Notes under the pieces: model-generated
Told to the model about the DNA's origin: nothing
The model's input: only the letters and a program-made list of their open reading frames with translations
Databases searched by the model: none
Origin: Polytrichum commune
Taxonomy: Eukaryota; Streptophyta; Polytrichopsida; Polytrichales; Polytrichaceae
Length of the DNA stretch: 64,000 bases
Assembly (NCBI GenBank): GCA_950295325.1
Contig: OX485806.1
Coordinates: forward strand, 24,676,001-24,740,000
Direction: 5' to 3'
Position numbers and translations under genes: made by a program
Shown here: positions 1 through 64,000 of the stretch, piece by piece
Numbering within the stretch: the stretch's first letter is position 1
How the letters are laid out: the number at the start of each line of letters is the position of its first letter

Positions 1-729
1 AGCACAAGTATTTGCTAGTTATATGGCATGTCACTCTAAGTTGATGAAAGAAATTTATAAAATCGATGTCGAAGCAAATAAAGAATAATATAGTTATAAG
101 ATTTAAATTTTAAAATAATATATTTGTATTTAATTTAATTTAATTTAAAAAATATATATAGATTTTAAATTATGTAGATTTTGTGATAGTATTAAAAATA
201 TTAATATCATTTATAATTCTATTAAAAACTAAATTTTTATAGAAATTCATATTTTTTGTATGAAGTATATAATGCTTGTGAAAATATTTTATTTTTGCAC
301 TAAATTTGTCATGGTTTTATCTATACATTTAAAATATCATATTCGGGTGTAAATCACATGTTTCTCCTTAAATTTATGTTTTATGGATATCCGCCAAAAT
401 TTGAATAAGTATTACATGAGCGTATTGAACAAATTGTTGGCCTCTTTTTTCATATTCGGACTTGATTGCAGCAAGTACGTCTACAACTTGCTCTCATAAA
501 ATAAAACAAAATGACTAAACATGAATTGACAAATTTTGACCTTACTTTTTAGTTCATTAATGATCTTCAAATTTGATAGAATTTCTTGTTTGATATTGGA
601 TATTTAAAGTTGTTTTTATTTCATCTTCACGATTGCAAATTTAAAAACATATCCAATACCAAACATTAATATTTACAACAAAAGACTAACTCCATATAGT
701 TTCATATGTTATAAAAAAAATATGAACAT
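1..729. other. AT-rich non-coding stretch
   Basis: No open reading frame, RNA gene or clear repeat boundary is visible. The sequence is strongly AT-rich with many short runs of A and T. It ends at the 8-bp target duplication of the foldback element that begins at 738. Confidence 0.6.
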
Positions 730-737
730 TATTTTAA

Positions 738-1859
738 GGGGATCGCTATTTCCACACCTTTTTTGGCTAGATTCACACCTTTTTGCCGGTTCGGTTGCCG
801 TGTCACTGAGGCGCTATATATGAGATTCTTCATGGTGTATCCGGACCGTTGATCCACCAAGGCCCATCCAAGGGCCTCAATGATCCTAGGTGGCGGTGGG
901 GTGGGGGGCGGGGGTGATGCTTGCCACCAAGGCGGGGTGGGGCCGTGGGCCTCATGTCTTTTTTGGGGAGGCCGGATTTAGGGTGGTGTCGGGCCTAGTG
1001 GCTAGGCGGGCCCAGTAGCTAGGCCTACTTATTATATAACTAGTTGGTTAGCCTTACTCTACTTACTAAATAACTAGTTGGTTAGCCTTACTCTACTTAC
1101 TAAATGACTAGTTGTTTACCCTTACTCTACTTACTAAATGACTTGTTGGTTATCTTTACTCTACTTACTAAATGACTAGTTGGTTATCTTTACTCTACTT
1201 ACTAAATGACTAGTTGGTTATCCTTACTCTACTTACTAAATAACTAGTTGGTTACCCTTACTTATTACTTAATAGTAATAATAGTTGGTTATTACTTATT
1301 ACTTGAAGTTAGGTATGGACACCTATAAGTGTTGAGATATAATAAGATTACACTATCCTACTTAGTGTCACCTACATTACATAATCTATGTATCATCCCT
1401 AACAACTAGTCATTTAGTAAGTAGAGGAAGGGTAACCAACTAGTCATTTAGTAAGTAGAGTAAGGGTAACCAACTACTGTAGTCATTTAGTAAGTAGAGT
1501 AAGGGGAACCAACTAGTCATTTAGTAAGTAGAGTAAGGCTAACCAACTAGTTATTTAGTAAGTAGGCCTAGCCACTGGGCCCGCCTAGCCACTAGGCCCG
1601 ACACCACCCTAAATCCGGCCTCCCCAAAAAAGACATGAGACCCACGGCCCCACCCCGCCTTGGTGGCAACTTGCAAGCACCACCCCCGCCCCCCACCCCA
1701 CCGCCACCTAGGATCATTGAAGCCCTTGGATGGGCCTTGGTGGATCAACGGTCCGGATACACCATGAAAAATCTCATATATAGCGCCTCAGTGACACGGC
1801 AACCGAACCAGCAAAAAGGTGTGAATCTAGCCAAAAAAGGTGTGGAAATAGCGATCCCC
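738..1859. mobile_element. Foldback DNA transposon, non-autonomous, 1.1 kb
   Basis: The two halves are long near-perfect inverted copies. The left end starts GGGGATCGCTATTTCCACACC and the right end finishes with its reverse complement. The GC-rich outer arms are about 290 bp each. Inside them, a roughly 35-bp unit (core TTACTAAATGACTAGTTGG) is tandemly repeated, about seven times on the left (1020-1270) and four to five times inverted on the right (1400-1565). The centre (about 1270-1400) is a short AT-rich loop. The element is flanked by an identical 8-bp direct repeat, TATTTTAA, at 730-737 and 1860-1867, which reads as a target-site duplication. An 8-bp duplication fits hAT-type mobilisation; a Mutator-type foldback (usually 9 bp) is the alternative. 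It has no coding capacity; open frames across the arms are chance products of GC-rich repeats. Confidence 0.88.
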
Positions 1860-1867
1860 TATTTTAA

Positions 1868-3790
1868 ATTCTGTTATATTTTTATTTTACATGTTATACT
1901 TGACAACATACTATCATATCAACAGTTTGACAATCTCTTATATTAATTATGATTTCATATGTTATACCTGAAAAAAGAGCGATAATCTGATAAAAATTAA
2001 AAATAATACTATATTATGAATCACATTTTTTGTGAGAATATCATCAAATCCTCACAAAAAACCCAAAAATATAATATCAAAATAAAAAATTTCATCGCAT
2101 ATCTCTTGTGGAACTCGGAGTGAACGAGTATAATAATGAGAGGGTGGTTTTTATATATGTTTGAAATCCTAAATCCTAATCGAGAGAGATATATAAATAG
2201 TGAACATTCGTCTCATTATTTATGGTTGCTAAATGTACGATGAAGATGTGAAGTTCATATTTTTCCCTTGTCGAAAATGCATGGCTGTCAAACATTCGCT
2301 ACCTAAAAATATTATGAAATTAAAATAAGATGTTATAAAATGTTTCATCTTCATTTAAGTTGAAGGGGACAATCTTAATTATTGATTCATACATTATTTG
2401 TAGATAATCTAATATAGATATTGGATGCCAATTCATGTAGGTCTTATATTTCTCATAAAATTAAGATGCTATAAAAACAAGTTTTTTCGGGATGGCCATT
2501 TCTCACAAAGTAGAATGAAAGTTTGAAAATCATTCATTAGGCCTTCATCAACCAGGGGTACTAGTGTAGTAATTGGTTCACCCTAGTCAACTTAAGGGCC
2601 CTTGGCTTGTGATATGAAAACTTTTTGTCAAAAACATGAACACAAAATGGTTAAATATATGTTTCACGTTTTCAAGCCTTGTTAAAAGGAAAAAAAGAAA
2701 AAAAGAAAAAGGTAGGATTTGACCAGCGAAAAAAGTAGAAACCATGTGAGAACATCTATAGAGTGTTTTTTATTCATTTGCAAGAAAAATTATAGAAACT
2801 TTGGATCTACCATAGCCTACTTAAATTACAAAACATGTGATTTTATATAATTGAGCATAAGGGGACAATCCCCAATTTAGGTTTGAGGTAGAAAGAAATT
2901 AGTATGATAAAAATAATAAAGGATTTAGAAAGAAAAAGAATGAGTATTGTCACATATAATACATATTGGGTGAGAGGTATGCTCATATGTGACAATTCAC
3001 TCACCCATGTTACAAAACGCGGGGATTGTGGATGACATAATCCCCATGTAATTCCAATCTCATTGTTACTCATGTCTTCTTAAGTTTATGTTCTTAGTTA
3101 CAAGTTGTGCCATACAAGACCACTCAAATACAAACGGCCTATTGAGAAGAGTGACCACACTTCAATTGACGATTTCCCCAGAATTATACCAGTGTCTCGA
3201 CATGTATATATCACAATACCGTAGAGGGCGCTCTATTCTATCTTTACTAGTGCCGAAATGGAGTTTCCGCGGAATTAAGAAGGCCTCAACCAATGTAGGA
3301 TTGACACGTTGCAAAATCTGAGGGGAAAACAATAATTTTCCGGAATAGAGAGCCCTCTATGGTATATGGTTTCTTAAAGTAAAAGTTTCGGAAGCCAGAT
3401 AAGGGTGACCTTTTTGGAAGTGTTGAAGGGAATTTGCAAGAGTCAGAGGCAGCAGACTCGGAGACGGTGCGAGATGATGTCCCGCTTGGAAACCACGCAT
3501 TAGGGTTTCAATTCTTACACTCCATGAAGCAATGTGCTTGCGGGAGGAGGATTGGCGACGAGGCAATACAATAGCAACAAATTCAGGGAGAGGCTCAGGA
3601 GGCCGTTGAGCAATCTGGGGTAGAAGGAGGAAGAGGGCAGAAGAACAGTGCTACACTAGGGGTAGAGGGAGAAACAGAATGCTCAGGAACTCCGCCTCGG
3701 GGATTTACATGTGAGTTTGCGGATTTGATCAAGGGTGAAACATCCCTCCCCCACGCCAATATTGTTGACGTCGTCTCTCTCTCGGGGAGT
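1868..3790. other. Non-coding DNA upstream of the basic-protein gene
   Basis: Nothing recognisable as a gene is seen. It is AT-rich up to about 3300, then rises in GC content towards 3790, as expected for the promoter and 5-prime leader of the gene starting at 3791. No TATA box or splice site could be assigned with confidence. Confidence 0.4.
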
Positions 3791-6054
3791 ATGAATCCCG
3801 AGACTGAGCGGAGGTTGGCTGCGTTGATTATGGAGGAGGCGAACATGATGCGGCAACGCGCCGAGAGGGACGGAGTGAGTGCGTACCTTGCCAAGCCCGT
3901 CGTGAAGGCGCGACCAAACAGACAGTTCCTCGGTGCCATGATGCGGAGTGTTCAGCATGGTAATATAGGGTTCTTCTTCTCCGTGTGCTTGGAACCTTGA
4001 ACATTTGTATGTTGTTCATTAATTAGGGTATGTTTGGCAACCTTGTCTAATTAGAAGAGAAACCTGTGTTTGCTTGGCTTTTGTAGCCCCTAGTTGTTGT
4101 GCATGCAAATACCTCGCAGTGTTTCAGGTTGTTCATTTGGAACTTAGTTGGTGCCCGATAATAGAATGTAGAAATAAATCGGAAACTTGAGAATTTCAAG
4201 AATCTTTACCACCTAGCGAGGTTTTGTGTACTTATCCGAGTTCTTGAAACCCCGAACAATGTATTTTTTCCATTAATTAGGGTTTGGCAAAGTTCTCTAA
4301 TCAGAAGAGAAACCTGTGTTTGATTGCTTTCCCGTAGCCCCTAGTTGTAGTGCATGAAAATAATCCTTGCAGTTTTGGAGGTTGAAACGTTGGAGCTTAG
4401 TTGGTGCCCAAAAACAGAAATTAGAAAGAAATAAAAAACTTGAGAGCTTCAAGAATCTCTACCACCTAGCAAAGTTTTGTGTCCTTCTCTGTGTTCCTGA
4501 AACCCCAAACAGCTGCTTTCCCATTAATTAGGATTTGGCAACCTTGGCTGATCAGAAGAGAAATCTGTGTTTGGTTGGTTGATATTAGTCCCTAGTTTGT
4601 TTGCATGCACAAAACACGCAGTGTGGGGGTTGAAAGCTTTGAGTTTAGTTGGTGCCTGAAAACAGAAAGTAGGAAGGAATTGAAAATTTGAGAACTTCAA
4701 GAAATTCTACCACTTAGTTATTTTTTATAAAACAGAAAATTGGTTTGTGGGCTCGCTCCCTCATAAGTGCACCGGAAAACCTGAACTCCATGTAAAACTT
4801 GGGATTGAGCGTTGGAGTTTTATGTCCGGAACCCAGGATCATCTTCAGGGAGCATACAGTTTTCCAAATCATGTTCTATTTTGTGTTTAGAAATTATAGT
4901 CCGGAAGTGTTATTCTTGAATGCTAACGAGCTGAATTTTTGGTCACAGCCAATCGTTTAGTGGAGGTAAATGACATGTGGCGGCAACGATCAGTTGAGAT
5001 GGAGCACAAGGGGAAGAGTGACAGCAACTCACATAGAAGTAGGAACAACCGATCTGAGGAGCAGTCACCAGATAGGGATCACCAATCAGAGAGAGGTAAT
5101 CGTGGCAAGGAAGCATATAGTGATGTGTCTGATTGCGATGATGATGGTTTGAAAGATGAAGATATCGAAAAGTGGCTGCACTCAAGGTATTGCACTCTTC
5201 ACTTGTTACCTAGTTTTCTGTATTTTCCTCTTTACATGTGTCTGTACCTATCAGCTATTTGCAGAGACTATTTGCTATGGTTGTCCTGGCTGTTCAATTT
5301 TGAGAGGATGGCATGCAACCTTGCTTCTATGAGCTGGTATGAAGTGAGAGCTTTTGAAGGGTGGTTTAAACCCAAGAGCTTAACCCAGAACCCATGTGAA
5401 CTTGGAGGTTGCCCCTGGGGAAGTGTGGGCAGCTTGTTGCACCCGTTCAAGGTGTTCACCTTTGAAAGGAGGCAGTAGTCTTTGAGGTCTCTCTAATTCT
5501 CTTGATGTATGTTTCGGGATTACATGTAGAGTTCGACCAACTTGAACATGAAGCAACACCAGGAATCATGCGGGTGGCTATGTGGGAGCCATTTTTTAAA
5601 ATTTTTTTAAAGCTTCTGGGTTCAAGTTATGTGAAAAATCCCTTGTGACCTTCTATTTCTTAGTGCTAACTTGCCCTTGCCATGTCATTTCGGCAGAGTG
5701 AAAAGGGGTCGCGGAGTGGTGGGGTCACGCATGGATGAACCGGGACCCTATTGTGCTAGCAAACTAGCACTAGGTTCGGAATCTCGTCTGAAGGAGGATT
5801 GGGAAGATCGCATTGCCCGCCCAGTTGCTGGACCCTCACAGAGGCCAAAGAGTGTTGCACATGCTGAATCAGACTCGGGTAGGGAGAGGCAAAAACATAG
5901 GAAAGGCAAGAAGTCCTCGAAGGGGGATTCTTCTGACAGGATTAGTGCTGATAACGAAGAGAAGAAACAGCGGCAACGCTCAAAAGAGAAGAGAAGGAAA
6001 GACAAGAAGAAAGTGCGAGAATCAGAGACTGGAAAGAAGAGGAAGAGACATTAA
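3791..6054 (+). CDS. Conserved basic, charged nuclear-type protein, unknown function
   Basis: Three exons join in phase: 3791-3959, 4949-5186 and 5697-6054, giving 254 residues with canonical GT-AG introns. The first ATG follows an in-frame upstream Met at 3725, but the segment from 3791 (MNPETERRLAALIMEEAN) has the regular helical pattern of a conserved N terminus. Order of parts: an N-terminal helical region (1-80) ending ANRLVEVNDMWRQRS; an Arg/Ser/Asp-rich stretch; an acidic patch (CDDDGLKDEDIEKWL); a conserved-looking motif VKRGRGVVGSRMDEPGPY at the start of exon 3; then a very basic Lys/Arg tail ending KKRKRH, which looks like a nuclear localisation signal. The composition resembles splicing-associated or chromatin-associated plant proteins. 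I recognise the general type but cannot name a function. Intron 1 holds three 245-bp repeats and intron 2 carries a SINE-like tail. Confidence 0.75.
3985..4730. repeat. Three tandem ~245-bp repeats within intron 1
   Basis: The intron of the basic-protein gene contains three diverged direct copies of about 245 bp, starting near 3985, 4240 and 4490. Each copy includes, in order, CATTAATTAGGGT-like sequence, AGAAGAGAAACCTGTGT, a CCCTAGTT segment, TTAGTTGGTGCC, and CTTGAGA..TTCAAGAAT followed by TACCACCTAG. They explain most of the intron length. Copies differ by substitutions and small indels. Confidence 0.8.
5430..5585 (+). repeat. Tail of a SINE-like family shared with the 58-kb copy
   Basis: This part of intron 2 shares about 130 bp with 58260-58410: CCCGTTCAA, TTGAAAGGAGG, AGTAGTC, CTCTAATTCTCTT, TTTCGGGATTACAT and AAGCAACACC occur in the same order in both. 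The 58-kb copy has a 5S-rRNA-like head that this one lacks, so the two share a 3-prime body rather than a complete element. The intron position is neutral to the reading frame. Confidence 0.65.
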
Positions 6055-9000
6055 ACTGTATCAGAGACATTTTTCCATGAATGTTCTGGGCACTGCAGTT
6101 GGTCATTGGTGATAATGCCCTGCTTCCATACAAGTTCTGTGGATTGTGTGCCATGGTTATCCAAAAACCAACTGGGTTCCTATGTAGTGCATATTCTTGC
6201 TTGAAAGACAGAGTTCTCTTGCAACCATGATAATTAGAAGGTGCTGATATTGTAAAAGGAGCAGTAGCTTATGGGGTTGAAGAAATCATACCTCTGCCTC
6301 TCCTCAGGTATCACGATGTACTCCCTTACTCCTCCAGAAACGATGTACATAAGCTCAACCTCCCTGTTACCTGTATCCTATCATTCCCATTGAATTGCGG
6401 AAATGCAGACAACTCTAAAAATTGTAGAGCAGACACAGCAAACAGGTCTGGAGGAAACATGCAAAGAGGAGCTGCTTGCCTCAAGTTACTTAACTTTCTT
6501 TTGACAAGATAGATTTGAAGCAATGTGCTTCTCCATTGTATTGTCCTTTTTTTTAAGAACACATCAAGAAGTGCAAAGAAGTAGCCTCTAGGTTACCCAT
6601 CTTTGCTCATCCATTTCTCTCAGCCATAGGGAGGTGTAATTACCTAGCTCTTTAACTCTCAAATTTGAACGCATTGTATTTTGGGTTGCACGTGGAGCTG
6701 ATTAGAAATCAGGAGCTTATTTGCTGCATTCGATCTAGTGTTTTAAAGAACATGCATTTATATATGTGAAGGCACTAGGAGATGGCCATGGAGAGGTGGA
6801 TTTCGGGATGTGATGATGTGTCTTAAGATGAGGAGACGCAATATCTCCATGGAGTACCACTACCTGGAGCTGACAATGATTATGCCCTCACGATTTTCAT
6901 CAACAAGGTAATTATTTCTTGGCTTCCAAAAAGGTTGGCAACATTTCTGTAAGCTTTGTAATGGACAAATTCTAGCAGTAAAATGAATATTGTAGGATGA
7001 AGTGTTGCTGCTTGAGTAGACTTGTTACTTGTCCACCTTATGAGAAGTATGTGCTTAAGTTTGTCCATCCATGTCTGGTCATTGATATCAAATGAGAAAC
7101 TTTCAGTAGTGGGTCCTTTTTAGCGAATAAATGGTAGATTAGTTGTTAGTGGTGACAAAAGAAGAGGCTGGATCTCATCACAAAACGAATTCAAGTCTAT
7201 GGAGTTCTTTGATTTGTACAAGAAAGACACCTGGTATCTACCAGTGATCAATCAAAATCGGAGAGTATCCATGTTTGGACTCCTGTAAATCTTTGCCAAT
7301 ATGTCTATCAAGGTGAATATCCATCACATATAACATTGTCTTTTCCATGTTGGCCTCATCTAACAAGGTGCACTTGCATTTTGAGTAATCTTTCAAGTTT
7401 CCTTCACGTCTCTTGACTCCATGTGAGCTAACAAGTGTGCAATTGAAAAAAGCAACGATCCTGGGAGAAAACCTCTAGATGCATTCATCCTCACTGATAT
7501 TTCAAGTTCACAAGAATTGCTATGTATTTCCATTGTATGCAGCCCTCCAGAGATCGAATGGAACACATGATGTGCACATTAGCAAGTCGCTTACTTTGGA
7601 TTTGAGACTCTGGACAAAATTTCGTCCATGTTCATGAAAACAGCTGATCGTCTTAAGAATTTAAAATTAGTGGACGATGATCTAAGATTCTTGTAATCTC
7701 TTAGAAACTTCTGTTTAATGGAATATGGATGGTTGGGTTGTCTTTTGCTTACCAAAACATGATTGTAATTTGTATGCATCCCATTATGCTGATTTATTAT
7801 ACCCATTATTTCCCATTGCTCTGTCCCGCATGAACTTTTGCATCCACATTCCTCTGAAATCATGTTCAATTGTAAACTACTGCAGACTTGAGAATTGTGG
7901 AGCTTGACAACTTGCAGGCTGTCATTGGACCAACAAATGGGGTTTAGATGATTGTTTGCTCCAAAACCCAGAATGGATATGGGGCTGAATTATGTCATAT
8001 GTGGCATTAGATTTGATGACCAGCATGGATTTCCAATTAGGTGGGGTCACAATAAAATTGCATCTTCTGAAAACGAAGATTTTGGTGAGATGAGCTTGTG
8101 TTGCTACTAATAGAATGTATCCACCCTCTTGACCTGATATGATTAGTTATTAAGCATTTCTACATGTGTGTATGTATGTGTGTGTGCATCATTCAAATGA
8201 TGTATCACTTGAATTAAGTGTGCAATACATCTCACTATATAATAGCTTATGTGAATTATTTATGAATTTTTGGGATCAAAATCTTATACATGGATTTTTG
8301 GCATGTCAAGATGTTGAACTTAGATTTCAATTACATAAATATTACCCATAGTGATTTGTAGCAAGTTCTCTATAAATTTGATAGAACATACTTGACCACA
8401 ACAGGTTTCATGGTATCATATGGAAGAATTTATAGTTACCTATGCTACCTTGACTTTTAAATGTGAAAGTTAACACCACACACAAATAATCCATTTATCA
8501 TTGCATTTCTCCAACTAAATTAAAACATGCGTAAATAAAATATAAAATATTTAGAAAACATGTTTGTATTTTCACTTCCTCTTAGAGCAACCCCATGAGC
8601 CTTGCCACCACCAACCATAAAATACCAATCTCAAATCCTTTTGGAGATCATCACTATGTCCGGTCTAGCCATGAATTCTCAAACCCTACTAGGAGCTCAG
8701 CATGCCCCCGCCATTATGAGCTGCAGTCAATACCAAGACGACACTTATGTTCTGACAAACCATGAAAGTAATATCTAGTCTACCCTAACTTCCGTAATAT
8801 CACCCTTTGTAATGTCACTCCCTCTCTTATATTCCAAACCCTAGGGAACATATGTGCTTAGTTCAAATTTCCCTCCTTGTTGTCACATTTATCTCTCATA
8901 TATCACAAGTTTTGACATTAAAATAATATATCAAAGGTTTTAAACCACACGTTTGCATGCATCATGTTGTCATTATTATCATTAATGTTATTATTGCAAT

Positions 9001-9815
9001 GTTGATTTTGTGTTGTTGAATGATGTCACATGCTCCACTAATTCTATATTATCACACATCCAAGTTAACATTGCAGATTTCTTTAATATCATGTGTGATT
9101 TGATTGGCAACGACATGGTATTTGGGGGGTTAGAGTGCATTGAGAACACTTGTGGTGAGGCTGCCTGTACTCGCCATATAGTTCAATCTTGGCGGGCTAT
9201 TGAACTTGGTTTTAGTTAACATATTTTGAACACAATTTTTATGATGTATGTTCTTGGATCCATCTATCCACATACAACTCAAATATAGGTGGTTGATTAA
9301 GAGAAGTAAACGAATTAGGGCACATCTACCTTAGTCTCAATCACATAAACCAAATAAAAATCTCCTTGCAAACTATTGCGTCACAAGGGCTTAATACTTA
9401 ATTAAAGGGTTAGATTATTCCCAATTACTTAGGGTTGGTTTAGACTACATGGAAGGAGTGCACCGGTCTGTCAATAATTTCCACCCAAGACAAGGCTATT
9501 TGAGGCAATGGTTGGTATGATGGACAAGATGAAAGACACAATTTTAAAAAATGCCTCAAGTTGGTGATCTTTGGAGGTCAAGTTTCTTGTCCGAGGGTTT
9601 GAGGTTGCCCAAGAACCTTAACCTCTAGAGAACTCCCCTAGCGAAGTGTTGCCATGTTGGCATCTATGTCATTTTTTCATCCATACTTGAAGGTGTCTAC
9701 TAGAGAAGTCTTGAATGTAATGGAAACCCCGGCGGTGAAGAACCCATTTTGTAGCCAATCATATTGCTCCATTACCCTAAAATTCTTGACCGATGTATAT
9801 CTTCATTGTATTCTA
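6055..9815. other. Long gene-free interval
   Basis: About 3.8 kb with only short, unconserved open frames. The first few hundred bases should hold the 3-prime UTR of the basic-protein gene. Around 9240-9340 there is a partial match to the dispersed repeat seen at 38.9, 50.7, 51.3, 53.0 and 56.6 kb (motifs TTCTTGGATCCA, ACAACTCAAATATAGGT and GAATTAGGGCACAT). Nothing else is supported. Confidence 0.5.
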
Positions 9816-10115
9816 AGGGCATGTTCACACATGGTCCTGAGTCCCAAGTCCCAAGCATGACATGAACGCCTACATGGCAACACTTTTTGGAGGCGAGGCT
9901 TAGGACTTTGTGTTGAGAGTTGGATTGATAAAAAAAACTAGACCCAACTCTCAACACAAGTCCAGCGAATATTTGTGCATAAAACAATCAAGATTCAATT
10001 ACAATGACAATCAACCATATTTTAACGATCCCTTGAGGCTCCAAAGCTGTGACTTTGCCTCCATGTTGGGGCTTGCTAACATGTGTTGGCTTGGGACCCC
10101 ATGTGAACCGGCCCT
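9816..10115. mobile_element. MITE with terminal inverted repeats, 300 bp
   Basis: The left end AGGGCATGTTCACACATGG matches the reverse complement of the right end, AGGGCCGGTTCACATGGGG, with a few mismatches. In the middle, 9903-9962 forms a strong hairpin: GTGTTGAGAGTTGG pairs with CCAACTCTCAACAC around a 19-base loop. The AGGGC(C)GGTTCAC tip is the kind often seen in plant hAT-like or PIF-like MITEs. A clean target duplication was not found. No coding capacity. Confidence 0.65.
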
Positions 10116-10480
10116 AAGGTCGAGGCGTCCATATTCGACCAACTCTCATTTAACCACTCACTAGGATCATGTAATGCCGACATGAATAAGATCCATATTT
10201 TCAAGGCCAATGAAGCTAAGGTTTATGTGGCGGCTGCGGCGGCTTGTGATTGAATACCCCCGTAAGAATTTTGACAACTGTTGTAGCCATGCATTAGCAT
10301 TCAAATAAGCAGCTATGGGTTAACCTATAAATTGACTATGTGTGACCCTAGCTTTACTACTTCGGAATTTATAGCAATTTCCATAATTCCAAAAAAAAAT
10401 TGAATAATTTTTCTTTGCATTCTCCTTAGAAATTTGTTTCTCTTGGCTTGAAGAAACACCCATTCCCCACTAGGACCCCT
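10116..10480. other. Intergenic DNA between the MITE and the psaD promoter
   Basis: No gene is seen. Short open frames do not resemble any family. A short A-run occurs near 10390. Confidence 0.4.
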
Positions 10481-10718
10481 CCTAAACAGATGCAAACCCT
10501 CTTATTCCATCGGTTATAGATGCCTCAACCTTAAACCGGCCCTTGAATCTCTGACCGTCGGTCACGGTAATAAGGGCAAGTACGGTGGAAGGGAGGAAAG
10601 CACGGTGGCAGGGTTGTAAGTATGGGAAGGGAACCCGTGTGGGTTGCCGCTCCCTTCCCCTTTTGTTCATCCAGGGTGATGGAATGAGCGAGGGACGGCG
10701 CTCGTTGGCCAAGCCGAT

Positions 10719-10736
10719 ATCTTATCCGCTTATCCT
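10719..10736 (-). promoter_or_regulatory. Paired I-box-like GATAA motifs upstream of psaD
   Basis: CTTATCC occurs twice, at 10721-10727 and 10729-10735; on the minus strand these read GGATAAG. GATAAG (I-box) elements are established light-response sites in promoters of plant photosynthesis genes. They lie about 170 bp before the psaD start codon in a GC-rich, CT-rich leader. Their role here is inferred from motif and position only, and they could fall within the transcribed leader. Confidence 0.35.
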
Positions 10737-10902
10737 TCGCTCGCTCGCTGGCTCGCCTCGTCGTCCTCGTCGCAGCTCCGCAAGAAAGCCCTCTTCATAT
10801 TCCACCATCCCACACCATCTCCTCCGAGCACCCTTGTAAGCCAATCAATCAGCCCCGCACTCGTCCCCTGCGCCTCTACCCGTCGCCCCTCCAGCTCCAG
10901 CT

Positions 10903-12867
10903 ATGGCGGCCCTCGCAGCTGCAGCCTCCACGGCCGCCCCCACCGTGGCTCTGGCCAAGACCACCTCCGTCGCTACTTCCAAGAGCGTCAAGCTGAACCT
11001 CTCTGCCTTCCAGGTACGTTTGAATGAGTGAATGGATGATTGAGTGAATGAGTGCTTGTTCTCTCTCTATTTACACATGCTTGCGCACAATTCTCCGTCC
11101 TTCTGATTGTACGCGTTGATGGCTGGAGGTAGTGACATTTGCTGGGTTTCTTCGGTTAGAGTGCAGGGAGAGATTTCTTGCCTTAGCTTGCTGGATTTCG
11201 TGGCCCATGGTTGGAAGCCCAACATGTATAGCTCTCAGGGAGTAGCTGAGGGCTATGAGGGTAGTAGCAGTGGCATTTGGTAGATGATTTCGGGCAGAGT
11301 GCATGGAGATGTCGTGGCCTAGCTTGCTGGAATTCTTTCTTTGTTCAAGGCACGGGGTCGACTTGTCTGAGGTCCATGGCATTGTATCTGTTGATGGTCA
11401 GAGGTTGTGACCTGCGTTAGATTCTCTTCGGCCAGGGGTATTTATGATTGTGCATATGCTCAGGGAGTTGTGCAGTAGTAGCTTGCCGGATTTTGTTTTT
11501 CCAGGATCGGAGGCCTACATGTGTCGTCCTCTGATCGTACATGTTGATGGTTGGAGTCAGAGGCTTTGGGGTAAATTGCGTCGGTGAGGGTTAGAGGCCT
11601 GTGAGTTGATCTCGGCTCAAGCACATGTGGCTGTAATTATTTACAAGGGTAATTTGCACTTTTTTTTGCTGGATTTCTTTGGCCACGTTTTAAGGCCAAC
11701 ATGACTGCTTGTCAGGGGATAGTTGAGGCTCGACTATTGAAGTGTGTGGGGTATTATTAAGTTGCGGGGCGTCTCCTGTGCGGGAATTAAGTTTTGCTGG
11801 ATATGGTGGTTTTGATGTATTTTAGGGACAGAAGTTGACGGCAGTGTGCAATGGCGCCAGAGTGAGCATGGCCACCGCGGAGGCCGAGCCTGCCGAGGCA
11901 CCTAAGGGATTCACTCCCCCAACCCTGGACGCCAACACCCCTGCCCCCATCTTCGGTGGAAGCACCGGCGGTCTTCTGCGCAAGGCCCAGGTTGAGGAGT
12001 TCTACGTCATCACCTGGGACTCCCCCAAGGAGCAGATCTTCGAAATGCCCACCGGTATGTCTCACAATTCCCACTCCTAGACATCGCAGGCCGACATCCA
12101 CATGATATCAGGCCGACCTGCCTGGTCTAATGGACTGTATGATATGAATGACAGTCTCAGTTTTACCCGAAGGATATGACCTCGTGCGTGGGAGCCGTAA
12201 GGGCTGTGCTGTAAAGATACCCACATTTTGCTCTCTGATGCCTGTAAGGCCATTGTTGAAACATTTGGAGGCCTCGAATGCCACACGTGAACATCCTGAG
12301 GCTTCTTGTGCCATCCACTTATTATTCAGAGGTTCTGAATGCAATTTCTTTGAAAAGTTTGAAGCGTGGAACACTAATCTTCAACATTCAGAGGCCATGA
12401 TTGCTAATTTTTTGATTGTTCTGATGCTCCCAACGCCATTTTGAACACTCTGAGGCTTCGATCCCCAATCTTGAACAGTCAGATGGTGTGAATGTTATCC
12501 TGTCATAATGCCATGATCTGTGACTTTCCAATGCCATTATTGCATATAATTTTTTGCCTTACTGATTCTGGTCTGGAATGTAGGAGGAGCTGCCATCATG
12601 AGGTCAGGACCCAACCTATTGAAGTTGGCCAGGAAGGAGCAGTGCCTCGCCTTGGGCGCCAGGTTGAGGACCAAGTTCAAAATCCAGTACCAATTCTACC
12701 GTGTGTTCCCCAACGGTGAGGTCCAGTACCTCCACCCCAAGGACGGTGTGTACCCCGAGAAGGTGAACGCTGGAAGGTCAGGAGTGGGAATCAACAACAG
12801 GAACATTGGAAAGAATGCAAACCCCGCTGAACTCAAGTTTGCTCGCAAGCAAGCTTACGATTTGTAG
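10903..12867 (+). CDS. psaD: Photosystem I reaction centre subunit II, PsaD
   Basis: Three exons join in phase: 10903-11013, 11826-12054 and 12584-12867, giving 207 residues. PsaD is the stromal extrinsic subunit of photosystem I that docks ferredoxin and helps assemble PsaC. Residues 1 to about 55 are Ala/Ser/Thr/Lys-rich with no acidic residues, a typical chloroplast transit peptide ([20 protein letters not shown]). The mature part has the family hallmarks: [20 protein letters not shown], the [20 protein letters not shown] segment, [20 protein letters not shown], and the highly conserved [20 protein letters not shown] with [10 protein letters not shown] near the C terminus, ending AYDL. All introns are GT-AG: intron 1 (812 bp) lies in the transit peptide region and intron 2 (529 bp) splits the second Gly of the PTGG motif. 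The reading frame is intact, so it should be functional. Confidence 0.97.
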
Positions 12868-13050
12868 ACAAGACGCTCCTGCATTTTCACTGTTGTATAA
12901 CTAAAAAATTGGAAACCTTTGTTCTGTGACTGTTTGTTGAATATATTGAGAATCATCACCCCCAGAATGGGAAATGCATGTGATTGTGGGAACGGTGTGG
13001 CTGGCCACTTTGTCTTTGATTTAGAGGGGGGCTGTAGATTCTGGTTGGTT
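12868..13050 (+). other. psaD 3-prime UTR and downstream flank
   Basis: This holds the psaD 3-prime UTR. No standard AATAAA signal stands out. The sequence leads directly into the first of four diverged repeat units. Confidence 0.4.
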
Positions 13051-14610
13051 AAAGGGAGTGTTTGTTCATACTTTCTCTCGACCTGATTGACCAAGAGGAG
13101 GATGCACACTCTTTCAAATCGAACCATATCTGGTGATGTAGAGGTTTCTTCACAGCAGTATCCCGCCTTGGTGATTGTAAACATTTTTCCCGAGACTACA
13201 ATTTCCAAATTGAGATGTATTGTTATCTATCCGAATGTGCTGAATGTATACGTGGAAGTTGGATTGAATTAGATTCGATAGGAGAAAGTATAGGTGATTT
13301 ATCCCATTGTTGTGATATAGTGCAAGAATTTTATCAGCTGCCACAGTACTGCTTCATGCACTTTGCAAACCCCACCCGGATTATGAATTTTGTGTTTACA
13401 TGGCAATCTGCCCATATCACCTTGCAGATTGCCATGTAACCAGATATATATACACATTTTGTTTGTTCACACCCTCCCTCTTTCAGCTTGAATGACCAAG
13501 AGGAGGGTGTGCTCTTCAAGATTGAGCAATTTTCTGGTGAAGGAAAGGACTCTCGCCTACAGTGTCTCGCTTGGTGATTGTGAACTACCATCTCCTGAGA
13601 GTAAATTTCTGGAATGATATGTATTAGTGTCTATCTGAAAGTGATGGTTGTGTATGCAGTAAGTTGGATTTAAATTTGACCCAATAGCACAAAAGAGAGA
13701 ATGTATCTCATCCTCACGAAATTGTAAGATTGTCATTGATTGTAAAATTGTAAGATTGCTCCATGCACATTTGTAAATCTGCTGGGGAAGGGAGCATAAT
13801 CGGAATTTGAGCCTTGTGATTACACGATAATCCTTGCGTGTCTCTTTGTGACTGTATGCAGAATTGTGGTTGAATCAGAAGACTATATGTTCATACTGTC
13901 TCAAGCCAATTGAGGAAGCTGAGAATGTACACTCTTCGAAATTGAACCATTTCTGGTGACGTTGAGTTTTCCTCTGCCTGGCACCCTCCTGACCTGGTGT
14001 TTGCAAACAGTTTTCCTGCGACTGTAAATTCCACACTGACATGTATTGGTTTCTCTATCCAAATGTGATGGATGTGAATTTAACTTGATGGCAGAAAGTA
14101 CACATCTCCATATTAGAAGTAGTGTTGCTCGTTCCTGAAGTAGTGCAGGGCTTTTACCAGCTACTATAAGTCTACTGGTCTATGCACTTTTGCAAACTGC
14201 AAGTGATTTTATAACCTACTCACCAGAGTCTTGAACTTTATGTTTATATGGTAATTTTCTCATACCACTTGTCACTGAAGCGAATGTGGTGAGAATCACC
14301 ACCCCCAGTATGCCTTCAATTCTGCAGGGACTGTAGTTGTCAACAGCACAGAATGAGGAGTATCGCATGTAGATGTCTTGTTGACTCAAGAGAGTGTTTG
14401 TTTGGACTCTCTTGACCTAATAGATCAATAGGAGGATGTACACACTCTTCAAGATTCAATCATTCCTGGCGATATAGAGGATCCTTCACAACACCATCCT
14501 GCCTCACAAAATTGTAAACAATTTCCCATAGACTAGAATTTTTGAACTGATGTGCATTGGTGTATCTATTTGAACATGATGTATGTGTATGTGGAAGGTG
14601 TATCTGATGA
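13050..14610 (+). repeat. Four diverged tandem repeats of 400-500 bp after psaD
   Basis: Four units start near 13060, 13465, 13885 and 14390. Each carries, in the same order, a TGTTCA/TTTGTT-like start, a (GAC)CAA-GAGGA block, CACTCTTCAA-like sequence, TTTCTGGTGA or TTCCTGGCGA, GTAAAC/GTAAAT segments, an ATGTATTGGT-like segment, and a TGATG/TGTATGTG tail before a GGAAGTTGGATT-like end. Divergence is high, so the duplications are old. No open frame is shared between units, so they are probably non-coding. Confidence 0.65.
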
Positions 14611-14885
14611 TCAATATGAATGTTTCGGAGAGCACTCTACATGCATATTAGTTTCTGGCCATGAATGCCATGTTTTTTTAATGTGCCATGTGCCATGTTG
14701 GCATTAGTTGCTTGTTGAAAGCTCATAGTACACAACATGAGTCCCTGCCATAAATAAGGAATCTTGGAATTGGAGGAGAATTATGTATGTGTGATACATG
14801 GTCCCACTAAGTTAAACACAACCAAGGAGTTGTGTAATGTTATGTAAGAACGGAAACCAAAATGGACACATGTCACAACAAGATT
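14611..14885. other. Non-coding repeat-rich flank
   Basis: No gene is seen. ACAACCAAGGAGTTGTGTAA (from about 14819) also occurs near 38783, showing that part of this flank belongs to a dispersed repeat. Confidence 0.45.
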
Positions 14886-14889
14886 AGAT

Positions 14890-15166
14890 TTGTGGTTAGA
14901 ATATAAACATCATTCTTGGCTAAATAGTTTACTCACACATTTGGGAGGATCTATAGTTTTAAGACAAGAATCTCCACTTTGGCTTCTTGTGACTTTTGCA
15001 CATGAACTTCAATATCAACAAGTTGTCACCTATTTGTCGGCTCTGTCTGTAGGACAGAGACTATGCATCAACTTCTTCGTTTCAAGAGCAAATTTCCTAA
15101 CCACTTTGCGTTCACACTTGGACGTTACTTGTTCTTGTTATTTTTTGGTCCACCTTATTTAATGTG

Positions 15167-15213
<47 letters not shown>

Positions 15214-15480
15214 GTTAACTATAGTTATTTCGGCAGTTCTTGATTATTCATTTTAAAAATTTCGAGTGATAAATGAGTAGCTTCAATCCTTGACCCGCAT
15301 TTGAGAAGAAGGTGCCCAAAATCCAAGAAAGGTTTGGTATAGTGAACAACCATGGATTGGCATGAGCAAAGTGGACAACTACAACTATAGTCTTTCATAG
15401 TAAAGGACAGAGACTCACGGTTTTACCGTTTTCTTGTTCACTAATATGTTGATATCGTTCAACCAACCACTTCAAGTTTC
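14890..15480. repeat. Dispersed repeat, inverted copy at 53.75-54.2 kb
   Basis: This 0.6-kb region matches the reverse complement of 53745-54210 closely. Shared blocks include GCATCAACTTCTTCG, CCACTTTGCGTTCACACTTG, a CT microsatellite at 15167-15212, AGTTAACTATAGTTATTTCGGC, GACCCGCATTTGAGAAGAA and GGACAGAGACTCACGGTTTTACC. No terminal repeats or coding domain were identified, so the class is unknown. Confidence 0.75.
15167..15212 (+). repeat. (CT)n microsatellite
   Basis: An uninterrupted CT dinucleotide tract of about 22 units lies inside the dispersed repeat. The inverted copy at about 54.03 kb carries a matching but rearranged CT/AG tract. Confidence 0.9.
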
Positions 15481-16174
15481 TCATCAAAACAACTAAAATT
15501 ATGACTATCGTAAATGTTTCATTTTTTTATTTCTACTTCTAGATTGATTTTAGGATGACCAAAGCATTCATTTCTTGTCTTTCTAATGTCTGGTACCATT
15601 TGATGGTGCCGCATAGCTACTCTTTTACAATAATTCTCCAAAAGTCCTTTGATATATTCGTTTGGAGCACATCGTAGAAAATGCTTTACCCCTCATGAAT
15701 GTCCTTGTAGGTAATTAGAGGTTCATCTCTCTTAACTTCTGAAAAATAATTCAATGAACTAAAACTTAATTCATCACCACTTCGCAAGGATGAGTGCATA
15801 TTGACGGAGTGGAGATTGAGGTTGCAGCGAGGTTGAGAAGGTTCATGACGTTGTTGACGTCACTATCTTTAGAAAAGCTTATGTATACCCCTAGTCCGAG
15901 TTAAAGAACACAAACTTGGGATATGAAAAGGCCACAATTTTAAACACGTATGCATCTAGAATAGTTCATAAAAAGTGTTCATCCAAAGCAGTGAATGTTA
16001 TTGGTATGTGGATTCCAATTATACACCTACTTGAGCTACACAATCATAACGATTTGTCCTATCGGTGTTGCTTACTTTAAACATTGCTATATGAATGCAT
16101 AATGTGAACATCACATTTTATATGTGCTACACAAATAGCTCCACAATAATAAACAAACCAAGAAATAGGAAGTA
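15481..16174. other. Gene-free AT-rich interval
   Basis: No coding region or defined repeat was recognised. Confidence 0.4.
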
Positions 16175-16541
16175 CATAACATTATTCAACCACGTGGGCC
16201 AATTCCATTGACCTTCGAATAAAGAAACTATATTATGGGTTCCGTAAACAAAGTAGTGATATTCGGTTACCATTCATATATTCATGCTGACACTTGGAAA
16301 TTTGGATGGAGTTATATTTATGTCATTCACAAACAACATTCTTCATCTCAACACTAAAAATACTATTCATAACAACACTATTCATTGAAATACCGGCACT
16401 ATTCATATTATTCATTATTCATACCGACTTTGGTTTCTTCTTATTATCGAAGTTTCTTCCCATGAAGGTAAGACTGTGGACGCCCTTGTTAAATGCTACA
16501 TATAGAAACTAAACTCAACCATACGGTTGAATAATCTTATG
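16175..16541. mobile_element. MITE of the CATAACATTATTCA family, 367 bp
   Basis: The left end CATAACATTATTCAACCACG matches the reverse complement of the right end, CATAAGATTATTCAACCGTA. The dinucleotide TA flanks both ends and may be the target site. The interior resembles, in inverted orientation, the copy at 54768-55168 (shared block TTTCTTCCCATGAAGGTAAGA). A shorter relative lies at 18347-18491. No protein is encoded. Confidence 0.7.
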
Positions 16542-17550
16542 TAGATTACTTGGTAAACTAGAATGGTATCCTCAATAAAGTGTTATAAATACGCATAACT
16601 CCAAATGGCAACCCACACTAATAGGACAAATCAATGTACTAGGTGTGTAAAGTAATGCGTCGTGTTTCCACTTTCTTTAAAGGTTGAGATCATTCCCAAG
16701 CATCACTTGAGAAAATGTTAAAGAACTCCATGCGTTCATGGGATGGTTAGATTTTTGTGGGGTAGGAGGGCATGGGGCGGCAAAGGGGCGGCAAAGGACG
16801 GTGCCGGGAGGGGGGTTGGGTATATAGTGACAAAATGTACTCCTTTTACTTTATGGTGGTTATGCGGAGTTGGAGCAACTTGGGAACCATCACACAACCA
16901 ATCACGTGTTCGATCTCAAGAAAGTGCAAATGTTTTAGTGTTTCTCAAACTTTAAAGAAAGCTCGAATGGCAACAATCGTTGGAGTGGCGAACTCACACA
17001 CAACTAATGTTACATTTGGTTTCATCAAAGCGCGGATACATTCATCCACATCGTTAGTTTCATATGTTCATTGTCATTATTATTGGGGAATTCATTCATG
17101 GATATTTTGGTAGAGTTTGGTAGCAGTTGCACCTTTAATACAAATTAGTGTGGACTAGCATTTGGAATCACATAGTGTTGCAATTAATATTAGGATGAGG
17201 TTTCTTATAAACTTAACATATAGTTTGTTTGGAGAGTTTTTGAGCTCAAGAAAGCCACATTACAAAGAAAGCATAACCACCCCTCTTTAGACCTTGTATA
17301 AAGAAGCCCCTCCATATTTGAAGTTCACCCTATGCCTTTCTCATCAAGGCATTAGAGTAAAGTTCACTTAAGTAAAAGCCATACTCTTAATCTATGTAAA
17401 GGTTACCAAATCCGAAACGATGGTGTGGCTATAGCATATACTTGAACATGTTCTTTGAGGCTCTCACAATTTCATGGTCATGGCACTTGGCTCGTGTGTG
17501 AAGTGTGCTTGTGTGTGTAAGCTTGAGCACTCTAGCTTCAACAAAACTAG
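16542..17550. other. Gene-free interval with a G-rich patch
   Basis: No gene is supported. A G-rich patch at about 16757-16820 and a short tRNA-like box (GTGTTCGATCTC, near 16906) are visible but not enough to call a SINE. Confidence 0.4.
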
Positions 17551-17722
17551 TACACTCTAACCTCGTTAATATGACACTCGTTGTTTATACGACACCCTCG
17601 ATATTACGACACGTTTTTGCAAGACCAAATTTTCAGGTCCTAATCTCCCTCTTTTATACGACTACGACACTCGATAATGCGACATTTAGAATCTTCGTTT
17701 TGTCATATTAAAGAGGTAGTTG
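17551..17722. mobile_element. Small Tc1/mariner-pogo-like TIR element
   Basis: The left end CTAACCTCGTTAATATGACA matches the reverse complement of the right end, CTACCTCTTTAATATGACA. The body repeats CGACAC/CGATA motifs, the pattern seen at pogo/Tigger-type ends (ACCTCGTTAATACGACAC). A related fragment lies at about 18150-18262. No transposase frame is present. Confidence 0.5.
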
Positions 17723-18346
17723 ATGTTAAAATCCCTTTCATCTATGTTATGTGTATCTAAAATACATCCATTTTCATTTGGGAACTACTTGGGAACTTCA
17801 TGAGAATTAGGGTTGCTAGTGTAAAATGGACATGGTTAGGGTTAAGGGTGGCCTCCTGCTTAGTATGACGCTAAGTGTCATGCATCGTTGTTGTCTAGTT
17901 TCTTATTAGAGAACTCTTCATATTTTGGTGTCAATGAAATTATTAGTTTCCAAAAGTTAGTAGGGAATTTAGATAAGGTGACAGTTGCTAACTTGGGTAG
18001 GCAACACCAGAGATCTTTGGACTCGTATTTCCAGAGTTCTTGAGAATATTTGTATTTGTTTGGAGTTATAAGTTATTTTTTCATACCATCTATATTGCTT
18101 AAACTCGTTGTGTATATATATAGTTTAAGCTCATATTACTTATGTTTTCGTATTCCCTCAACAATACGACAACTTTACGCCATTTGTCATGTTAATGAGA
18201 AGATGACACCTCGATAATACATTTTTTTTTGTGTTTCCCAATCGTGTCAAACTAAAGAGGGAGAAAAATATTGTTGGCGCATGCTTGGTTTAAGGGAGGG
18301 CATGACCGTGTGGTGTAGGTTGTTGGGCCTATAATTTGTTGAAAAC

Positions 18347-18491
18347 ACAACATTATTCAGATTCATAACAATGTTCTATGGGACTAACACTATACTATAG
18401 TGTTCTTATTATTCATCATGAATGTAGAGAATATTCCATAGAATATTATCAGTCCCACATAACACTTTTATGGATATGAATAATGTTATGA
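18347..18491. mobile_element. Short MITE of the CATAACATTATTCA family, 145 bp
   Basis: The left end CACAACATTATTCAGATTCATA and the right end (reverse complement CATAACATTATTCATATCCATA) form terminal inverted repeats. An inner inverted pair (TATGGGACT with AGTCCCACATA) suggests a near-complete palindrome. It lies just outside the large 17-kb element. Confidence 0.65.
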
Positions 18492-18801
18492 AGCTCCAAA
18501 TCGCATTCATGCCAGTACCTTGTACGGGCATTATTTTTCTTTATGAAGCTCCAAAGTCAAAGCCACATGTTTTTTAGATGTGGACCAATGACCAAACTTC
18601 TCCCCATATTTGATATTTCGGCCAATGGAATCTTACCCTTATCCTTTGGACCCTACCTTTGGCAACTTAATCAAAATTAATTAGCACAATGGAATCAAGC
18701 AAGAGTGCACATACAAAAGGGTTTAAGTAAGGTTAGGTTATGACAATCTTCAACAATATAAGAACTCCTCTCTTGGTGTGGTTTCATCAAATTTTATGGT
18801 A

Positions 18802-18829
18802 AACACTATATTCGTTAATTGGAGACTTT
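18802..18829 (+). repeat. Left terminal inverted repeat of the 17-kb element
   Basis: It starts AACACTATATTCGTTA and matches the reverse complement of 35880-35907 at 27 of 28 positions (A versus T at position 17). It is immediately followed by a small hairpin, GAGACTTT-GG-AAAGTCTC, which the right end does not copy exactly. The bases before it are GGTA. Confidence 0.85.
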
Positions 18830-19248
18830 GGAAAGTCTCAAAATAAATTGGACCCGTAGTTTCGGATGTGAATATTGTGAACGTAGGGAACATGGGGAAC
18901 AATGGCAACATAATGTTCGAAAGATCCATATGTGATGAATATATATGTTTCTAAATATAGTAATTATTTGGGGGATAATCAAAACTACGCCAACACAATA
19001 TTCCAATGTCACAAATTCACAATTATTTTGCATTTTTGATTTTGTATTGAACAAAATTAACGAATCTATAAATAGCCATCTGATTTTATATCTAGGGACT
19101 CTTGGATGCGTATCCCAAACATAACATCTTAGCCAATTGTGGGTGAATTGAACGGCACATCCCAAACGCAACAATATTAAAATAATTTGACAGTGTGTAT
19201 AAGAAATTGCAAATTAGCATCTGCAATATAATTATATAGTTTGGACTC

Positions 19249-19319
19249 CACATCCGTAAACACAAACATATAAAAAACATTTGATAGCGCATGTGAAGTT
19301 GGATTCTACATCCGTAAAT
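19249..19319 (+). repeat. Two half-sites of the element palindrome
   Basis: CATCCGTAAA occurs at 19251-19260 and within 19308-19319, each preceded by TTGGA.T.C(T)A. They correspond to one arm of the palindrome found throughout the element, spaced about 59 bp apart, in the left margin beyond the end of the minus-strand gene. Confidence 0.45.
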
Positions 19320-19458
19320 CAATACAATCATGATATATAATTGTAATCTATAAAATTGCTATAAAATGTGTCTAATATAGTATTCGACCCCAATGTCATA
19401 TATTTCATGAAAAACCAAGACACATTTCAAATAATTGTGGTCCAACCCTACGTCAATA

Positions 19459-22400
19459 TCATTCTCCATCTTCATCTTCAGCTTCATTTCCATTCTCGAC
19501 ATCGTTTTCTGCAGCAGCAATACGTGCCAAGTTGTCTTTGGCAAAATCTATATGTTTTTGGGGGATGGTCATTGTCTCTGATTTGGAACCTTTGCGTGGT
19601 TTCCAAGCACAAAATATGGTATCTGTGTTTATCCATATTGGTTTGTATGCTGAGTCCATTGTCCATTTGAAACCTTTTTTGGTGTCCCACCCTAAATATG
19701 TGCGGAGCACATTTTGATCTTTGGTGCTAGGACGGCAATATTCCACCTCAATTTGATGAAAATTTGGGCTAGTTGGAACAAAATTTGGTGATGACAATGT
19801 TTTTACCAACCAAATCGGTTTAAGGTGCTCCTCATCTCCAGGACGTACGAGGATCATATACCCTTCGTAGCAATCAACAGCCACACGAAATGATGGAGCC
19901 GGACGATTACGAGCTGGGCCAACATAATGGTCGTCCGCTGCGAACTCTTCACGGATGTCCCCATTGTCGAAGAACATGGCCTCAGATTCCACGATTGTCA
20001 CTCGGCTTTGTGGCCAAAAACCTTGTGTCAAACATGAATGTGTTTCGACATCGGGTGCTAGCAATGCTGAGCGAATGCGATCCCAGTACGTAATCAATGG
20101 TTCGTGGGTATCCCGAACACGCCTTGTGATGTCTTCCTCGCACAATTCTTTCCAATATTGGATGAATCCGGATATACCTTTGATGATTTCTGGTCCATTC
20201 CTCATGGGGTTGGGTTTGCAAGGCTTCGGCTCCCCATCAGGTAGCATACATTTGCCCTCTTCGTTTTGGCGTCATACGAGTATCCCTTCCTCTGGACCCC
20301 AATCCGGGGAAGTGCACAAAACTTTGAATTGCATGGCCGGCAAACCATCATCACGCATATAGAATCGGAATTGTTGAGCCTTGGTATGGCCCACTAAACG
20401 GTCACCTCCCTTAAGAATGAATGGTTCGATAAACGCTTTGAAATCGGACACTTCTTCAATCAAATGCGGGATGACTGGCACATTATCCAAATCCATGTAT
20501 GATTTCATGAGAAGAGGAATCGTCGGAAGATCCTCCTCGTGCAACTTCATACTCCAACGTCCAAATGAAGCGTCAATGTCATCATGCGTGTGGCCAACCA
20601 TCAAAAAAGACACAAACACTTCTTTGAAAATGCCCTTGGCTACGAGCAATGACCAAAAACAAAACACGTATCGACATTTGTTGTCTTTGGCACAATTGTC
20701 CAGTTGCACATGTAGAGTTGGAGGCAAAGGTTTAGCAAGAACGGTTTGTTCAAGCGGTTCTTGCAGTGACGATAGACATACTTCTTTCCCCTCTAGCACA
20801 GCCTCATAAATCGGTGTTGTTCCAAATCCAACAAAAAGAGCGCGAGAGGATGATGTTGGCGGACTCTCAAGATCTCGTAGAAGTTTTGCAAAAGACCCCA
20901 CGGTATGATTGGCGTCGCCTGGATAGAAATCCAAGCCATAATGTGCATACTTGACGTCCACATGGCCATGTGCGATCATACCTGAATTAAGACATACAAA
21001 TGAGAAGTACATTCCAATATCTTTTATGATAAGGAAATTCAATTTTTCCGCAAGCAGGCCAAGAAAATGAACAAACACTTACGGATGTACATCCGTAACT
21101 CTTAACGATGAGTATGTGGGTTCGCAAAAAAAATGTGAAAACCAACGAACCTGTGACAGATATTGGGAGCTTGAAATATCCATCTGTAGCCTTTATTTTC
21201 CGTGCATAACAAGGGCACGCAGTCTTCGCATGGTCCATTTTGTCATGAATGATTGTCAAAACCTCATTCGGCCTCATTATCGATAATGCGCAATTCTTGT
21301 AGTAGTCTTGACGGTGTGCCTCTTGGTTGTTGACATACTCAATGTATTTCCGTTGATGTCTATTGTGCGACTCAGTCCCTATGGGATGTGCATCTCGAAG
21401 GCCCTTGTATTTTTCACAAGCAGAACACCTGGCAAACTTATCCCCAGGCCTCTTCGTAATGTACTCTGCAAATTGTTGATTCTTGATCACACTCAATTTT
21501 GACAACGAAATCGGCCCACATCCAGCCTTTTCGCCAACCTTATTAACATCCACAATTATGTTCTTCCATTTTGTCCCTGTAGGCAAAACCATCTGGACAA
21601 CCTTTTCCCCCGACGGCAGAGTCCGTGTCTTGTGTGGCATCGCATCTGCTAATGGCATAATGATGGTTGATAGTGTTGCAGCCGCTTGGAGTGTTGCCTC
21701 CCTGGGCTTCTTTGTACCAGAGTTGCCATGGAACCGAGAACGCCGTCCTTGCAGCGAGTAGTTCCGGAACCTATAAAAATCTGCCTTTGAAACTGCATGT
21801 ATAATGTACCATGCCGTGCAGCATACCTCTATATTTTCCAAGGTCACAACCTTACGACCTTCGGCATCAAAGTGCATGTTGCGATGGACTTCAAGTTTCT
21901 TTGCAGATCGCATCCGAAAGTCCGCAAGCCACATCTCTTGTCTCAAAGATTTGATTTTGTCACGGGGAAATAGTTGGCAACACATTTTTGCACAACAATC
22001 CTTTGTTGCTATGGACCTAATAGATGTGTCTCCCAATGTTAGATCTCGACGACGTTGCGTGGGTTCACGAGGCACGCGAACGGAATCATATTTACGCCGA
22101 CCTTGTCTAGGACGCATTGTGGTGAACAAAGTCTTTTGTATTTCCTCAAAATGACGTGCATGATTCCACAAGCTGATACCATCGTGAAGAACACTTCGCA
22201 ACGGCCATCGACAAAGAGAGAATCTCCAACCATGAGGTACTTCCAATGGATGTAAGGAGTTCAAAATGCACACCCCAACATCTTCCTCCCCAAGGGGATT
22301 TGCATCAATACAGTCCATAGGATTTGAGTTCCTACAAACACCATTGGCCACGGGGACGCCGTATCCATTGACTATGACAACATCAAGATCAATCCATTGT

Positions 22401-22555
22401 TCCCGCGAATAACCCTCACATGTTGGTATGAAATCATCCTCTGCATTGGCGACACCAATTGTAGTTTCATGTTCCATGACACCTTCAAATTCGCTAGCAT
22501 AGCTTGACGCTTCCGAAGAGAACTCGAATGCACTATCTCGGACGTTGGAATCCAT
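19459..22555 (-). CDS. DUF7869-like transposase-type protein (one in-frame TGA)
   Basis: Two exons, 22555-21151 and 20981-19459, join in phase 1 across a 169-bp intron to give about 975 codons. The start has a good plant context (GGCCATGGA). A TGA at 20274-20272 (codon about 705) interrupts the frame; open reading continues on both sides in the same frame, and the change fits CGA to TGA at a CpG. Parts in order: acidic N terminus; Arg-rich segment; Cys-rich KDCCAKMCCQLF (about 185-195); a CxxC motif in ARCSACEKYK; HDKMDHAKT (Asp 438/441); LDNCAKDNK (Asp 563); GHTHDDIDASFG (Asp 602-605); a C-terminal domain rich in aromatic residues ending in an acidic tail. The LDN-NK and GHTHxDID motifs match my memory of the DUF7869 group found in repetitive genes of plants and oomycetes. 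The three Asp clusters look like an RNase H-type D-D-D triad. Transposase function is inferred from these motifs and from its place inside a TIR element. Confidence 0.72.
20272..20274 (-). pseudogene. In-frame TGA interrupting the DUF7869-like gene
   Basis: The codons before it read GPEEGILV and after it RQNEEGKCMLPDGEPKP, both in the same frame and with no splice signals nearby. A C-to-T change at a CpG (CGA to TGA) is the simplest cause. It truncates the protein after the putative catalytic core but before the last 270 residues, so loss of function is likely but not certain. Confidence 0.7.
21079..21098. repeat. Palindrome variant in the intron of the DUF7869-like gene
   Basis: A perfect 20-bp palindrome, TTACGGATGT plus its reverse complement. 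It shares the outer TTACGGA arms of the element palindrome but has a GTAC centre in place of the usual GCGC. It lies inside the gene's only inferred coding intron (20982-21150). Confidence 0.8.
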
Positions 22556-22696
22556 GGCCACTACAAGTGACCCACATGAAGAGTATGTCAAAATATCCCA
22601 TTCAATAAATATCATGGATAGTCCTAACGCTTATTGTCAATGAAACACAATATCAACAATAGTGGATTTCATGGCCTGGAAACAAAGACACATTGG

Positions 22697-22924
22697 TATA
22701 CGAACGCGCGTACGTATATCTCCATGTAACAACATTATCAGTGCAAGCACGCGCATACATATGTCTTTATTTGTTCATAGTCGGCGGAAAGGTCCAGACA
22801 ACAAAAACATGACAGTTTTATGGGCGCGCACCCGTAAATCTCTTTGTGGTCAAAGAGGTCAATATCATGCACAAATGTTTTCGCAAACTATACAACATAG
22901 GTATACGGACGTGCGTCCGCAAAC
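22697..22924. repeat. Degenerate palindromes in the leader of the DUF7869-like gene
   Basis: Diverged copies of the palindrome occur near 22697-22718 (TACGAACGCGCGTACGTA), 22817-22838 (TATGGGCGCGCACCCGTA) and 22901-22924 (TACGGACGTGCGTCCG), with a weaker one at about 22745. They lie upstream of the minus-strand start codon. A possible acceptor (CACTTGTAG) directly before the start suggests they sit in a 5-prime leader intron. Confidence 0.65.
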
Positions 22925-23151
22925 ATCCGAATGTCAAAAGTCAGTGTTGTGCAAGACACACAGAGGTTTAGGAAACCAAGATGTACAAGTGCCAGGTTCC
23001 TACTGTGTATTATGAATGTCAAAATATTATACTATGACACATAGGGTGATGTAAGCTTAGGGTTTAGGGATCTTATACCTCCATTGATCGTACAGTCTCA
23101 ATGTAATATTCTACATGGCACATAGTGAAAAGTATGAAACCAAAGGTTTGC

Positions 23152-23179
23152 AGGTTTACGGACGCGCGTCCGTAAACCT
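23152..23179. repeat. Perfect 28-bp palindrome
   Basis: Arms AGGTTTACGGACGC followed by the exact reverse complement. It could extrude a cruciform or, if transcribed, form a 14-bp hairpin. A decayed relative lies at 23213-23235. Confidence 0.9.
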
Positions 23180-23336
23180 CACTGTACCTCATTACTAGCA
23201 CAAATAGGTTTAGGTTACTGGACGTGAGTCAGAAAATTTTTATGACAATACAGTCTCGTTAGTATACTATACATGGCAAGTGGTCATGATGTCAGCTCAG
23301 GTGCAATACCGAACAATGGAACAAAAAAGTGCAAAA

Positions 23337-23647
23337 GTTTATGGACGCGCGTCCGTAAACCTCAATGTAGATGAAATAGGTCAAGTATAATTCTCACTGC
23401 AATAGATATCCAATCAAGCAAGAGGTTAAAGGTTTACGGACGCGCGTCCGTAAACCTCAATGTAAATGAAATAACTCAAGTATAATTCTCACAGAAATAC
23501 ATATCCAATCAAGCAAGAGGTTTAAGGTTTACGGACGCGCGTCCGTAAACCTCAATGTACATGAAATAGCTCAAGTGCAATTCTCACAGAAATAGATATC
23601 CAACCAAGCAAGAGGTTTAAGGTTTACGGACGCACGTCCGTAAACCT
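23337..23647. repeat. Array of four palindromes with exact 95-bp period
   Basis: Palindromes at 23337-23360, 23430-23457, 23525-23552 and 23620-23647 have centres spaced 95 bp apart each time. The spacer is also repeated (CAATGTA.ATGAAATA, CAAGTATAATTCTCAC, TATCCAATCAAGCAAGAGG), so the palindrome is part of a 95-bp tandem unit. The first has one mismatch (TTATGG) and the last has CGCACG at the centre. The array lies 0.8-1.1 kb upstream of the DUF7869-like gene. Confidence 0.9.
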
Positions 23648-23649
23648 CC

Positions 23650-26119
23650 GTGATTTGCGGCGCCATAATAGGACCATTTCACCAGGAACGATACTTGCCA
23701 TAAACAAAAATCAATCACTATAAGGATCCAGACAATGCAATCCACATAAAAATTGGCTCCACTAATGGGTTTATGGCTTGGAATTTAGTGTTTAGGGTAT
23801 AAAAGGTCCATTGCAATAGGATTTGTACCTGCACGAAATAAACATCAAGAACACTACAAGGGTCCAAGCAGCGCAACCCACATCTGAGATGCAAAAAGAG
23901 TCCCTTGGTGGAGGGGTGTCCCCTTAAGTACTGATCGTTTCCCTTGGATCCGTTTTCCAACATAGGATACTAGCCACCATCTACGTCCTATAAATAAAAA
24001 CCTAACATTACTACATTCCGTGTGCCAGCCTTACAATGGAATGTGTATTCATAGTGGACAACATGCATAGACGATGAGTCCACATAATGACAAAGCAAAA
24101 GGCATCTACGTATTTATGGTGGACAACAAAGAAAATAGGCTAATAATATATGAGCATTGAACATTGTTGAGGGGTGGTTTATAATATTGAAGTACCTAAT
24201 ATTGAGAGGTCATTGTAGAACTAGGAGACAGAAAATTATAGTGTCGTGTGAAACATCAACCACAACAACAACAATAGTACATGGAGTATAAAAATACGTG
24301 TCATTCAAAATTAAACTAGCATCTATTTTATTGTTTTGCATACGATGTAATGATATTCACTCCAATATCATGTTATCTCCTCTCATCTAGCATTTAAACT
24401 AGTAATTACATTTGCCACCACCCTACCATCCAACCCGTTTAATTTACCCACTTTTACACACCTATACATAATTATATTAATACGTACACAAACTTTAAGC
24501 GCCTAGATGCCATGAAAATAGCACATCTATTGTCATAGGCACTATGGGTTGCTTTAAAATCAATATTCTCAATTTCCTCTCTTAACCTTAGGGCCCCCTT
24601 CAATACATCAACATTTATTTCAAAAAAAATAATACTAGCATTCTTAATGTACTATACGTGAGACAAAAAACAATTTTTAGTACCCCATGTACATTATCTA
24701 CAATATTGACTCAAACAATAGTAGTTGTTGTTCTAAGTAACATTATGAGCCCAACAAAGCATAATGGAGAGAAGGGGAGGGTAGGGTATCCAAATATTAT
24801 AAAGGCAAGCAATTTTAAGTTGGTGAAAGAAGGGGGATACTCTCATTAGTTCATACGTGGTACCCTAAACCCTAAACCCTAAACACTATACCCTATACCC
24901 TATACCCTATAACCACCCACCCCTGAACAAACACGACGACATACGGTACGCATGGTTAACTGAATAACTCCCAATACATGTGTAGCCTTAAGTGGAAGTA
25001 ATTCAAAACTATATGACTACCTTTAAATTTTGTAAAATAAAACCATAAACATTTCAAATGTGAAGCAAATTTAGGGGTAACCTTACCTTTCATTTTTTTA
25101 AATCTTTCTTTGGCTTTAAACCATTTGCTTTAAACATATACTTTTGATGAAAGGTTTTGAAGATCGTATATTGGTATTCTATAATCGAGTCCTAAACACA
25201 ACTCACCACCGAAAGAAAACTCCAAATATAAACAAGTTTGCTACTACTTATAAGCGATAATACAAGCTGAGGCCTATGTGTGGAAGGATTGGATGGATCC
25301 GAAAGGTTGTTTAATGTACAAGAGGGATGTACATTCAACACATACCCATGCATTTTGTTTTAATACAAGCTTAGACCTATGTGTGGAGGGATTGAATTAA
25401 TCCGTAATGTTGTTTAAGGTATTACAAGCATATGAATTCTCCCCATATCTCGATGTTTCGGTTTTGTTAATTGCGTTTCACAACTTATTGCGATAATTGA
25501 GGGATTCACAAGTATTTATTGGCAAAGTTTCATGAGAATTTGTGGCCAATTGGTATATTGCCCCAATTGCATTTGAATCCCACCTTTGAGAAGAAAAAGA
25601 ATTCTTATACTGAAGTTAATCAACAAGACATCCTTTTATTGAATATTATTATTATTCTCGAAATATAGAGTCCCCTCCATAGCTCGGGGGGTGCACTGTA
25701 CTAAACATATACGAGTTATACGTGAGTGCACAGGAGGGGTATTGATTTGGACCTTGCCGTATTGCATATACATATGGTATACATGTTATAATTTATAGTT
25801 ACGTACATATATGGAAGGCCTTTAAAAAGTATACAATAATTGTACTTGTATGGTATTGTTACTATACTATATATCATAAGTGTTCATATTGGATAAGTTT
25901 TCATAAGGTTTGGTTTGTTGGGAGAGTTTATAGGATGCGGAGGAAGTTTGGTAATCGTTGGGTGGAGTATAGGGATCCATTTGACTTGATGGACCGTCCA
26001 TCAAACGTGGAGATTGGTTTATGTTGGTATCAAAAGGGGCTAACAACAAGTGGACATATGATCTTATTGATCATTCCATGGTAGACTTAGAGACAATAAT
26101 TGCATTTGTATATTTATGT
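23650..26119. other. Central spacer of the element, no gene seen
   Basis: AT-rich DNA between the two divergent units. It contains a short telomere-like tract at 24863-24884 and no supported gene. Promoters for both units should lie between here and 27.2 kb, but no specific box can be assigned. Confidence 0.45.
24863..24912. repeat. Short telomere-like tract CCCTAAA
   Basis: Three copies of CCCTAAA, the Arabidopsis-type telomere unit on the C strand, are followed by several CCCTATA variants. It is too short and degenerate to be a telomere. Confidence 0.75.
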
Positions 26120-26127
26120 TAATGACT

Positions 26128-26443
26128 CTCGGGGGGGGGGGGGGCAGTCATTGGTTGGAGTAGCAATATACGTGCAAACAAATGATAGGGTATTTTAAAA
26201 ACATGGGGGCAAAAAATTATAAATGGACTTAAGAGTAATATAGGGTATCAAAAATGGCACTGGACATCTTTAAAGTAGTATAGGGTATGGAATAATAGGT
26301 AATTTGGAATTATAAGTAATGCAAGCCATTTTTCTATTAACCCAAAGTAGAAATTTATATAATGATAGCATGTGAAAAAAATAAGAGAATTAAAAGTAAT
26401 ACTCCCCTATATCCTTATTTTTTTAACACACTGCCCCCCCGAG
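26128..26443. mobile_element. Nested MITE with oligo-G ends and 8-bp duplication
   Basis: The left end CTC-(G)n-CAGT and the right end ACTG-(C)n-GAG are inverted repeats. Both sides are flanked by TAATGACT (26120-26127 and 26444-26451), an 8-bp target duplication as in hAT elements. The interior is AT-rich and non-coding. It inserted into the 17-kb element after that element was formed. Confidence 0.8.
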
Positions 26444-26451
26444 TAATGACT

Positions 26452-27100
26452 AATATATATGAATGGATGTTTTTTTGTGTATACATATTGTCGCTTGTAT
26501 ATTTATTGTTGCAATTGTATGTGTATTACTTCATTTCACAAAAAATCACTTGTATATATTAGGGGGTTTTTAGAGTATGCAGTGAACGCACATGATTCTA
26601 GGTTTTAATGAAAGGTGCTCCCCCACTCTCCATAGAGGCCACACTAGAAATTGTAGTTAGTTTCTCTCATTGTTTGGAGTTCCAAAATGATATTATTATT
26701 ATTATTGATGTCATTTAATTGTTGACAATGACATAATAATTTACTCAACCTCACACCCTAATATAATTTCCTAAAATAATGAATACTTTCTAGAGCTCGT
26801 ATGAATATTTCACTCATTATCAAAAGTGAAGAGAAGAGGCAACGAGATGGCTCATTTTATATTTAGAGTGACATTTAGTGTGACTTTTAACTTGCCTTAG
26901 CATAAACATAAGATGTTATTATGACATAATATGATAATAAAATCACCAAACTAAGTATAAATTAAACCCCTATTTCAATACCAAATATAGACCAGTAGGG
27001 TGATGCCACGTAAGGGTATAGGCCGGCGATTGGGCGCGACGTTTGGGGTAGGGACACGTGGAGGCACGCCATTGTTTTAGGGTTCCAAGTACTCCAACAC
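26452..27100. other. Non-coding spacer before the plus-strand unit
   Basis: AT-rich, no gene seen. It ends at a GC shift near 27000-27060 that leads into the CT-rich leader of the plus-strand unit. Confidence 0.4.
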
Positions 27101-28332
27101 CCTTTCGCCCTCGCTCTTCGTGCTTTTCCTTCCTTCTCTATCATCTCTTCCTTCCTTTCCTTCTACTGTTGCTCTTGCTTCTCTTGCTTTAGGGTTATAG
27201 GGTTTCAAAGTACACCAGCTCCCTTTTGCCCTCCTCTTCGTGTTTTTGCTTCCTTCTCTTGCAGCTCTTGTTTCTCTTGTTTCTCTTGCTCATCTGCTCT
27301 TGCTTCTCTTGCTCATTTGCTCATCTTCTCTTGCTCATCTGCTCTTGCTCATCTTCTCTTGCTCATCTACTCTTCTTCTCTTGCTCATCTTCTCTTGCTC
27401 ATCTTCTCATCTTCTCTTGCTCATCTGCTCATCTTCTTTTGCTTCTTTTGCTTCTCTTCACTTTCTTCTCTTGTTTCTCTTGCTTCTTACCCTTATCTTC
27501 ACTTTCTTCTCTCTCTTCTCTTGCTTCCCTTGCTGGTCTTGCTTCTCTTTCCTCACAATGCAAAACTCATTCTTATTGGTCAATTGCTGACGCGCGTCAG
27601 AGCTAGAGTAAGTTCTCCTTGTTTGCTGCTCATTTGCTTATTAGCTCATTAGCTCATTAGTAAGTTTTGCTTGCTGCTTGCTTGCTGCTCATTAGATCAT
27701 TAGGATGCTCATTGTTGCTTGCTACTGCTCATTAGGTTGTTTTCAGTTGTTGATCTCAGTTGTTGCAAGGGTAATTAGTGTTTCAGATGTTGCTCATTAG
27801 GGTTTCAGTTGTAGCTTCACCATGTAGTTCATTATATTTTTTGCATACAAATCAATAGTTTCCTTTCACTTGTGTTGCATGAATCTGATTTATGAGCAAC
27901 TTTTTTTAAGTAGTTCTCAATGTTGAATCATGCATGTGCACATTGAATTACTAGAGGTTTCTGACCTCAATTTTATTGTTCATTTGCAGTTGGTATTAGC
28001 TGCAGCAAGAGCAGCTACTTGTGGTTTAGGAGCAAACACTCTAGAAAGGTAAGTTTTTTAGAACATTGCAATTGCATTTTGTATGATTGCAATTTTGGAT
28101 TGTTGTGGTTTAGGGCTTAAGGTTAGCATGAGAGAATGTGAGATTCCAGTTTCAAGGAATTCTGAATTTGTTTAGTACTTTGTCTATGGCTACATTCTAA
28201 GAATCATTTAGTTATGGACATGTCAGTGTTCTGAAAGTGCCTTATGTTGTCAATCTGCAGTGCAGTGTTTGCTATTGCAGTGAAGTAAGATTGCATTCTT
28301 ATTTGGAGGGCAAAACCATATTGGACGACAAG
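27065..28332 (+). promoter_or_regulatory. Inferred spliced 5-prime leader of the DGQH-protein gene
   Basis: The region 27075-27240 contains a tandem duplicate (TTTAGGGTT.....CCTCTTCGTG blocks), followed by a long CT-rich tract built on CTTGCTCATCT repeats (27240-27540). Splice sites suggest untranslated exons: donor AGAGCTAGA/GTAAGT at 27607/27608; an exon at 27990-28048 (acceptor TTTGCAG, donor GAAAG/GTAAGT); an exon at 28261-28332 (acceptor TCTGCAG, donor CAAG/GTAAAG). The ATG at 29107 directly follows TTTGCAG, so it begins a further exon. The inference rests on splice motifs alone. Confidence 0.5.
27587..27600. repeat. Short palindrome CTGACGCGCGTCAG
   Basis: A perfect 14-bp palindrome with the same ACGCGCGT core as the element family but different outer arms. 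It sits a few bases before the first inferred leader donor site, so it would be in exon 1 RNA. Confidence 0.7.
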
Positions 28333-28407
28333 GTAAAGTCCCGAAAAACACGGAGCATTAATGAAAACATTGGAATACGCAAACATTACAATAGCCTTTA
28401 TAATCCT

Positions 28408-28709
28408 CAAAGTTTACGGACGCGCGCCCGTAAACTTTGTGGATCTTTGTGTAGGTGAGAGACAAGCCTCTCAAACAACATATTACGCAAACGAAGCCAA
28501 ATATTGTAATATTAGGCATATTAAAATAGCCTTTATAATACTCAAAGTTTACGGACGCGCGTCCGTAAACTTTGTGGATCTTCGTGTAGGTGAGAAACAA
28601 GACTCTCAAACCGCATATTACGCAAACGAAGCCAAATATTGTAATATTAGGCATATTAAAATAGCCTTTATAATACTCAAAGTTTACGGACGCGCGTCCG
28701 TAAACTTTG
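28408..28709. repeat. Array of three palindromes with exact 135-bp period
   Basis: Palindromes with arms CAAAGTTTACGGACGC lie at 28408-28439, 28543-28574 and 28678-28709, with centres exactly 135 bp apart. The 32-bp inverted structure is perfect in the second and third and has one change in the first. The spacers are repeated too (GGATCTTTGTGTAGGTGAGA, GCATATTAAAATAGCC). The array lies in the inferred leader intron just upstream of the DGQH-protein gene, mirroring the 95-bp array of the other gene. Confidence 0.9.
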
Positions 28710-28734
28710 TGGATCTTTGTGTAGGTGAGAAACA

Positions 28735-28850
28735 AGACTCTCAAAAATATATGTAGGTGAGAAACAAGACTCTCAAAAATATATGTAGGTGAGAAACAAG
28801 ACTCTCAAAAAAATATATGTAGGTGTGAAACAAGACTCTCAAAAAAAAAA
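28735..28850 (+). repeat. Short tandem repeats, unit about 33 bp
   Basis: Four copies of a unit built on GTAGGTGAGAAACAAGACTC plus an A/T run follow the 135-bp array. The unit is a fragment of that array's spacer, so the array seems to have decayed or slipped at its end. Confidence 0.8.
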
Positions 28851-28906
28851 ATATTAACCGTAACTTGAATACATTGATATTTACCACCATACTATCTTTG
28901 CGAAGT

Positions 28907-28926
28907 TTACGGACGCGCGTCCGTAA
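28907..28926. repeat. Perfect 20-bp palindrome copy
   Basis: TTACGGACGC plus reverse complement, in the inferred leader intron of the DGQH-protein gene. Confidence 0.85.
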
Positions 28927-29027
28927 CTTATAGAGATATTTGAGTATATAATATACGCGTTATGCGTATTTGGAAGAAATGTATCTTTTCATTTGGATCC
29001 AAAAATGTAATTGAGACAATTTGGAAA

Positions 29028-29053
29028 ACTTTACGAACGCGCGTTCGTAAAGT
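29028..29053. repeat. Perfect 26-bp palindrome with compensated arms
   Basis: Arms ACTTTACGAACGC plus the exact reverse complement. Relative to the main family, GGAC became GAAC and the opposite arm changed to match (GTTC), so pairing is preserved. Confidence 0.85.
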
Positions 29054-29106
29054 ATGATCTATATCTTTTGCCAATAATTCTAACTTATCTATCTTATCAT
29101 TTGCAG

Positions 29107-32100
29107 ATGGCATCTAAAAAGAGACATGCAATTGAGATGTTCGCAGAAGCTCTTATTCCTCCGCTACCAGAAGCCATCAAAGACATAAGTCCCAACGACC
29201 ATTACAAGCCACAAGATGAAATTGTGGATAATTGGACAGTATTGGTAGAAAATGACGAGAAAGAAATATTTGTGCTTAGATTTGCATATCAAATGAAGAC
29301 GGACATAGATGAAGCTGAGAAGTGGATAAAGCTTAAATCGTGGACAGTAGAGTGTGCAGTGGCACAAGGGGATTATGTAGTAATAGACCTTGAGAAGAAA
29401 GAAGATCGGGTCACTTTCATTTTGCACGAATCCTACCACCCCTTCAACAAAAATGAGTGTGAGAATGCTAGTACAGATGCGGCTTGCTTCAATCTCCAGA
29501 CGGAGTTCCAAGACTATGCATGCAATGCACCTTGGACGGGTAAGCGGCTTAGACGACTTTTGAACAATGTAACAAGAGTAAATGGAGCCTTGCTAGAGGC
29601 CAGAAAGGGGAAAGAGAAGAAAAAACAAGTCGTTCCTGAACGACCCAAGCGTGTGCCTAAACCAGTGCCGGAATCCTCAAGGCCCTCGCAGAGTGGTGCA
29701 TCAAGAGGGAGCAGACAGGCGAGTAAACGCTCTCACTCGCAGATGGACTCTGGACTAACAGAGGGTCCGGATGTCAGCTCTACACTGACTGTCGCTCCAC
29801 TCCTCAAAAAGGGTCAACGCCCTGACGCCGAACTCTCAACAAAAATATTCCAAGAGTTCGATGAGAAGACGAAGGGATGCTGGCCCCTTGGCAAGTATTT
29901 TACTTTCGAAGTAGACGTCTACAAATGCCACAAGGGCACCGAAAGTATGAATACCAGAGCAAAAGCAGAAAGCGGGGTATGGTGGCAAATGAACAACATC
30001 ATGAACAACCCCAAGTTTGACAGGCAGACCATTTGTGTGACACCAAAGGATCCTATCGTTGAAGTCAACGAAAACAATTGGCCGATTCTCAAGAATGGAG
30101 AGTTCTACATTGTCGACGGCCAACATAGTGTAATGGCTGCAAAAGCTTTCCTTGAAGACGACGAGTGGAAAAGCCCATTAAAGGAGACAATCCGATATTG
30201 AAAGGCATTCGTCGTGCATTCCAAGGACTCGAACCAACTCATAGCAATATCTGCCTTCATGAACCAGGGGAATAAAGTGAGGCAGTTCGAGGCTTTATGG
30301 GCAGCCAACATCGTGGCTGGGAGGATCTTGTGGGTGGAGCACGAATGTCCCCCAAAAGAAAGAGATAATGCTGTCGTGAAGAACCCAAAATGGCAGGTAT
30401 GTTACTCAAATAGATTTACGGACGTGCGTCCGTAAATGTGGCCCTTCTCCTCCCACTGATTCAAATATTTGAATTTAATCTGTATTGAATTCAATGTTCT
30501 GATTTCTTGCAATTCGCGTCTCTTGCAGACATTCAGCAATGCCATATTGACAAAGTTCTCGAGTATAGACATGAAGACAAGCGGCATGAAAACAGTGCAT
30601 GAATTAAAAGGCGAACTCAAGCTCATCACTGCAACAGAAGAGACGTGGTCAATATGGTTGCGACTTTTCAATGCCCACAACAACGGCGACCTTGTCAATC
30701 CAGATACGGAGAACACCTACAAGAGCGACTCAAAAGTTAAGGTACCACCAATCCTGCGAGAGTTCTTTCGTCCCCTCCAAGGATTGATGGACTCGGAGCT
30801 GTACAGGGCAGCAGAACACATTCTTCTAGAAACTCCTAGAAGAACTCTGCCCTATCCCAAAATCTTTCTGAAGCGGCTGAAGCACATGAAGCCATCCACG
30901 TACCACATTAAGGAATGGTGCGATTACAGAAAGAAGAAGACCATGGCTGTAAGGGAGATTAGCAAATTGCTACCCACCCACAACCTCATTAATAGTGATG
31001 GTGAGATCGTGTGGGAGAATTGGAGGAAGCTGAAGGGTGAATACCACATCAATGGCGTCTCAATGCGAGCTTTGATAAGAGGGGCATCATCCTTCCTTGC
31101 CCAACGATCCAGAAGGAACGAAAAGAAGGGATCCATCGACGAGAGGGAGGCAGGGTTGTACGTTCACTTTCTCGATAGGAAAAAGAACGCGAAATTTGGA
31201 GGGTTTGCAAGATTCTGCACGGTCGCAAAGGGCATGAAGTTCGGCGCATGGGATACCCATGCTTCAAGAGCCTCTGTGAGAGATGACCCCAGGGGTTGCC
31301 CTTTCGCCATTTTTTATTTTCGTGCAATTCCCGGAGCATGGAAGCAAGACGTTGCGGGAGCACCCTTCTACGAGCCCTTCTTAAAAGCCTTCAAGAGTTA
31401 TCGCTCGCCTGCCCTCTTCGAGCCTCATGTGTGGTTATGGATTGTAGAGCAAGAGAGGTCCACATCCATTGTCCATCTGTACACATCAACGATGGACCTC
31501 AAATACGATATGTACCACAGCACCTACATCCCAGCGAAGACAGAAGGGATCACTTTCATTCAAGAGGCAAGGGGGGTGAAGCAAGTGGGAGTTGTGCAGT
31601 TTTATTTCTTAACACGCAAGTCTTCCCCAACTGGGCGATTGCCCATTAAACCACACGAGGTGTTCAGGAAAGTCTATTCGTTGCCGCCACCACATCCCAA
31701 GGAGCTTGTTGAGGAGACAATGCATGCAATCTATCCGGCGTTCGAGCTCCGGATGGACTTTTATATAGGGGTCTTGAAGGCTTTAACTGTCATGAGTGAG
31801 ATAGTTTACAACGTCTTCGGAGGCACGAAGTTTATGTATGCAGCACTGGTGAGTATTTGTTTGTCTTTCAACCCACCTATCTTTTGCATAGTTATTTTAC
31901 GGACGCGCGTCCGTAAAAACCAAGTATCAGGTGCATGTGAATTTTACGACCGTGCGTCCGTAAAATTGTCCAACTTTTGAGTGGTGGTTTTACGGACGTG
32001 CGTCCGTATAACGTGTTGACATCTAGCCTCATTTATATGCAATCACCACTATTGTTCTTATCTAATTTTCTTGTTATGGTCCAGATGCTTGGCTTGCAGG

Positions 32101-33515
32101 TGAATTTTTTTGTGCAGGATTCCGACTACGATGACGCCCATACTCACAGGGTAATGGCCTCCAAAATGGATATCCAGGACATCATGGACGTCCTTACACC
32201 CCATCCTGTTGTGCCTCTTTCTTCTAGAGAAGAGGCAATGCCCGGAATGGAGACAGACCCTGAAGAGGACCAAGATCTCAGTTCCCCAAGAGCGCAACCC
32301 TCCACACATGAGCCTTTACACGGCCTTGTTCGCGACCCAATTAATCCAAGTGCTTTCCTGCTGGGAACAGACGACACGGATGCGCAGGAGGCACGCGTGA
32401 ACTTCACTCCGATAAGGGTCCCTCATACCCCTGTTCTCTCACCTTTTGGGACTCCCACCTCTCGAGTTGGATTTCCCTCAACTGCGGGTCCATCTCGTGC
32501 TCCAGGAGTTATGGCCGAGAAGGATGTGGACCTTGCGGCAGAAGGCGGATGCACCGCTTCATCTGGAGGGGGATCTCAACATTCAGATCTACCCCCTATG
32601 GAGGGGAGGGATGTGCTGGAGTTGATATTGAGGCCTGATATCTCTCTATATCGTGAGAGTCGACGAAAGAGGAACAAGACGCCATACAACGAATACCCTG
32701 AAGGCGCGGTCTTGGAGCTCTCCGATGAAGACGAGGATGAGATTAGGATTCACAATGCCATCTCTGCCTTGCCTACGGAACCTGGCAAGGTGAAGAAAGA
32801 GCCGATGTCAGTGTCCGAATTGGACGAGAAGATGGAGAGGCGAATGAAGGAAGAGCTTGACCAACGGCTTCGAGAAGCTAACGAGGAGCACGCCAAAAAG
32901 ATGGCCGCCATCCAAGCTGAGATGGAGCAAGCTAGGTTGGAGTCTGCTCGAAGCCACGCCGATCTCATGGCCCAAAATCAACAGTTCTTGGCCCAAAGTC
33001 AACAATTTATGAGCCTGATGCAGAGCTTGCAGGCAAGACCCCCTGTAGTCTATACAGCTCCCGATGCCGTCATGTCTATGCCCCCCACTCTCATGCGGCC
33101 TCCATCTAGTAGCCATGCAGTGTATATACCCGAGCATGCTTATCCAGCCCCCGCGTTGATTGTCCCGCCCTCTCCCCTTGTTGTCGCCACTCCAGAGGAG
33201 CCCTCCTCTCATCCTACAGGAGTGGAGGAGATACCGGCACGTGACATGGCGGGTGCCGCCGAGACAGATGTCAATGAAGGCAATGCCCCCATCGGCGATG
33301 AAGATGTACATATGCGGGGCAGCCAAGACTCCACAGATGAGGATCAGCCTTACGTGGATACTCAAGGGTTGCAAGCGGCTGGAGACACCTTGTTGGTGGT
33401 CGAAGATCTGGACAATTTTGCGGGCGCGCGTCCGGAGCCTGTGCCCATGACAAGGCCAGGTGAGGGAGGCACTGCTGGCGCGGACCTCGCCCCTGAAGAG
33501 GTAATCAACCTTTGA
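29107..33515 (+). CDS. DGQH-motif (ParB/DGQHR-like) and coiled-coil protein, one in-frame TGA
   Basis: Exons 29107-30396, 30529-31848 and 32085-33515 join in phase 0, giving about 1347 codons. The start is the first ATG after an acceptor (TTTGCAG). TGA at 30199-30201 (codon 365) lies between ETIRY and KAFVVHSKD; TGG to TGA is the simplest cause. Exon 1: acidic N-terminal domain (1-170), a Lys/Arg/Ser-rich linker, then FYIVDGQHSVMAAKAF (Asp near residue 337). This motif matches the DGQHR/ParB-Srx fold, whose members include ParB-like nucleotide hydrolases and DNA-binding proteins. Exon 2: a Trp/Arg-rich domain I do not recognise. Exon 3: Pro/Ser/Asp-rich region, a strongly charged coiled coil (about 32815-33035), then a Pro-rich tail. 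Two introns carry element palindromes. Exon 3 may instead splice at 33500/33501 into the HAD exon at 33841. The function is not established; a DNA-binding or partner role is inferred. Confidence 0.68.
30199..30201 (+). pseudogene. In-frame TGA interrupting the DGQH-protein gene
   Basis: Open reading in the same frame continues for 65 codons on the 3-prime side to the exon end, and for 364 codons on the 5-prime side. It falls inside the DGQH-type domain, 25-30 residues after DGQHS, so a truncated product would probably misfold. No splice sites allow simple skipping. Confidence 0.7.
30414..30437. repeat. Palindrome in intron 1 of the DGQH-protein gene
   Basis: ATTTACGGACGT/GCGTCCGTAAAT, one mismatch at the centre. 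It lies 18 bp after the donor at 30397, inside a 132-bp intron. Confidence 0.85.
31895..32012. repeat. Three palindromes in intron 2 of the DGQH-protein gene
   Basis: Copies at 31895-31918 (perfect 24 bp), 31940-31967 (two mismatches) and 31987-32012 (mismatched near the centre and one arm) are spaced 47 and 46 bp apart. All lie in the 236-bp intron 31849-32084. The spacing here is far shorter than in the 95-bp and 135-bp arrays. Confidence 0.85.
33417..33436. repeat. Palindrome-like core inside an exon
   Basis: TTGCGGGCGCGCGTCCGG retains the GGCGCGCGTCC core of the family but lies in coding sequence (residues DNFAGARPEP). The outer arms do not pair. It may be a decayed insertion absorbed into the exon, or chance in GC-rich codons. 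Confidence 0.4.
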
Positions 33516-33529
33516 GCATGCCTCCCACG

Positions 33530-33549
33530 TTACGGACGCGCGTCCAAAA
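33530..33549. repeat. Half-decayed palindrome after the DGQH-protein stop
   Basis: TTACGGACGCGCGTCC is intact on the left; the right arm has changed to AAAA. It falls in the segment (33501-33840) that would be an intron if the HAD exon is fused to the DGQH-protein gene. Confidence 0.75.
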
Positions 33550-33840
33550 CTTCCTTGTCTGCCTCCTTCGTGGCGTGTGTATATTATCGAGTTCAATCCT
33601 CGACTTCGCCCGGCGGGTGGATACAATTTTGTTAGCATAGATTCCATTAACTTCAATAGATATTTTTTGCGACAATGTATATTATTCACCAAATGTGTAT
33701 CACCAATTACATTAATACCAATTTTTCAACTGGATGGTTCGGATTATTTTTGGCCTTATAATTTGTGTTGAGTTTATCCATGCTTGTCAATTGGTTTTCT
33801 TGAGTAGTACCATTTACCTAGATAGAATGTTCCATCACAG

Positions 33841-34608
33841 GGTCCGTCCGAGATATGTCGCAACCCCGCGGGAAAACCAAGCGCGCCCATGATGAAACCG
33901 TTCATAATATTTGACCTCAATGGGGTGCTTTGTCAATCCAAACATATCTCGAATACTGCGTCCAAGGGGCCCTTCCGTAGTCCACAAGACATGGATTACG
34001 GCGGACATTTCGATACTCTCATAAATAAGAAGGTTGTACGTGCCCGCCCCGGTTTGAGGAGCTTCCTTCGTGAGGTCCTTGGCTTCGCCCATGTCATCAT
34101 CTGGAGCTCTATGCTCATGGACAACACGAAGGCCATCGTCGGTTTCCTTTTCCGAGAACTCGCAATGCCATGCTTGCTTCTCGATCAAGAACACTGCGAT
34201 GACCTCTATGACCGTAGTGGCAATATTGTACCCAAGGTCGGAGGAGGTCGTGGGCCTCAATTCTTAAAGGTCCTGAGGAAGAACCTCTGGGTGGGCGTCC
34301 CTATGTTGGAGGGGGTTCCCCACGGTTGTTGGCCCACCCCGGATAAGACACTCCTCATTGACGACAGCCCGGCAAAGAGTATTCTCAATCCCCCGGGCAA
34401 TTGCATATTCCCGGATCCTTGGGAAAGCGATAGAAATGACAACTTTCTAGAGAGTGAACTAGGACCCTACATTAGGAGGCTTGCCTATCACCCCGGAAGT
34501 GTCCCGGATTTTGTGCTCTCCAACCCAATTGGCAATAGGCCTCTAGGCCCACAAGATGAGGAATTTAGGAGATTGTACGGCTACGCTAGACTCAATAAAT
34601 TAATATGA
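33841..34608 (+). CDS. FCP1/SCP-like HAD-family phosphatase domain
   Basis: The ORF starts at ATG 33889 and gives 239 residues; the same frame is open back to an acceptor-like CATCACAG ending at 33840. HAD motif I is FDLNGVL (Asp 9), with Asn where most active members have the second Asp. Motif II is VIIWSSM, a Lys-rich middle segment follows, and motif IV is LLIDDSPAKS (Asp 158/159). FCP1/SCP-type members dephosphorylate Ser of the RNA polymerase II tail; a DxN form may be weak or may have other substrates. The frame is intact and ends LNKLI. If the donor at 33500/33501 is used, this becomes the C-terminal domain of the DGQH protein (phase 0 on both sides). Otherwise it is a separate short gene in the same orientation. 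I regard both readings as open. Confidence 0.72.
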   Translation, partial: GPSEICRNPAGKPSAPMMKPFIIFDLNGVLCQSKHISNTASKGPFRSPQDMDYGGHFDTLINKKVVRARPGLRSFLREVLGFAHVIIWSSMLMDNTKAIVGFLFRELAMPCLLLDQEHCDDLYDRSGNIVPKVGGGRGPQFLKVLRKNLWVGVPMLEGVPHGCWPTPDKTLLIDDSPAKSILNPPGNCIFPDPWESDRNDNFLESELGPYIRRLAYHPGSVPDFVLSNPIGNRPLGPQDEEFRRLYGYARLNKLI

Positions 34609-34700
34609 AAACTTTGATGATTTTGGGTTTGTACTTGGACTCTCCATGTAAATATCTAACATTTCTCCCCTTATCTTTGTAATGTATTTTTGTGTCTTAG

Positions 34701-35597
34701 TTGCCTCACCAAGCACCCAAAAGTGTCGTCAATGGCATGTCTGCATCTCAGGCAGACACCGGCTCCCCTTCCCTTGGTATGAGCGACGTTGCAATGCCTT
34801 CACTATTCCAATATTTGGCCGTCGATGCTGCCTCTGCTGTTGATTACTCCAAAGACTCCGGGTTTGAAGACGGAGTCGTGGATAGCCCTCCTGCAAAGGT
34901 TGCAAAACTCAATTACTCTCCAAGTCCATCTCCATCTCCCCTCCGCAGTGAGAAGCACGTCCGTAACCCACGGTCGACCAGACGCCTTTGCATGGATGAA
35001 CCCCAAATTGATGTCCCGGCGTTTGCGAACGTCCCTCTCGGGCTTGTATCTACACCCGTCGATGTCCCAAAAGCTCTAACCAGCGCCCCAAAGGCGAAGG
35101 TGCCCAACTATTGGCATTCTCAAGTTTTTCCTTGATGATTTCCGTGTATTAGTGCATTTCAACTTCTTGGGTTTTTCGGACTTCCATCCGTAACTTGTAA
35201 CCACTTATACTAACCCACTTCATTATATATATTTATGGTCATTGTTCAGACCCCAATGTACACGAATGTGGGCCGGGCATCATCGACTTCGTCATTGGAT
35301 AGGCGAACACTGAAGACAGCTTCTTGCGAGTCTGATCGTTGTTTGGCCCTACGGAAGAGTGCAAGACGTTCGGTTTCCCAAACGCATTCGTATTCCACTT
35401 ATTCGGAAGGGGGTCGGCAAATATGGGCAAATGGCGCATATTCGGGGTCAACAAATAAACAAGGTTACAGCCGCGGACCCGAGATCTTTAGAGCCATGGA
35501 GGCCATGAAAGCAAAGGAACGTGAAACGGCCGTAAATGCTAATAATAGTATTGCAAAAGCAAAAGTAGTGAGTCGTAATCATGATCCGAACGTATAG
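34701..35597 (+). CDS. Ser/Pro-rich protein or C-terminal exons of the preceding unit
   Basis: Two exons, 34701-35099 and 35250-35597, join in phase 0 (AKVPN side removed; K then TPMYTNVGRASS), giving about 248 residues. The first exon follows the acceptor GTGTCTTAG; its first in-frame ATG is at 34737. It contains a Ser/Pro repeat SPSPSPSP, a Val/Pro/Ala-rich segment and a charged C-terminal helix (EIFRAMEAMKAKERETA). No domain is recognised. The 150-bp intron holds a decayed palindrome at 35171-35194. The gap from the HAD stop (34608) to this exon is only 92 bp, too short for a promoter and terminator, so these are more likely alternative or downstream exons of the same transcript. A poly(A)-like AATAAA follows at 35694. 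Confidence 0.5.
35171..35194. repeat. Decayed palindrome in the last intron of the plus-strand unit
   Basis: GTTTTTCGGACTTCCATCCGTAAC keeps both CGGA and TCCG arms but has lost the GCGC centre. It lies inside the inferred intron 35100-35249. Confidence 0.65.
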
Positions 35598-35693
35598 GCT
35601 ATATTAACATACATGTAGTTGTGGAATTATGTTTCTAGGACTTTCGCCTAATATTGGATATTCCACTTGCATTTTGTACTTCAACCCCTATTC

Positions 35694-35699
35694 AATAAA
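35694..35699 (+). terminator. Putative poly(A) signal AATAAA
   Basis: AATAAA lies 97 bp after the last stop codon of the plus-strand unit and 180 bp before the right TIR. It is the only standard signal in this margin. Plant signals are degenerate, so the assignment is tentative. Confidence 0.5.
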
Positions 35700-35879
35700 T
35701 ATGATATTGATTTTCCATATGCAAATGTTTTCATATATCCCATTTTCTTATTGTTAATGTGTAGTTCCATGCATTTGAGTCTCTTATTTGTTTCCAAAAT
35801 TGGGAACATAGCATATTTTTAGTGTTTTTATTCCTATAAATGTGAAAGCCACGTCCTTAAATAGTCTCAAAATTAACAA

Positions 35880-35907
35880 AAAGTCTCCAAATAACGAATA
35901 TAGTGTT
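35880..35907 (-). repeat. Right terminal inverted repeat of the 17-kb element
   Basis: Reverse complement of the left TIR at 18802-18829 with one mismatch. It is immediately followed by GGTA, the putative 4-bp target duplication. Confidence 0.85.
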
Positions 35908-37619
35908 GGTATCTAAGGATTAGCCATGGCCTCAACACATACTTTTTAAGTATTACCAACCTTAAGTTGAAGATCCTTGGCTCAAGGAAGTTACGCTCTA
36001 AACTCCGTAGTATCACACCTGTTGCAATCAGAGTGCACAAGATATTATGGAGTTCCGTATTGTTAACATGGATGTGTGATCCATAGTGTGATGTTGTGTA
36101 GCATGTGACACTATGGAATAACACAAAGTGCAACATTTTAATGATGTGGTGTAGTCCACTCCACTTGACCTTCCCGGGTGATGTGGCATATGCATGCACT
36201 AACATTCAACAAGTAGCATAACAAGAATAAGAATAAGAATAAGAATAAAAAGGTGACACTCCACATATTGACACATGGCGCAATGCAAGGGTGTGAGTTG
36301 ACTTCATTGGTGGTTTGCATTAATGACAAAGTTCATGATATAAGGAAGAGAAATGGGACAATAAGGAGTGAGATTTGAACTACGAACATCCGTTCCCTAG
36401 GGTTTCGAGATATTAGAGAGTGAGTGACATTATGGAGGTTGGTATTGCGGAGTTTAGGGTGCACTTCCCAGATGTATTGGTCCACTTGAAATAGAACAAA
36501 ATGTAGGCCTTGTCACATACCGATTAAAATCACCAACTCCAATAAATATTCATAACGTTTTCCCATGTATCATTATTGAAGCCTTATGCGGCTAGTGGCA
36601 ATGCAAAGCCTCCGCTTCCACCAATCTTAGATGAAGCCGAAAGGATATCTTTCAAGTGAAACAAGTACTTTAGCATGAAAATAGAGGCAATTCTTTCTCA
36701 TCAATTGGTCGGGTTATAGGTTGGAGGAAAACTTGTGAAGCCCCAAAAGTACTTGAACTCCTAGTATCCAAGGAATATAGGGATAGTGTAGCACAGTCTA
36801 CTGAAGAGTTTTAATGCACATATGTTGTGCTAGATAGCAATTCCAATACGAAACCGTAACTGAAATGATGAAATTTTGAGATAGTTCGCCAATCTCCTTG
36901 ATATGAAGTTTTTTACATTCCTTTGAGATAAGGTATTGCTTCGTCAATTAAGTAGATACACTCAAAACCGGGAGTAGTGCAACGTATTGATATTTGTTGT
37001 TTTATTTAAACGCGTTAGTCAAGATAGATAGAAGCTTCAGACCTCTTTTTAAGGCCGGTGTGAATAAAATGTATGTTCGTAATGTGAATGACCTAGTGCC
37101 ATGCGTTAGTCAACACCAAGTAACTATAAGAAATGATGCATAGAAGTTCATGGTTTTAGTCACTTGGAGGCTTGGATCTTCTTACAAATGAAAACATTTG
37201 GTTAAATTGCACCAACATTGAACATAGACTGAATGGTTGGTGTTGTTCAACCAATTGGAGTAGATTGATTGTTGATTGCCCATATATGAGCCTGTCTTTC
37301 CTTTTTAAGATCTTGTCGATTTGTTCAATATATTGGACTCTCTATTAAACGTCTCTTTATGCTTGAGGATCAATCTTCTATAAATACAACGTACAAGAAG
37401 ACATCATGGTTAATTGTTGTGGAAAAATTGCCTCAAATACTTTTACTTTGACAAATTTATTATGATAGATATGCTATTATGCAATGATAAGTATGGAATT
37501 ACCAAGACATAATAACTATTATGTACTTATCGTTGTATGACTTTAACCATGACATGGATTGAAATGAAATTGTTTTCTTAAGTCCTGGAAGCCAAAAGGC
37601 TAATGGGACTAAAAGTAGA
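35908..37619. other. Gene-free interval
   Basis: No coding region or clear repeat seen. A short GAATAA microsatellite lies at about 36220-36248. Confidence 0.4.
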
Positions 37620-38027
37620 TCATGGTGGTTTCAAACCAATTGAATCCCTAAAGTGATGGAGTGCAGGAGCCTTCATGAGACATAAACTAATTTCAACTTG
37701 ATGGTCCAATCGAAAGAAAGACTCGAGGCTCCCTAACACTACATTCTCAAATAGTGATGGAAACTTATCTCCAATGGGGTTATCTGGGGTACACTCCAAC
37801 ACAAAGTGTGCCTCGTTTTTAATTGTGTTATAAGAGCAAATGTAGCAATCACGAGTATGTTGACATAGCCTTCGAGAGGATTGGAAAAAAGAACTCTCCA
37901 CATCAGTGTTGAATGAGATGGACATGAGACAATAACACTTGGTATGTAACTTAGCTCCGTACGTAAACTTCCCAATTTTACGCTTGAGCCTAAGTCTATG
38001 CCCAAGGTTGAAGTGTCTCTCATTCAT
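37620..38027 (-). pseudogene. LINE-type reverse transcriptase C-terminal remnant
   Basis: An open frame of 135 residues contains CYICSYNTIKNEAHFVLECTP. The spacing C-x2-C, then x8-H, then x4-C resembles the zinc-binding segment at the C terminus of many non-LTR reverse transcriptase proteins (C..C....E.E.HFLL.CP). No RT core (the Y.DD region) is found in the flanks, so it is a fragment. The call depends on one motif. Confidence 0.4.
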
Positions 38028-38849
38028 GGCAATCTAAGGTTGACGTGACATCAAAGTGACAACCTTTGACCAATGTATGGGGAAAAACTTGGGCCAATTC
38101 AATCGCTATCCTTACTTCTTCAAGACCAATCAAATGTGACTTGGAAATTTCCAGGTATACTTTGTATTCTAACCCATTAAAAAAATAAAAATGTATGAGT
38201 TACTTAAAGTTTGGATTGTGAATCCATATATACAAATAAACTAGCTCATTATCTCTAACAAGAATTTGTCATCTCGATCAACCTTGATATCATCAACAAA
38301 CGAGAATGCCACATACCTATTACCCACTTCATTACACTATTGTTTTTTGGTCAAGGTTTAGTATGCAAGCTCAATGAAACAAGTGTTTGAAGTCCGTTGA
38401 TGCTTGTCAATCAACAGTCATCCTTTTCGAACCATCCGAAATTGGTCGCTAATTATACCCAAAATAAGACATTCTCTTTTCCGCTTGTAATGACTAAAAG
38501 CCCTTTATGTTGGTAATTGGGCATGGTATTGTGTAATAAAGACAACCCCTTGAGAGCCCATTATTTGAGCATGCGGAGTCGTTGGTCATCTACATAACAT
38601 TACTAAACAACTATATGATAGTTTCTTTTCAAAAATAAAATAAAATAATGATTTTAAGACTCTTATAATTTACAGTTACTTGTCAAAAAGTTCACAGAAT
38701 ACAACTTGAGGGCTCCCCATAAACTGGGAATCCTAAAATTAAAGGATGATTCTGGTAATGTGATACTTGGTCCCTCGGAACACAACCAAGGAGTTGTGTA
38801 ACGTTTCACTGAGGTAGATGGGTCGTTATTTTATTCTACTAACCTGCTT
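38028..38849. other. Gene-free interval
   Basis: No gene. The 3-prime end shares ACAACCAAGGAGTTGTGTAA with 14819, marking the edge of a dispersed repeat. Confidence 0.4.
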
Positions 38850-39220
38850 TTCTTGGCATATGAAACACACAATTAGTACAATGTGGTTAGCAAATCCAAA
38901 TTGGGGCCATAGCCATTTTCCTTGTTAAATTTTGGAGCTCGTATGAATATCTTTTTTAATTTCTAAATTGAAGATTCTCGTGCTCATTAAACGGTCACAT
39001 AGCCCCCCCCCCCCCCTCCTTTACTCTCAATTATGCTGACTATTGAATCCATAATGGTTATCATATTGTGAGCACATGCTCTCTCTTTGAATACCATGTA
39101 TGTTTGGTCTTTGTTATTGCAACCACACCAAACCACACCAAACCACACACCACTCAAATCTAGCTATCCAATGAAGTTAAGTAACCGAATTAGGCACATT
39201 TATCTCAAGTGCAAGACCAA
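38850..39220 (+). repeat. Dispersed repeat family, copy 1
   Basis: Shares ordered blocks ATATGAAACACACAATTAG, TGGTTAGCAAATCCAAATT, GGAGCTC, GAAGATTCTCGTGCTCATTAA, CACACCACTCAAAT and GAATTAGGCACAT with copies near 50696, 51317, 52975 and 56555. About 300-370 bp. It contains a C-run at 39003. No terminal repeats or RNA polymerase III boxes recognised, so class unknown. Confidence 0.75.
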
Positions 39221-41375
39221 AAAAATAATTACAAATGGAGGTGTCATTCGACGATGGTTAGACAAGTGCCAAGTCCTTGGTGGTTGTGTAGATCCTAACA
39301 TCGATGTGCACAATAGATTTGTCATGTTACTTTTATTTGGGTTTATTTTTATTGAAATGCTTGCACTTGAATTGGATTCAACTTCCCGGTCTCCAAGTTT
39401 GATCCACTTCTCACACACATCGGGTGCAAGCGTAATAGGGTCGTGCCTCACTAAAATACTTCTCATCGACTTCTTTGTTTGAGGTATTGGTTAAAGAGTT
39501 TCTTGGTAAGAGAAGTTATGTGGGCCTCATGTGGTCATGTCTCTTCTCAATTGAACATCTATGTTTTAGTGATATATGAAATGTGTTGTAATTTTGATGA
39601 GACGAGACTACCTATGTGCACAAAACAAGCACAAAACATCTTCACCAATTGTATGTGTTGCTAGTGAACATAATTTGGAGGGCATACGCAATTACCCGAG
39701 AGAATGAAAATCCTTGCTCCGACTATTACAACGTTTGCATCTCAAGTTTCAATTTTGAAACTTTGATTAACTTTCTTTGTGATTCACAATTGCTAAGTTG
39801 ACTCTACATGCCAAGTGTTGGAGGAATACTATTTTTATAATGGTCTCCCCTTATGAGGGGGGGGGGGCATAATATGAGTTGTGTGATTTTAGTGTGGTCA
39901 AGGGGATTTTGTTAAACTTCAACAGTGGTTGTTGGTTTGTTTAACCATTCGAGTATGTACACGGTCCTTGAAGTGACACTCCCAAGGTTTTATAATATTA
40001 TAATATTATGTTTATATTTGATTGATTTTGGGTTACTTACCGTTTTTGGAAAATTTTAAGAGAAGGATCCAAGGTTAGCAAATGGGTTGGAAACATGCTT
40101 GTCCTAAAAAATTGAATTATTTTGTGACTCTTATGAATTGTCAAAGTGCATTGCAACAGTGGGTCTGTTGATGTCCACTGGACATTGCTAGATTAAAAGG
40201 TGAAAACCACCTCAAAATCAATCTTATGGCGCTTAAGATTCTTTTATTAAATAACGGTTTTGTTCACCTTTTGTGGAACACTTCTCATATTGCCTCGTTA
40301 AGCAAGTAGATCCTAGATAAAGTGTTGTGATTGGCTAGAGTTGACACTCGTCTTAAACCATTTATTACATCCTTATTAAAATGCCACTACAGTTGGCCAA
40401 AGTGATGATATTTTGTACTTAAAGGCGCATATAAATAACAACTCTTCTTTTTGTCTTACTTAATGCATCGTCGTCTCACTCACTTGTTCACAATTTGAGG
40501 ATGGAATATAGGTGTCGCTTTAAGGTCGGTGTTACTTTTAGGCACACATACCTTATGAGTGAATTGGGATTGACATGTGGATATTTACCTATTGTAACTA
40601 GGGGAAATAGTTTCCAAGGGGTACCAAATCCTAAATACAATCTAGTGCTAATGAGTCAAGTTTTAGATAAGAGACCCCATAACCCAACAAACAAGGAGAT
40701 GTACTCATGTAGCCTCATGTAGCTGCAAGATTCCCACGTACTTTCATGTGATTAAAGGGTTGTTTACATCATGGACCACGAAGTTGTTCCATGTCAAATG
40801 GCCTTTTTCCTATGGTCACACTTCCACTGCCAGTTTTATGAAATATGCAATTATAAAGCCTTTGGGCCCCTCACTAGATGTAAACGGGACGTGGACCAAG
40901 TGAAGTGACCATGCACCCAAAAATGGATGTGCTGGTTCTTTTTAGTATATGCCCAAAAAGGGGATTTTTTGGTTTTTTTTTTCTTCCATGCTTCATCTTC
41001 TCCCCATTTTCCTCTTTGTTCCCCTCTTAACTACATTAATGTTTGCAAAAAAAAAAAACATAAAGATTAAACAATTCTTTTAAATTAACAATATTTAAAC
41101 GAGAATTCCCTACCATGGTCCCATGACTTTTGTAGCGAGAGAGAGCCTCTTTCACCTTTCTTGCACCACAAAACACATTGGGCCATGACAATGGATAATG
41201 TAGGCCCAAAATTAGTCAAATGACCTTTAGCTTCATGGTTACAATGATAATTTTTCCTTGATGTAAACCAGATTGGTCCCAGGACAAGTTCAACGACCAA
41301 TCACATATTTTAGAGGAGCCAGGAACGACTTCGTGGTCCATGATGTAAACAAGCCCTAAATATCCTCAAGGCCAA
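39221..41375. other. Gene-free interval
   Basis: No gene is supported. A G-run at about 39857 is seen. Several AT-rich stretches give only short frames. Confidence 0.4.
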
Positions 41376-41741
41376 AACACCACGGGCCTTGGCTTGGTGG
41401 TTAGGCTCATGGCCCCCAATGAGGAGGTTGTGGGTTCTATTCCCCATGCCGGCGTGGTGCTCACCAGCTTAGTCCACCCAACTATGGTGGGGGGTCCTTG
41501 GACCTTGTTGTATGGGTACCTCAAAGCCCTTTGGGGGGATACCATGTCCGGTATCTTCAAGGCACTAGTGGCTAGCTAGGAACTAGTATAGTGTGTCGCT
41601 ATAGTGTCCATCCTCGAAAGGGGAGAGTAGTATTGTCCCAGTGTCCCCTTGTCCAGTGGCCATCGGGTTCACTGGCATTACGAACGGACACTTTATTCAC
41701 GCCGGCCCCTTGCTAAAAAGGGACTGGAGTTTCTCTTTCTT
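41376..41741 (+). mobile_element. tRNA-derived SINE with 13-bp target duplication
   Basis: The 5-prime part carries an RNA polymerase III A box, TGGCTTGGTGG (41390-41400), and a B box, GGTTCTATTCC (41433-41443), at normal SINE spacing. A unique body follows and the 3-prime end is T-rich (TTTCTCTTTCTTT). The element is flanked by the direct repeat TCCTCAAGGCCAA at 41363-41375 and 41742-41754, as expected for target-primed insertion. The long exact duplication suggests a fairly recent insertion. Confidence 0.9.
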
Positions 41742-42104
41742 TCCTCAAGGCCAAGTATTAGGGGTGAATGTTCACAACACTTATCAAGAGGGCATATTGG
41801 GGTAGGGGAGGGTGAAAGCAACAATTAGAACCCGTGATTATCATCTTAAGGTAAGTGGACCCCTAAATCAAGGTCATAGATCTCATAATTAATTTAGTAA
41901 GCTTGATTTGAGATGGATTGGAAAGGGAATAACAAAAAAAATGATTGAATTGAGGTGAACCGAGATATGTTTATTTTGTTTGCATTTGGAATTATAGTAT
42001 TTTTACCTTTTACCATTCGATAAAAAAACCGCACTCGAAGTGGACATGGTTTGCATTTTTGGGGGGTTGCATGTTTTGTAACCTTCTTAGTGACCTACAT
42101 ATAT

Positions 42105-42443
42105 CACTACATGTAGTAGAAAACATGGTAAAAAAGAACCTCAGTCGTTTTCCCATTTTGGTTCTTTTGACCACCCTGATCTGCAGTCACAAACAACTGC
42201 GGATTTGTTTTTTTGGGTTTTACGACTGTAATTTTGAAATTTTGGGGGCTTATAATATACCGCTACATAGGTCTTGAAAATACCTTTCCAACGGTGTATT
42301 ACATGCCCCCATAATTTCAAAATTGCAGTCATAAAACCAAAAAAACAAATGTGCAGTCGCTTGGTGACTGCAGATCATGGTGGTCAAAAGAACCGCAATG
42401 GGAAAACGACTGCGGTTATTTTTTACCATGTTTTCTACTAGTG
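42105..42443. mobile_element. Non-autonomous CACTA MITE, 339 bp
   Basis: It begins CACTA and ends TAGTG, with long inverted arms (TAGAAAACATGGTAAAAAA, CAGTCGTTTTCCCATT, GACCACC.TGATCTGCAGTCAC). A TAT trinucleotide flanks both ends (42102-42104 and 42444-42446), matching the 3-bp duplication of En/Spm (CACTA) transposons. The left tip carries a 4-bp insertion after CACTA. The interior has no transposase. Confidence 0.9.
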
Positions 42444-42449
42444 TATCCA

Positions 42450-42730
42450 CACGCCCGTTTCCCCGTCTATCTACTAAGGATGCAACCATGTGTAACATCC
42501 ACGAGCCAAACTAAAAGATCGATGAGAACTATGTCAGAGACCTTGATACAAACGTGTTGACATAACATCACTTAGTGGCGTGGACCTCGTAATATAACAA
42601 TGAGATGCTGGGAACTTAGTTTGAATATGATGCATCTCATTGTTACATTATGAGGGCCCACAGAATGGGAGTTGTACATTGTGTAGTATTATGGAAACCA
42701 ACTATACGTCAAATTAATTTCAAATCTTGC
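42450..42730. other. Gene-free interval
   Basis: Nothing supported beyond unconserved short frames. Confidence 0.35.
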
Positions 42731-43260
42731 CATTTTATAATTGCTATGTGCACGAGTGCCATGTTGCGGCACGTGTACGCCCACCTATTCAAGTTGGGTC
42801 TCCAAGTACGTTTTGGTCTCTCTCTCGAACCCTCTATCCAACTCAAGGGACCCACGGGAAGACTTGGTCACCGAGCCCAAGCCAATGACAAAGAGGATAA
42901 GCAACAAAAGCTTGGGGAACTTGGAACCCAAAGTACGAGCTAATGTGAAGGAAGATCAAAGGCCTTACAAGCAAACTTGCCAAAACTAACTACACATCGT
43001 ATTACCCTTCACATCTTACCAATTTAAAAGTATAGTTCATATATGCATGAGTGCCATGATACATCACATGCCCAACTACTTAGTTGGGTCCCCAAGGATG
43101 CCTTGGTCTCTCTTGGAGTCCCCATCTAACTCAAGTGACCAATTGAAAGACTTGTTCACCAAGCCCAAGCCAACGACAAAAGGTATATGCAACAAAAAGC
43201 TAGGAAACTTGGAACCCAAACGTGATAGGCAAAAGAATTACTCCACGCCACACTAGCCCA
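42730..43260 (+). repeat. Two tandem copies of a ~200-bp repeat
   Basis: Copies near 42745-42970 and 43045-43260 share, in order, GAGTGCCATG, GTTGGGTC, CCAAG, GGTCTCTCT, CAACTCAAG, AAGACTTG(G/T)TCACC and AGCCCAAGCCAA, GAACTTGGAACCCAAA. A third copy lies at about 44970-45130. Low-complexity open frames over these are incidental. Confidence 0.75.
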
Positions 43261-43554
43261 TCTTGTAAAAGGTTAGTAAGGGTTGGTGTGAGGGGAAGAC
43301 AAAGGCCCCACTACAAACGTGTTGAACCAATTTACGTATCATATTGTTCTTCGAATCTCACCAATTTGTGATCCATATTGTACGTCTAGTTACAAATCAG
43401 CAGAAATCTTTATTAGTGTGGGCCACAATGATTCCGTAGAACCCATATTGAGCCACATTCATTTTTCAACCCACGTCATTTCTCCAGTTTAAAATACGTA
43501 TGGGCCGCATTGATTGTTTGACCATGAAAGTGATTTGGTTTTTATTCCATCTTT

Positions 43555-43990
43555 TGGCTCAATCACATTCTTCTAGTTGGAAATGTTTAATTCTAACTTG
43601 ATTCATTCATCCGTTCTTTTAGTCGGAATAATCTAATATCAACTCAATTCATCTATCCATCAAAAGTTGTCTAATTCCTATGAATAACATGCATACGTTG
43701 GGGGTTGTCTAGCTATGTTTCACATCTTTTGGTTGGAGCTGTCTAACTCCAATGGGGGGAGGGGTTCAAACTCCCAATTGGAGTTGTCTAACTCCAACAT
43801 AGAAGATCTTCCATCAGGAGCTATCTAACTCATGTACACAAATTCTTTCACGGGCTGGTCTAGCCATTGTGTACCACTCTTTCTTGGATTGTCCAACCCA
43901 CATGCACAATTCATTATTGGGTTGTCTGACCCATTAATTTCTTCCTCTGGAGTTGTCTGACTCCAATCATCTTGTGCTCACATGCTAATT
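43555..43990 (+). repeat. Array of small hairpins with a GTCT loop
   Basis: Short inverted repeats follow one another: GGAGCT-GTCT-AACTCC, GGAGTT-GTCT-AACTCC, GGATT-GTCC-AACCC, GGGTT-GTCT-GACCC, GGAGTT-GTCT-GACTCC, with weaker versions upstream. The loop is nearly constant (GTCT/ATCT/GTCC) while the stems change together and still pair. Spacer length varies from 25 to 60 bp. Similar single units occur at about 61830-61872. No gene is seen here. Confidence 0.65.
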
Positions 43991-44965
43991 ACAACAAAAT
44001 ATGGTTAGTCGTCAATATGCCATAATCAACCAACAATTCTCTCAAGCAAGGTACATCACAATATGACTATTTAGTGTGTTTGTGTTAGCTCTTTCAAGTC
44101 TATCTTGGTCTCACTTAGACTCCCCCATTTAATTGACCCCTAATTGCTCAAGCAAATTTTCCCGTTCATTAGTTGATCACAAACTTAGACTTCTCAATCC
44201 ATCTCACCTTTCTACAAAGTTGTGGAAGCTCGTTTCTAGATCACATCCACACAGTCATTATGTTCAAAAACATTCATAGGCTTCACAATAGGAGTTTTAA
44301 TCAATTTTGACGCTAAGAGAATGACATAATATATTCAAGGGTCCAACATTTGTCAAAATCGTCACAAACTATGTGCTTCCAATCTATGAAAGCGCTGCAA
44401 ATAATACATACATTCAAAAAACTCAAGTAATTGTAGATTAAGGTAACAAAGGATCTAAATTTGTCTCAATCCATTCAAGCTACGCCTCCCAAGCATGGTC
44501 TTGAACTCAAAAATCGGTCATTGAAGGTAGACAACACTTATTCAAACACTCTTTATTATAATACATGTATTAGAGTTGTACGTGGTTCTATGTGGCTCCA
44601 AAAACAAATTTCAAGAAAGACTTGTGTTTAAAAGAGATTGGATTGTGTGGTCAAAATGCTACATGACCATGCTAAGCTCAATAGTCAACATGATTGGGAA
44701 GAACCTTGATGATCATTTAACGAGAAGAACATCACTTTGATATTGCTTGAATAACATACGAGCTCTGAAAATGATATGGAAGGTGACTCTGACTTCGATT
44801 TGGATTTGCTAACTATCTCGTACTAAGCTTCCTCACGTGTTATATATCCTAGGAGAAGTGGGTTTGTCGGAAAAAGTAACCATTTTAAGACCCATCTTGG
44901 ACTAAGCTTACTCACATGTTATATATGTCCTAGGAGAAGTGGGTTAGTTGGAAAAAGTAACCATT
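43991..44965. other. Gene-free interval
   Basis: No gene. A segment starting AGCTTCCTCACGTGTTATAT at about 44826 is repeated near 44907 (local duplication of about 80 bp). Confidence 0.45.
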
Positions 44966-45135
44966 TAAGACCCATCTACCTTACGGGTTAAGTGACCCCT
45001 TGTAAGACTTGGTCACCAAGCCCAAACCAACGACAAATAAGATAGGCAAGATAAAACTTGGAAAGTAGGAACCCGAAGAGGATACGTAGGTAAAAAAAGT
45101 AGTCCACACTACACTAGCCCACTTAACTTAGTTAG
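44966..45135 (+). repeat. Third copy of the ~200-bp repeat
   Basis: Shares AAGACTTGGTCACCAAGCCCAA, CAACGACAAA and ACACTAGCCCA with 42745-43260. It ends shortly before a G-run at about 45147-45165. Confidence 0.7.
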
Positions 45136-45869
45136 TTGAAGAAGGGGGGGGGGGGGGGGTTGTGGTCCCGGGAGGGAAGGCCGGCCCGGGTCCTTCGCGG
45201 GCCCCTAATTGTAGCCCGCGGAACCATGCTGTCCCGTCTTTTGCTGTCGCCTCTTCTTAGATTCATCACTTCGCCATAGCCATCTCACTCATCACATTCC
45301 CTTCCTTTCCTACAAACCCTTGCTCCCTCGGACGCTATTGCCAAGGTCGCAATCTTCCCCCCCCCCCCCCACCCTCCGTTTTGCCCACTCGTGCTGGTCT
45401 CGCTTCGCCGTGGTCGGATTCTTCAGTTCGCATCTCGCCGTAATTCGCAGCTCCTCTTTTGGTTCAGTAGTGGTTGAGTTTGCTTGTTCGTTTGGTCGGG
45501 GGGGTTTTCGTAGTTTGATGAGGGATTGGATGTGCGTGGATGTGGTTGGGCTTTGGATTTGGAGCTAGGATTGGTCCTTGAGGCGGTTCAGTTCTTTTCG
45601 TTATGCTTTTCGTTAGCGACGTCACTCTCGCACTTTATCACTACGTGGCTGGCTGAATATTTAGGGTTTGATTGATTGGGTTTTGCAGTTTGCATCCTTG
45701 GGGCCGGCCTCAGTCGATTTTGGTTCGTCAGTAGACTGGTGCAGGTGTTGGTGAGATTGAAATAAGCGGTTGGTTCTGGAGACAAATTTAGAGGGGACGG
45801 TATTGGGAGTTGGGTTTGGAGTTGCACAAGGAGGAGCCATCAGAAGTTGTGGAGGAGCGTGGAGCAACG
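45136..45869 (+). promoter_or_regulatory. Probable ARL8 promoter and 5-prime leader region
   Basis: A G-run (about 45147), a GC-rich patch (CCGGCCCGGG) and a C-run (about 45357) precede a more balanced leader before the ATG at 45870. No box is assignable. Open frames crossing this interval do not align with known proteins. Confidence 0.4.
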
Positions 45870-47939
45870 ATGGGTATATGGGATGCCTTTCTCAATTGGC
45901 TCCGAAGGTATGTGTAGTCATGTGAATTCAATGGATTTGGATACGAGTATATGAGAATTATATGGATTTGGGGATGTTTTCGTCGATATAGGGTTTGCAG
46001 CTCCAAATCAATAGATTTTGGCATGCCGGAGATGAAGGAAAGGTTGATCAAGTGTAGCAATTAGGTAGGTAGGCGCAAGTGGTGATAACTTGTAGGGAAA
46101 GTCTGAATAGTGTGATACACGTCAATGGAATTGGGGATGAGTTCATTAGGGGTGTGAGCTTAATTACACACGTGTTTGTTGTGAAATGTTTGTTTGCAGC
46201 CTATTTTTCAAGCAAGAGATGGAATTATCCCTGATTGGTCTGCAAAACGCTGGGAAAACGTCGCTTGTAAATGTCATCGCGGTTAGTTCCGTTGCCTTGC
46301 CCCTCTTAGATTGGAAACTTTCTGTTTAGGTAACTTGCAGGTTGGCTTACTTGGCTTCGAGTCCATCTCTGGGTGCTTTAGTCTTCTGCATTGCGATGTT
46401 CATATCATACAATAGGAAATAACTCATGTGAAGCCATTTGATGGACACTATCTGGGCATCCTGTTTATTCTCGTCTTGAAGCCATCGTGTGAGATACCAG
46501 CCTGTGCTGGTTACGGTAGCGAGTCTGGAAGAGGTGGTCTTCAGACACACATGTGAAGGATATTAAAAAGGACATCCACTTTGTCCTCCTCTTTATGGGA
46601 CGTATACGAGCAAACGAGTGTTATAAAGTTGTCTGTTGATCGAATCAAATGTATTCATTGATGTGTTTCAATCATATTCAATGTCCAGTATTCTTGGCCA
46701 AATTAGTCCTTTCTTAGTTTTGCAAGTTTTTTCAAAAGTCACAAACAGTTGTTCTGCAATCCTGGTGTCTGTTATTCTACACGCCTGGTCTAAACTGGAG
46801 ACTTCTGGAATGCAGACTGGTGGTTACAGCGAAGACATGATTCCTACAGTAAGTTCATCTCTCTTCATTCCACTCTGTGATTTTCATTGTCATGTCCGTC
46901 TAGTGCTGTTTCATGTTTTTTAATAATATCAAATGGTTGAGAACCACTTGGGTAATGATGTTGATGAAGTTTTGGGTCGATAATCCTCTTATGTTCTGTT
47001 TTCCTAGTAGCTCATTTTATTGGTTTGGTTGGAACATCCTATTCAGTCTATTCTCAAGCAGTTTTGTCTTAATGTGACAGAGTGCCTTTTCACCTGTTGG
47101 AAAATAGTCATCGACATTTCCTATTTTTAATGCGAGGAATCAATTATGTTGGAGCCTGTTTTTTTATTAGTGTCTGGTACTATTTGCAGGTGGGATTTAA
47201 TATGCGGAAAGTGTCAAAGGGAAATGTAACAATAAAGCTCTGGGACTTGGGAGGTCAACCACGTTTCCGCAGCATGTGGGAGCGGTATTGCCGGGGAGTG
47301 TCCGCCATTGTGTATGTTTCCCCCTTTGAATTTATTAATAAGTGTCCTGTATGTATATCTTGACCATTGCCTTGCTTTCTTCAATTAGCACTTTGAAGAC
47401 TCCTTGAGTGCGTAATTATGTCAGCATTTGAGCATACAATTTCTGAAGGTGGTGATCTGTTGTATGGCAGCTATGTGGTTGATGCAGCAGACAGGGACAA
47501 TATTGTCATTTCTAGGAACGAGCTGCATGATCTGCTTAACAAGTCTTCTCTTGGTGGCATTCCACTTCTAGTGCTGGGCAACAAGATTGACAAGCCTGAA
47601 GCAATCTCAAAGCCGGCTCTTATTGATCAAATGTATGATGTCTTACTCTTTAGAACTAGTCTATTGATTGTCCTACTACCTCTTATTATCTGCAGATTCT
47701 AGGAACTATCATCTTATGTTCAGATTGACAGGTAATTGTTGGATATTCTGAGATGTCTTTGTGTACATTTTTAAAATTATGTTAGTCTGACAAACAGTTT
47801 TGATTGGGTGTGGGGTCACAGGGGCTTAGCAGGCCTGAATGACAGAGAGGTTGCCTGCTACACCATCTCCTGCAAGAACTCCACAAACATTGACGTTGTC
47901 ATTGACTGGCTTGTAAAGCACTCAAAGACTAAAAGCTGA
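45870..47939 (+). CDS. ARL8: ADP-ribosylation factor-like GTPase ARL8
   Basis: Six exons join in phase: 45870-45907, 46200-46281, 46816-46848, 47190-47311, 47471-47632 and 47822-47939, giving 184 residues, the usual length of ARL8. The N terminus [13 protein letters not shown] is the typical ARL8 amphipathic helix (not a myristoylated ARF start). G boxes: GLQNAGKTS (P loop), IPTVGFNM (switch I), [13 protein letters not shown] (switch II, G3), NKID (G4), SCKNSTNI (G5). The [16 protein letters not shown] block and the C-terminal [10 protein letters not shown] are characteristic. ARL8 GTPases act on late endosomes, lysosomes or vacuoles and in vesicle transport along the cytoskeleton; some plant ARL8 proteins also support tobamovirus replication complexes. 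The frame is intact with no odd residues. Intron 3 and intron 4 starts both use regular GT donors. Highest-confidence call with psaD. Confidence 0.96.
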
Positions 47940-50352
47940 TTGCATCATTCTATTAGAGGGATTGGTCTTTGACATATAGGTTGTAACACGAGCTTGAAAA
48001 TAAGCTTTACTGTGTTGTAGCTGCTCCTCAAGGTTGTAACAGAACTGTTGGTTTGCTCTGTACGTGCTACTTGAAAGATCTCACAAGAAGAGTGGAGGAC
48101 TCTTCTATAGGGTGGAGAATTGTTAGATATCCCTTGATTTGGTCAGGAAGATGTGTAGGTCTTTGTCCAGATTCTTTTTTTTAGGGCATTCATTGCCATG
48201 TGTATACAACTCCACGTTCTTCAAACAAAGAAGTTTGTATGTATACCTGATCGTTTTGTCATTAAAATTGCCTAGTTCTTTCACTGTTCATTCTCAATCT
48301 CAAACTAGTCCAGATCCTAGTTGCTAGATGAGACAGGACTTTTCATTTTCGATTGAAATTCCACAATATTAGGCATTTGCTGTCAGTTGGGAATATGTCT
48401 GAGATGGATGTTGGGATTATTGCTGGTTCCATGACAACAGTCTGTTTCAAGATTCTTTCTGGCCATTGGGTCTTATCTCCAGAAACTTTATTGATCCATG
48501 TATAATCTCTGTCCTGAGAGAGGAGGTTTGAAGACACAAAAGTGCTTTTCATATGTATATGTGATGTAAGATCGATTTGCATCAGTAGTTATAGATTCGA
48601 GAAGAATATAGCAAGAACCGAGTTCCTGGCTGAGTCAAGCATTTCCAGCTTACATAGCAGGCAAGCATGAATTTAGTTGAGCCCAGAAATCTGATACTAT
48701 TAGGAGGAATATTGCTGGGATTATACAACAGAAAACTCCCCCCACTGTCTCAAGAGAGGAGGCTGCCAGGTGCTCAGGAGCTTTCTTGAAGTAATACAAG
48801 GAACACTACTGCAATGCAAGTCTCCAGGTGGTTTCTGAGAGCAAGGCCTTCAGCTCTTTGCAATTATTCACTTCCAAAAATTTTCACAACCTGCTTCCGA
48901 TGGTGATGAACAATCTTTGGAAAGGAGATTGTTGTATTTCATTTGTACTTTTCCAGGGAGAAGAAGGAGAGTAGGTAGTTCACAAGTTACAAGTCTTCAG
49001 TGCCCACAAGCTTACTAAGGCTTGTGTGGCAGTACAACGAGCTAGATGCTGGTGTCAGAAGACCATTTATTGACAAGCTTTTATGAACAGAAGTTATTGA
49101 CTTTGAGTTAGATGAGAGAAGAGTTAGGGATGTTACTGTTGGTCAGGTTAGCACCACATCCAGGTTGACTCCCATCTTGAGTGGTGATGAAAGTTCCTAG
49201 TGGGCTAGAATTTTATTACCCAGTGGCACATATGAATCAGTTATCACCGATAGTGGGTCCCAATGTGAGAAGGATTTTTTGAAAATGGGGCACTACAAGC
49301 AGAGAAAAAACATTCTCATATTGGTCGTCTATTTATTTAATCATTTGAAATTGACTCGTAAGTGGGTTAGTCATCGGAACACCTAGATGCTTGAGAATGG
49401 AAGGCAGTTACTGCGTACATAGGTTGGTTCTCGTAATTTTTTAGATACATGGAAGGTTGGTTGAGAGCAAACCCCCTTCAAGCCGATTTCTTTTTTGCAT
49501 TTGAGCCGTGTGGCCCGGAATACTTGACTTTTGTCATGACGTGGATCGCTTGTTTTTATGTTATTTTAAAAAATTAAAAATTTTCTTTCCTCTTGCTACA
49601 TCTATTTTGGCATGGAAGAGGGGTACTAGTGTTAATGAATCAAGTTCCGATAGGCCACCTAATAAACAAGGAATGAACAAACCCAGGAGCTGGCCTAACA
49701 TGACCTGGGTTCTCATTCTATTCTAGCTATTCAATTGTTGAAACAAATTGGGGAGGGAGGCTATACTTAGCGCAGGAATGTGATTGCAACATTTCTTGAC
49801 TGCCACATAGGTAAACTCTCAATTCTTCGTATCATTCAAGTTGCATGGTAATGGTCTTAGTGAATGTAAGTGGTAAGCTTAAAATAGCAAGGACGGTAGT
49901 GAAAGAGAGGGGGTCAGCCGAACCTGATGAACCTTAACTGCTCCTCAATGTTGACTCTCCATTTGTTTTACACTTAACAGTCGTGATGTGAAGGGTATTA
50001 AATGGATGAAACTGCCCCTTAACTACGACTTCAGGATGCGAAGAGGTGTGTTTAAAGTGTGTTTTTGGAGCAGTCAGGAGCTCATCTTCATAGCGTTCCT
50101 GCAAGTGGTTTTACATTCAGGAACCTCATATCGAGTTTCCAATTGCTTTGCTACTGGGAATACCAGTTTTCTCATTTTTTATGTGCTGTCTGTTTTGAGG
50201 GATTCTGGAGTGCCATCCACCCATTTGGGGCGATTTGAGATAAGACTCTCTTTCCGAGCCAGGCTATGCAGAATCATTGAAATCGTCCAGTGAAAGCACC
50301 AAAGTTATTTATCCACCCAATTTTGACCCAATTACTTTGAAGCTCCGGCGTC
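47940..50352. other. ARL8 3-prime flank, no further gene seen
   Basis: The ARL8 3-prime UTR should occupy the first few hundred bases. The remainder holds only short, unconserved frames. The last 200 bp are expected to contain the promoter and leader of the coiled-coil gene at 50353. Confidence 0.5.
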
Positions 50353-53300
50353 ATGTCTCGTGAGATTGAAGAAGATCAGTTTGCACACTATGTGAAGTTG
50401 GACGTGAAGAAGATTGAGGCTGTCCATGGCTTTGACCAACTTGTGTCCCAAAGCCAGATCAAAAAAGAGCGTGGTCAATATGTCAGACAGAAGTATGAAG
50501 CTTTGTGTTCCTTCTTCATACACAACAATACTGACCAAAAGTGCTAGCTATACCTATCTTTGTTGGGTGGTTCTTATTTGTGTTTTTAGAAGTAAGTTTT
50601 GTGTTCCTTCTTTATACACAATACTGATCAAAAGGGCTAAGGTAAAGAGGCCTTTAAATGGGCACTTTTTTTAGCTCTGCACTCACTTCTTGTAGGATAT
50701 GAAACACGCAATTAGTGCAATATGATTGACAAATCCAAATTGTGGCCATAGCCTATTTCCTCATGATTTTTGGAGCTCATTTGCATATCTTATTTATTGT
50801 CAAAGTGAAGATTCTTGTGCTTATTGAATGGCCATATAGGTCCCCCCATTATATTCGCTATTAAGCCTAGAATGGCAAACAGATATTGAGCACATAGTCC
50901 AATCTCTTTTGAACACATCTTTTTTGGTGTCTGTTCTCAAATCCACACCTAACCACACACCACTCAAATATAGCTGTCTGATGAGAAAAAGTGATCATGA
51001 AATGCCCGCTTACCTTATCTTTGTTGGTGGTTCCTATTTGTGTTTTAGCTCAATGGAAATCTTTTGAAGTATATGACATTCTTTAAGTGTACTCATGTGA
51101 CATTTTTGCAGATTCGAGGACCTTCGAGCATTGCTTGGCAGAAGGCTAATGGACGAAAAGAGGATTGTGGCCGACTGCGAGGACTTTGTGGACCAACTGA
51201 AGGTCAATTTTGTTGTTTTACTTTGCGTGTACTGGGCTGCTGTCAGTGCTTTCATCCTTCCCTAGCCTAGACGTGCCCTAGAAAGACACCTTTCTCTCTG
51301 CATCCACTTTTTGTAGGATATGAAACACACAATCAGTGCAAGGTGATTAGCAAATCCTAATTGTGCCCGTAGCCATTTGCCTCTGAAGTTTTGGAGCTCA
51401 TATCATTATCAAAGTGAAGATTCTTGTGCTCACTAAGTTGTCATATAGGTCCTATAGCTCATATAGCTCATATAGGTCCCCCCAATCATGTTGATTATTA
51501 AGCCTAGAATGATTAGCATATTTTGAGCACGTAGTCCAATCTCTTGTAAACACATGTCTTTTTGGTGTCAGTTCTTAGATCCACACCTACCCATTTATCA
51601 CTCAAATATAGGTATCCAGATTATTGTTGTCTTCAATTTAGGTATGTCTACCTTATGTTCACAGAGTACACAGTACACGATGTAATGGAAAATGATTCAC
51701 CTAAGCACTATCCTAGTTTTATGTTTCCATATGTGGTCTAAATCATCAGAAGGTATTCTGAAAAATGAGTTATCCTTAACATGTTGTGGTGAAGAGAATA
51801 ACTATGTTTTCAGGTGGCCCATACCTTGGGGTGTGTTTCTAGATTTTACTTTCTCAAGTACGATAGTATACACCTGGAGCATGTATTGTGAAATTCCTGT
51901 AAACTTGACCTGGAGAATGCATTGTGAAATAAATGTAAACTTGATCTGTACACCGCTCCATCTTACCGTTGTGATATACCAACAGTCATTCCAGTGATTT
52001 CCAGTACATAGGATTAGGGATGTTTGGGGGTGGACATGTTGAGTTGATTTGGACCTTATTGTGGATCGCAGAAAGGAAAGGAAGATTTAAGGAAGTTATT
52101 GAAGGCATCCGAAGAAGATGCTGTAGCATTGGAGTTGATAAAGGAGGATGCCGAGCAAGCCGACGGTGAAGCCAATCTTGCAAGGCAACTTCTTCATCTT
52201 AGGAAGTTGATGATGCATCTCAAAAAAGTCTGGCTTGTGGATAATCGCGCAATTCTGCATACCCTGTTTGCATGTGAGTCTTGATAATTGGTTGATAAAA
52301 TTTATGAGAGGATTTGAGAATAGTTTAACACCCCTGTTAGTTTCCAAATGATAAGGTCATTGGGGTGCATGCCCAATCTTAGCTGCTTTGAAGAGGACAC
52401 GATTTGTAACACCTGATTCATACGCTATTTAGGTTGTTGTCGAATGCATTCAACTTAAGCTTGTCAGTAAGACTTAAAGGAATCTGAGGATAATCTTGAA
52501 TCCCTAACAACTGAATTATTTTAAACTGATCTCTCCTAGCTACAATGAGAAAATAAGCAATACGAGTGTTTCAATTTCTAATTGAATATTGTGCAAGCAG
52601 GGAGAGGGAGCAAAACCTGCTTTTGGAGTCTTCTGAGCTGATGCGGATTCGAGATGACTACAAGAAGAAGATTGAAGAAATTGAGCACGACTATCATGAG
52701 GCCCTTGCTCCAGTCATAGGGCGTATGCATGTCAGTCACCTCTTTGTTCTTTCTTTAAATTGAGCATATTTATGTTAGAATGATAAAATGTGTCCACTTT
52801 GGGGTTGATTTTTGGGCACATTTTCTCATTTTATCTATGTCCCCTCACTCTCCTCTTCATTATTCTGGAAGGTGGCAGAAAGTAGAAAGAGGACAAAGTC
52901 CAGCTGGGACAGTTGTGTGTCCACTTTGGGGTTGATTTTATGCAAAGTCTTTTTCTTTTTCTTGTATGATCATACAGGTCCCCCCCCCAATTGTTTTGAC
53001 TATTGAACCTAGATTAATGAACAAATTTTGAGCATGTAGTCCAGTCTCTTTCAAACACGCTATGCCCTTTTTGGTGTCTGTTCTTAGATCCACACCTAAC
53101 TACACATCACTTAAACATAAGGTCTCTAATTAAGGATAGTAACTGAGTTAGGCCCAATTATCTTAACATTGATGATACAAGTATGGATACCGATCTGTTT
53201 GACATGGGTGACAAAGTGTGTTGCAGTTGGAGATCAAGACTGCAGGCCAGGAAATAGTTGATGATTTGGCTAAATCAGAAACCACTACCGAGGAGGTGCG

Positions 53301-56300
53301 ATCACTCATGTAAATTTGGGAAACCCGTCAAAAAGTCTTTCCTGCTTGTTTTGTTGAAATGCTATTTGTGTGCCTGGACCACATTTCTACATTTCCAAAA
53401 ATTTTGAGCATTTCTATATACGCGCGATCCCTACAAGTTGTGATGCAACAATGAGAAAAAGTTTATGTTTTAGATCTGGGATCTGAATGAAAGAAGATTG
53501 GCGATTTGTTTGACAGATTGAACAAGCAAAACAGAAACTTGAACAAGTGACTGATGAACTAAAAGTAGTAAAAAACAATTTAGGCGAGGTGCAAACTAAA
53601 CTGGGCACCCTTGAAGGGCAGCCAGAGAGATATCGCAAACAAGTAAGAAGACAACCATATTTTCCTATTGAACTGTTTTGTACGTATACTATCTTCATGT
53701 GATTCCTCCATTATTTCCTTTGCTGTTGGGGCTACCGCGTCTCATAAGATGATGTGATGCCTGTACATCAACAAAATAAACAAGAAAACGGTAGAACCAT
53801 GAGGCTCTGTCCTTTACTATGAAAGACTACAATTGTAGATGTCCACTTTGCTCATGCCAATCCATGGCTATTCATACAAAACCTTCCTTGGATTTTGTGC
53901 ACTTTCTTCTCAAATGCGGGTCAAGGATTGAAGCTACTCATTTATCACCCGAAAATTTTAAAATGAATAATCAAGAATAATCGCCGAAATAACTATAGTT
54001 AACTAGATTTCTTCCAATGCATTCAAATTTCTCTCTCTCTCTAGAGAGAGAGAAAGAGAGAGAGAATCCACATTAAATAAAGTGGACTAAAAATAACAAA
54101 AACAAGTAACGTTCAAGTGTGAACGCAAAGTGGTTAGAAAATTTGCTCTTGAAACGAAGAAGTTGATGCATAGTCTCTATCCTACTGACAAAGCCAACAA
54201 AGCATGTAATGCTGAAGAGATTTTCGACTGTTTGATGATTGTGCAGAGTGATATTTTGCTCAATGCACTAGTGTCTGTGAGAGCTCAGGACGCGAAATGG
54301 GGAGCGAAGGTGAATTTTTCTCAACTCTTGAATGATATCATTTAAACCCTTCTTTTCAAACTCTATTGAAAAAGTAGATTTATCCGCAAAGTCCTGCAAA
54401 GAGGGGCAAAACAAGGAATAGGGTGCCTCTTTGAAGGACTCTTCAATTAAGAGCTCATTAGAGCGTCTTGTGTTGTGAAAACATCGGTGAAATTTCTTGG
54501 ACCTCATTTAATTCAAAATACTTTTGAGAAAAAACTAGGATCTAAATTAGGGTCTCACCCATGGGACCTGGGCACCTCAAATCCTGGATTGGCCTATGTA
54601 AGGCTAGCTTGGCCCATTGATCCTAGTATGATGACCTAGAAAGCCGTGTTCTATCAATTTGGCCCTACTCTTTTCATATGTTAATCTAAGCCTTAAGAAA
54701 ACTTGAGTCACTTTATACATAACTTTCAAACTTACCTATAGCTAACTCACCCAGAGTTTGACCTAGACATAACAATATTCAGCTGCATGGTTGTGTTCCA
54801 TTCTATATTTAGCATCTGACATGGGCCTCCACCATCTTACCTTCATGGGAAGAAACTTAGACAATAGGAAGAAATTGACGCTGGTACAAACAATGAATAG
54901 TGCCGGTTTGAATAGTAAGAATATTGTGAATAGTGTCAGTAGTTTCAATGATAATTCTTCTATTAATAGTAATATCAAGGGAGCAATATTGGGATGAACA
55001 ATAATTACTGTGCATAGTGTTGGGAGCAAAACTCCACCCAAATTTCGAAGTTCAACTTGAATGTATGAAAAGTAAACAAACATTCCCAATATGTTTCGAG
55101 GGTCCATGAAATATAGTTGACATATTCCAAGGTCATGGAACCGACCCACATGGTTGAATAATGTTATGGAAACTTCACAAATAGTTTTAATGGGGCCCGA
55201 TTAAGGAGGCTCTCATGAAGGCAAGGAGAACACACATTCAGATAGATCTTGTGAAATTTTTGGGGATCATATTGTCTAGTAAACTTAACGGCTAGTATTT
55301 ATGTAGCTTTCAAGAGACCTGAACTGATCAGCAAGGTCAAAGCAAAGAAAATTGTTGTAGTATAATGTATTCGAGTTTGGACAAATGAGTGCATGAGTCT
55401 CTTGATCACTTGGCCATTTCTGTTTCAAATATTATACAATGCCTTGAAACTAGAAAGCAAAAATGTCTGGCAAGTTAACCCATGCTTTGCGATATTGTCC
55501 ATCGACTGATACTATTCAATTTCTCAATTTCTTTTGGGTGACCTTCGTCATTGCCAGCTTGTTTGGGCTAATAAAACTACGTTCTATCTGCCTTGCATTC
55601 TATGGTATATCACAATAATTTTGATGAAACTTAATTACCACTGAAATACAGTTGCTCATAATGCTGATGATGTATGGGGAATCTCTGCAATCCATTTCAG
55701 GTGAAAGAAATGGAGGCAGCAATCCAAAGCTTGAACCAATCAGCGAGAGAGAAGACGGAAGAGCGCGCAAGGTTGATGCTTAATTTTGACAAATTTAAAC
55801 TCCTGGCTGAGGAGAAGGTATATTTTAAACAACTAAGCATCTAAGAGGCACACAATCCAGGCCTCTTCCATGCACAGAAACGCGTATTTGAGTTACATGC
55901 TTCCACTTTAAGCCAATTGTGTTGAAAGTGACCTTGTCTAGAATGAATTCATCCATCTAGTGAAAATTTTAACTCTGTTAAATATCTTAATGCTATTGAA
56001 GAGTTGGATTCAAATACGCAGCTTGTGTGCCCTTGGATGCAATTATATATGTCGGATTTTGATCATTAATGTCACATATGAGTATATTTTGATTTTCTCC
56101 TTGACATAAGATTTTTTAAAGTAAAGTTTCAAATCCTTAAATATAGAGCACATAGTTTTTAGACTTGGTGTATATAGCCGTACATTTGCCCTGAAATGTC
56201 AATGGGTAAATTTTCCACTTGCCACTTTATTCAACATAATCCTAATACTTGGTATTACAAAACAAAAATGAGAAATTTTCATAGTTGGCTATGTCGTGCC

Positions 56301-59300
56301 TATAAACAGTGTGGTCAGTAATGTTCTTGATTAATCAATATGCCCTACTTGAATTTTCAAACTGGGTGGTCCATTTCATATTGGTCAGTCTTGCAAGCTC
56401 TGTTTTATTAACGTATGTGGTCCATTTGTGGGCACCTCCAACTCCACATAAAATTCTAGGAGTTAACTTGGATTGGTAGTTATTAATCTGGTTAGCAATT
56501 GTGAGTCACGAAGACTGTCATCTCAAGTTTCAAGAATCAAAGGTCGAGGTGCAAATTTCATAAGAGGTCAAAGTGAAGATTATCTTTCTTTTTAAGTGAT
56601 CAGATAGGCCCTCCGAATTGGGTACACTTGTAAACTTAGCATGGTGCCTAGATTCTGAGCACATAGTTCAATCTCATCATAACACATGTCTCTTCAGTGT
56701 CCATAAGGGATGTGTTTAATCAAGGAGAGTGACCACATAAGGCCCACATACTAAAGTTGCCATATTTTTATCCTGTTTCAAAAACTCTTGTGCCCATGAC
56801 TTGTTGAAAATTCAGTATTTTGAGATGAGAATATTATATTGCAGGAGCGCACCTGTACTGACGTACAAAAGGATATTGAAACAACCAATCTTGAAGTTGA
56901 CCAGTCACTTGGGGACCGTGTATGTGTACTGCTGTGCTCCTTGTTTTTGTAGAGGTTTTGATATGAGTTGCTAACCATCCATTCATAGTGCATTTTGGAA
57001 GAGATACAGAAAAATAACACAAAGAGAATTTCATTAGTTCAGACCTGTTCATGTACTCGGGCTATGAAGGCCCTCAGTTTTTTAGACAGAAGTGTGGAGT
57101 GGTGGTAATGTAACCTGCAAGAAAAATTGGAGAACTGCAGATGCGCTGTTGTGATGGAAGTCAGGTTTTTGTCAAGGAACAGGTTCAATTGGATGTGCAA
57201 TTAATGGGAAAAATGTCAGAATTCAAGCACCAGTCTGACATCTTAGCTAATACAGTGAAAGACAGAGACAGAGCTATCCTCAAGCTGAAAGAGAAGGAGG
57301 GCATTGTAGCTAAAATCCAAGGGATGATGCCTATTTTCATCCAAGAGAAGGAAAAGACGCAACGTGAGGTATTTACCAATGTTGGATGTTATATAATATG
57401 GCATAATAGGATCAATATACAATATCAACATTGGTATCAAATAACCTACCCGACCGGTATCAAATTTTGTAATACTGGTAAGATATTGATACTTGGTGGG
57501 TATCACAAGGTGAGAGGATCTTTGTATACCTGGGTCATTATGTGGGTCAATACAAGGGTGGCTCAAACCCAAGGTCTTAACCTGGATCTCAGGGAGTGCA
57601 CTATTCATTAAAACCAAGCATCACGTGCGTGCATGCCCCTTATTAAAATACCCCTGTATACATTTTATTTTTGCTAAAATCAAGCAATATACTTACAAAT
57701 CTCATTGCTTCAAAATACATTTCCATACGTACATAAGGGTCCAAAAACAAATACAAAAATTGTATATAACATGTGTACAAATGTTTGGAAATGCAAAAAT
57801 ATGGCCCTATTATATGTATAATATCAAATCATGGATTTTTAGTTATAAAGTCATTACTTAGTGGATGAAAAAACACATGATTCTTGGTCCAGGTCTGACT
57901 TGAACGCGTAAACGCGTAAATGCGTACTTTACATATATTTTTCTATAGCCTCATGTATATCTACTTCTTGCTTATTAGCAATATGTCTCTTGTACGTACA
58001 TTTTGTACATGCTTGTTTTAAATAATACCCCTTTTGTGCACCCACGTGTATAAATACAGTACTTGAACAGTGCACTCCCTGGGACCTGGATCCCATGGGA
58101 ATTCCAAGGTTAAGCCGCCGAAGGTTGGAATAGTACTCGGATGGGTGACCATCCTAACGCTTGGTTTCTTGTGCACCCTATTGTCTATGATCCAACCAAT
58201 TATGTGGGATCCTAATGGCTTGCCTTTGGGGGAGATAGGTGTTGGTCGGCTTGTCTGTGCCCGTTCAACGTGGTTACCTTGAAAGGAGGTAGTAGTCGTT
58301 GTGGGCCTCTAATTCTCTTAGTGCTCATTTCGGGATTACATATAGACTTGGATTACATATAGACTTGGATCGACTCAAAAATGAAGCAACACCATAATTC
58401 ATGCCAGTGACAACATCAAAGTCGTTTTTCTTTCTTCTTTTTGGCCCAAATACCATCCTTATACGATATCGATGGTAGGGCGACTTTACTTAGGTGTGAA
58501 GGATCTTGAATGGCATATAGACCCAAGTGGTATCAAAAGCAAAAATATCTTCAATACCCATACTCTATTGGAATCCTTGTACCATATCGATAATAGGGTA
58601 ATTGTACAAAGTATTGAGACTCTTGGGTATTATATAGACCTGAAAAGAGTTCTTTATCAGTGGCGGCCTAATGAATGCTGTGGTGTGTTTTGCAACAGTT
58701 CACAATTGCAGAGAGTCTGTTGAAGAAGGTTCAAGAAAGGCTTGAGCAGGTTCGGAAAGATGTCGATATGAGCATGAAGGGCTTACTGTTAGCAGAAAAG
58801 CTTGGCAAACAAGTGAATCAAGTTGTTAGAGAATCGCATGCAAAGGTATGGCTTCTGTTGAGAATTAGGAATGATGGAAAGTCACCATAATCGTTGATTT
58901 CTTGTTTGTCAAGTACCACTTCCATCATGTCCTCCTTTGCCATTTGATCCGAGTCTCACCTTATAAAAATTGAAAGAAACTTTTCTTTGCAGCAGCTACT
59001 GATTTGATTGAGTTTACGACACTGACCCTTGTAACAACACGAGCTTCTACTCTCTTTTTGTAACTAGTGTGGGCCTATGCCGTCCTGGCCTGTTGCACCA
59101 ATGCATATGAATTGATGTCTCATGCTGTCCCTGCATTGTCACCATTGATGGTTGGCTGTTCTGGAACTTTGTAACGGTGACTACGTAACCACCCATGTGA
59201 TCGCGGTTAACCCTTTCCCAAATGTGCAATTGACCGACTTTGGGCTTGTGTTATTCCGGCTTGGTGCACTAGAGCATCTGTATTAATGTCCAAGGCCATC

Positions 59301-62300
59301 CTTGCACTGTCCGCTAAACATGTCGCCCTTGGCAGCTGGTCGCTTTGGAACTTTAGAATGCGATCGTTGTGCACCCTTTCCAAAATGTATAATTGACTAA
59401 TTTGTATCAGCACGTTCCTCCTGTGCATACGAATAATTGTCATGGGCCGTCACCGCACCGTCTGCTCAACATACCGCCGCCAATGACCCGTTGTTTTGAA
59501 ACTTTGTATCGGCCAGTGTGTGACCACCCATGCGATTGTTGTTCACCCTTTCCAAAATGTGTAATAGATATCAAATTTACATCATCTAGGAATCCTCATT
59601 GGAGGTTGACACCATTGAGTTTTTTTGGTGTTGAACAGGATAGAGAACTCTCGCAACTCATTTCAGACCTGCTTTCAATGCTTCACATGAATAGGCCGTG
59701 CCTTCAATTTATGGCCACGCTGATCACAGAGGCATCCTTGTTAACGTTTCTTCTGATATAGGTGCAAGAATTAGAGGAAGAGGTGGTGACGTGTACAGAG
59801 AATGAGCGACAGCGCACCCAACATATCACAGAGCTCACCAATGTTCGTGAACGCTTAGCTCGGTCTGCCGCTGCTAAGGTGAACCTGTAACATTCAACTC
59901 TTTTGTATGTGGGATGAAATGATCACTCTTTAGAAGAATTTGACACGTATTATTATCCCATCGGTTGGGGTCCCATGGATATATGTATGTGGAAAGGAAG
60001 TTACATGTCCGCACTCATGTTTGAGCAATATAGCCCTCTGCTGGAGTTGCATGGATGGGATCTTTGGAAACATTCAGAGTTTGACAAATCTATATGTTTG
60101 GGTTAGGTAGGTGGAGAGAATGCAACTATACTAATTTAATTCTGTTGCATCTGAAATGAAATGATCAATTTTTAGGTAAGTATACATGTGTCTTCATCTC
60201 GTTGATTGGGGCCCACTGATATCTATGCGGAAACTACATTTCTGCACCCATGTTGAGCCGTTTTAGCCATATACTGTGTGGATGGGATCTTTGGAGACTC
60301 TCACAGTATGGCAAATCAATATGTTTGGGATATGTAGAAGAAGCGGTTGCAAATTGTACATACTGACGCACTTTTCACTTTTGTAAAATGGCAGTACGCG
60401 CAATGGAGGGAGACGAAGTATAAGGTAGGTTTACAAGAAAACTTCATGAAGAATTTTGAGAAGAGAGTAGTGGAAATTGAGCGTCAGTACAAGGATGCTC
60501 TAGTTCTCTACAACCTGGTTCGCAGCCAGCGAAATAAATTCGCATCATTTGTCACGGTGAGTCCTTTGCTTCTACTTCTTCATGGGCCATAATTTAAAAA
60601 CAACTTGTACCAGTGATTACTTAGCTAACAAGATGGATAGAAACTGTTCTTTGATGTGATGACTGAAGCCTTTCTGTCATCTCTTTTACCCCAAAATATC
60701 CTTAGATCTTACAGTTGTCGGGTACAATGGTTCGAAAACTCTTTGGCTGACCAAATTAAACCCTCCTGTGCTTCTCCTTTCTCATCAGTCCACTAAGATT
60801 TTTTTAAAAGAAGGAGAAGAAGCTTGAGCACTTTCATAGGTCCATCTTTAGATGAAGGGTTTTGGGGGGACTTCTTTGTGGATGTTTTTATATGTTTTCA
60901 TTGACAACAAGGTGGGATTGACCAGGCAAGTGCGGTGACGATAGAGGAAATAAAAGACAAAGTGACCCCCCTGAGTAAAGAGGTAGAGCAATTTCAGGGT
61001 GAGGTTCTGTATAAGGAGAAGGTGCTAGCGAAGATGCATGCAGACCATGAAATGGCTGTCAAGGGGAGGGGGATGATACGAGACGACATTACCAAATGTA
61101 CTCAAGTTGTAAAGGCTAAAAAAGTACGTGTTCTTTACTCACCCTTGACATCCCTTTCCACTTAAATTTCTATGTCCGTTACTAGAAGATCAGTGGATGT
61201 GATTTCCAAGTGCCATAAACGAATCACTTGTACACCGCTTTCACTTCAAGTGGTCCAAGTTAAATGTACTCAACATTGTTTTCAGAGGGGCTCCAATGGC
61301 AGAGGACAACCTTCTTTATTACCAGAAATGTGTAAATGGGGATTCCTTGTTTAGCAAATCTTTACTTAGTGATGCAGTGTAAAATCTTACCCTGCAGTAA
61401 GCTTGCCGTGGATAGACGGCTCTGACATTGAAAAATCACCTCTGAAGGTATCTAATGCCTTGGGGCAGTTTCTGGACGTTGTTTACCAGATAAAAGGCAA
61501 ACAACACCTACCGAGGGTGAGGATGAAACGCTGATTACGATGTAGAGTTTGGGGATTTAATCCAAAAAACTTAGTCTTTGATTTGGGGTTGGATGGGTTT
61601 AGGGTTGATGATTTCACCTTAGGGTTTGCGCTGAGATTAAGTTGGATGAATAATCCACGAACCTAGTAGGGGGGGGGGGGGGGGCAGGTTGTTACTGCCC
61701 CCTCTCAATAGGTGTTGGGAACCAAAATTTGTCTACCTACTTAACTTCAAGACATGTACTTACCTATACTAGTGACATCATGGAGCATCAATGTGATGTA
61801 CTTTAGTGATAAGTTTTAGGCTGTCTAACCCTTGTGCACAAATTCTTCTCTGTGGAATTATCCGACTCCAGTCACCATCTGCTCACATACTAAGTTTAAC
61901 AAAGTATGACCACACATTAGTCATCGTCAAACACACAATCAATCAATCAATCAAATAAAATCAAGGTACCACTAAGGTACATTCACAATTAAATGTTTTC
62001 TTTTTTCATACTGACCAGGGAGGCCTTGGATGAGGCAGTCTATTGTTGAAGAGCAAGAGCTCGAGATCATCAACCTAGAAGACATTATCAACCGGGCCGA
62101 GAGGGACATGGTGAGGGCAAGGAAAACCTATGGCTTGTCCGTGAAGGATCGCAACAAGGTGGGAATTTCACTCATCGACCGCAACGATGAGCTGTGCATC
62201 CTCTACGAAAAGAGCAATGTCCAGGTTCTACTTCCTATACTTTCAACGATTTTTCCTTTCCATTCCAGAAAAAATGAAATGGGAGATGTTAAACCTACGC

Positions 62301-64000
62301 TTCTCGTGACTATCTGGTTCGGTGTTTAATAACCCCGAGCATAGTAAATACTATGGGCAGGTTGTATCTTGTGGCTTACCTTGGGCCACCTTATAGTGTG
62401 GCCTGCAATATACATTGTCACGTAATAATATAGTGTGCAACCCTAGTTAGTTACACTTGTCATGCCCCCCTGTGATATACCCACCACCTTCCCCTAGGTT
62501 GGAAGTCTTTTAGAGGCACAAATATTTTTAATCCAGTAGACCTATTGTAACCTCAATGTGGACCTCTAATTTCAAATACAGTGGACCACAATATTACCCC
62601 TAAAGTTTTTGGTGTGGAAATAAGTTGAATAGTGCGATCCATTAATAGTTACCGCACTAATGCCCCCTTCCCACCTGACTTTAGCTTAGCCTAAAAGTTC
62701 GTTCTAAAAACATGGCCTCCACACCATCGATGTTATCTAGTCCCGTGCCTAGTTGGCAAAGGACGTGGTAGGGTTAAAAAATGGAGGTTTTAAACCTCAA
62801 GCACCGGCCCTCCCATCGGTACCTAGAGATGAGACAAGAATGTAGGACCTTCAAAAGTGTCACATGCAGCCCTTGTGATCGGTTTCTTTGAGTCTTTAGC
62901 TATGAGAATGCGAGGAGCTCTGTTATCAAAAACAGATGATAAGATAGATGAGTGGTAAGGCATTTGAGGATGGAGCAAAAACATATCCAACATGTCATTG
63001 TTTGGTAGATAAAACAATGAACATGTGCGAAAGCTACTCAAACTAAAACCTATTTGAAAACCTCCGGGCAAGTTCTTGTCAGTGCACGGGGATCATATCC
63101 CGGTCCCTCGCCATAACCGAGAGAACTTTACCCTGTTTTTAGAAAAAGCTTTGGTTTTTTGATGAAGCCATGCGGGGATGGATCTTTGTTGTCCTAATCC
63201 GGCCGTTCTGAAAGTTTGGAAGGGCGACTGCTTCTACGACCATGCACCTTCGCTGTTAAACCCTTCCAAAATTTATGATAGATTACGGTTTCTTCTTCCA
63301 TGCGTAGGAAGAGCTGCTTCGGCACTCGGAAGTGGAACTGGCGAAGAGGATTGACGAGATCGATACCTTGAAGCGGGAGTGCAATCTCACCCACAAATCC
63401 ATTTTGACCCAGCACCGGGCCACCCCGAATCCTGACGCCGTCTACAGAGAATTGGCCAGCCTGAAAGAGCAAGTAAGCGCATTCGGAGATTAATAGCATC
63501 ATTCGTTATCGGAAGTGATTCATACTTCACTTTCATGCGTGAGGTTTTGAAGGAATTGGGCTTGTGCATTTTTAGGCCTACAGAAAGAAAAAAAGTGTTC
63601 GTTCGGAAATGGGAAAAAAAACTCTTACAGATGGTACATCTCAATTTGAACCGCGGAACACTCTTTCCAAGTGATCACTATCTATGCTGAAGAGGAGTCT
63701 TTTTGGGGTGGTGGGATGGAAGATGGAGAAAGCATCGACGGATGTTATCCAGCTCTCGGAATTGGTGGAGAAGCCCAGTAACTTGGACAGGTGGCGAGTG
63801 CTGCCTGGCAGGGACAACAACTACACCGAGCTCACTCAAAAAGCACTCGCCATTGAAGAATTTTTGTCTGCTAAAGAAGACCAAGCATATGAAAAAGACC
63901 TCGTCCTTGAAGAGGTGCTCTTCTCCTCTTTGTATTCGCGTTTCCTAGGTGATCAGATTTTGGTGCAAACAAAGAAAGAGCTTGTAGATAGAGGTATGAG
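50353..64000 (+). CDS. CCDC146/MBO2-like ciliary coiled-coil protein, 3-prime incomplete
   Basis: At least 16 exons: 50353-50492, 51112-51202, 52072-52184, 52601-52730, 53227-53295, 53517-53642, 55701-55817, 56845-56919, 57165-57368, 58699-58845, 59762-59878, 60395-60556, 60926-61123, about 62019-62224, 63308-63472, and 63723 onward. Exons 1-13 join in phase. The product is almost all charged coiled coil. Recognisable blocks: VRQKFEDLRALLGRRLMDEK, LYNLVRSQRNKF, YGLSVKDRNKVGISLIDRNDELCILYEKSN, and NLDRWRVLPGRDNNY followed by a KEDQAYEKDLVLEE block. These fit CCDC146 of animals and MBO2 of Chlamydomonas, axonemal or basal-body proteins needed for flagellar beating and sperm tails. The relative CCDC147/CFAP58 is the main alternative. 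The phase at about 62019 is not reconciled, so a short exon may be missing in 61124-62018. Donor 52185 appears to be GC rather than GT. The gene continues beyond the window. Confidence 0.6.
50696..51010 (+). repeat. Dispersed repeat family, copy 2
   Basis: Lies in intron 1 of the coiled-coil gene. Starts GATATGAAACACGCAATTAG and contains GGAGCTCATTTGCATATC, GAAGATTCTTGTGCTTATT and CACACCACTCAAATATAG. Same order as copy 1 at 38850. Confidence 0.75.
51317..51650 (+). repeat. Dispersed repeat family, copy 3
   Basis: Lies in intron 2. Starts GATATGAAACACACAATCAG; shares AGTGAAGATTCTTGTGCTCA, TGATTATTAAGCCTAGAATG, TGAGCACGTAGTCCAATCTC and CACTCAAATATAGGTA with copy 2. A short local duplication (CATATAGCTCATATAG) interrupts it. 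Confidence 0.75.
52975..53180 (+). repeat. Dispersed repeat family, copy 4, partial
   Basis: Retains the second half only: TTTTGACTATTGAACCTAGA, TTTTGAGCATGTAGTCCAGT, GATCCACACCTAACTACACATCACT and GAGTTAGGCCCAATTATCTTA. Confidence 0.65.
53745..54215 (-). repeat. Inverted copy of the 14.9-15.5 kb repeat
   Basis: Reverse complement of 14890-15480 with high similarity over about 470 bp, lying in the 2.1-kb intron between the coding exons at 53517 and 55701. Includes a mirrored CT/AG tract at about 54033-54066 (CTCTCT..AGAGAG). The following open frame (54130-54345) extends out of the repeat. Confidence 0.75.
54768..55168 (-). mobile_element. MITE of the CATAACATTATTCA family, inverted copy, 401 bp
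   Basis: Right end CATAACATTATTCAACCATG (reverse strand) and left end CATAACAATATTCAGCTGCA are inverted repeats. The interior matches 16175-16541 in opposite orientation (block ATGGGAAGAAACTTAGACAATAGGAAGAAA versus its partner). It is inserted in the same intron as the inverted repeat at 53745. Confidence 0.7.
56555..56765 (+). repeat. Dispersed repeat family, copy 5, diverged
   Basis: Shares GAGGTCAAAGTGAAGATTAT, TGAGCACATAGTTCAATCTC, ACACATGTCTCTTC.GTGTCC and GTGACCACATAAGGCCCACAT with other copies. The first third is missing or unrecognisable. Confidence 0.55.
58066..58410 (+). mobile_element. 5S rRNA-derived retroelement (SINE3 or Cassandra-like)
   Basis: 58066-58185 matches the 3-prime two thirds of plant 5S rRNA: GGATCCCAT, GTTAAGC, AGTACTCGGATGGGTGACC and GTGCACCC in the right order and spacing. 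This includes the internal RNA polymerase III promoter boxes A (GTTAAGC) and C (GGATGGGTGACC). After this comes an unrelated body that shares its 3-prime half with 5430-5585. 5S-headed SINEs (SINE3) and Cassandra LTR elements are both known; the unrelated tail favours a SINE-like element. It lies in the intron between the coding exons at 57165 and 58699. Confidence 0.75.
59060..59575 (+). repeat. Three diverged tandem repeats of about 170 bp
   Basis: Three copies in the intron before the exon at 59762. Each has a GTTGC/GTGCA..CAT start, a CTGTCC(G/C)/ACCGTCTGC block, TTGG.ACTTTG.A, CCATG(T/C)GAT..., and ACCCTTTCC.AAATGT. A fourth, related copy ends at 63285 just before the exon at 63308. Confidence 0.65.
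59930..60345 (+). repeat. Two diverged tandem repeats of about 215 bp
   Basis: Two copies share GAAATGATCA, CATC.GTTGGGG.CCCA, GATAT.TATG, GCATGGATGGGATCTTTGGA (second: TGTGGATGGGATCTTTGGAG), and TATGTTTGGG in order. They lie in one intron of the coiled-coil gene. Confidence 0.7.
61669..61686 (+). repeat. G homopolymer run
   Basis: An uninterrupted G run of about 18 bases ending GGGGCAGG, in the large intron before the exon at about 62019. Its length may be affected by sequencing error. Confidence 0.7.
63195..63290 (+). repeat. Fourth copy of the 59-kb tandem repeat
   Basis: GGCCGTTCTG, AGTTTGGA, CGACCATGC and AACCCTTCCAAAATTTATGATAGATTA parallel the repeats at 59060-59575. It ends 20 bp before an exon acceptor. 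Confidence 0.55.

Follow-up and report, generated by a model that had tools for sequence, protein, structure and literature searches.

Mavericks/Polintons are large multigene elements of eukaryotes that have terminal inverted repeats (TIRs) and carry genes for a protein-primed DNA polymerase, an integrase and capsid proteins. EnSpm/CACTA elements generate a 3-bp target-site duplication, have TIRs beginning with CACTA and encode a transposase of the Pfam Transposase_21 type; Sola1 elements generate a 4-bp duplication. According to the available part of its description, Sola1-1_Ec32 is a giant Sola-1 DNA transposon of Ectocarpus, 21.5 kb in length, with a gene for a 1104-aa ParB-like/methyltransferase protein on the strand opposite the transposase (PMC12477816). 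The authors of that text suggest that ParB-like proteins of this sort bind the element that encodes them and modify it epigenetically (PMC12477816). Giant En/Spm (CACTA) elements of 16-20 kb with 4-5 ORFs are described for the red alga Chondrus in the accessible portion of another report (PMC6431247), and Sola2 elements with captured Fanzor genes have, in the section available, 4-bp AT-rich duplications and TIRs of 12-21 bp (PMC3627910).

How does the moss locus compare? The window, which is the whole 64,000-nucleotide stretch of Polytrichum commune DNA that was analysed, contains at 18802-35907 a copy of a DNA transposon of about 17 kb, with about five genes and about 20 copies of one palindromic motif. 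The account as a whole, that of a giant cut-and-paste DNA transposon with a proposed DUF7869 transposase (T), a dyad-binding regulator (R1) and an accessory protein (R2), is given a probability of roughly 85%. The original prediction placed GGTA directly outside two inverted ends matching at 27 of 28 positions, and this was borne out. The 28-bp left TIR (18802-18829, forward strand) is identical in all eight other full copies printed and pairs at 27/28 positions with the right TIR (35880-35907, reverse strand), which was likewise compared across copies; GGTA is read in the window at 18798-18801 and 35908-35911. Among the inverted pairs listed for the window (at least 22 bp, at most one mismatch), only this pair has the same 4-mer on both flanks. 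The TIR begins with AACACTA and has CACTATA inside it.

Further copies with the same TIRs, which the prediction had called for, are abundant: the 408-Mb host genome holds at least 40 matches to the left end and at least 40 to the right end, all 98-100% identical. Of the 40 left ends listed, 11 belong to the window or to stretches of 20 kb, 13 were read at their flanks and 16 lie outside the examined set; the 13 flank-read elements were picked for pairing end matches, and ten copies were taken as 20-kb stretches, two of which (c2 and c3) have no right end inside the stretch. All 22 elements with both ends read, the window copy and 21 others, have perfect 4-bp target-site duplications, of 18 different sequences. 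TIRs with a duplication of fixed length in many copies are a mark of DDE/D TIR transposons, and the moss element has them (22/22). A break in identity inside the borders, which had been named as a sign against a single unit, was not seen; alignments to other copies end at the element borders, some running on by up to about 12 bp. In a search of this one genome the joined flanks matched the filled site alone, and no empty site can be demonstrated because the flanks are unique in it. The sequence of all five genes is recognisable in each of the eight other full copies, and an Rfam scan of the window gave no matches.

The predicted pair of divergent multi-exon genes is present, but it is accompanied by three further ORFs at the right end. 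The gene models are predictions from comparison of sequences. T, the left gene, lies on the reverse strand and encodes a 975-codon protein with Pfam domain DUF7869 and three conserved aspartates. Exon 1 (21151-22555), with an inferred start codon, has the first of these (IIHDKMDH) near its 3' end; the intron (20982-21150), placed by copy comparison, contains a palindrome at 21077-21100; exon 2 (19459-20981) encodes the DUF7869 domain and the C-terminus. DUF7869 was found in 40/40 T relatives scanned, drawn from at least 120, and the candidate catalytic aspartates are conserved in 28/30, 39/40 and 39/40 rows of the alignment. In a structure model of low confidence (mean pLDDT 50.6) two of them sit at strand ends and one in the helix that follows a third strand, and a Foldseek search with this weak model gave no meaningful match. 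By sequence, DUF7869 proteins matched neither a solved structure nor any further Pfam family, and the name DUF7869 was not found in the literature searched. T relatives did not turn up in viral_contigs or genome_contigs in a search that reaches relatives sharing short peptide patterns only, nor did megablast of T exon 2 match plasmids.

The T product is probably the transposase. As a DDD/E (RNase H-like) enzyme it would bind the element ends and make 4-bp staggered cuts, mostly in AT-rich targets. Pfam assigns no function to DUF7869. The element supplies defined TIRs, a 4-bp duplication and a gene context for it, and the transposase role is therefore testable.

R1 is divergent from T, comprises 1346 codons on the forward strand, has a ParB-like DGQHS motif and matches no known family. 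Exon 1 (29107-30396), which contains this motif, is followed by intron 1 (30397-30528), exon 2 (30529-31848, from copy comparison), intron 2 (31849-32084) and exon 3 (32085-33515), whose start was moved from 32118 after copy comparison. Is R1 a ParB-like protein? DUF6551 was found below threshold in 14/23 R1 members (best E 0.012) and phrog_1033, also below threshold, in one of two relatives scanned (E 0.028); phage matches have E values of 3-10, with 3/9 records annotated as ParB-like, and plasmid matches have E values of 7-9, none being ParB. The ParB-like assignment depends on the short motif and these sub-threshold matches and is tentative. By eye, a string resembling methyltransferase motif I, as we take VYNVFGGTKFMYAALMLGLQV to do, was noticed in R1; no profile or PDB match indicated an N4/N6 DNA methyltransferase domain in R1, and inspection of exon 2 by eye found no DPPY motif; a methyltransferase role is kept as a lead alone. 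R1 relatives were absent from viral_contigs in a search limited to those sharing short peptide patterns, and the structure model of R1 (pLDDT 34.8) is unusable.

T, R1 and R2 are under purifying selection between subfamilies. The dN/dS ratios were computed against c1, c10, c7 and part of c5, with c9 and c6 left out and R1 exon 3 taken from 32118; between subfamilies they are 0.15-0.25 for T and R2 (0.15-0.20 for R2) and 0.08-0.39 for R1. Against the 98%-identical c5, the five exons computed gave 0.67-1.99, values that would be expected under decay after insertion. The prediction of one intact mobile unit stands for structure but not for coding capacity, since T and R1 of the window copy each contain a nonsense codon: a TGA at 20272-20274 in T exon 2, where all eight other full copies have Trp, and a TGA at 30199-30201 in R1 exon 1, where Trp is found in 7/8 (c7 was unmatched by the pattern). 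Two other copies have no nonsense codon, and in 6/8 other full copies one or more genes are interrupted by a stop or a break in frame. From the window copy neither T nor R1 would still be made at full length, and it could be mobilised in trans only.

The anticipated number of palindromes, about 20, was confirmed: TTACGGACGCGCGTCCGTAA has 20 matches in the window element at up to four mismatches. At up to three mismatches there are 16, all within the element (shuffle mean 0.00), and all 29 window occurrences of the half-site CRTCCGTAA are also inside it (0.40 expected). The palindromes were supposed to end at the TIR borders, which they do not, as they span 21077-33549, more than 2 kb inward from each end. 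Their places are upstream of T (22697-23647, including a 95-bp-period array at 23333-23648), upstream of R1 (28408-29055, including a 135-bp-period array at 28385-28752), in the introns of both genes (in R1, at 30414-30437 in intron 1 and at 31897, 31944 and 31990 in intron 2) and at the R1 3' end, where the last palindrome (33530-33549) directly follows the stop codon. Nine copies hold 196 palindromes in a common layout, and in none of the nine does one occur 3' of the R2 start. A palindrome, at times degenerate, is present in 9/9 copies in both the T intron and R1 intron 1, and R1 intron 2 has one, also at times degenerate, in the eight copies aligned (c8 was left out); in the alignment these intron palindromes are kept while the remaining intron sequence has diverged. 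The palindrome was also read in 10/23 R1 relatives from other assemblies. Genome-wide there are 1147 sites and none in the reversed control; among the 50 sites listed, all on one contig, 41 fall within five elements with listed left ends. The palindrome is absent from viral_contigs. It was seen in three stretches of one Parcubacteria bin.

What binds the palindromes? R1 may be an element-encoded DNA-binding regulator, a less certain part of the account, which would recognise the TTTACGGACG/CGTCCGTAAA dyads that lie upstream of T and R1 and in their introns, and so let the element control or mark its two main transcription units. The palindrome is thus a candidate R1 site, but its binder could instead be the transposase or a host factor. 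In CACTA elements, subterminal TNPA sites bind the transposase. That the palindromes likewise serve the transposase itself, with R1 and R2 doing other things, is possible although on balance unlikely: in the copies, CRTCCGTAA half-sites are also present 267-508 bp inward of the left end, and another, at 35185, is some 0.7 kb short of the right end, whereas the full palindromes keep a distance of over 2 kb from either end, cluster upstream of and within T and R1, and do not occur 3' of the R2 start. A ParB/parS-like self-marking system, in which a ParB-like and possibly methyltransferase-derived R1 would act at the roughly 20 dyads while the element-borne R2 adjusts transcription, is a tentative extension and rather doubtful.

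The remaining genes lie on the forward strand. R2 (33889-34608) is a NIF/FCP-type HAD phosphatase-like ORF (PF03031, E 3.2e-13; TIGR02251, 2.6e-7, under the curated cut-off) with a DLNGV motif where DxDxT/V is usual. R3 (34734-35135) and R4 (35247-35597) are small ORFs, stop-free over the matched stretch in 9/9 copies; R3 has dN/dS of 0.45-0.51 against three copies and R4 of 0.49-0.61, based on few changes, and R4 of c6 aligned over residues 1-112 of 116 with three gaps. Large elements often carry captured genes, and R2, R3 and R4 might be passengers taken from the host without use to the element. The ratios of R3 and R4 (0.45-0.61) agree with this, but those of R2 between subfamilies (0.15-0.20) do not, and at least 150 scored R2 matches, some partial, occur in its own genome, 140 of 150 being stop-free over the matched stretch and 30 forming a group of 63-64% identity. 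For the three genes together the proposal is improbable. The phosphatase-like R2 may rather be an accessory protein that has been conserved, perhaps with host transcription as its target.

Alternatively, the palindromes might act at the RNA level: folded into hairpins within introns, they would adjust how T and R1 transcripts are spliced or processed. Their recurrence in the T intron and both R1 introns suits such a role, but the arrays upstream of the two genes hold more of them, and among 61 distinct dyad sequences 13 changes are compensated against 101 one-sided (eight more are two-sided without pairing). This excess of one-sided changes is more in keeping with a site bound by protein than with an RNA hairpin, and the RNA reading is regarded as quite improbable. 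A chance inverted repeat surrounding ordinary host genes is refuted by the perfect duplications of 22/22 elements. The preferred reading is a giant transposon with accessory genes under purifying selection, where the sequence itself reveals a candidate DNA site of an accessory protein.

Like Mavericks/Polintons, the moss element is a large DNA element of a eukaryote that carries several genes between TIRs, but polymerase, integrase and capsid families are absent from the nine ORFs scanned, which rules out that class. The Chondrus En/Spm elements, as far as their accessible description goes, are similar in size and ORF number, and the moss TIR contains CACTATA; EnSpm/CACTA is ruled out by the 4-bp duplications (22/22), by a TIR that begins with AACACTA, and by T and its relatives, which are above the cut-off for DUF7869 only and lack a CACTA transposase domain. 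Sola2, in the portion of its report available, is alike in combining 4-bp AT-rich duplications with accessory genes in a DDE-type element; it differs in its accessory gene (Fanzor) and in its shorter TIRs of 12-21 bp. By description, Sola1-1_Ec32 is the closest published system, as judged from the available text. The partner gene there has a predicted DNA methyltransferase domain, whereas no profile finds one in R1, and the NIF-type gene and intron palindromes of the moss element have no mention in the part of the report at hand (PMC12477816). Both elements are giant and, by description, carry a large gene opposite the transposase, a probable one in the moss element, and the 4-bp duplication of Sola1 is also that of the moss element.

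The original prediction read positions 18802-35907 as one intact mobile unit; the inverted ends, the GGTA pair flanking them (18798-18801 and 35908-35911) and the internal palindromes on which it drew are all present as stated. Further copies with the same terminal inverted repeats, which it proposed to look for, also occur in the same genome. An initial search of the 408 Mb (64 contigs) gave 828 left-end and 686 right-end candidates, and every match among the 40 left and 40 right ends listed is 98-100% identical. Ten other copies (c1-c10) were fetched; eight of them span 16.4-18.8 kb from end to end and carry perfect 4-bp duplications, and the right end of c2 and c3 was not found within the 20 kb read for each. 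Thirteen more copies, selected as end hits that pair up and read at their flanks only, all carry perfect 4-bp duplications (10/10 and 3/3). With the window copy included, this holds for 22/22 elements with both ends read; by coordinates, one measures 7.4 kb, one 32.7 kb and all others 16.4-19.3 kb. Counted by hand, these 22 duplications comprise 18 distinct sequences, with A or T at 69 of 88 bases, and no fixed motif was seen among them. The target-site duplications show that the element transposes, or once did. No empty site for the window copy was found in this one genome, since its flanks are unique there.

Several other repeats lie in the window. A 53-nt imperfect foldback (18346-18490, 79% paired) sits close to the left border on its outer side, a different dispersed repeat flanks the element in two inverted copies (15056-16473 and 53800-55168), and a long foldback at 737-1860 contains 34-bp tandem repeats. 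At 47073-47702, exon-like ORFs resemble by eye a host ARL8-type small GTPase. Mid-element, 24861-24914 is a short array of ACCCTAA, the plant-type telomere repeat, which suggests that the host is a plant.

Which gene product moves the element? The left gene, T (minus strand, two exons, 975 codons), matches Pfam DUF7869 (E 2.2e-42). We infer that this protein is the transposase because of its conserved Asp pattern, its gene position and the lack of any other candidate; its predicted structure is too weak to prove a fold. The divergent gene R1 (plus strand, three exons, 1346 codons) is followed at the right end by R2, a NIF-type phosphatase-like protein whose motif reads DLNGV, and by the small ORFs R3 and R4. 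Sequence of all five is present in 8/8 other full copies. In six of these, at least one gene is interrupted by a stop or frame break, and c6 has a split R2; c1 and c10 showed neither defect in the matched exons of any gene. In the window copy, T and R1 each have one TGA in place of Trp, which is retained in 8/8 other full copies for T and in 7/8 for R1, c7 not being matched by the pattern. The R2 protein has at least 150 scored matches in the host genome, some partial, a count of protein matches and not of full elements. Among the 150 listed, 140 lack a stop in the matched stretch, and 30 open relatives forming one group at 63-64% identity are possibly a sister transposon family.

When the window copy is compared with c1, c10 and c7, dN/dS is 0.17-0.25 in T and 0.15-0.20 in R2; R1 has 0.08-0.10 in exons 1-2 and 0.33-0.39 in exon 3, and R3 and R4 have 0.45-0.61, with few changes. 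For c5, which is 98% identical, the values in the five exons computed are 0.67-1.99, in line with decay of copies once inserted. At 0.85-1.04, synonymous divergence in R1 exons 1-2 is four- to fivefold that in T and R2 (0.17-0.23), and identity between copies changes in steps along the element; for these reasons the subfamilies appear to be mosaic, with an exchanged R1 module. The central noncoding stretch 25800-28800 gives a poor alignment to c1 or c7 (about 54-70% identity), whereas the genes on either side align.

Within the window, the palindromes are confined to the element: all 16 at three or fewer mismatches lie inside it (0.00 expected), as do all 29 half-sites (0.40 expected). Nine copies hold 196 at four or fewer mismatches, 20-29 per copy and 68 exact, in a recurring layout: one each in the T intron and R1 intron 1, two or three in R1 intron 2, clusters upstream of T and of R1, a weaker match within the coding region near the end of exon 3 and one 3' of the R1 stop. 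None lies past the R2 start in 9/9 copies. Intron alignments cover nine copies for the T intron and R1 intron 1 and eight for R1 intron 2. Across subfamilies the dyad is kept although array spacing differs. The whole genome contains 1147 occurrences of the core pattern and none of its reversed control. Of the first 50 sites, the ones listed, all on contig C1, 41 fall within the spans of five elements with a known left end, two of which had both ends read, and the other nine form two further clusters.

R1 may bind these dyads. It appears to resemble ParB in one motif (DGQHS) and in sub-threshold hits; exon 1 matches no Pfam family above cut-off. This exon has 23 relatives in other assemblies (58-93% identity); in ten the frame continues into the intron, encoding the same palindrome, and the remaining 13 stop earlier or give a palindrome variant. 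A methyltransferase-like string was noted in R1 by eye only, and profile and PDB searches found no methyltransferase match.

In the papers searched, 'DUF7869' does not occur, and no single one combines 'NLI interacting factor' with both 'transposon' and 'terminal inverted repeats'. Giant KDZ, EnSpm and Sola-1 elements, their transposases often pseudogenised, are described for Ectocarpus (PMC12477816). By anatomy, the closest match is a 21.5-kb Sola1 element described there, whose opposite-strand gene combines ParB-like and DNA methyltransferase features (PMC12477816).
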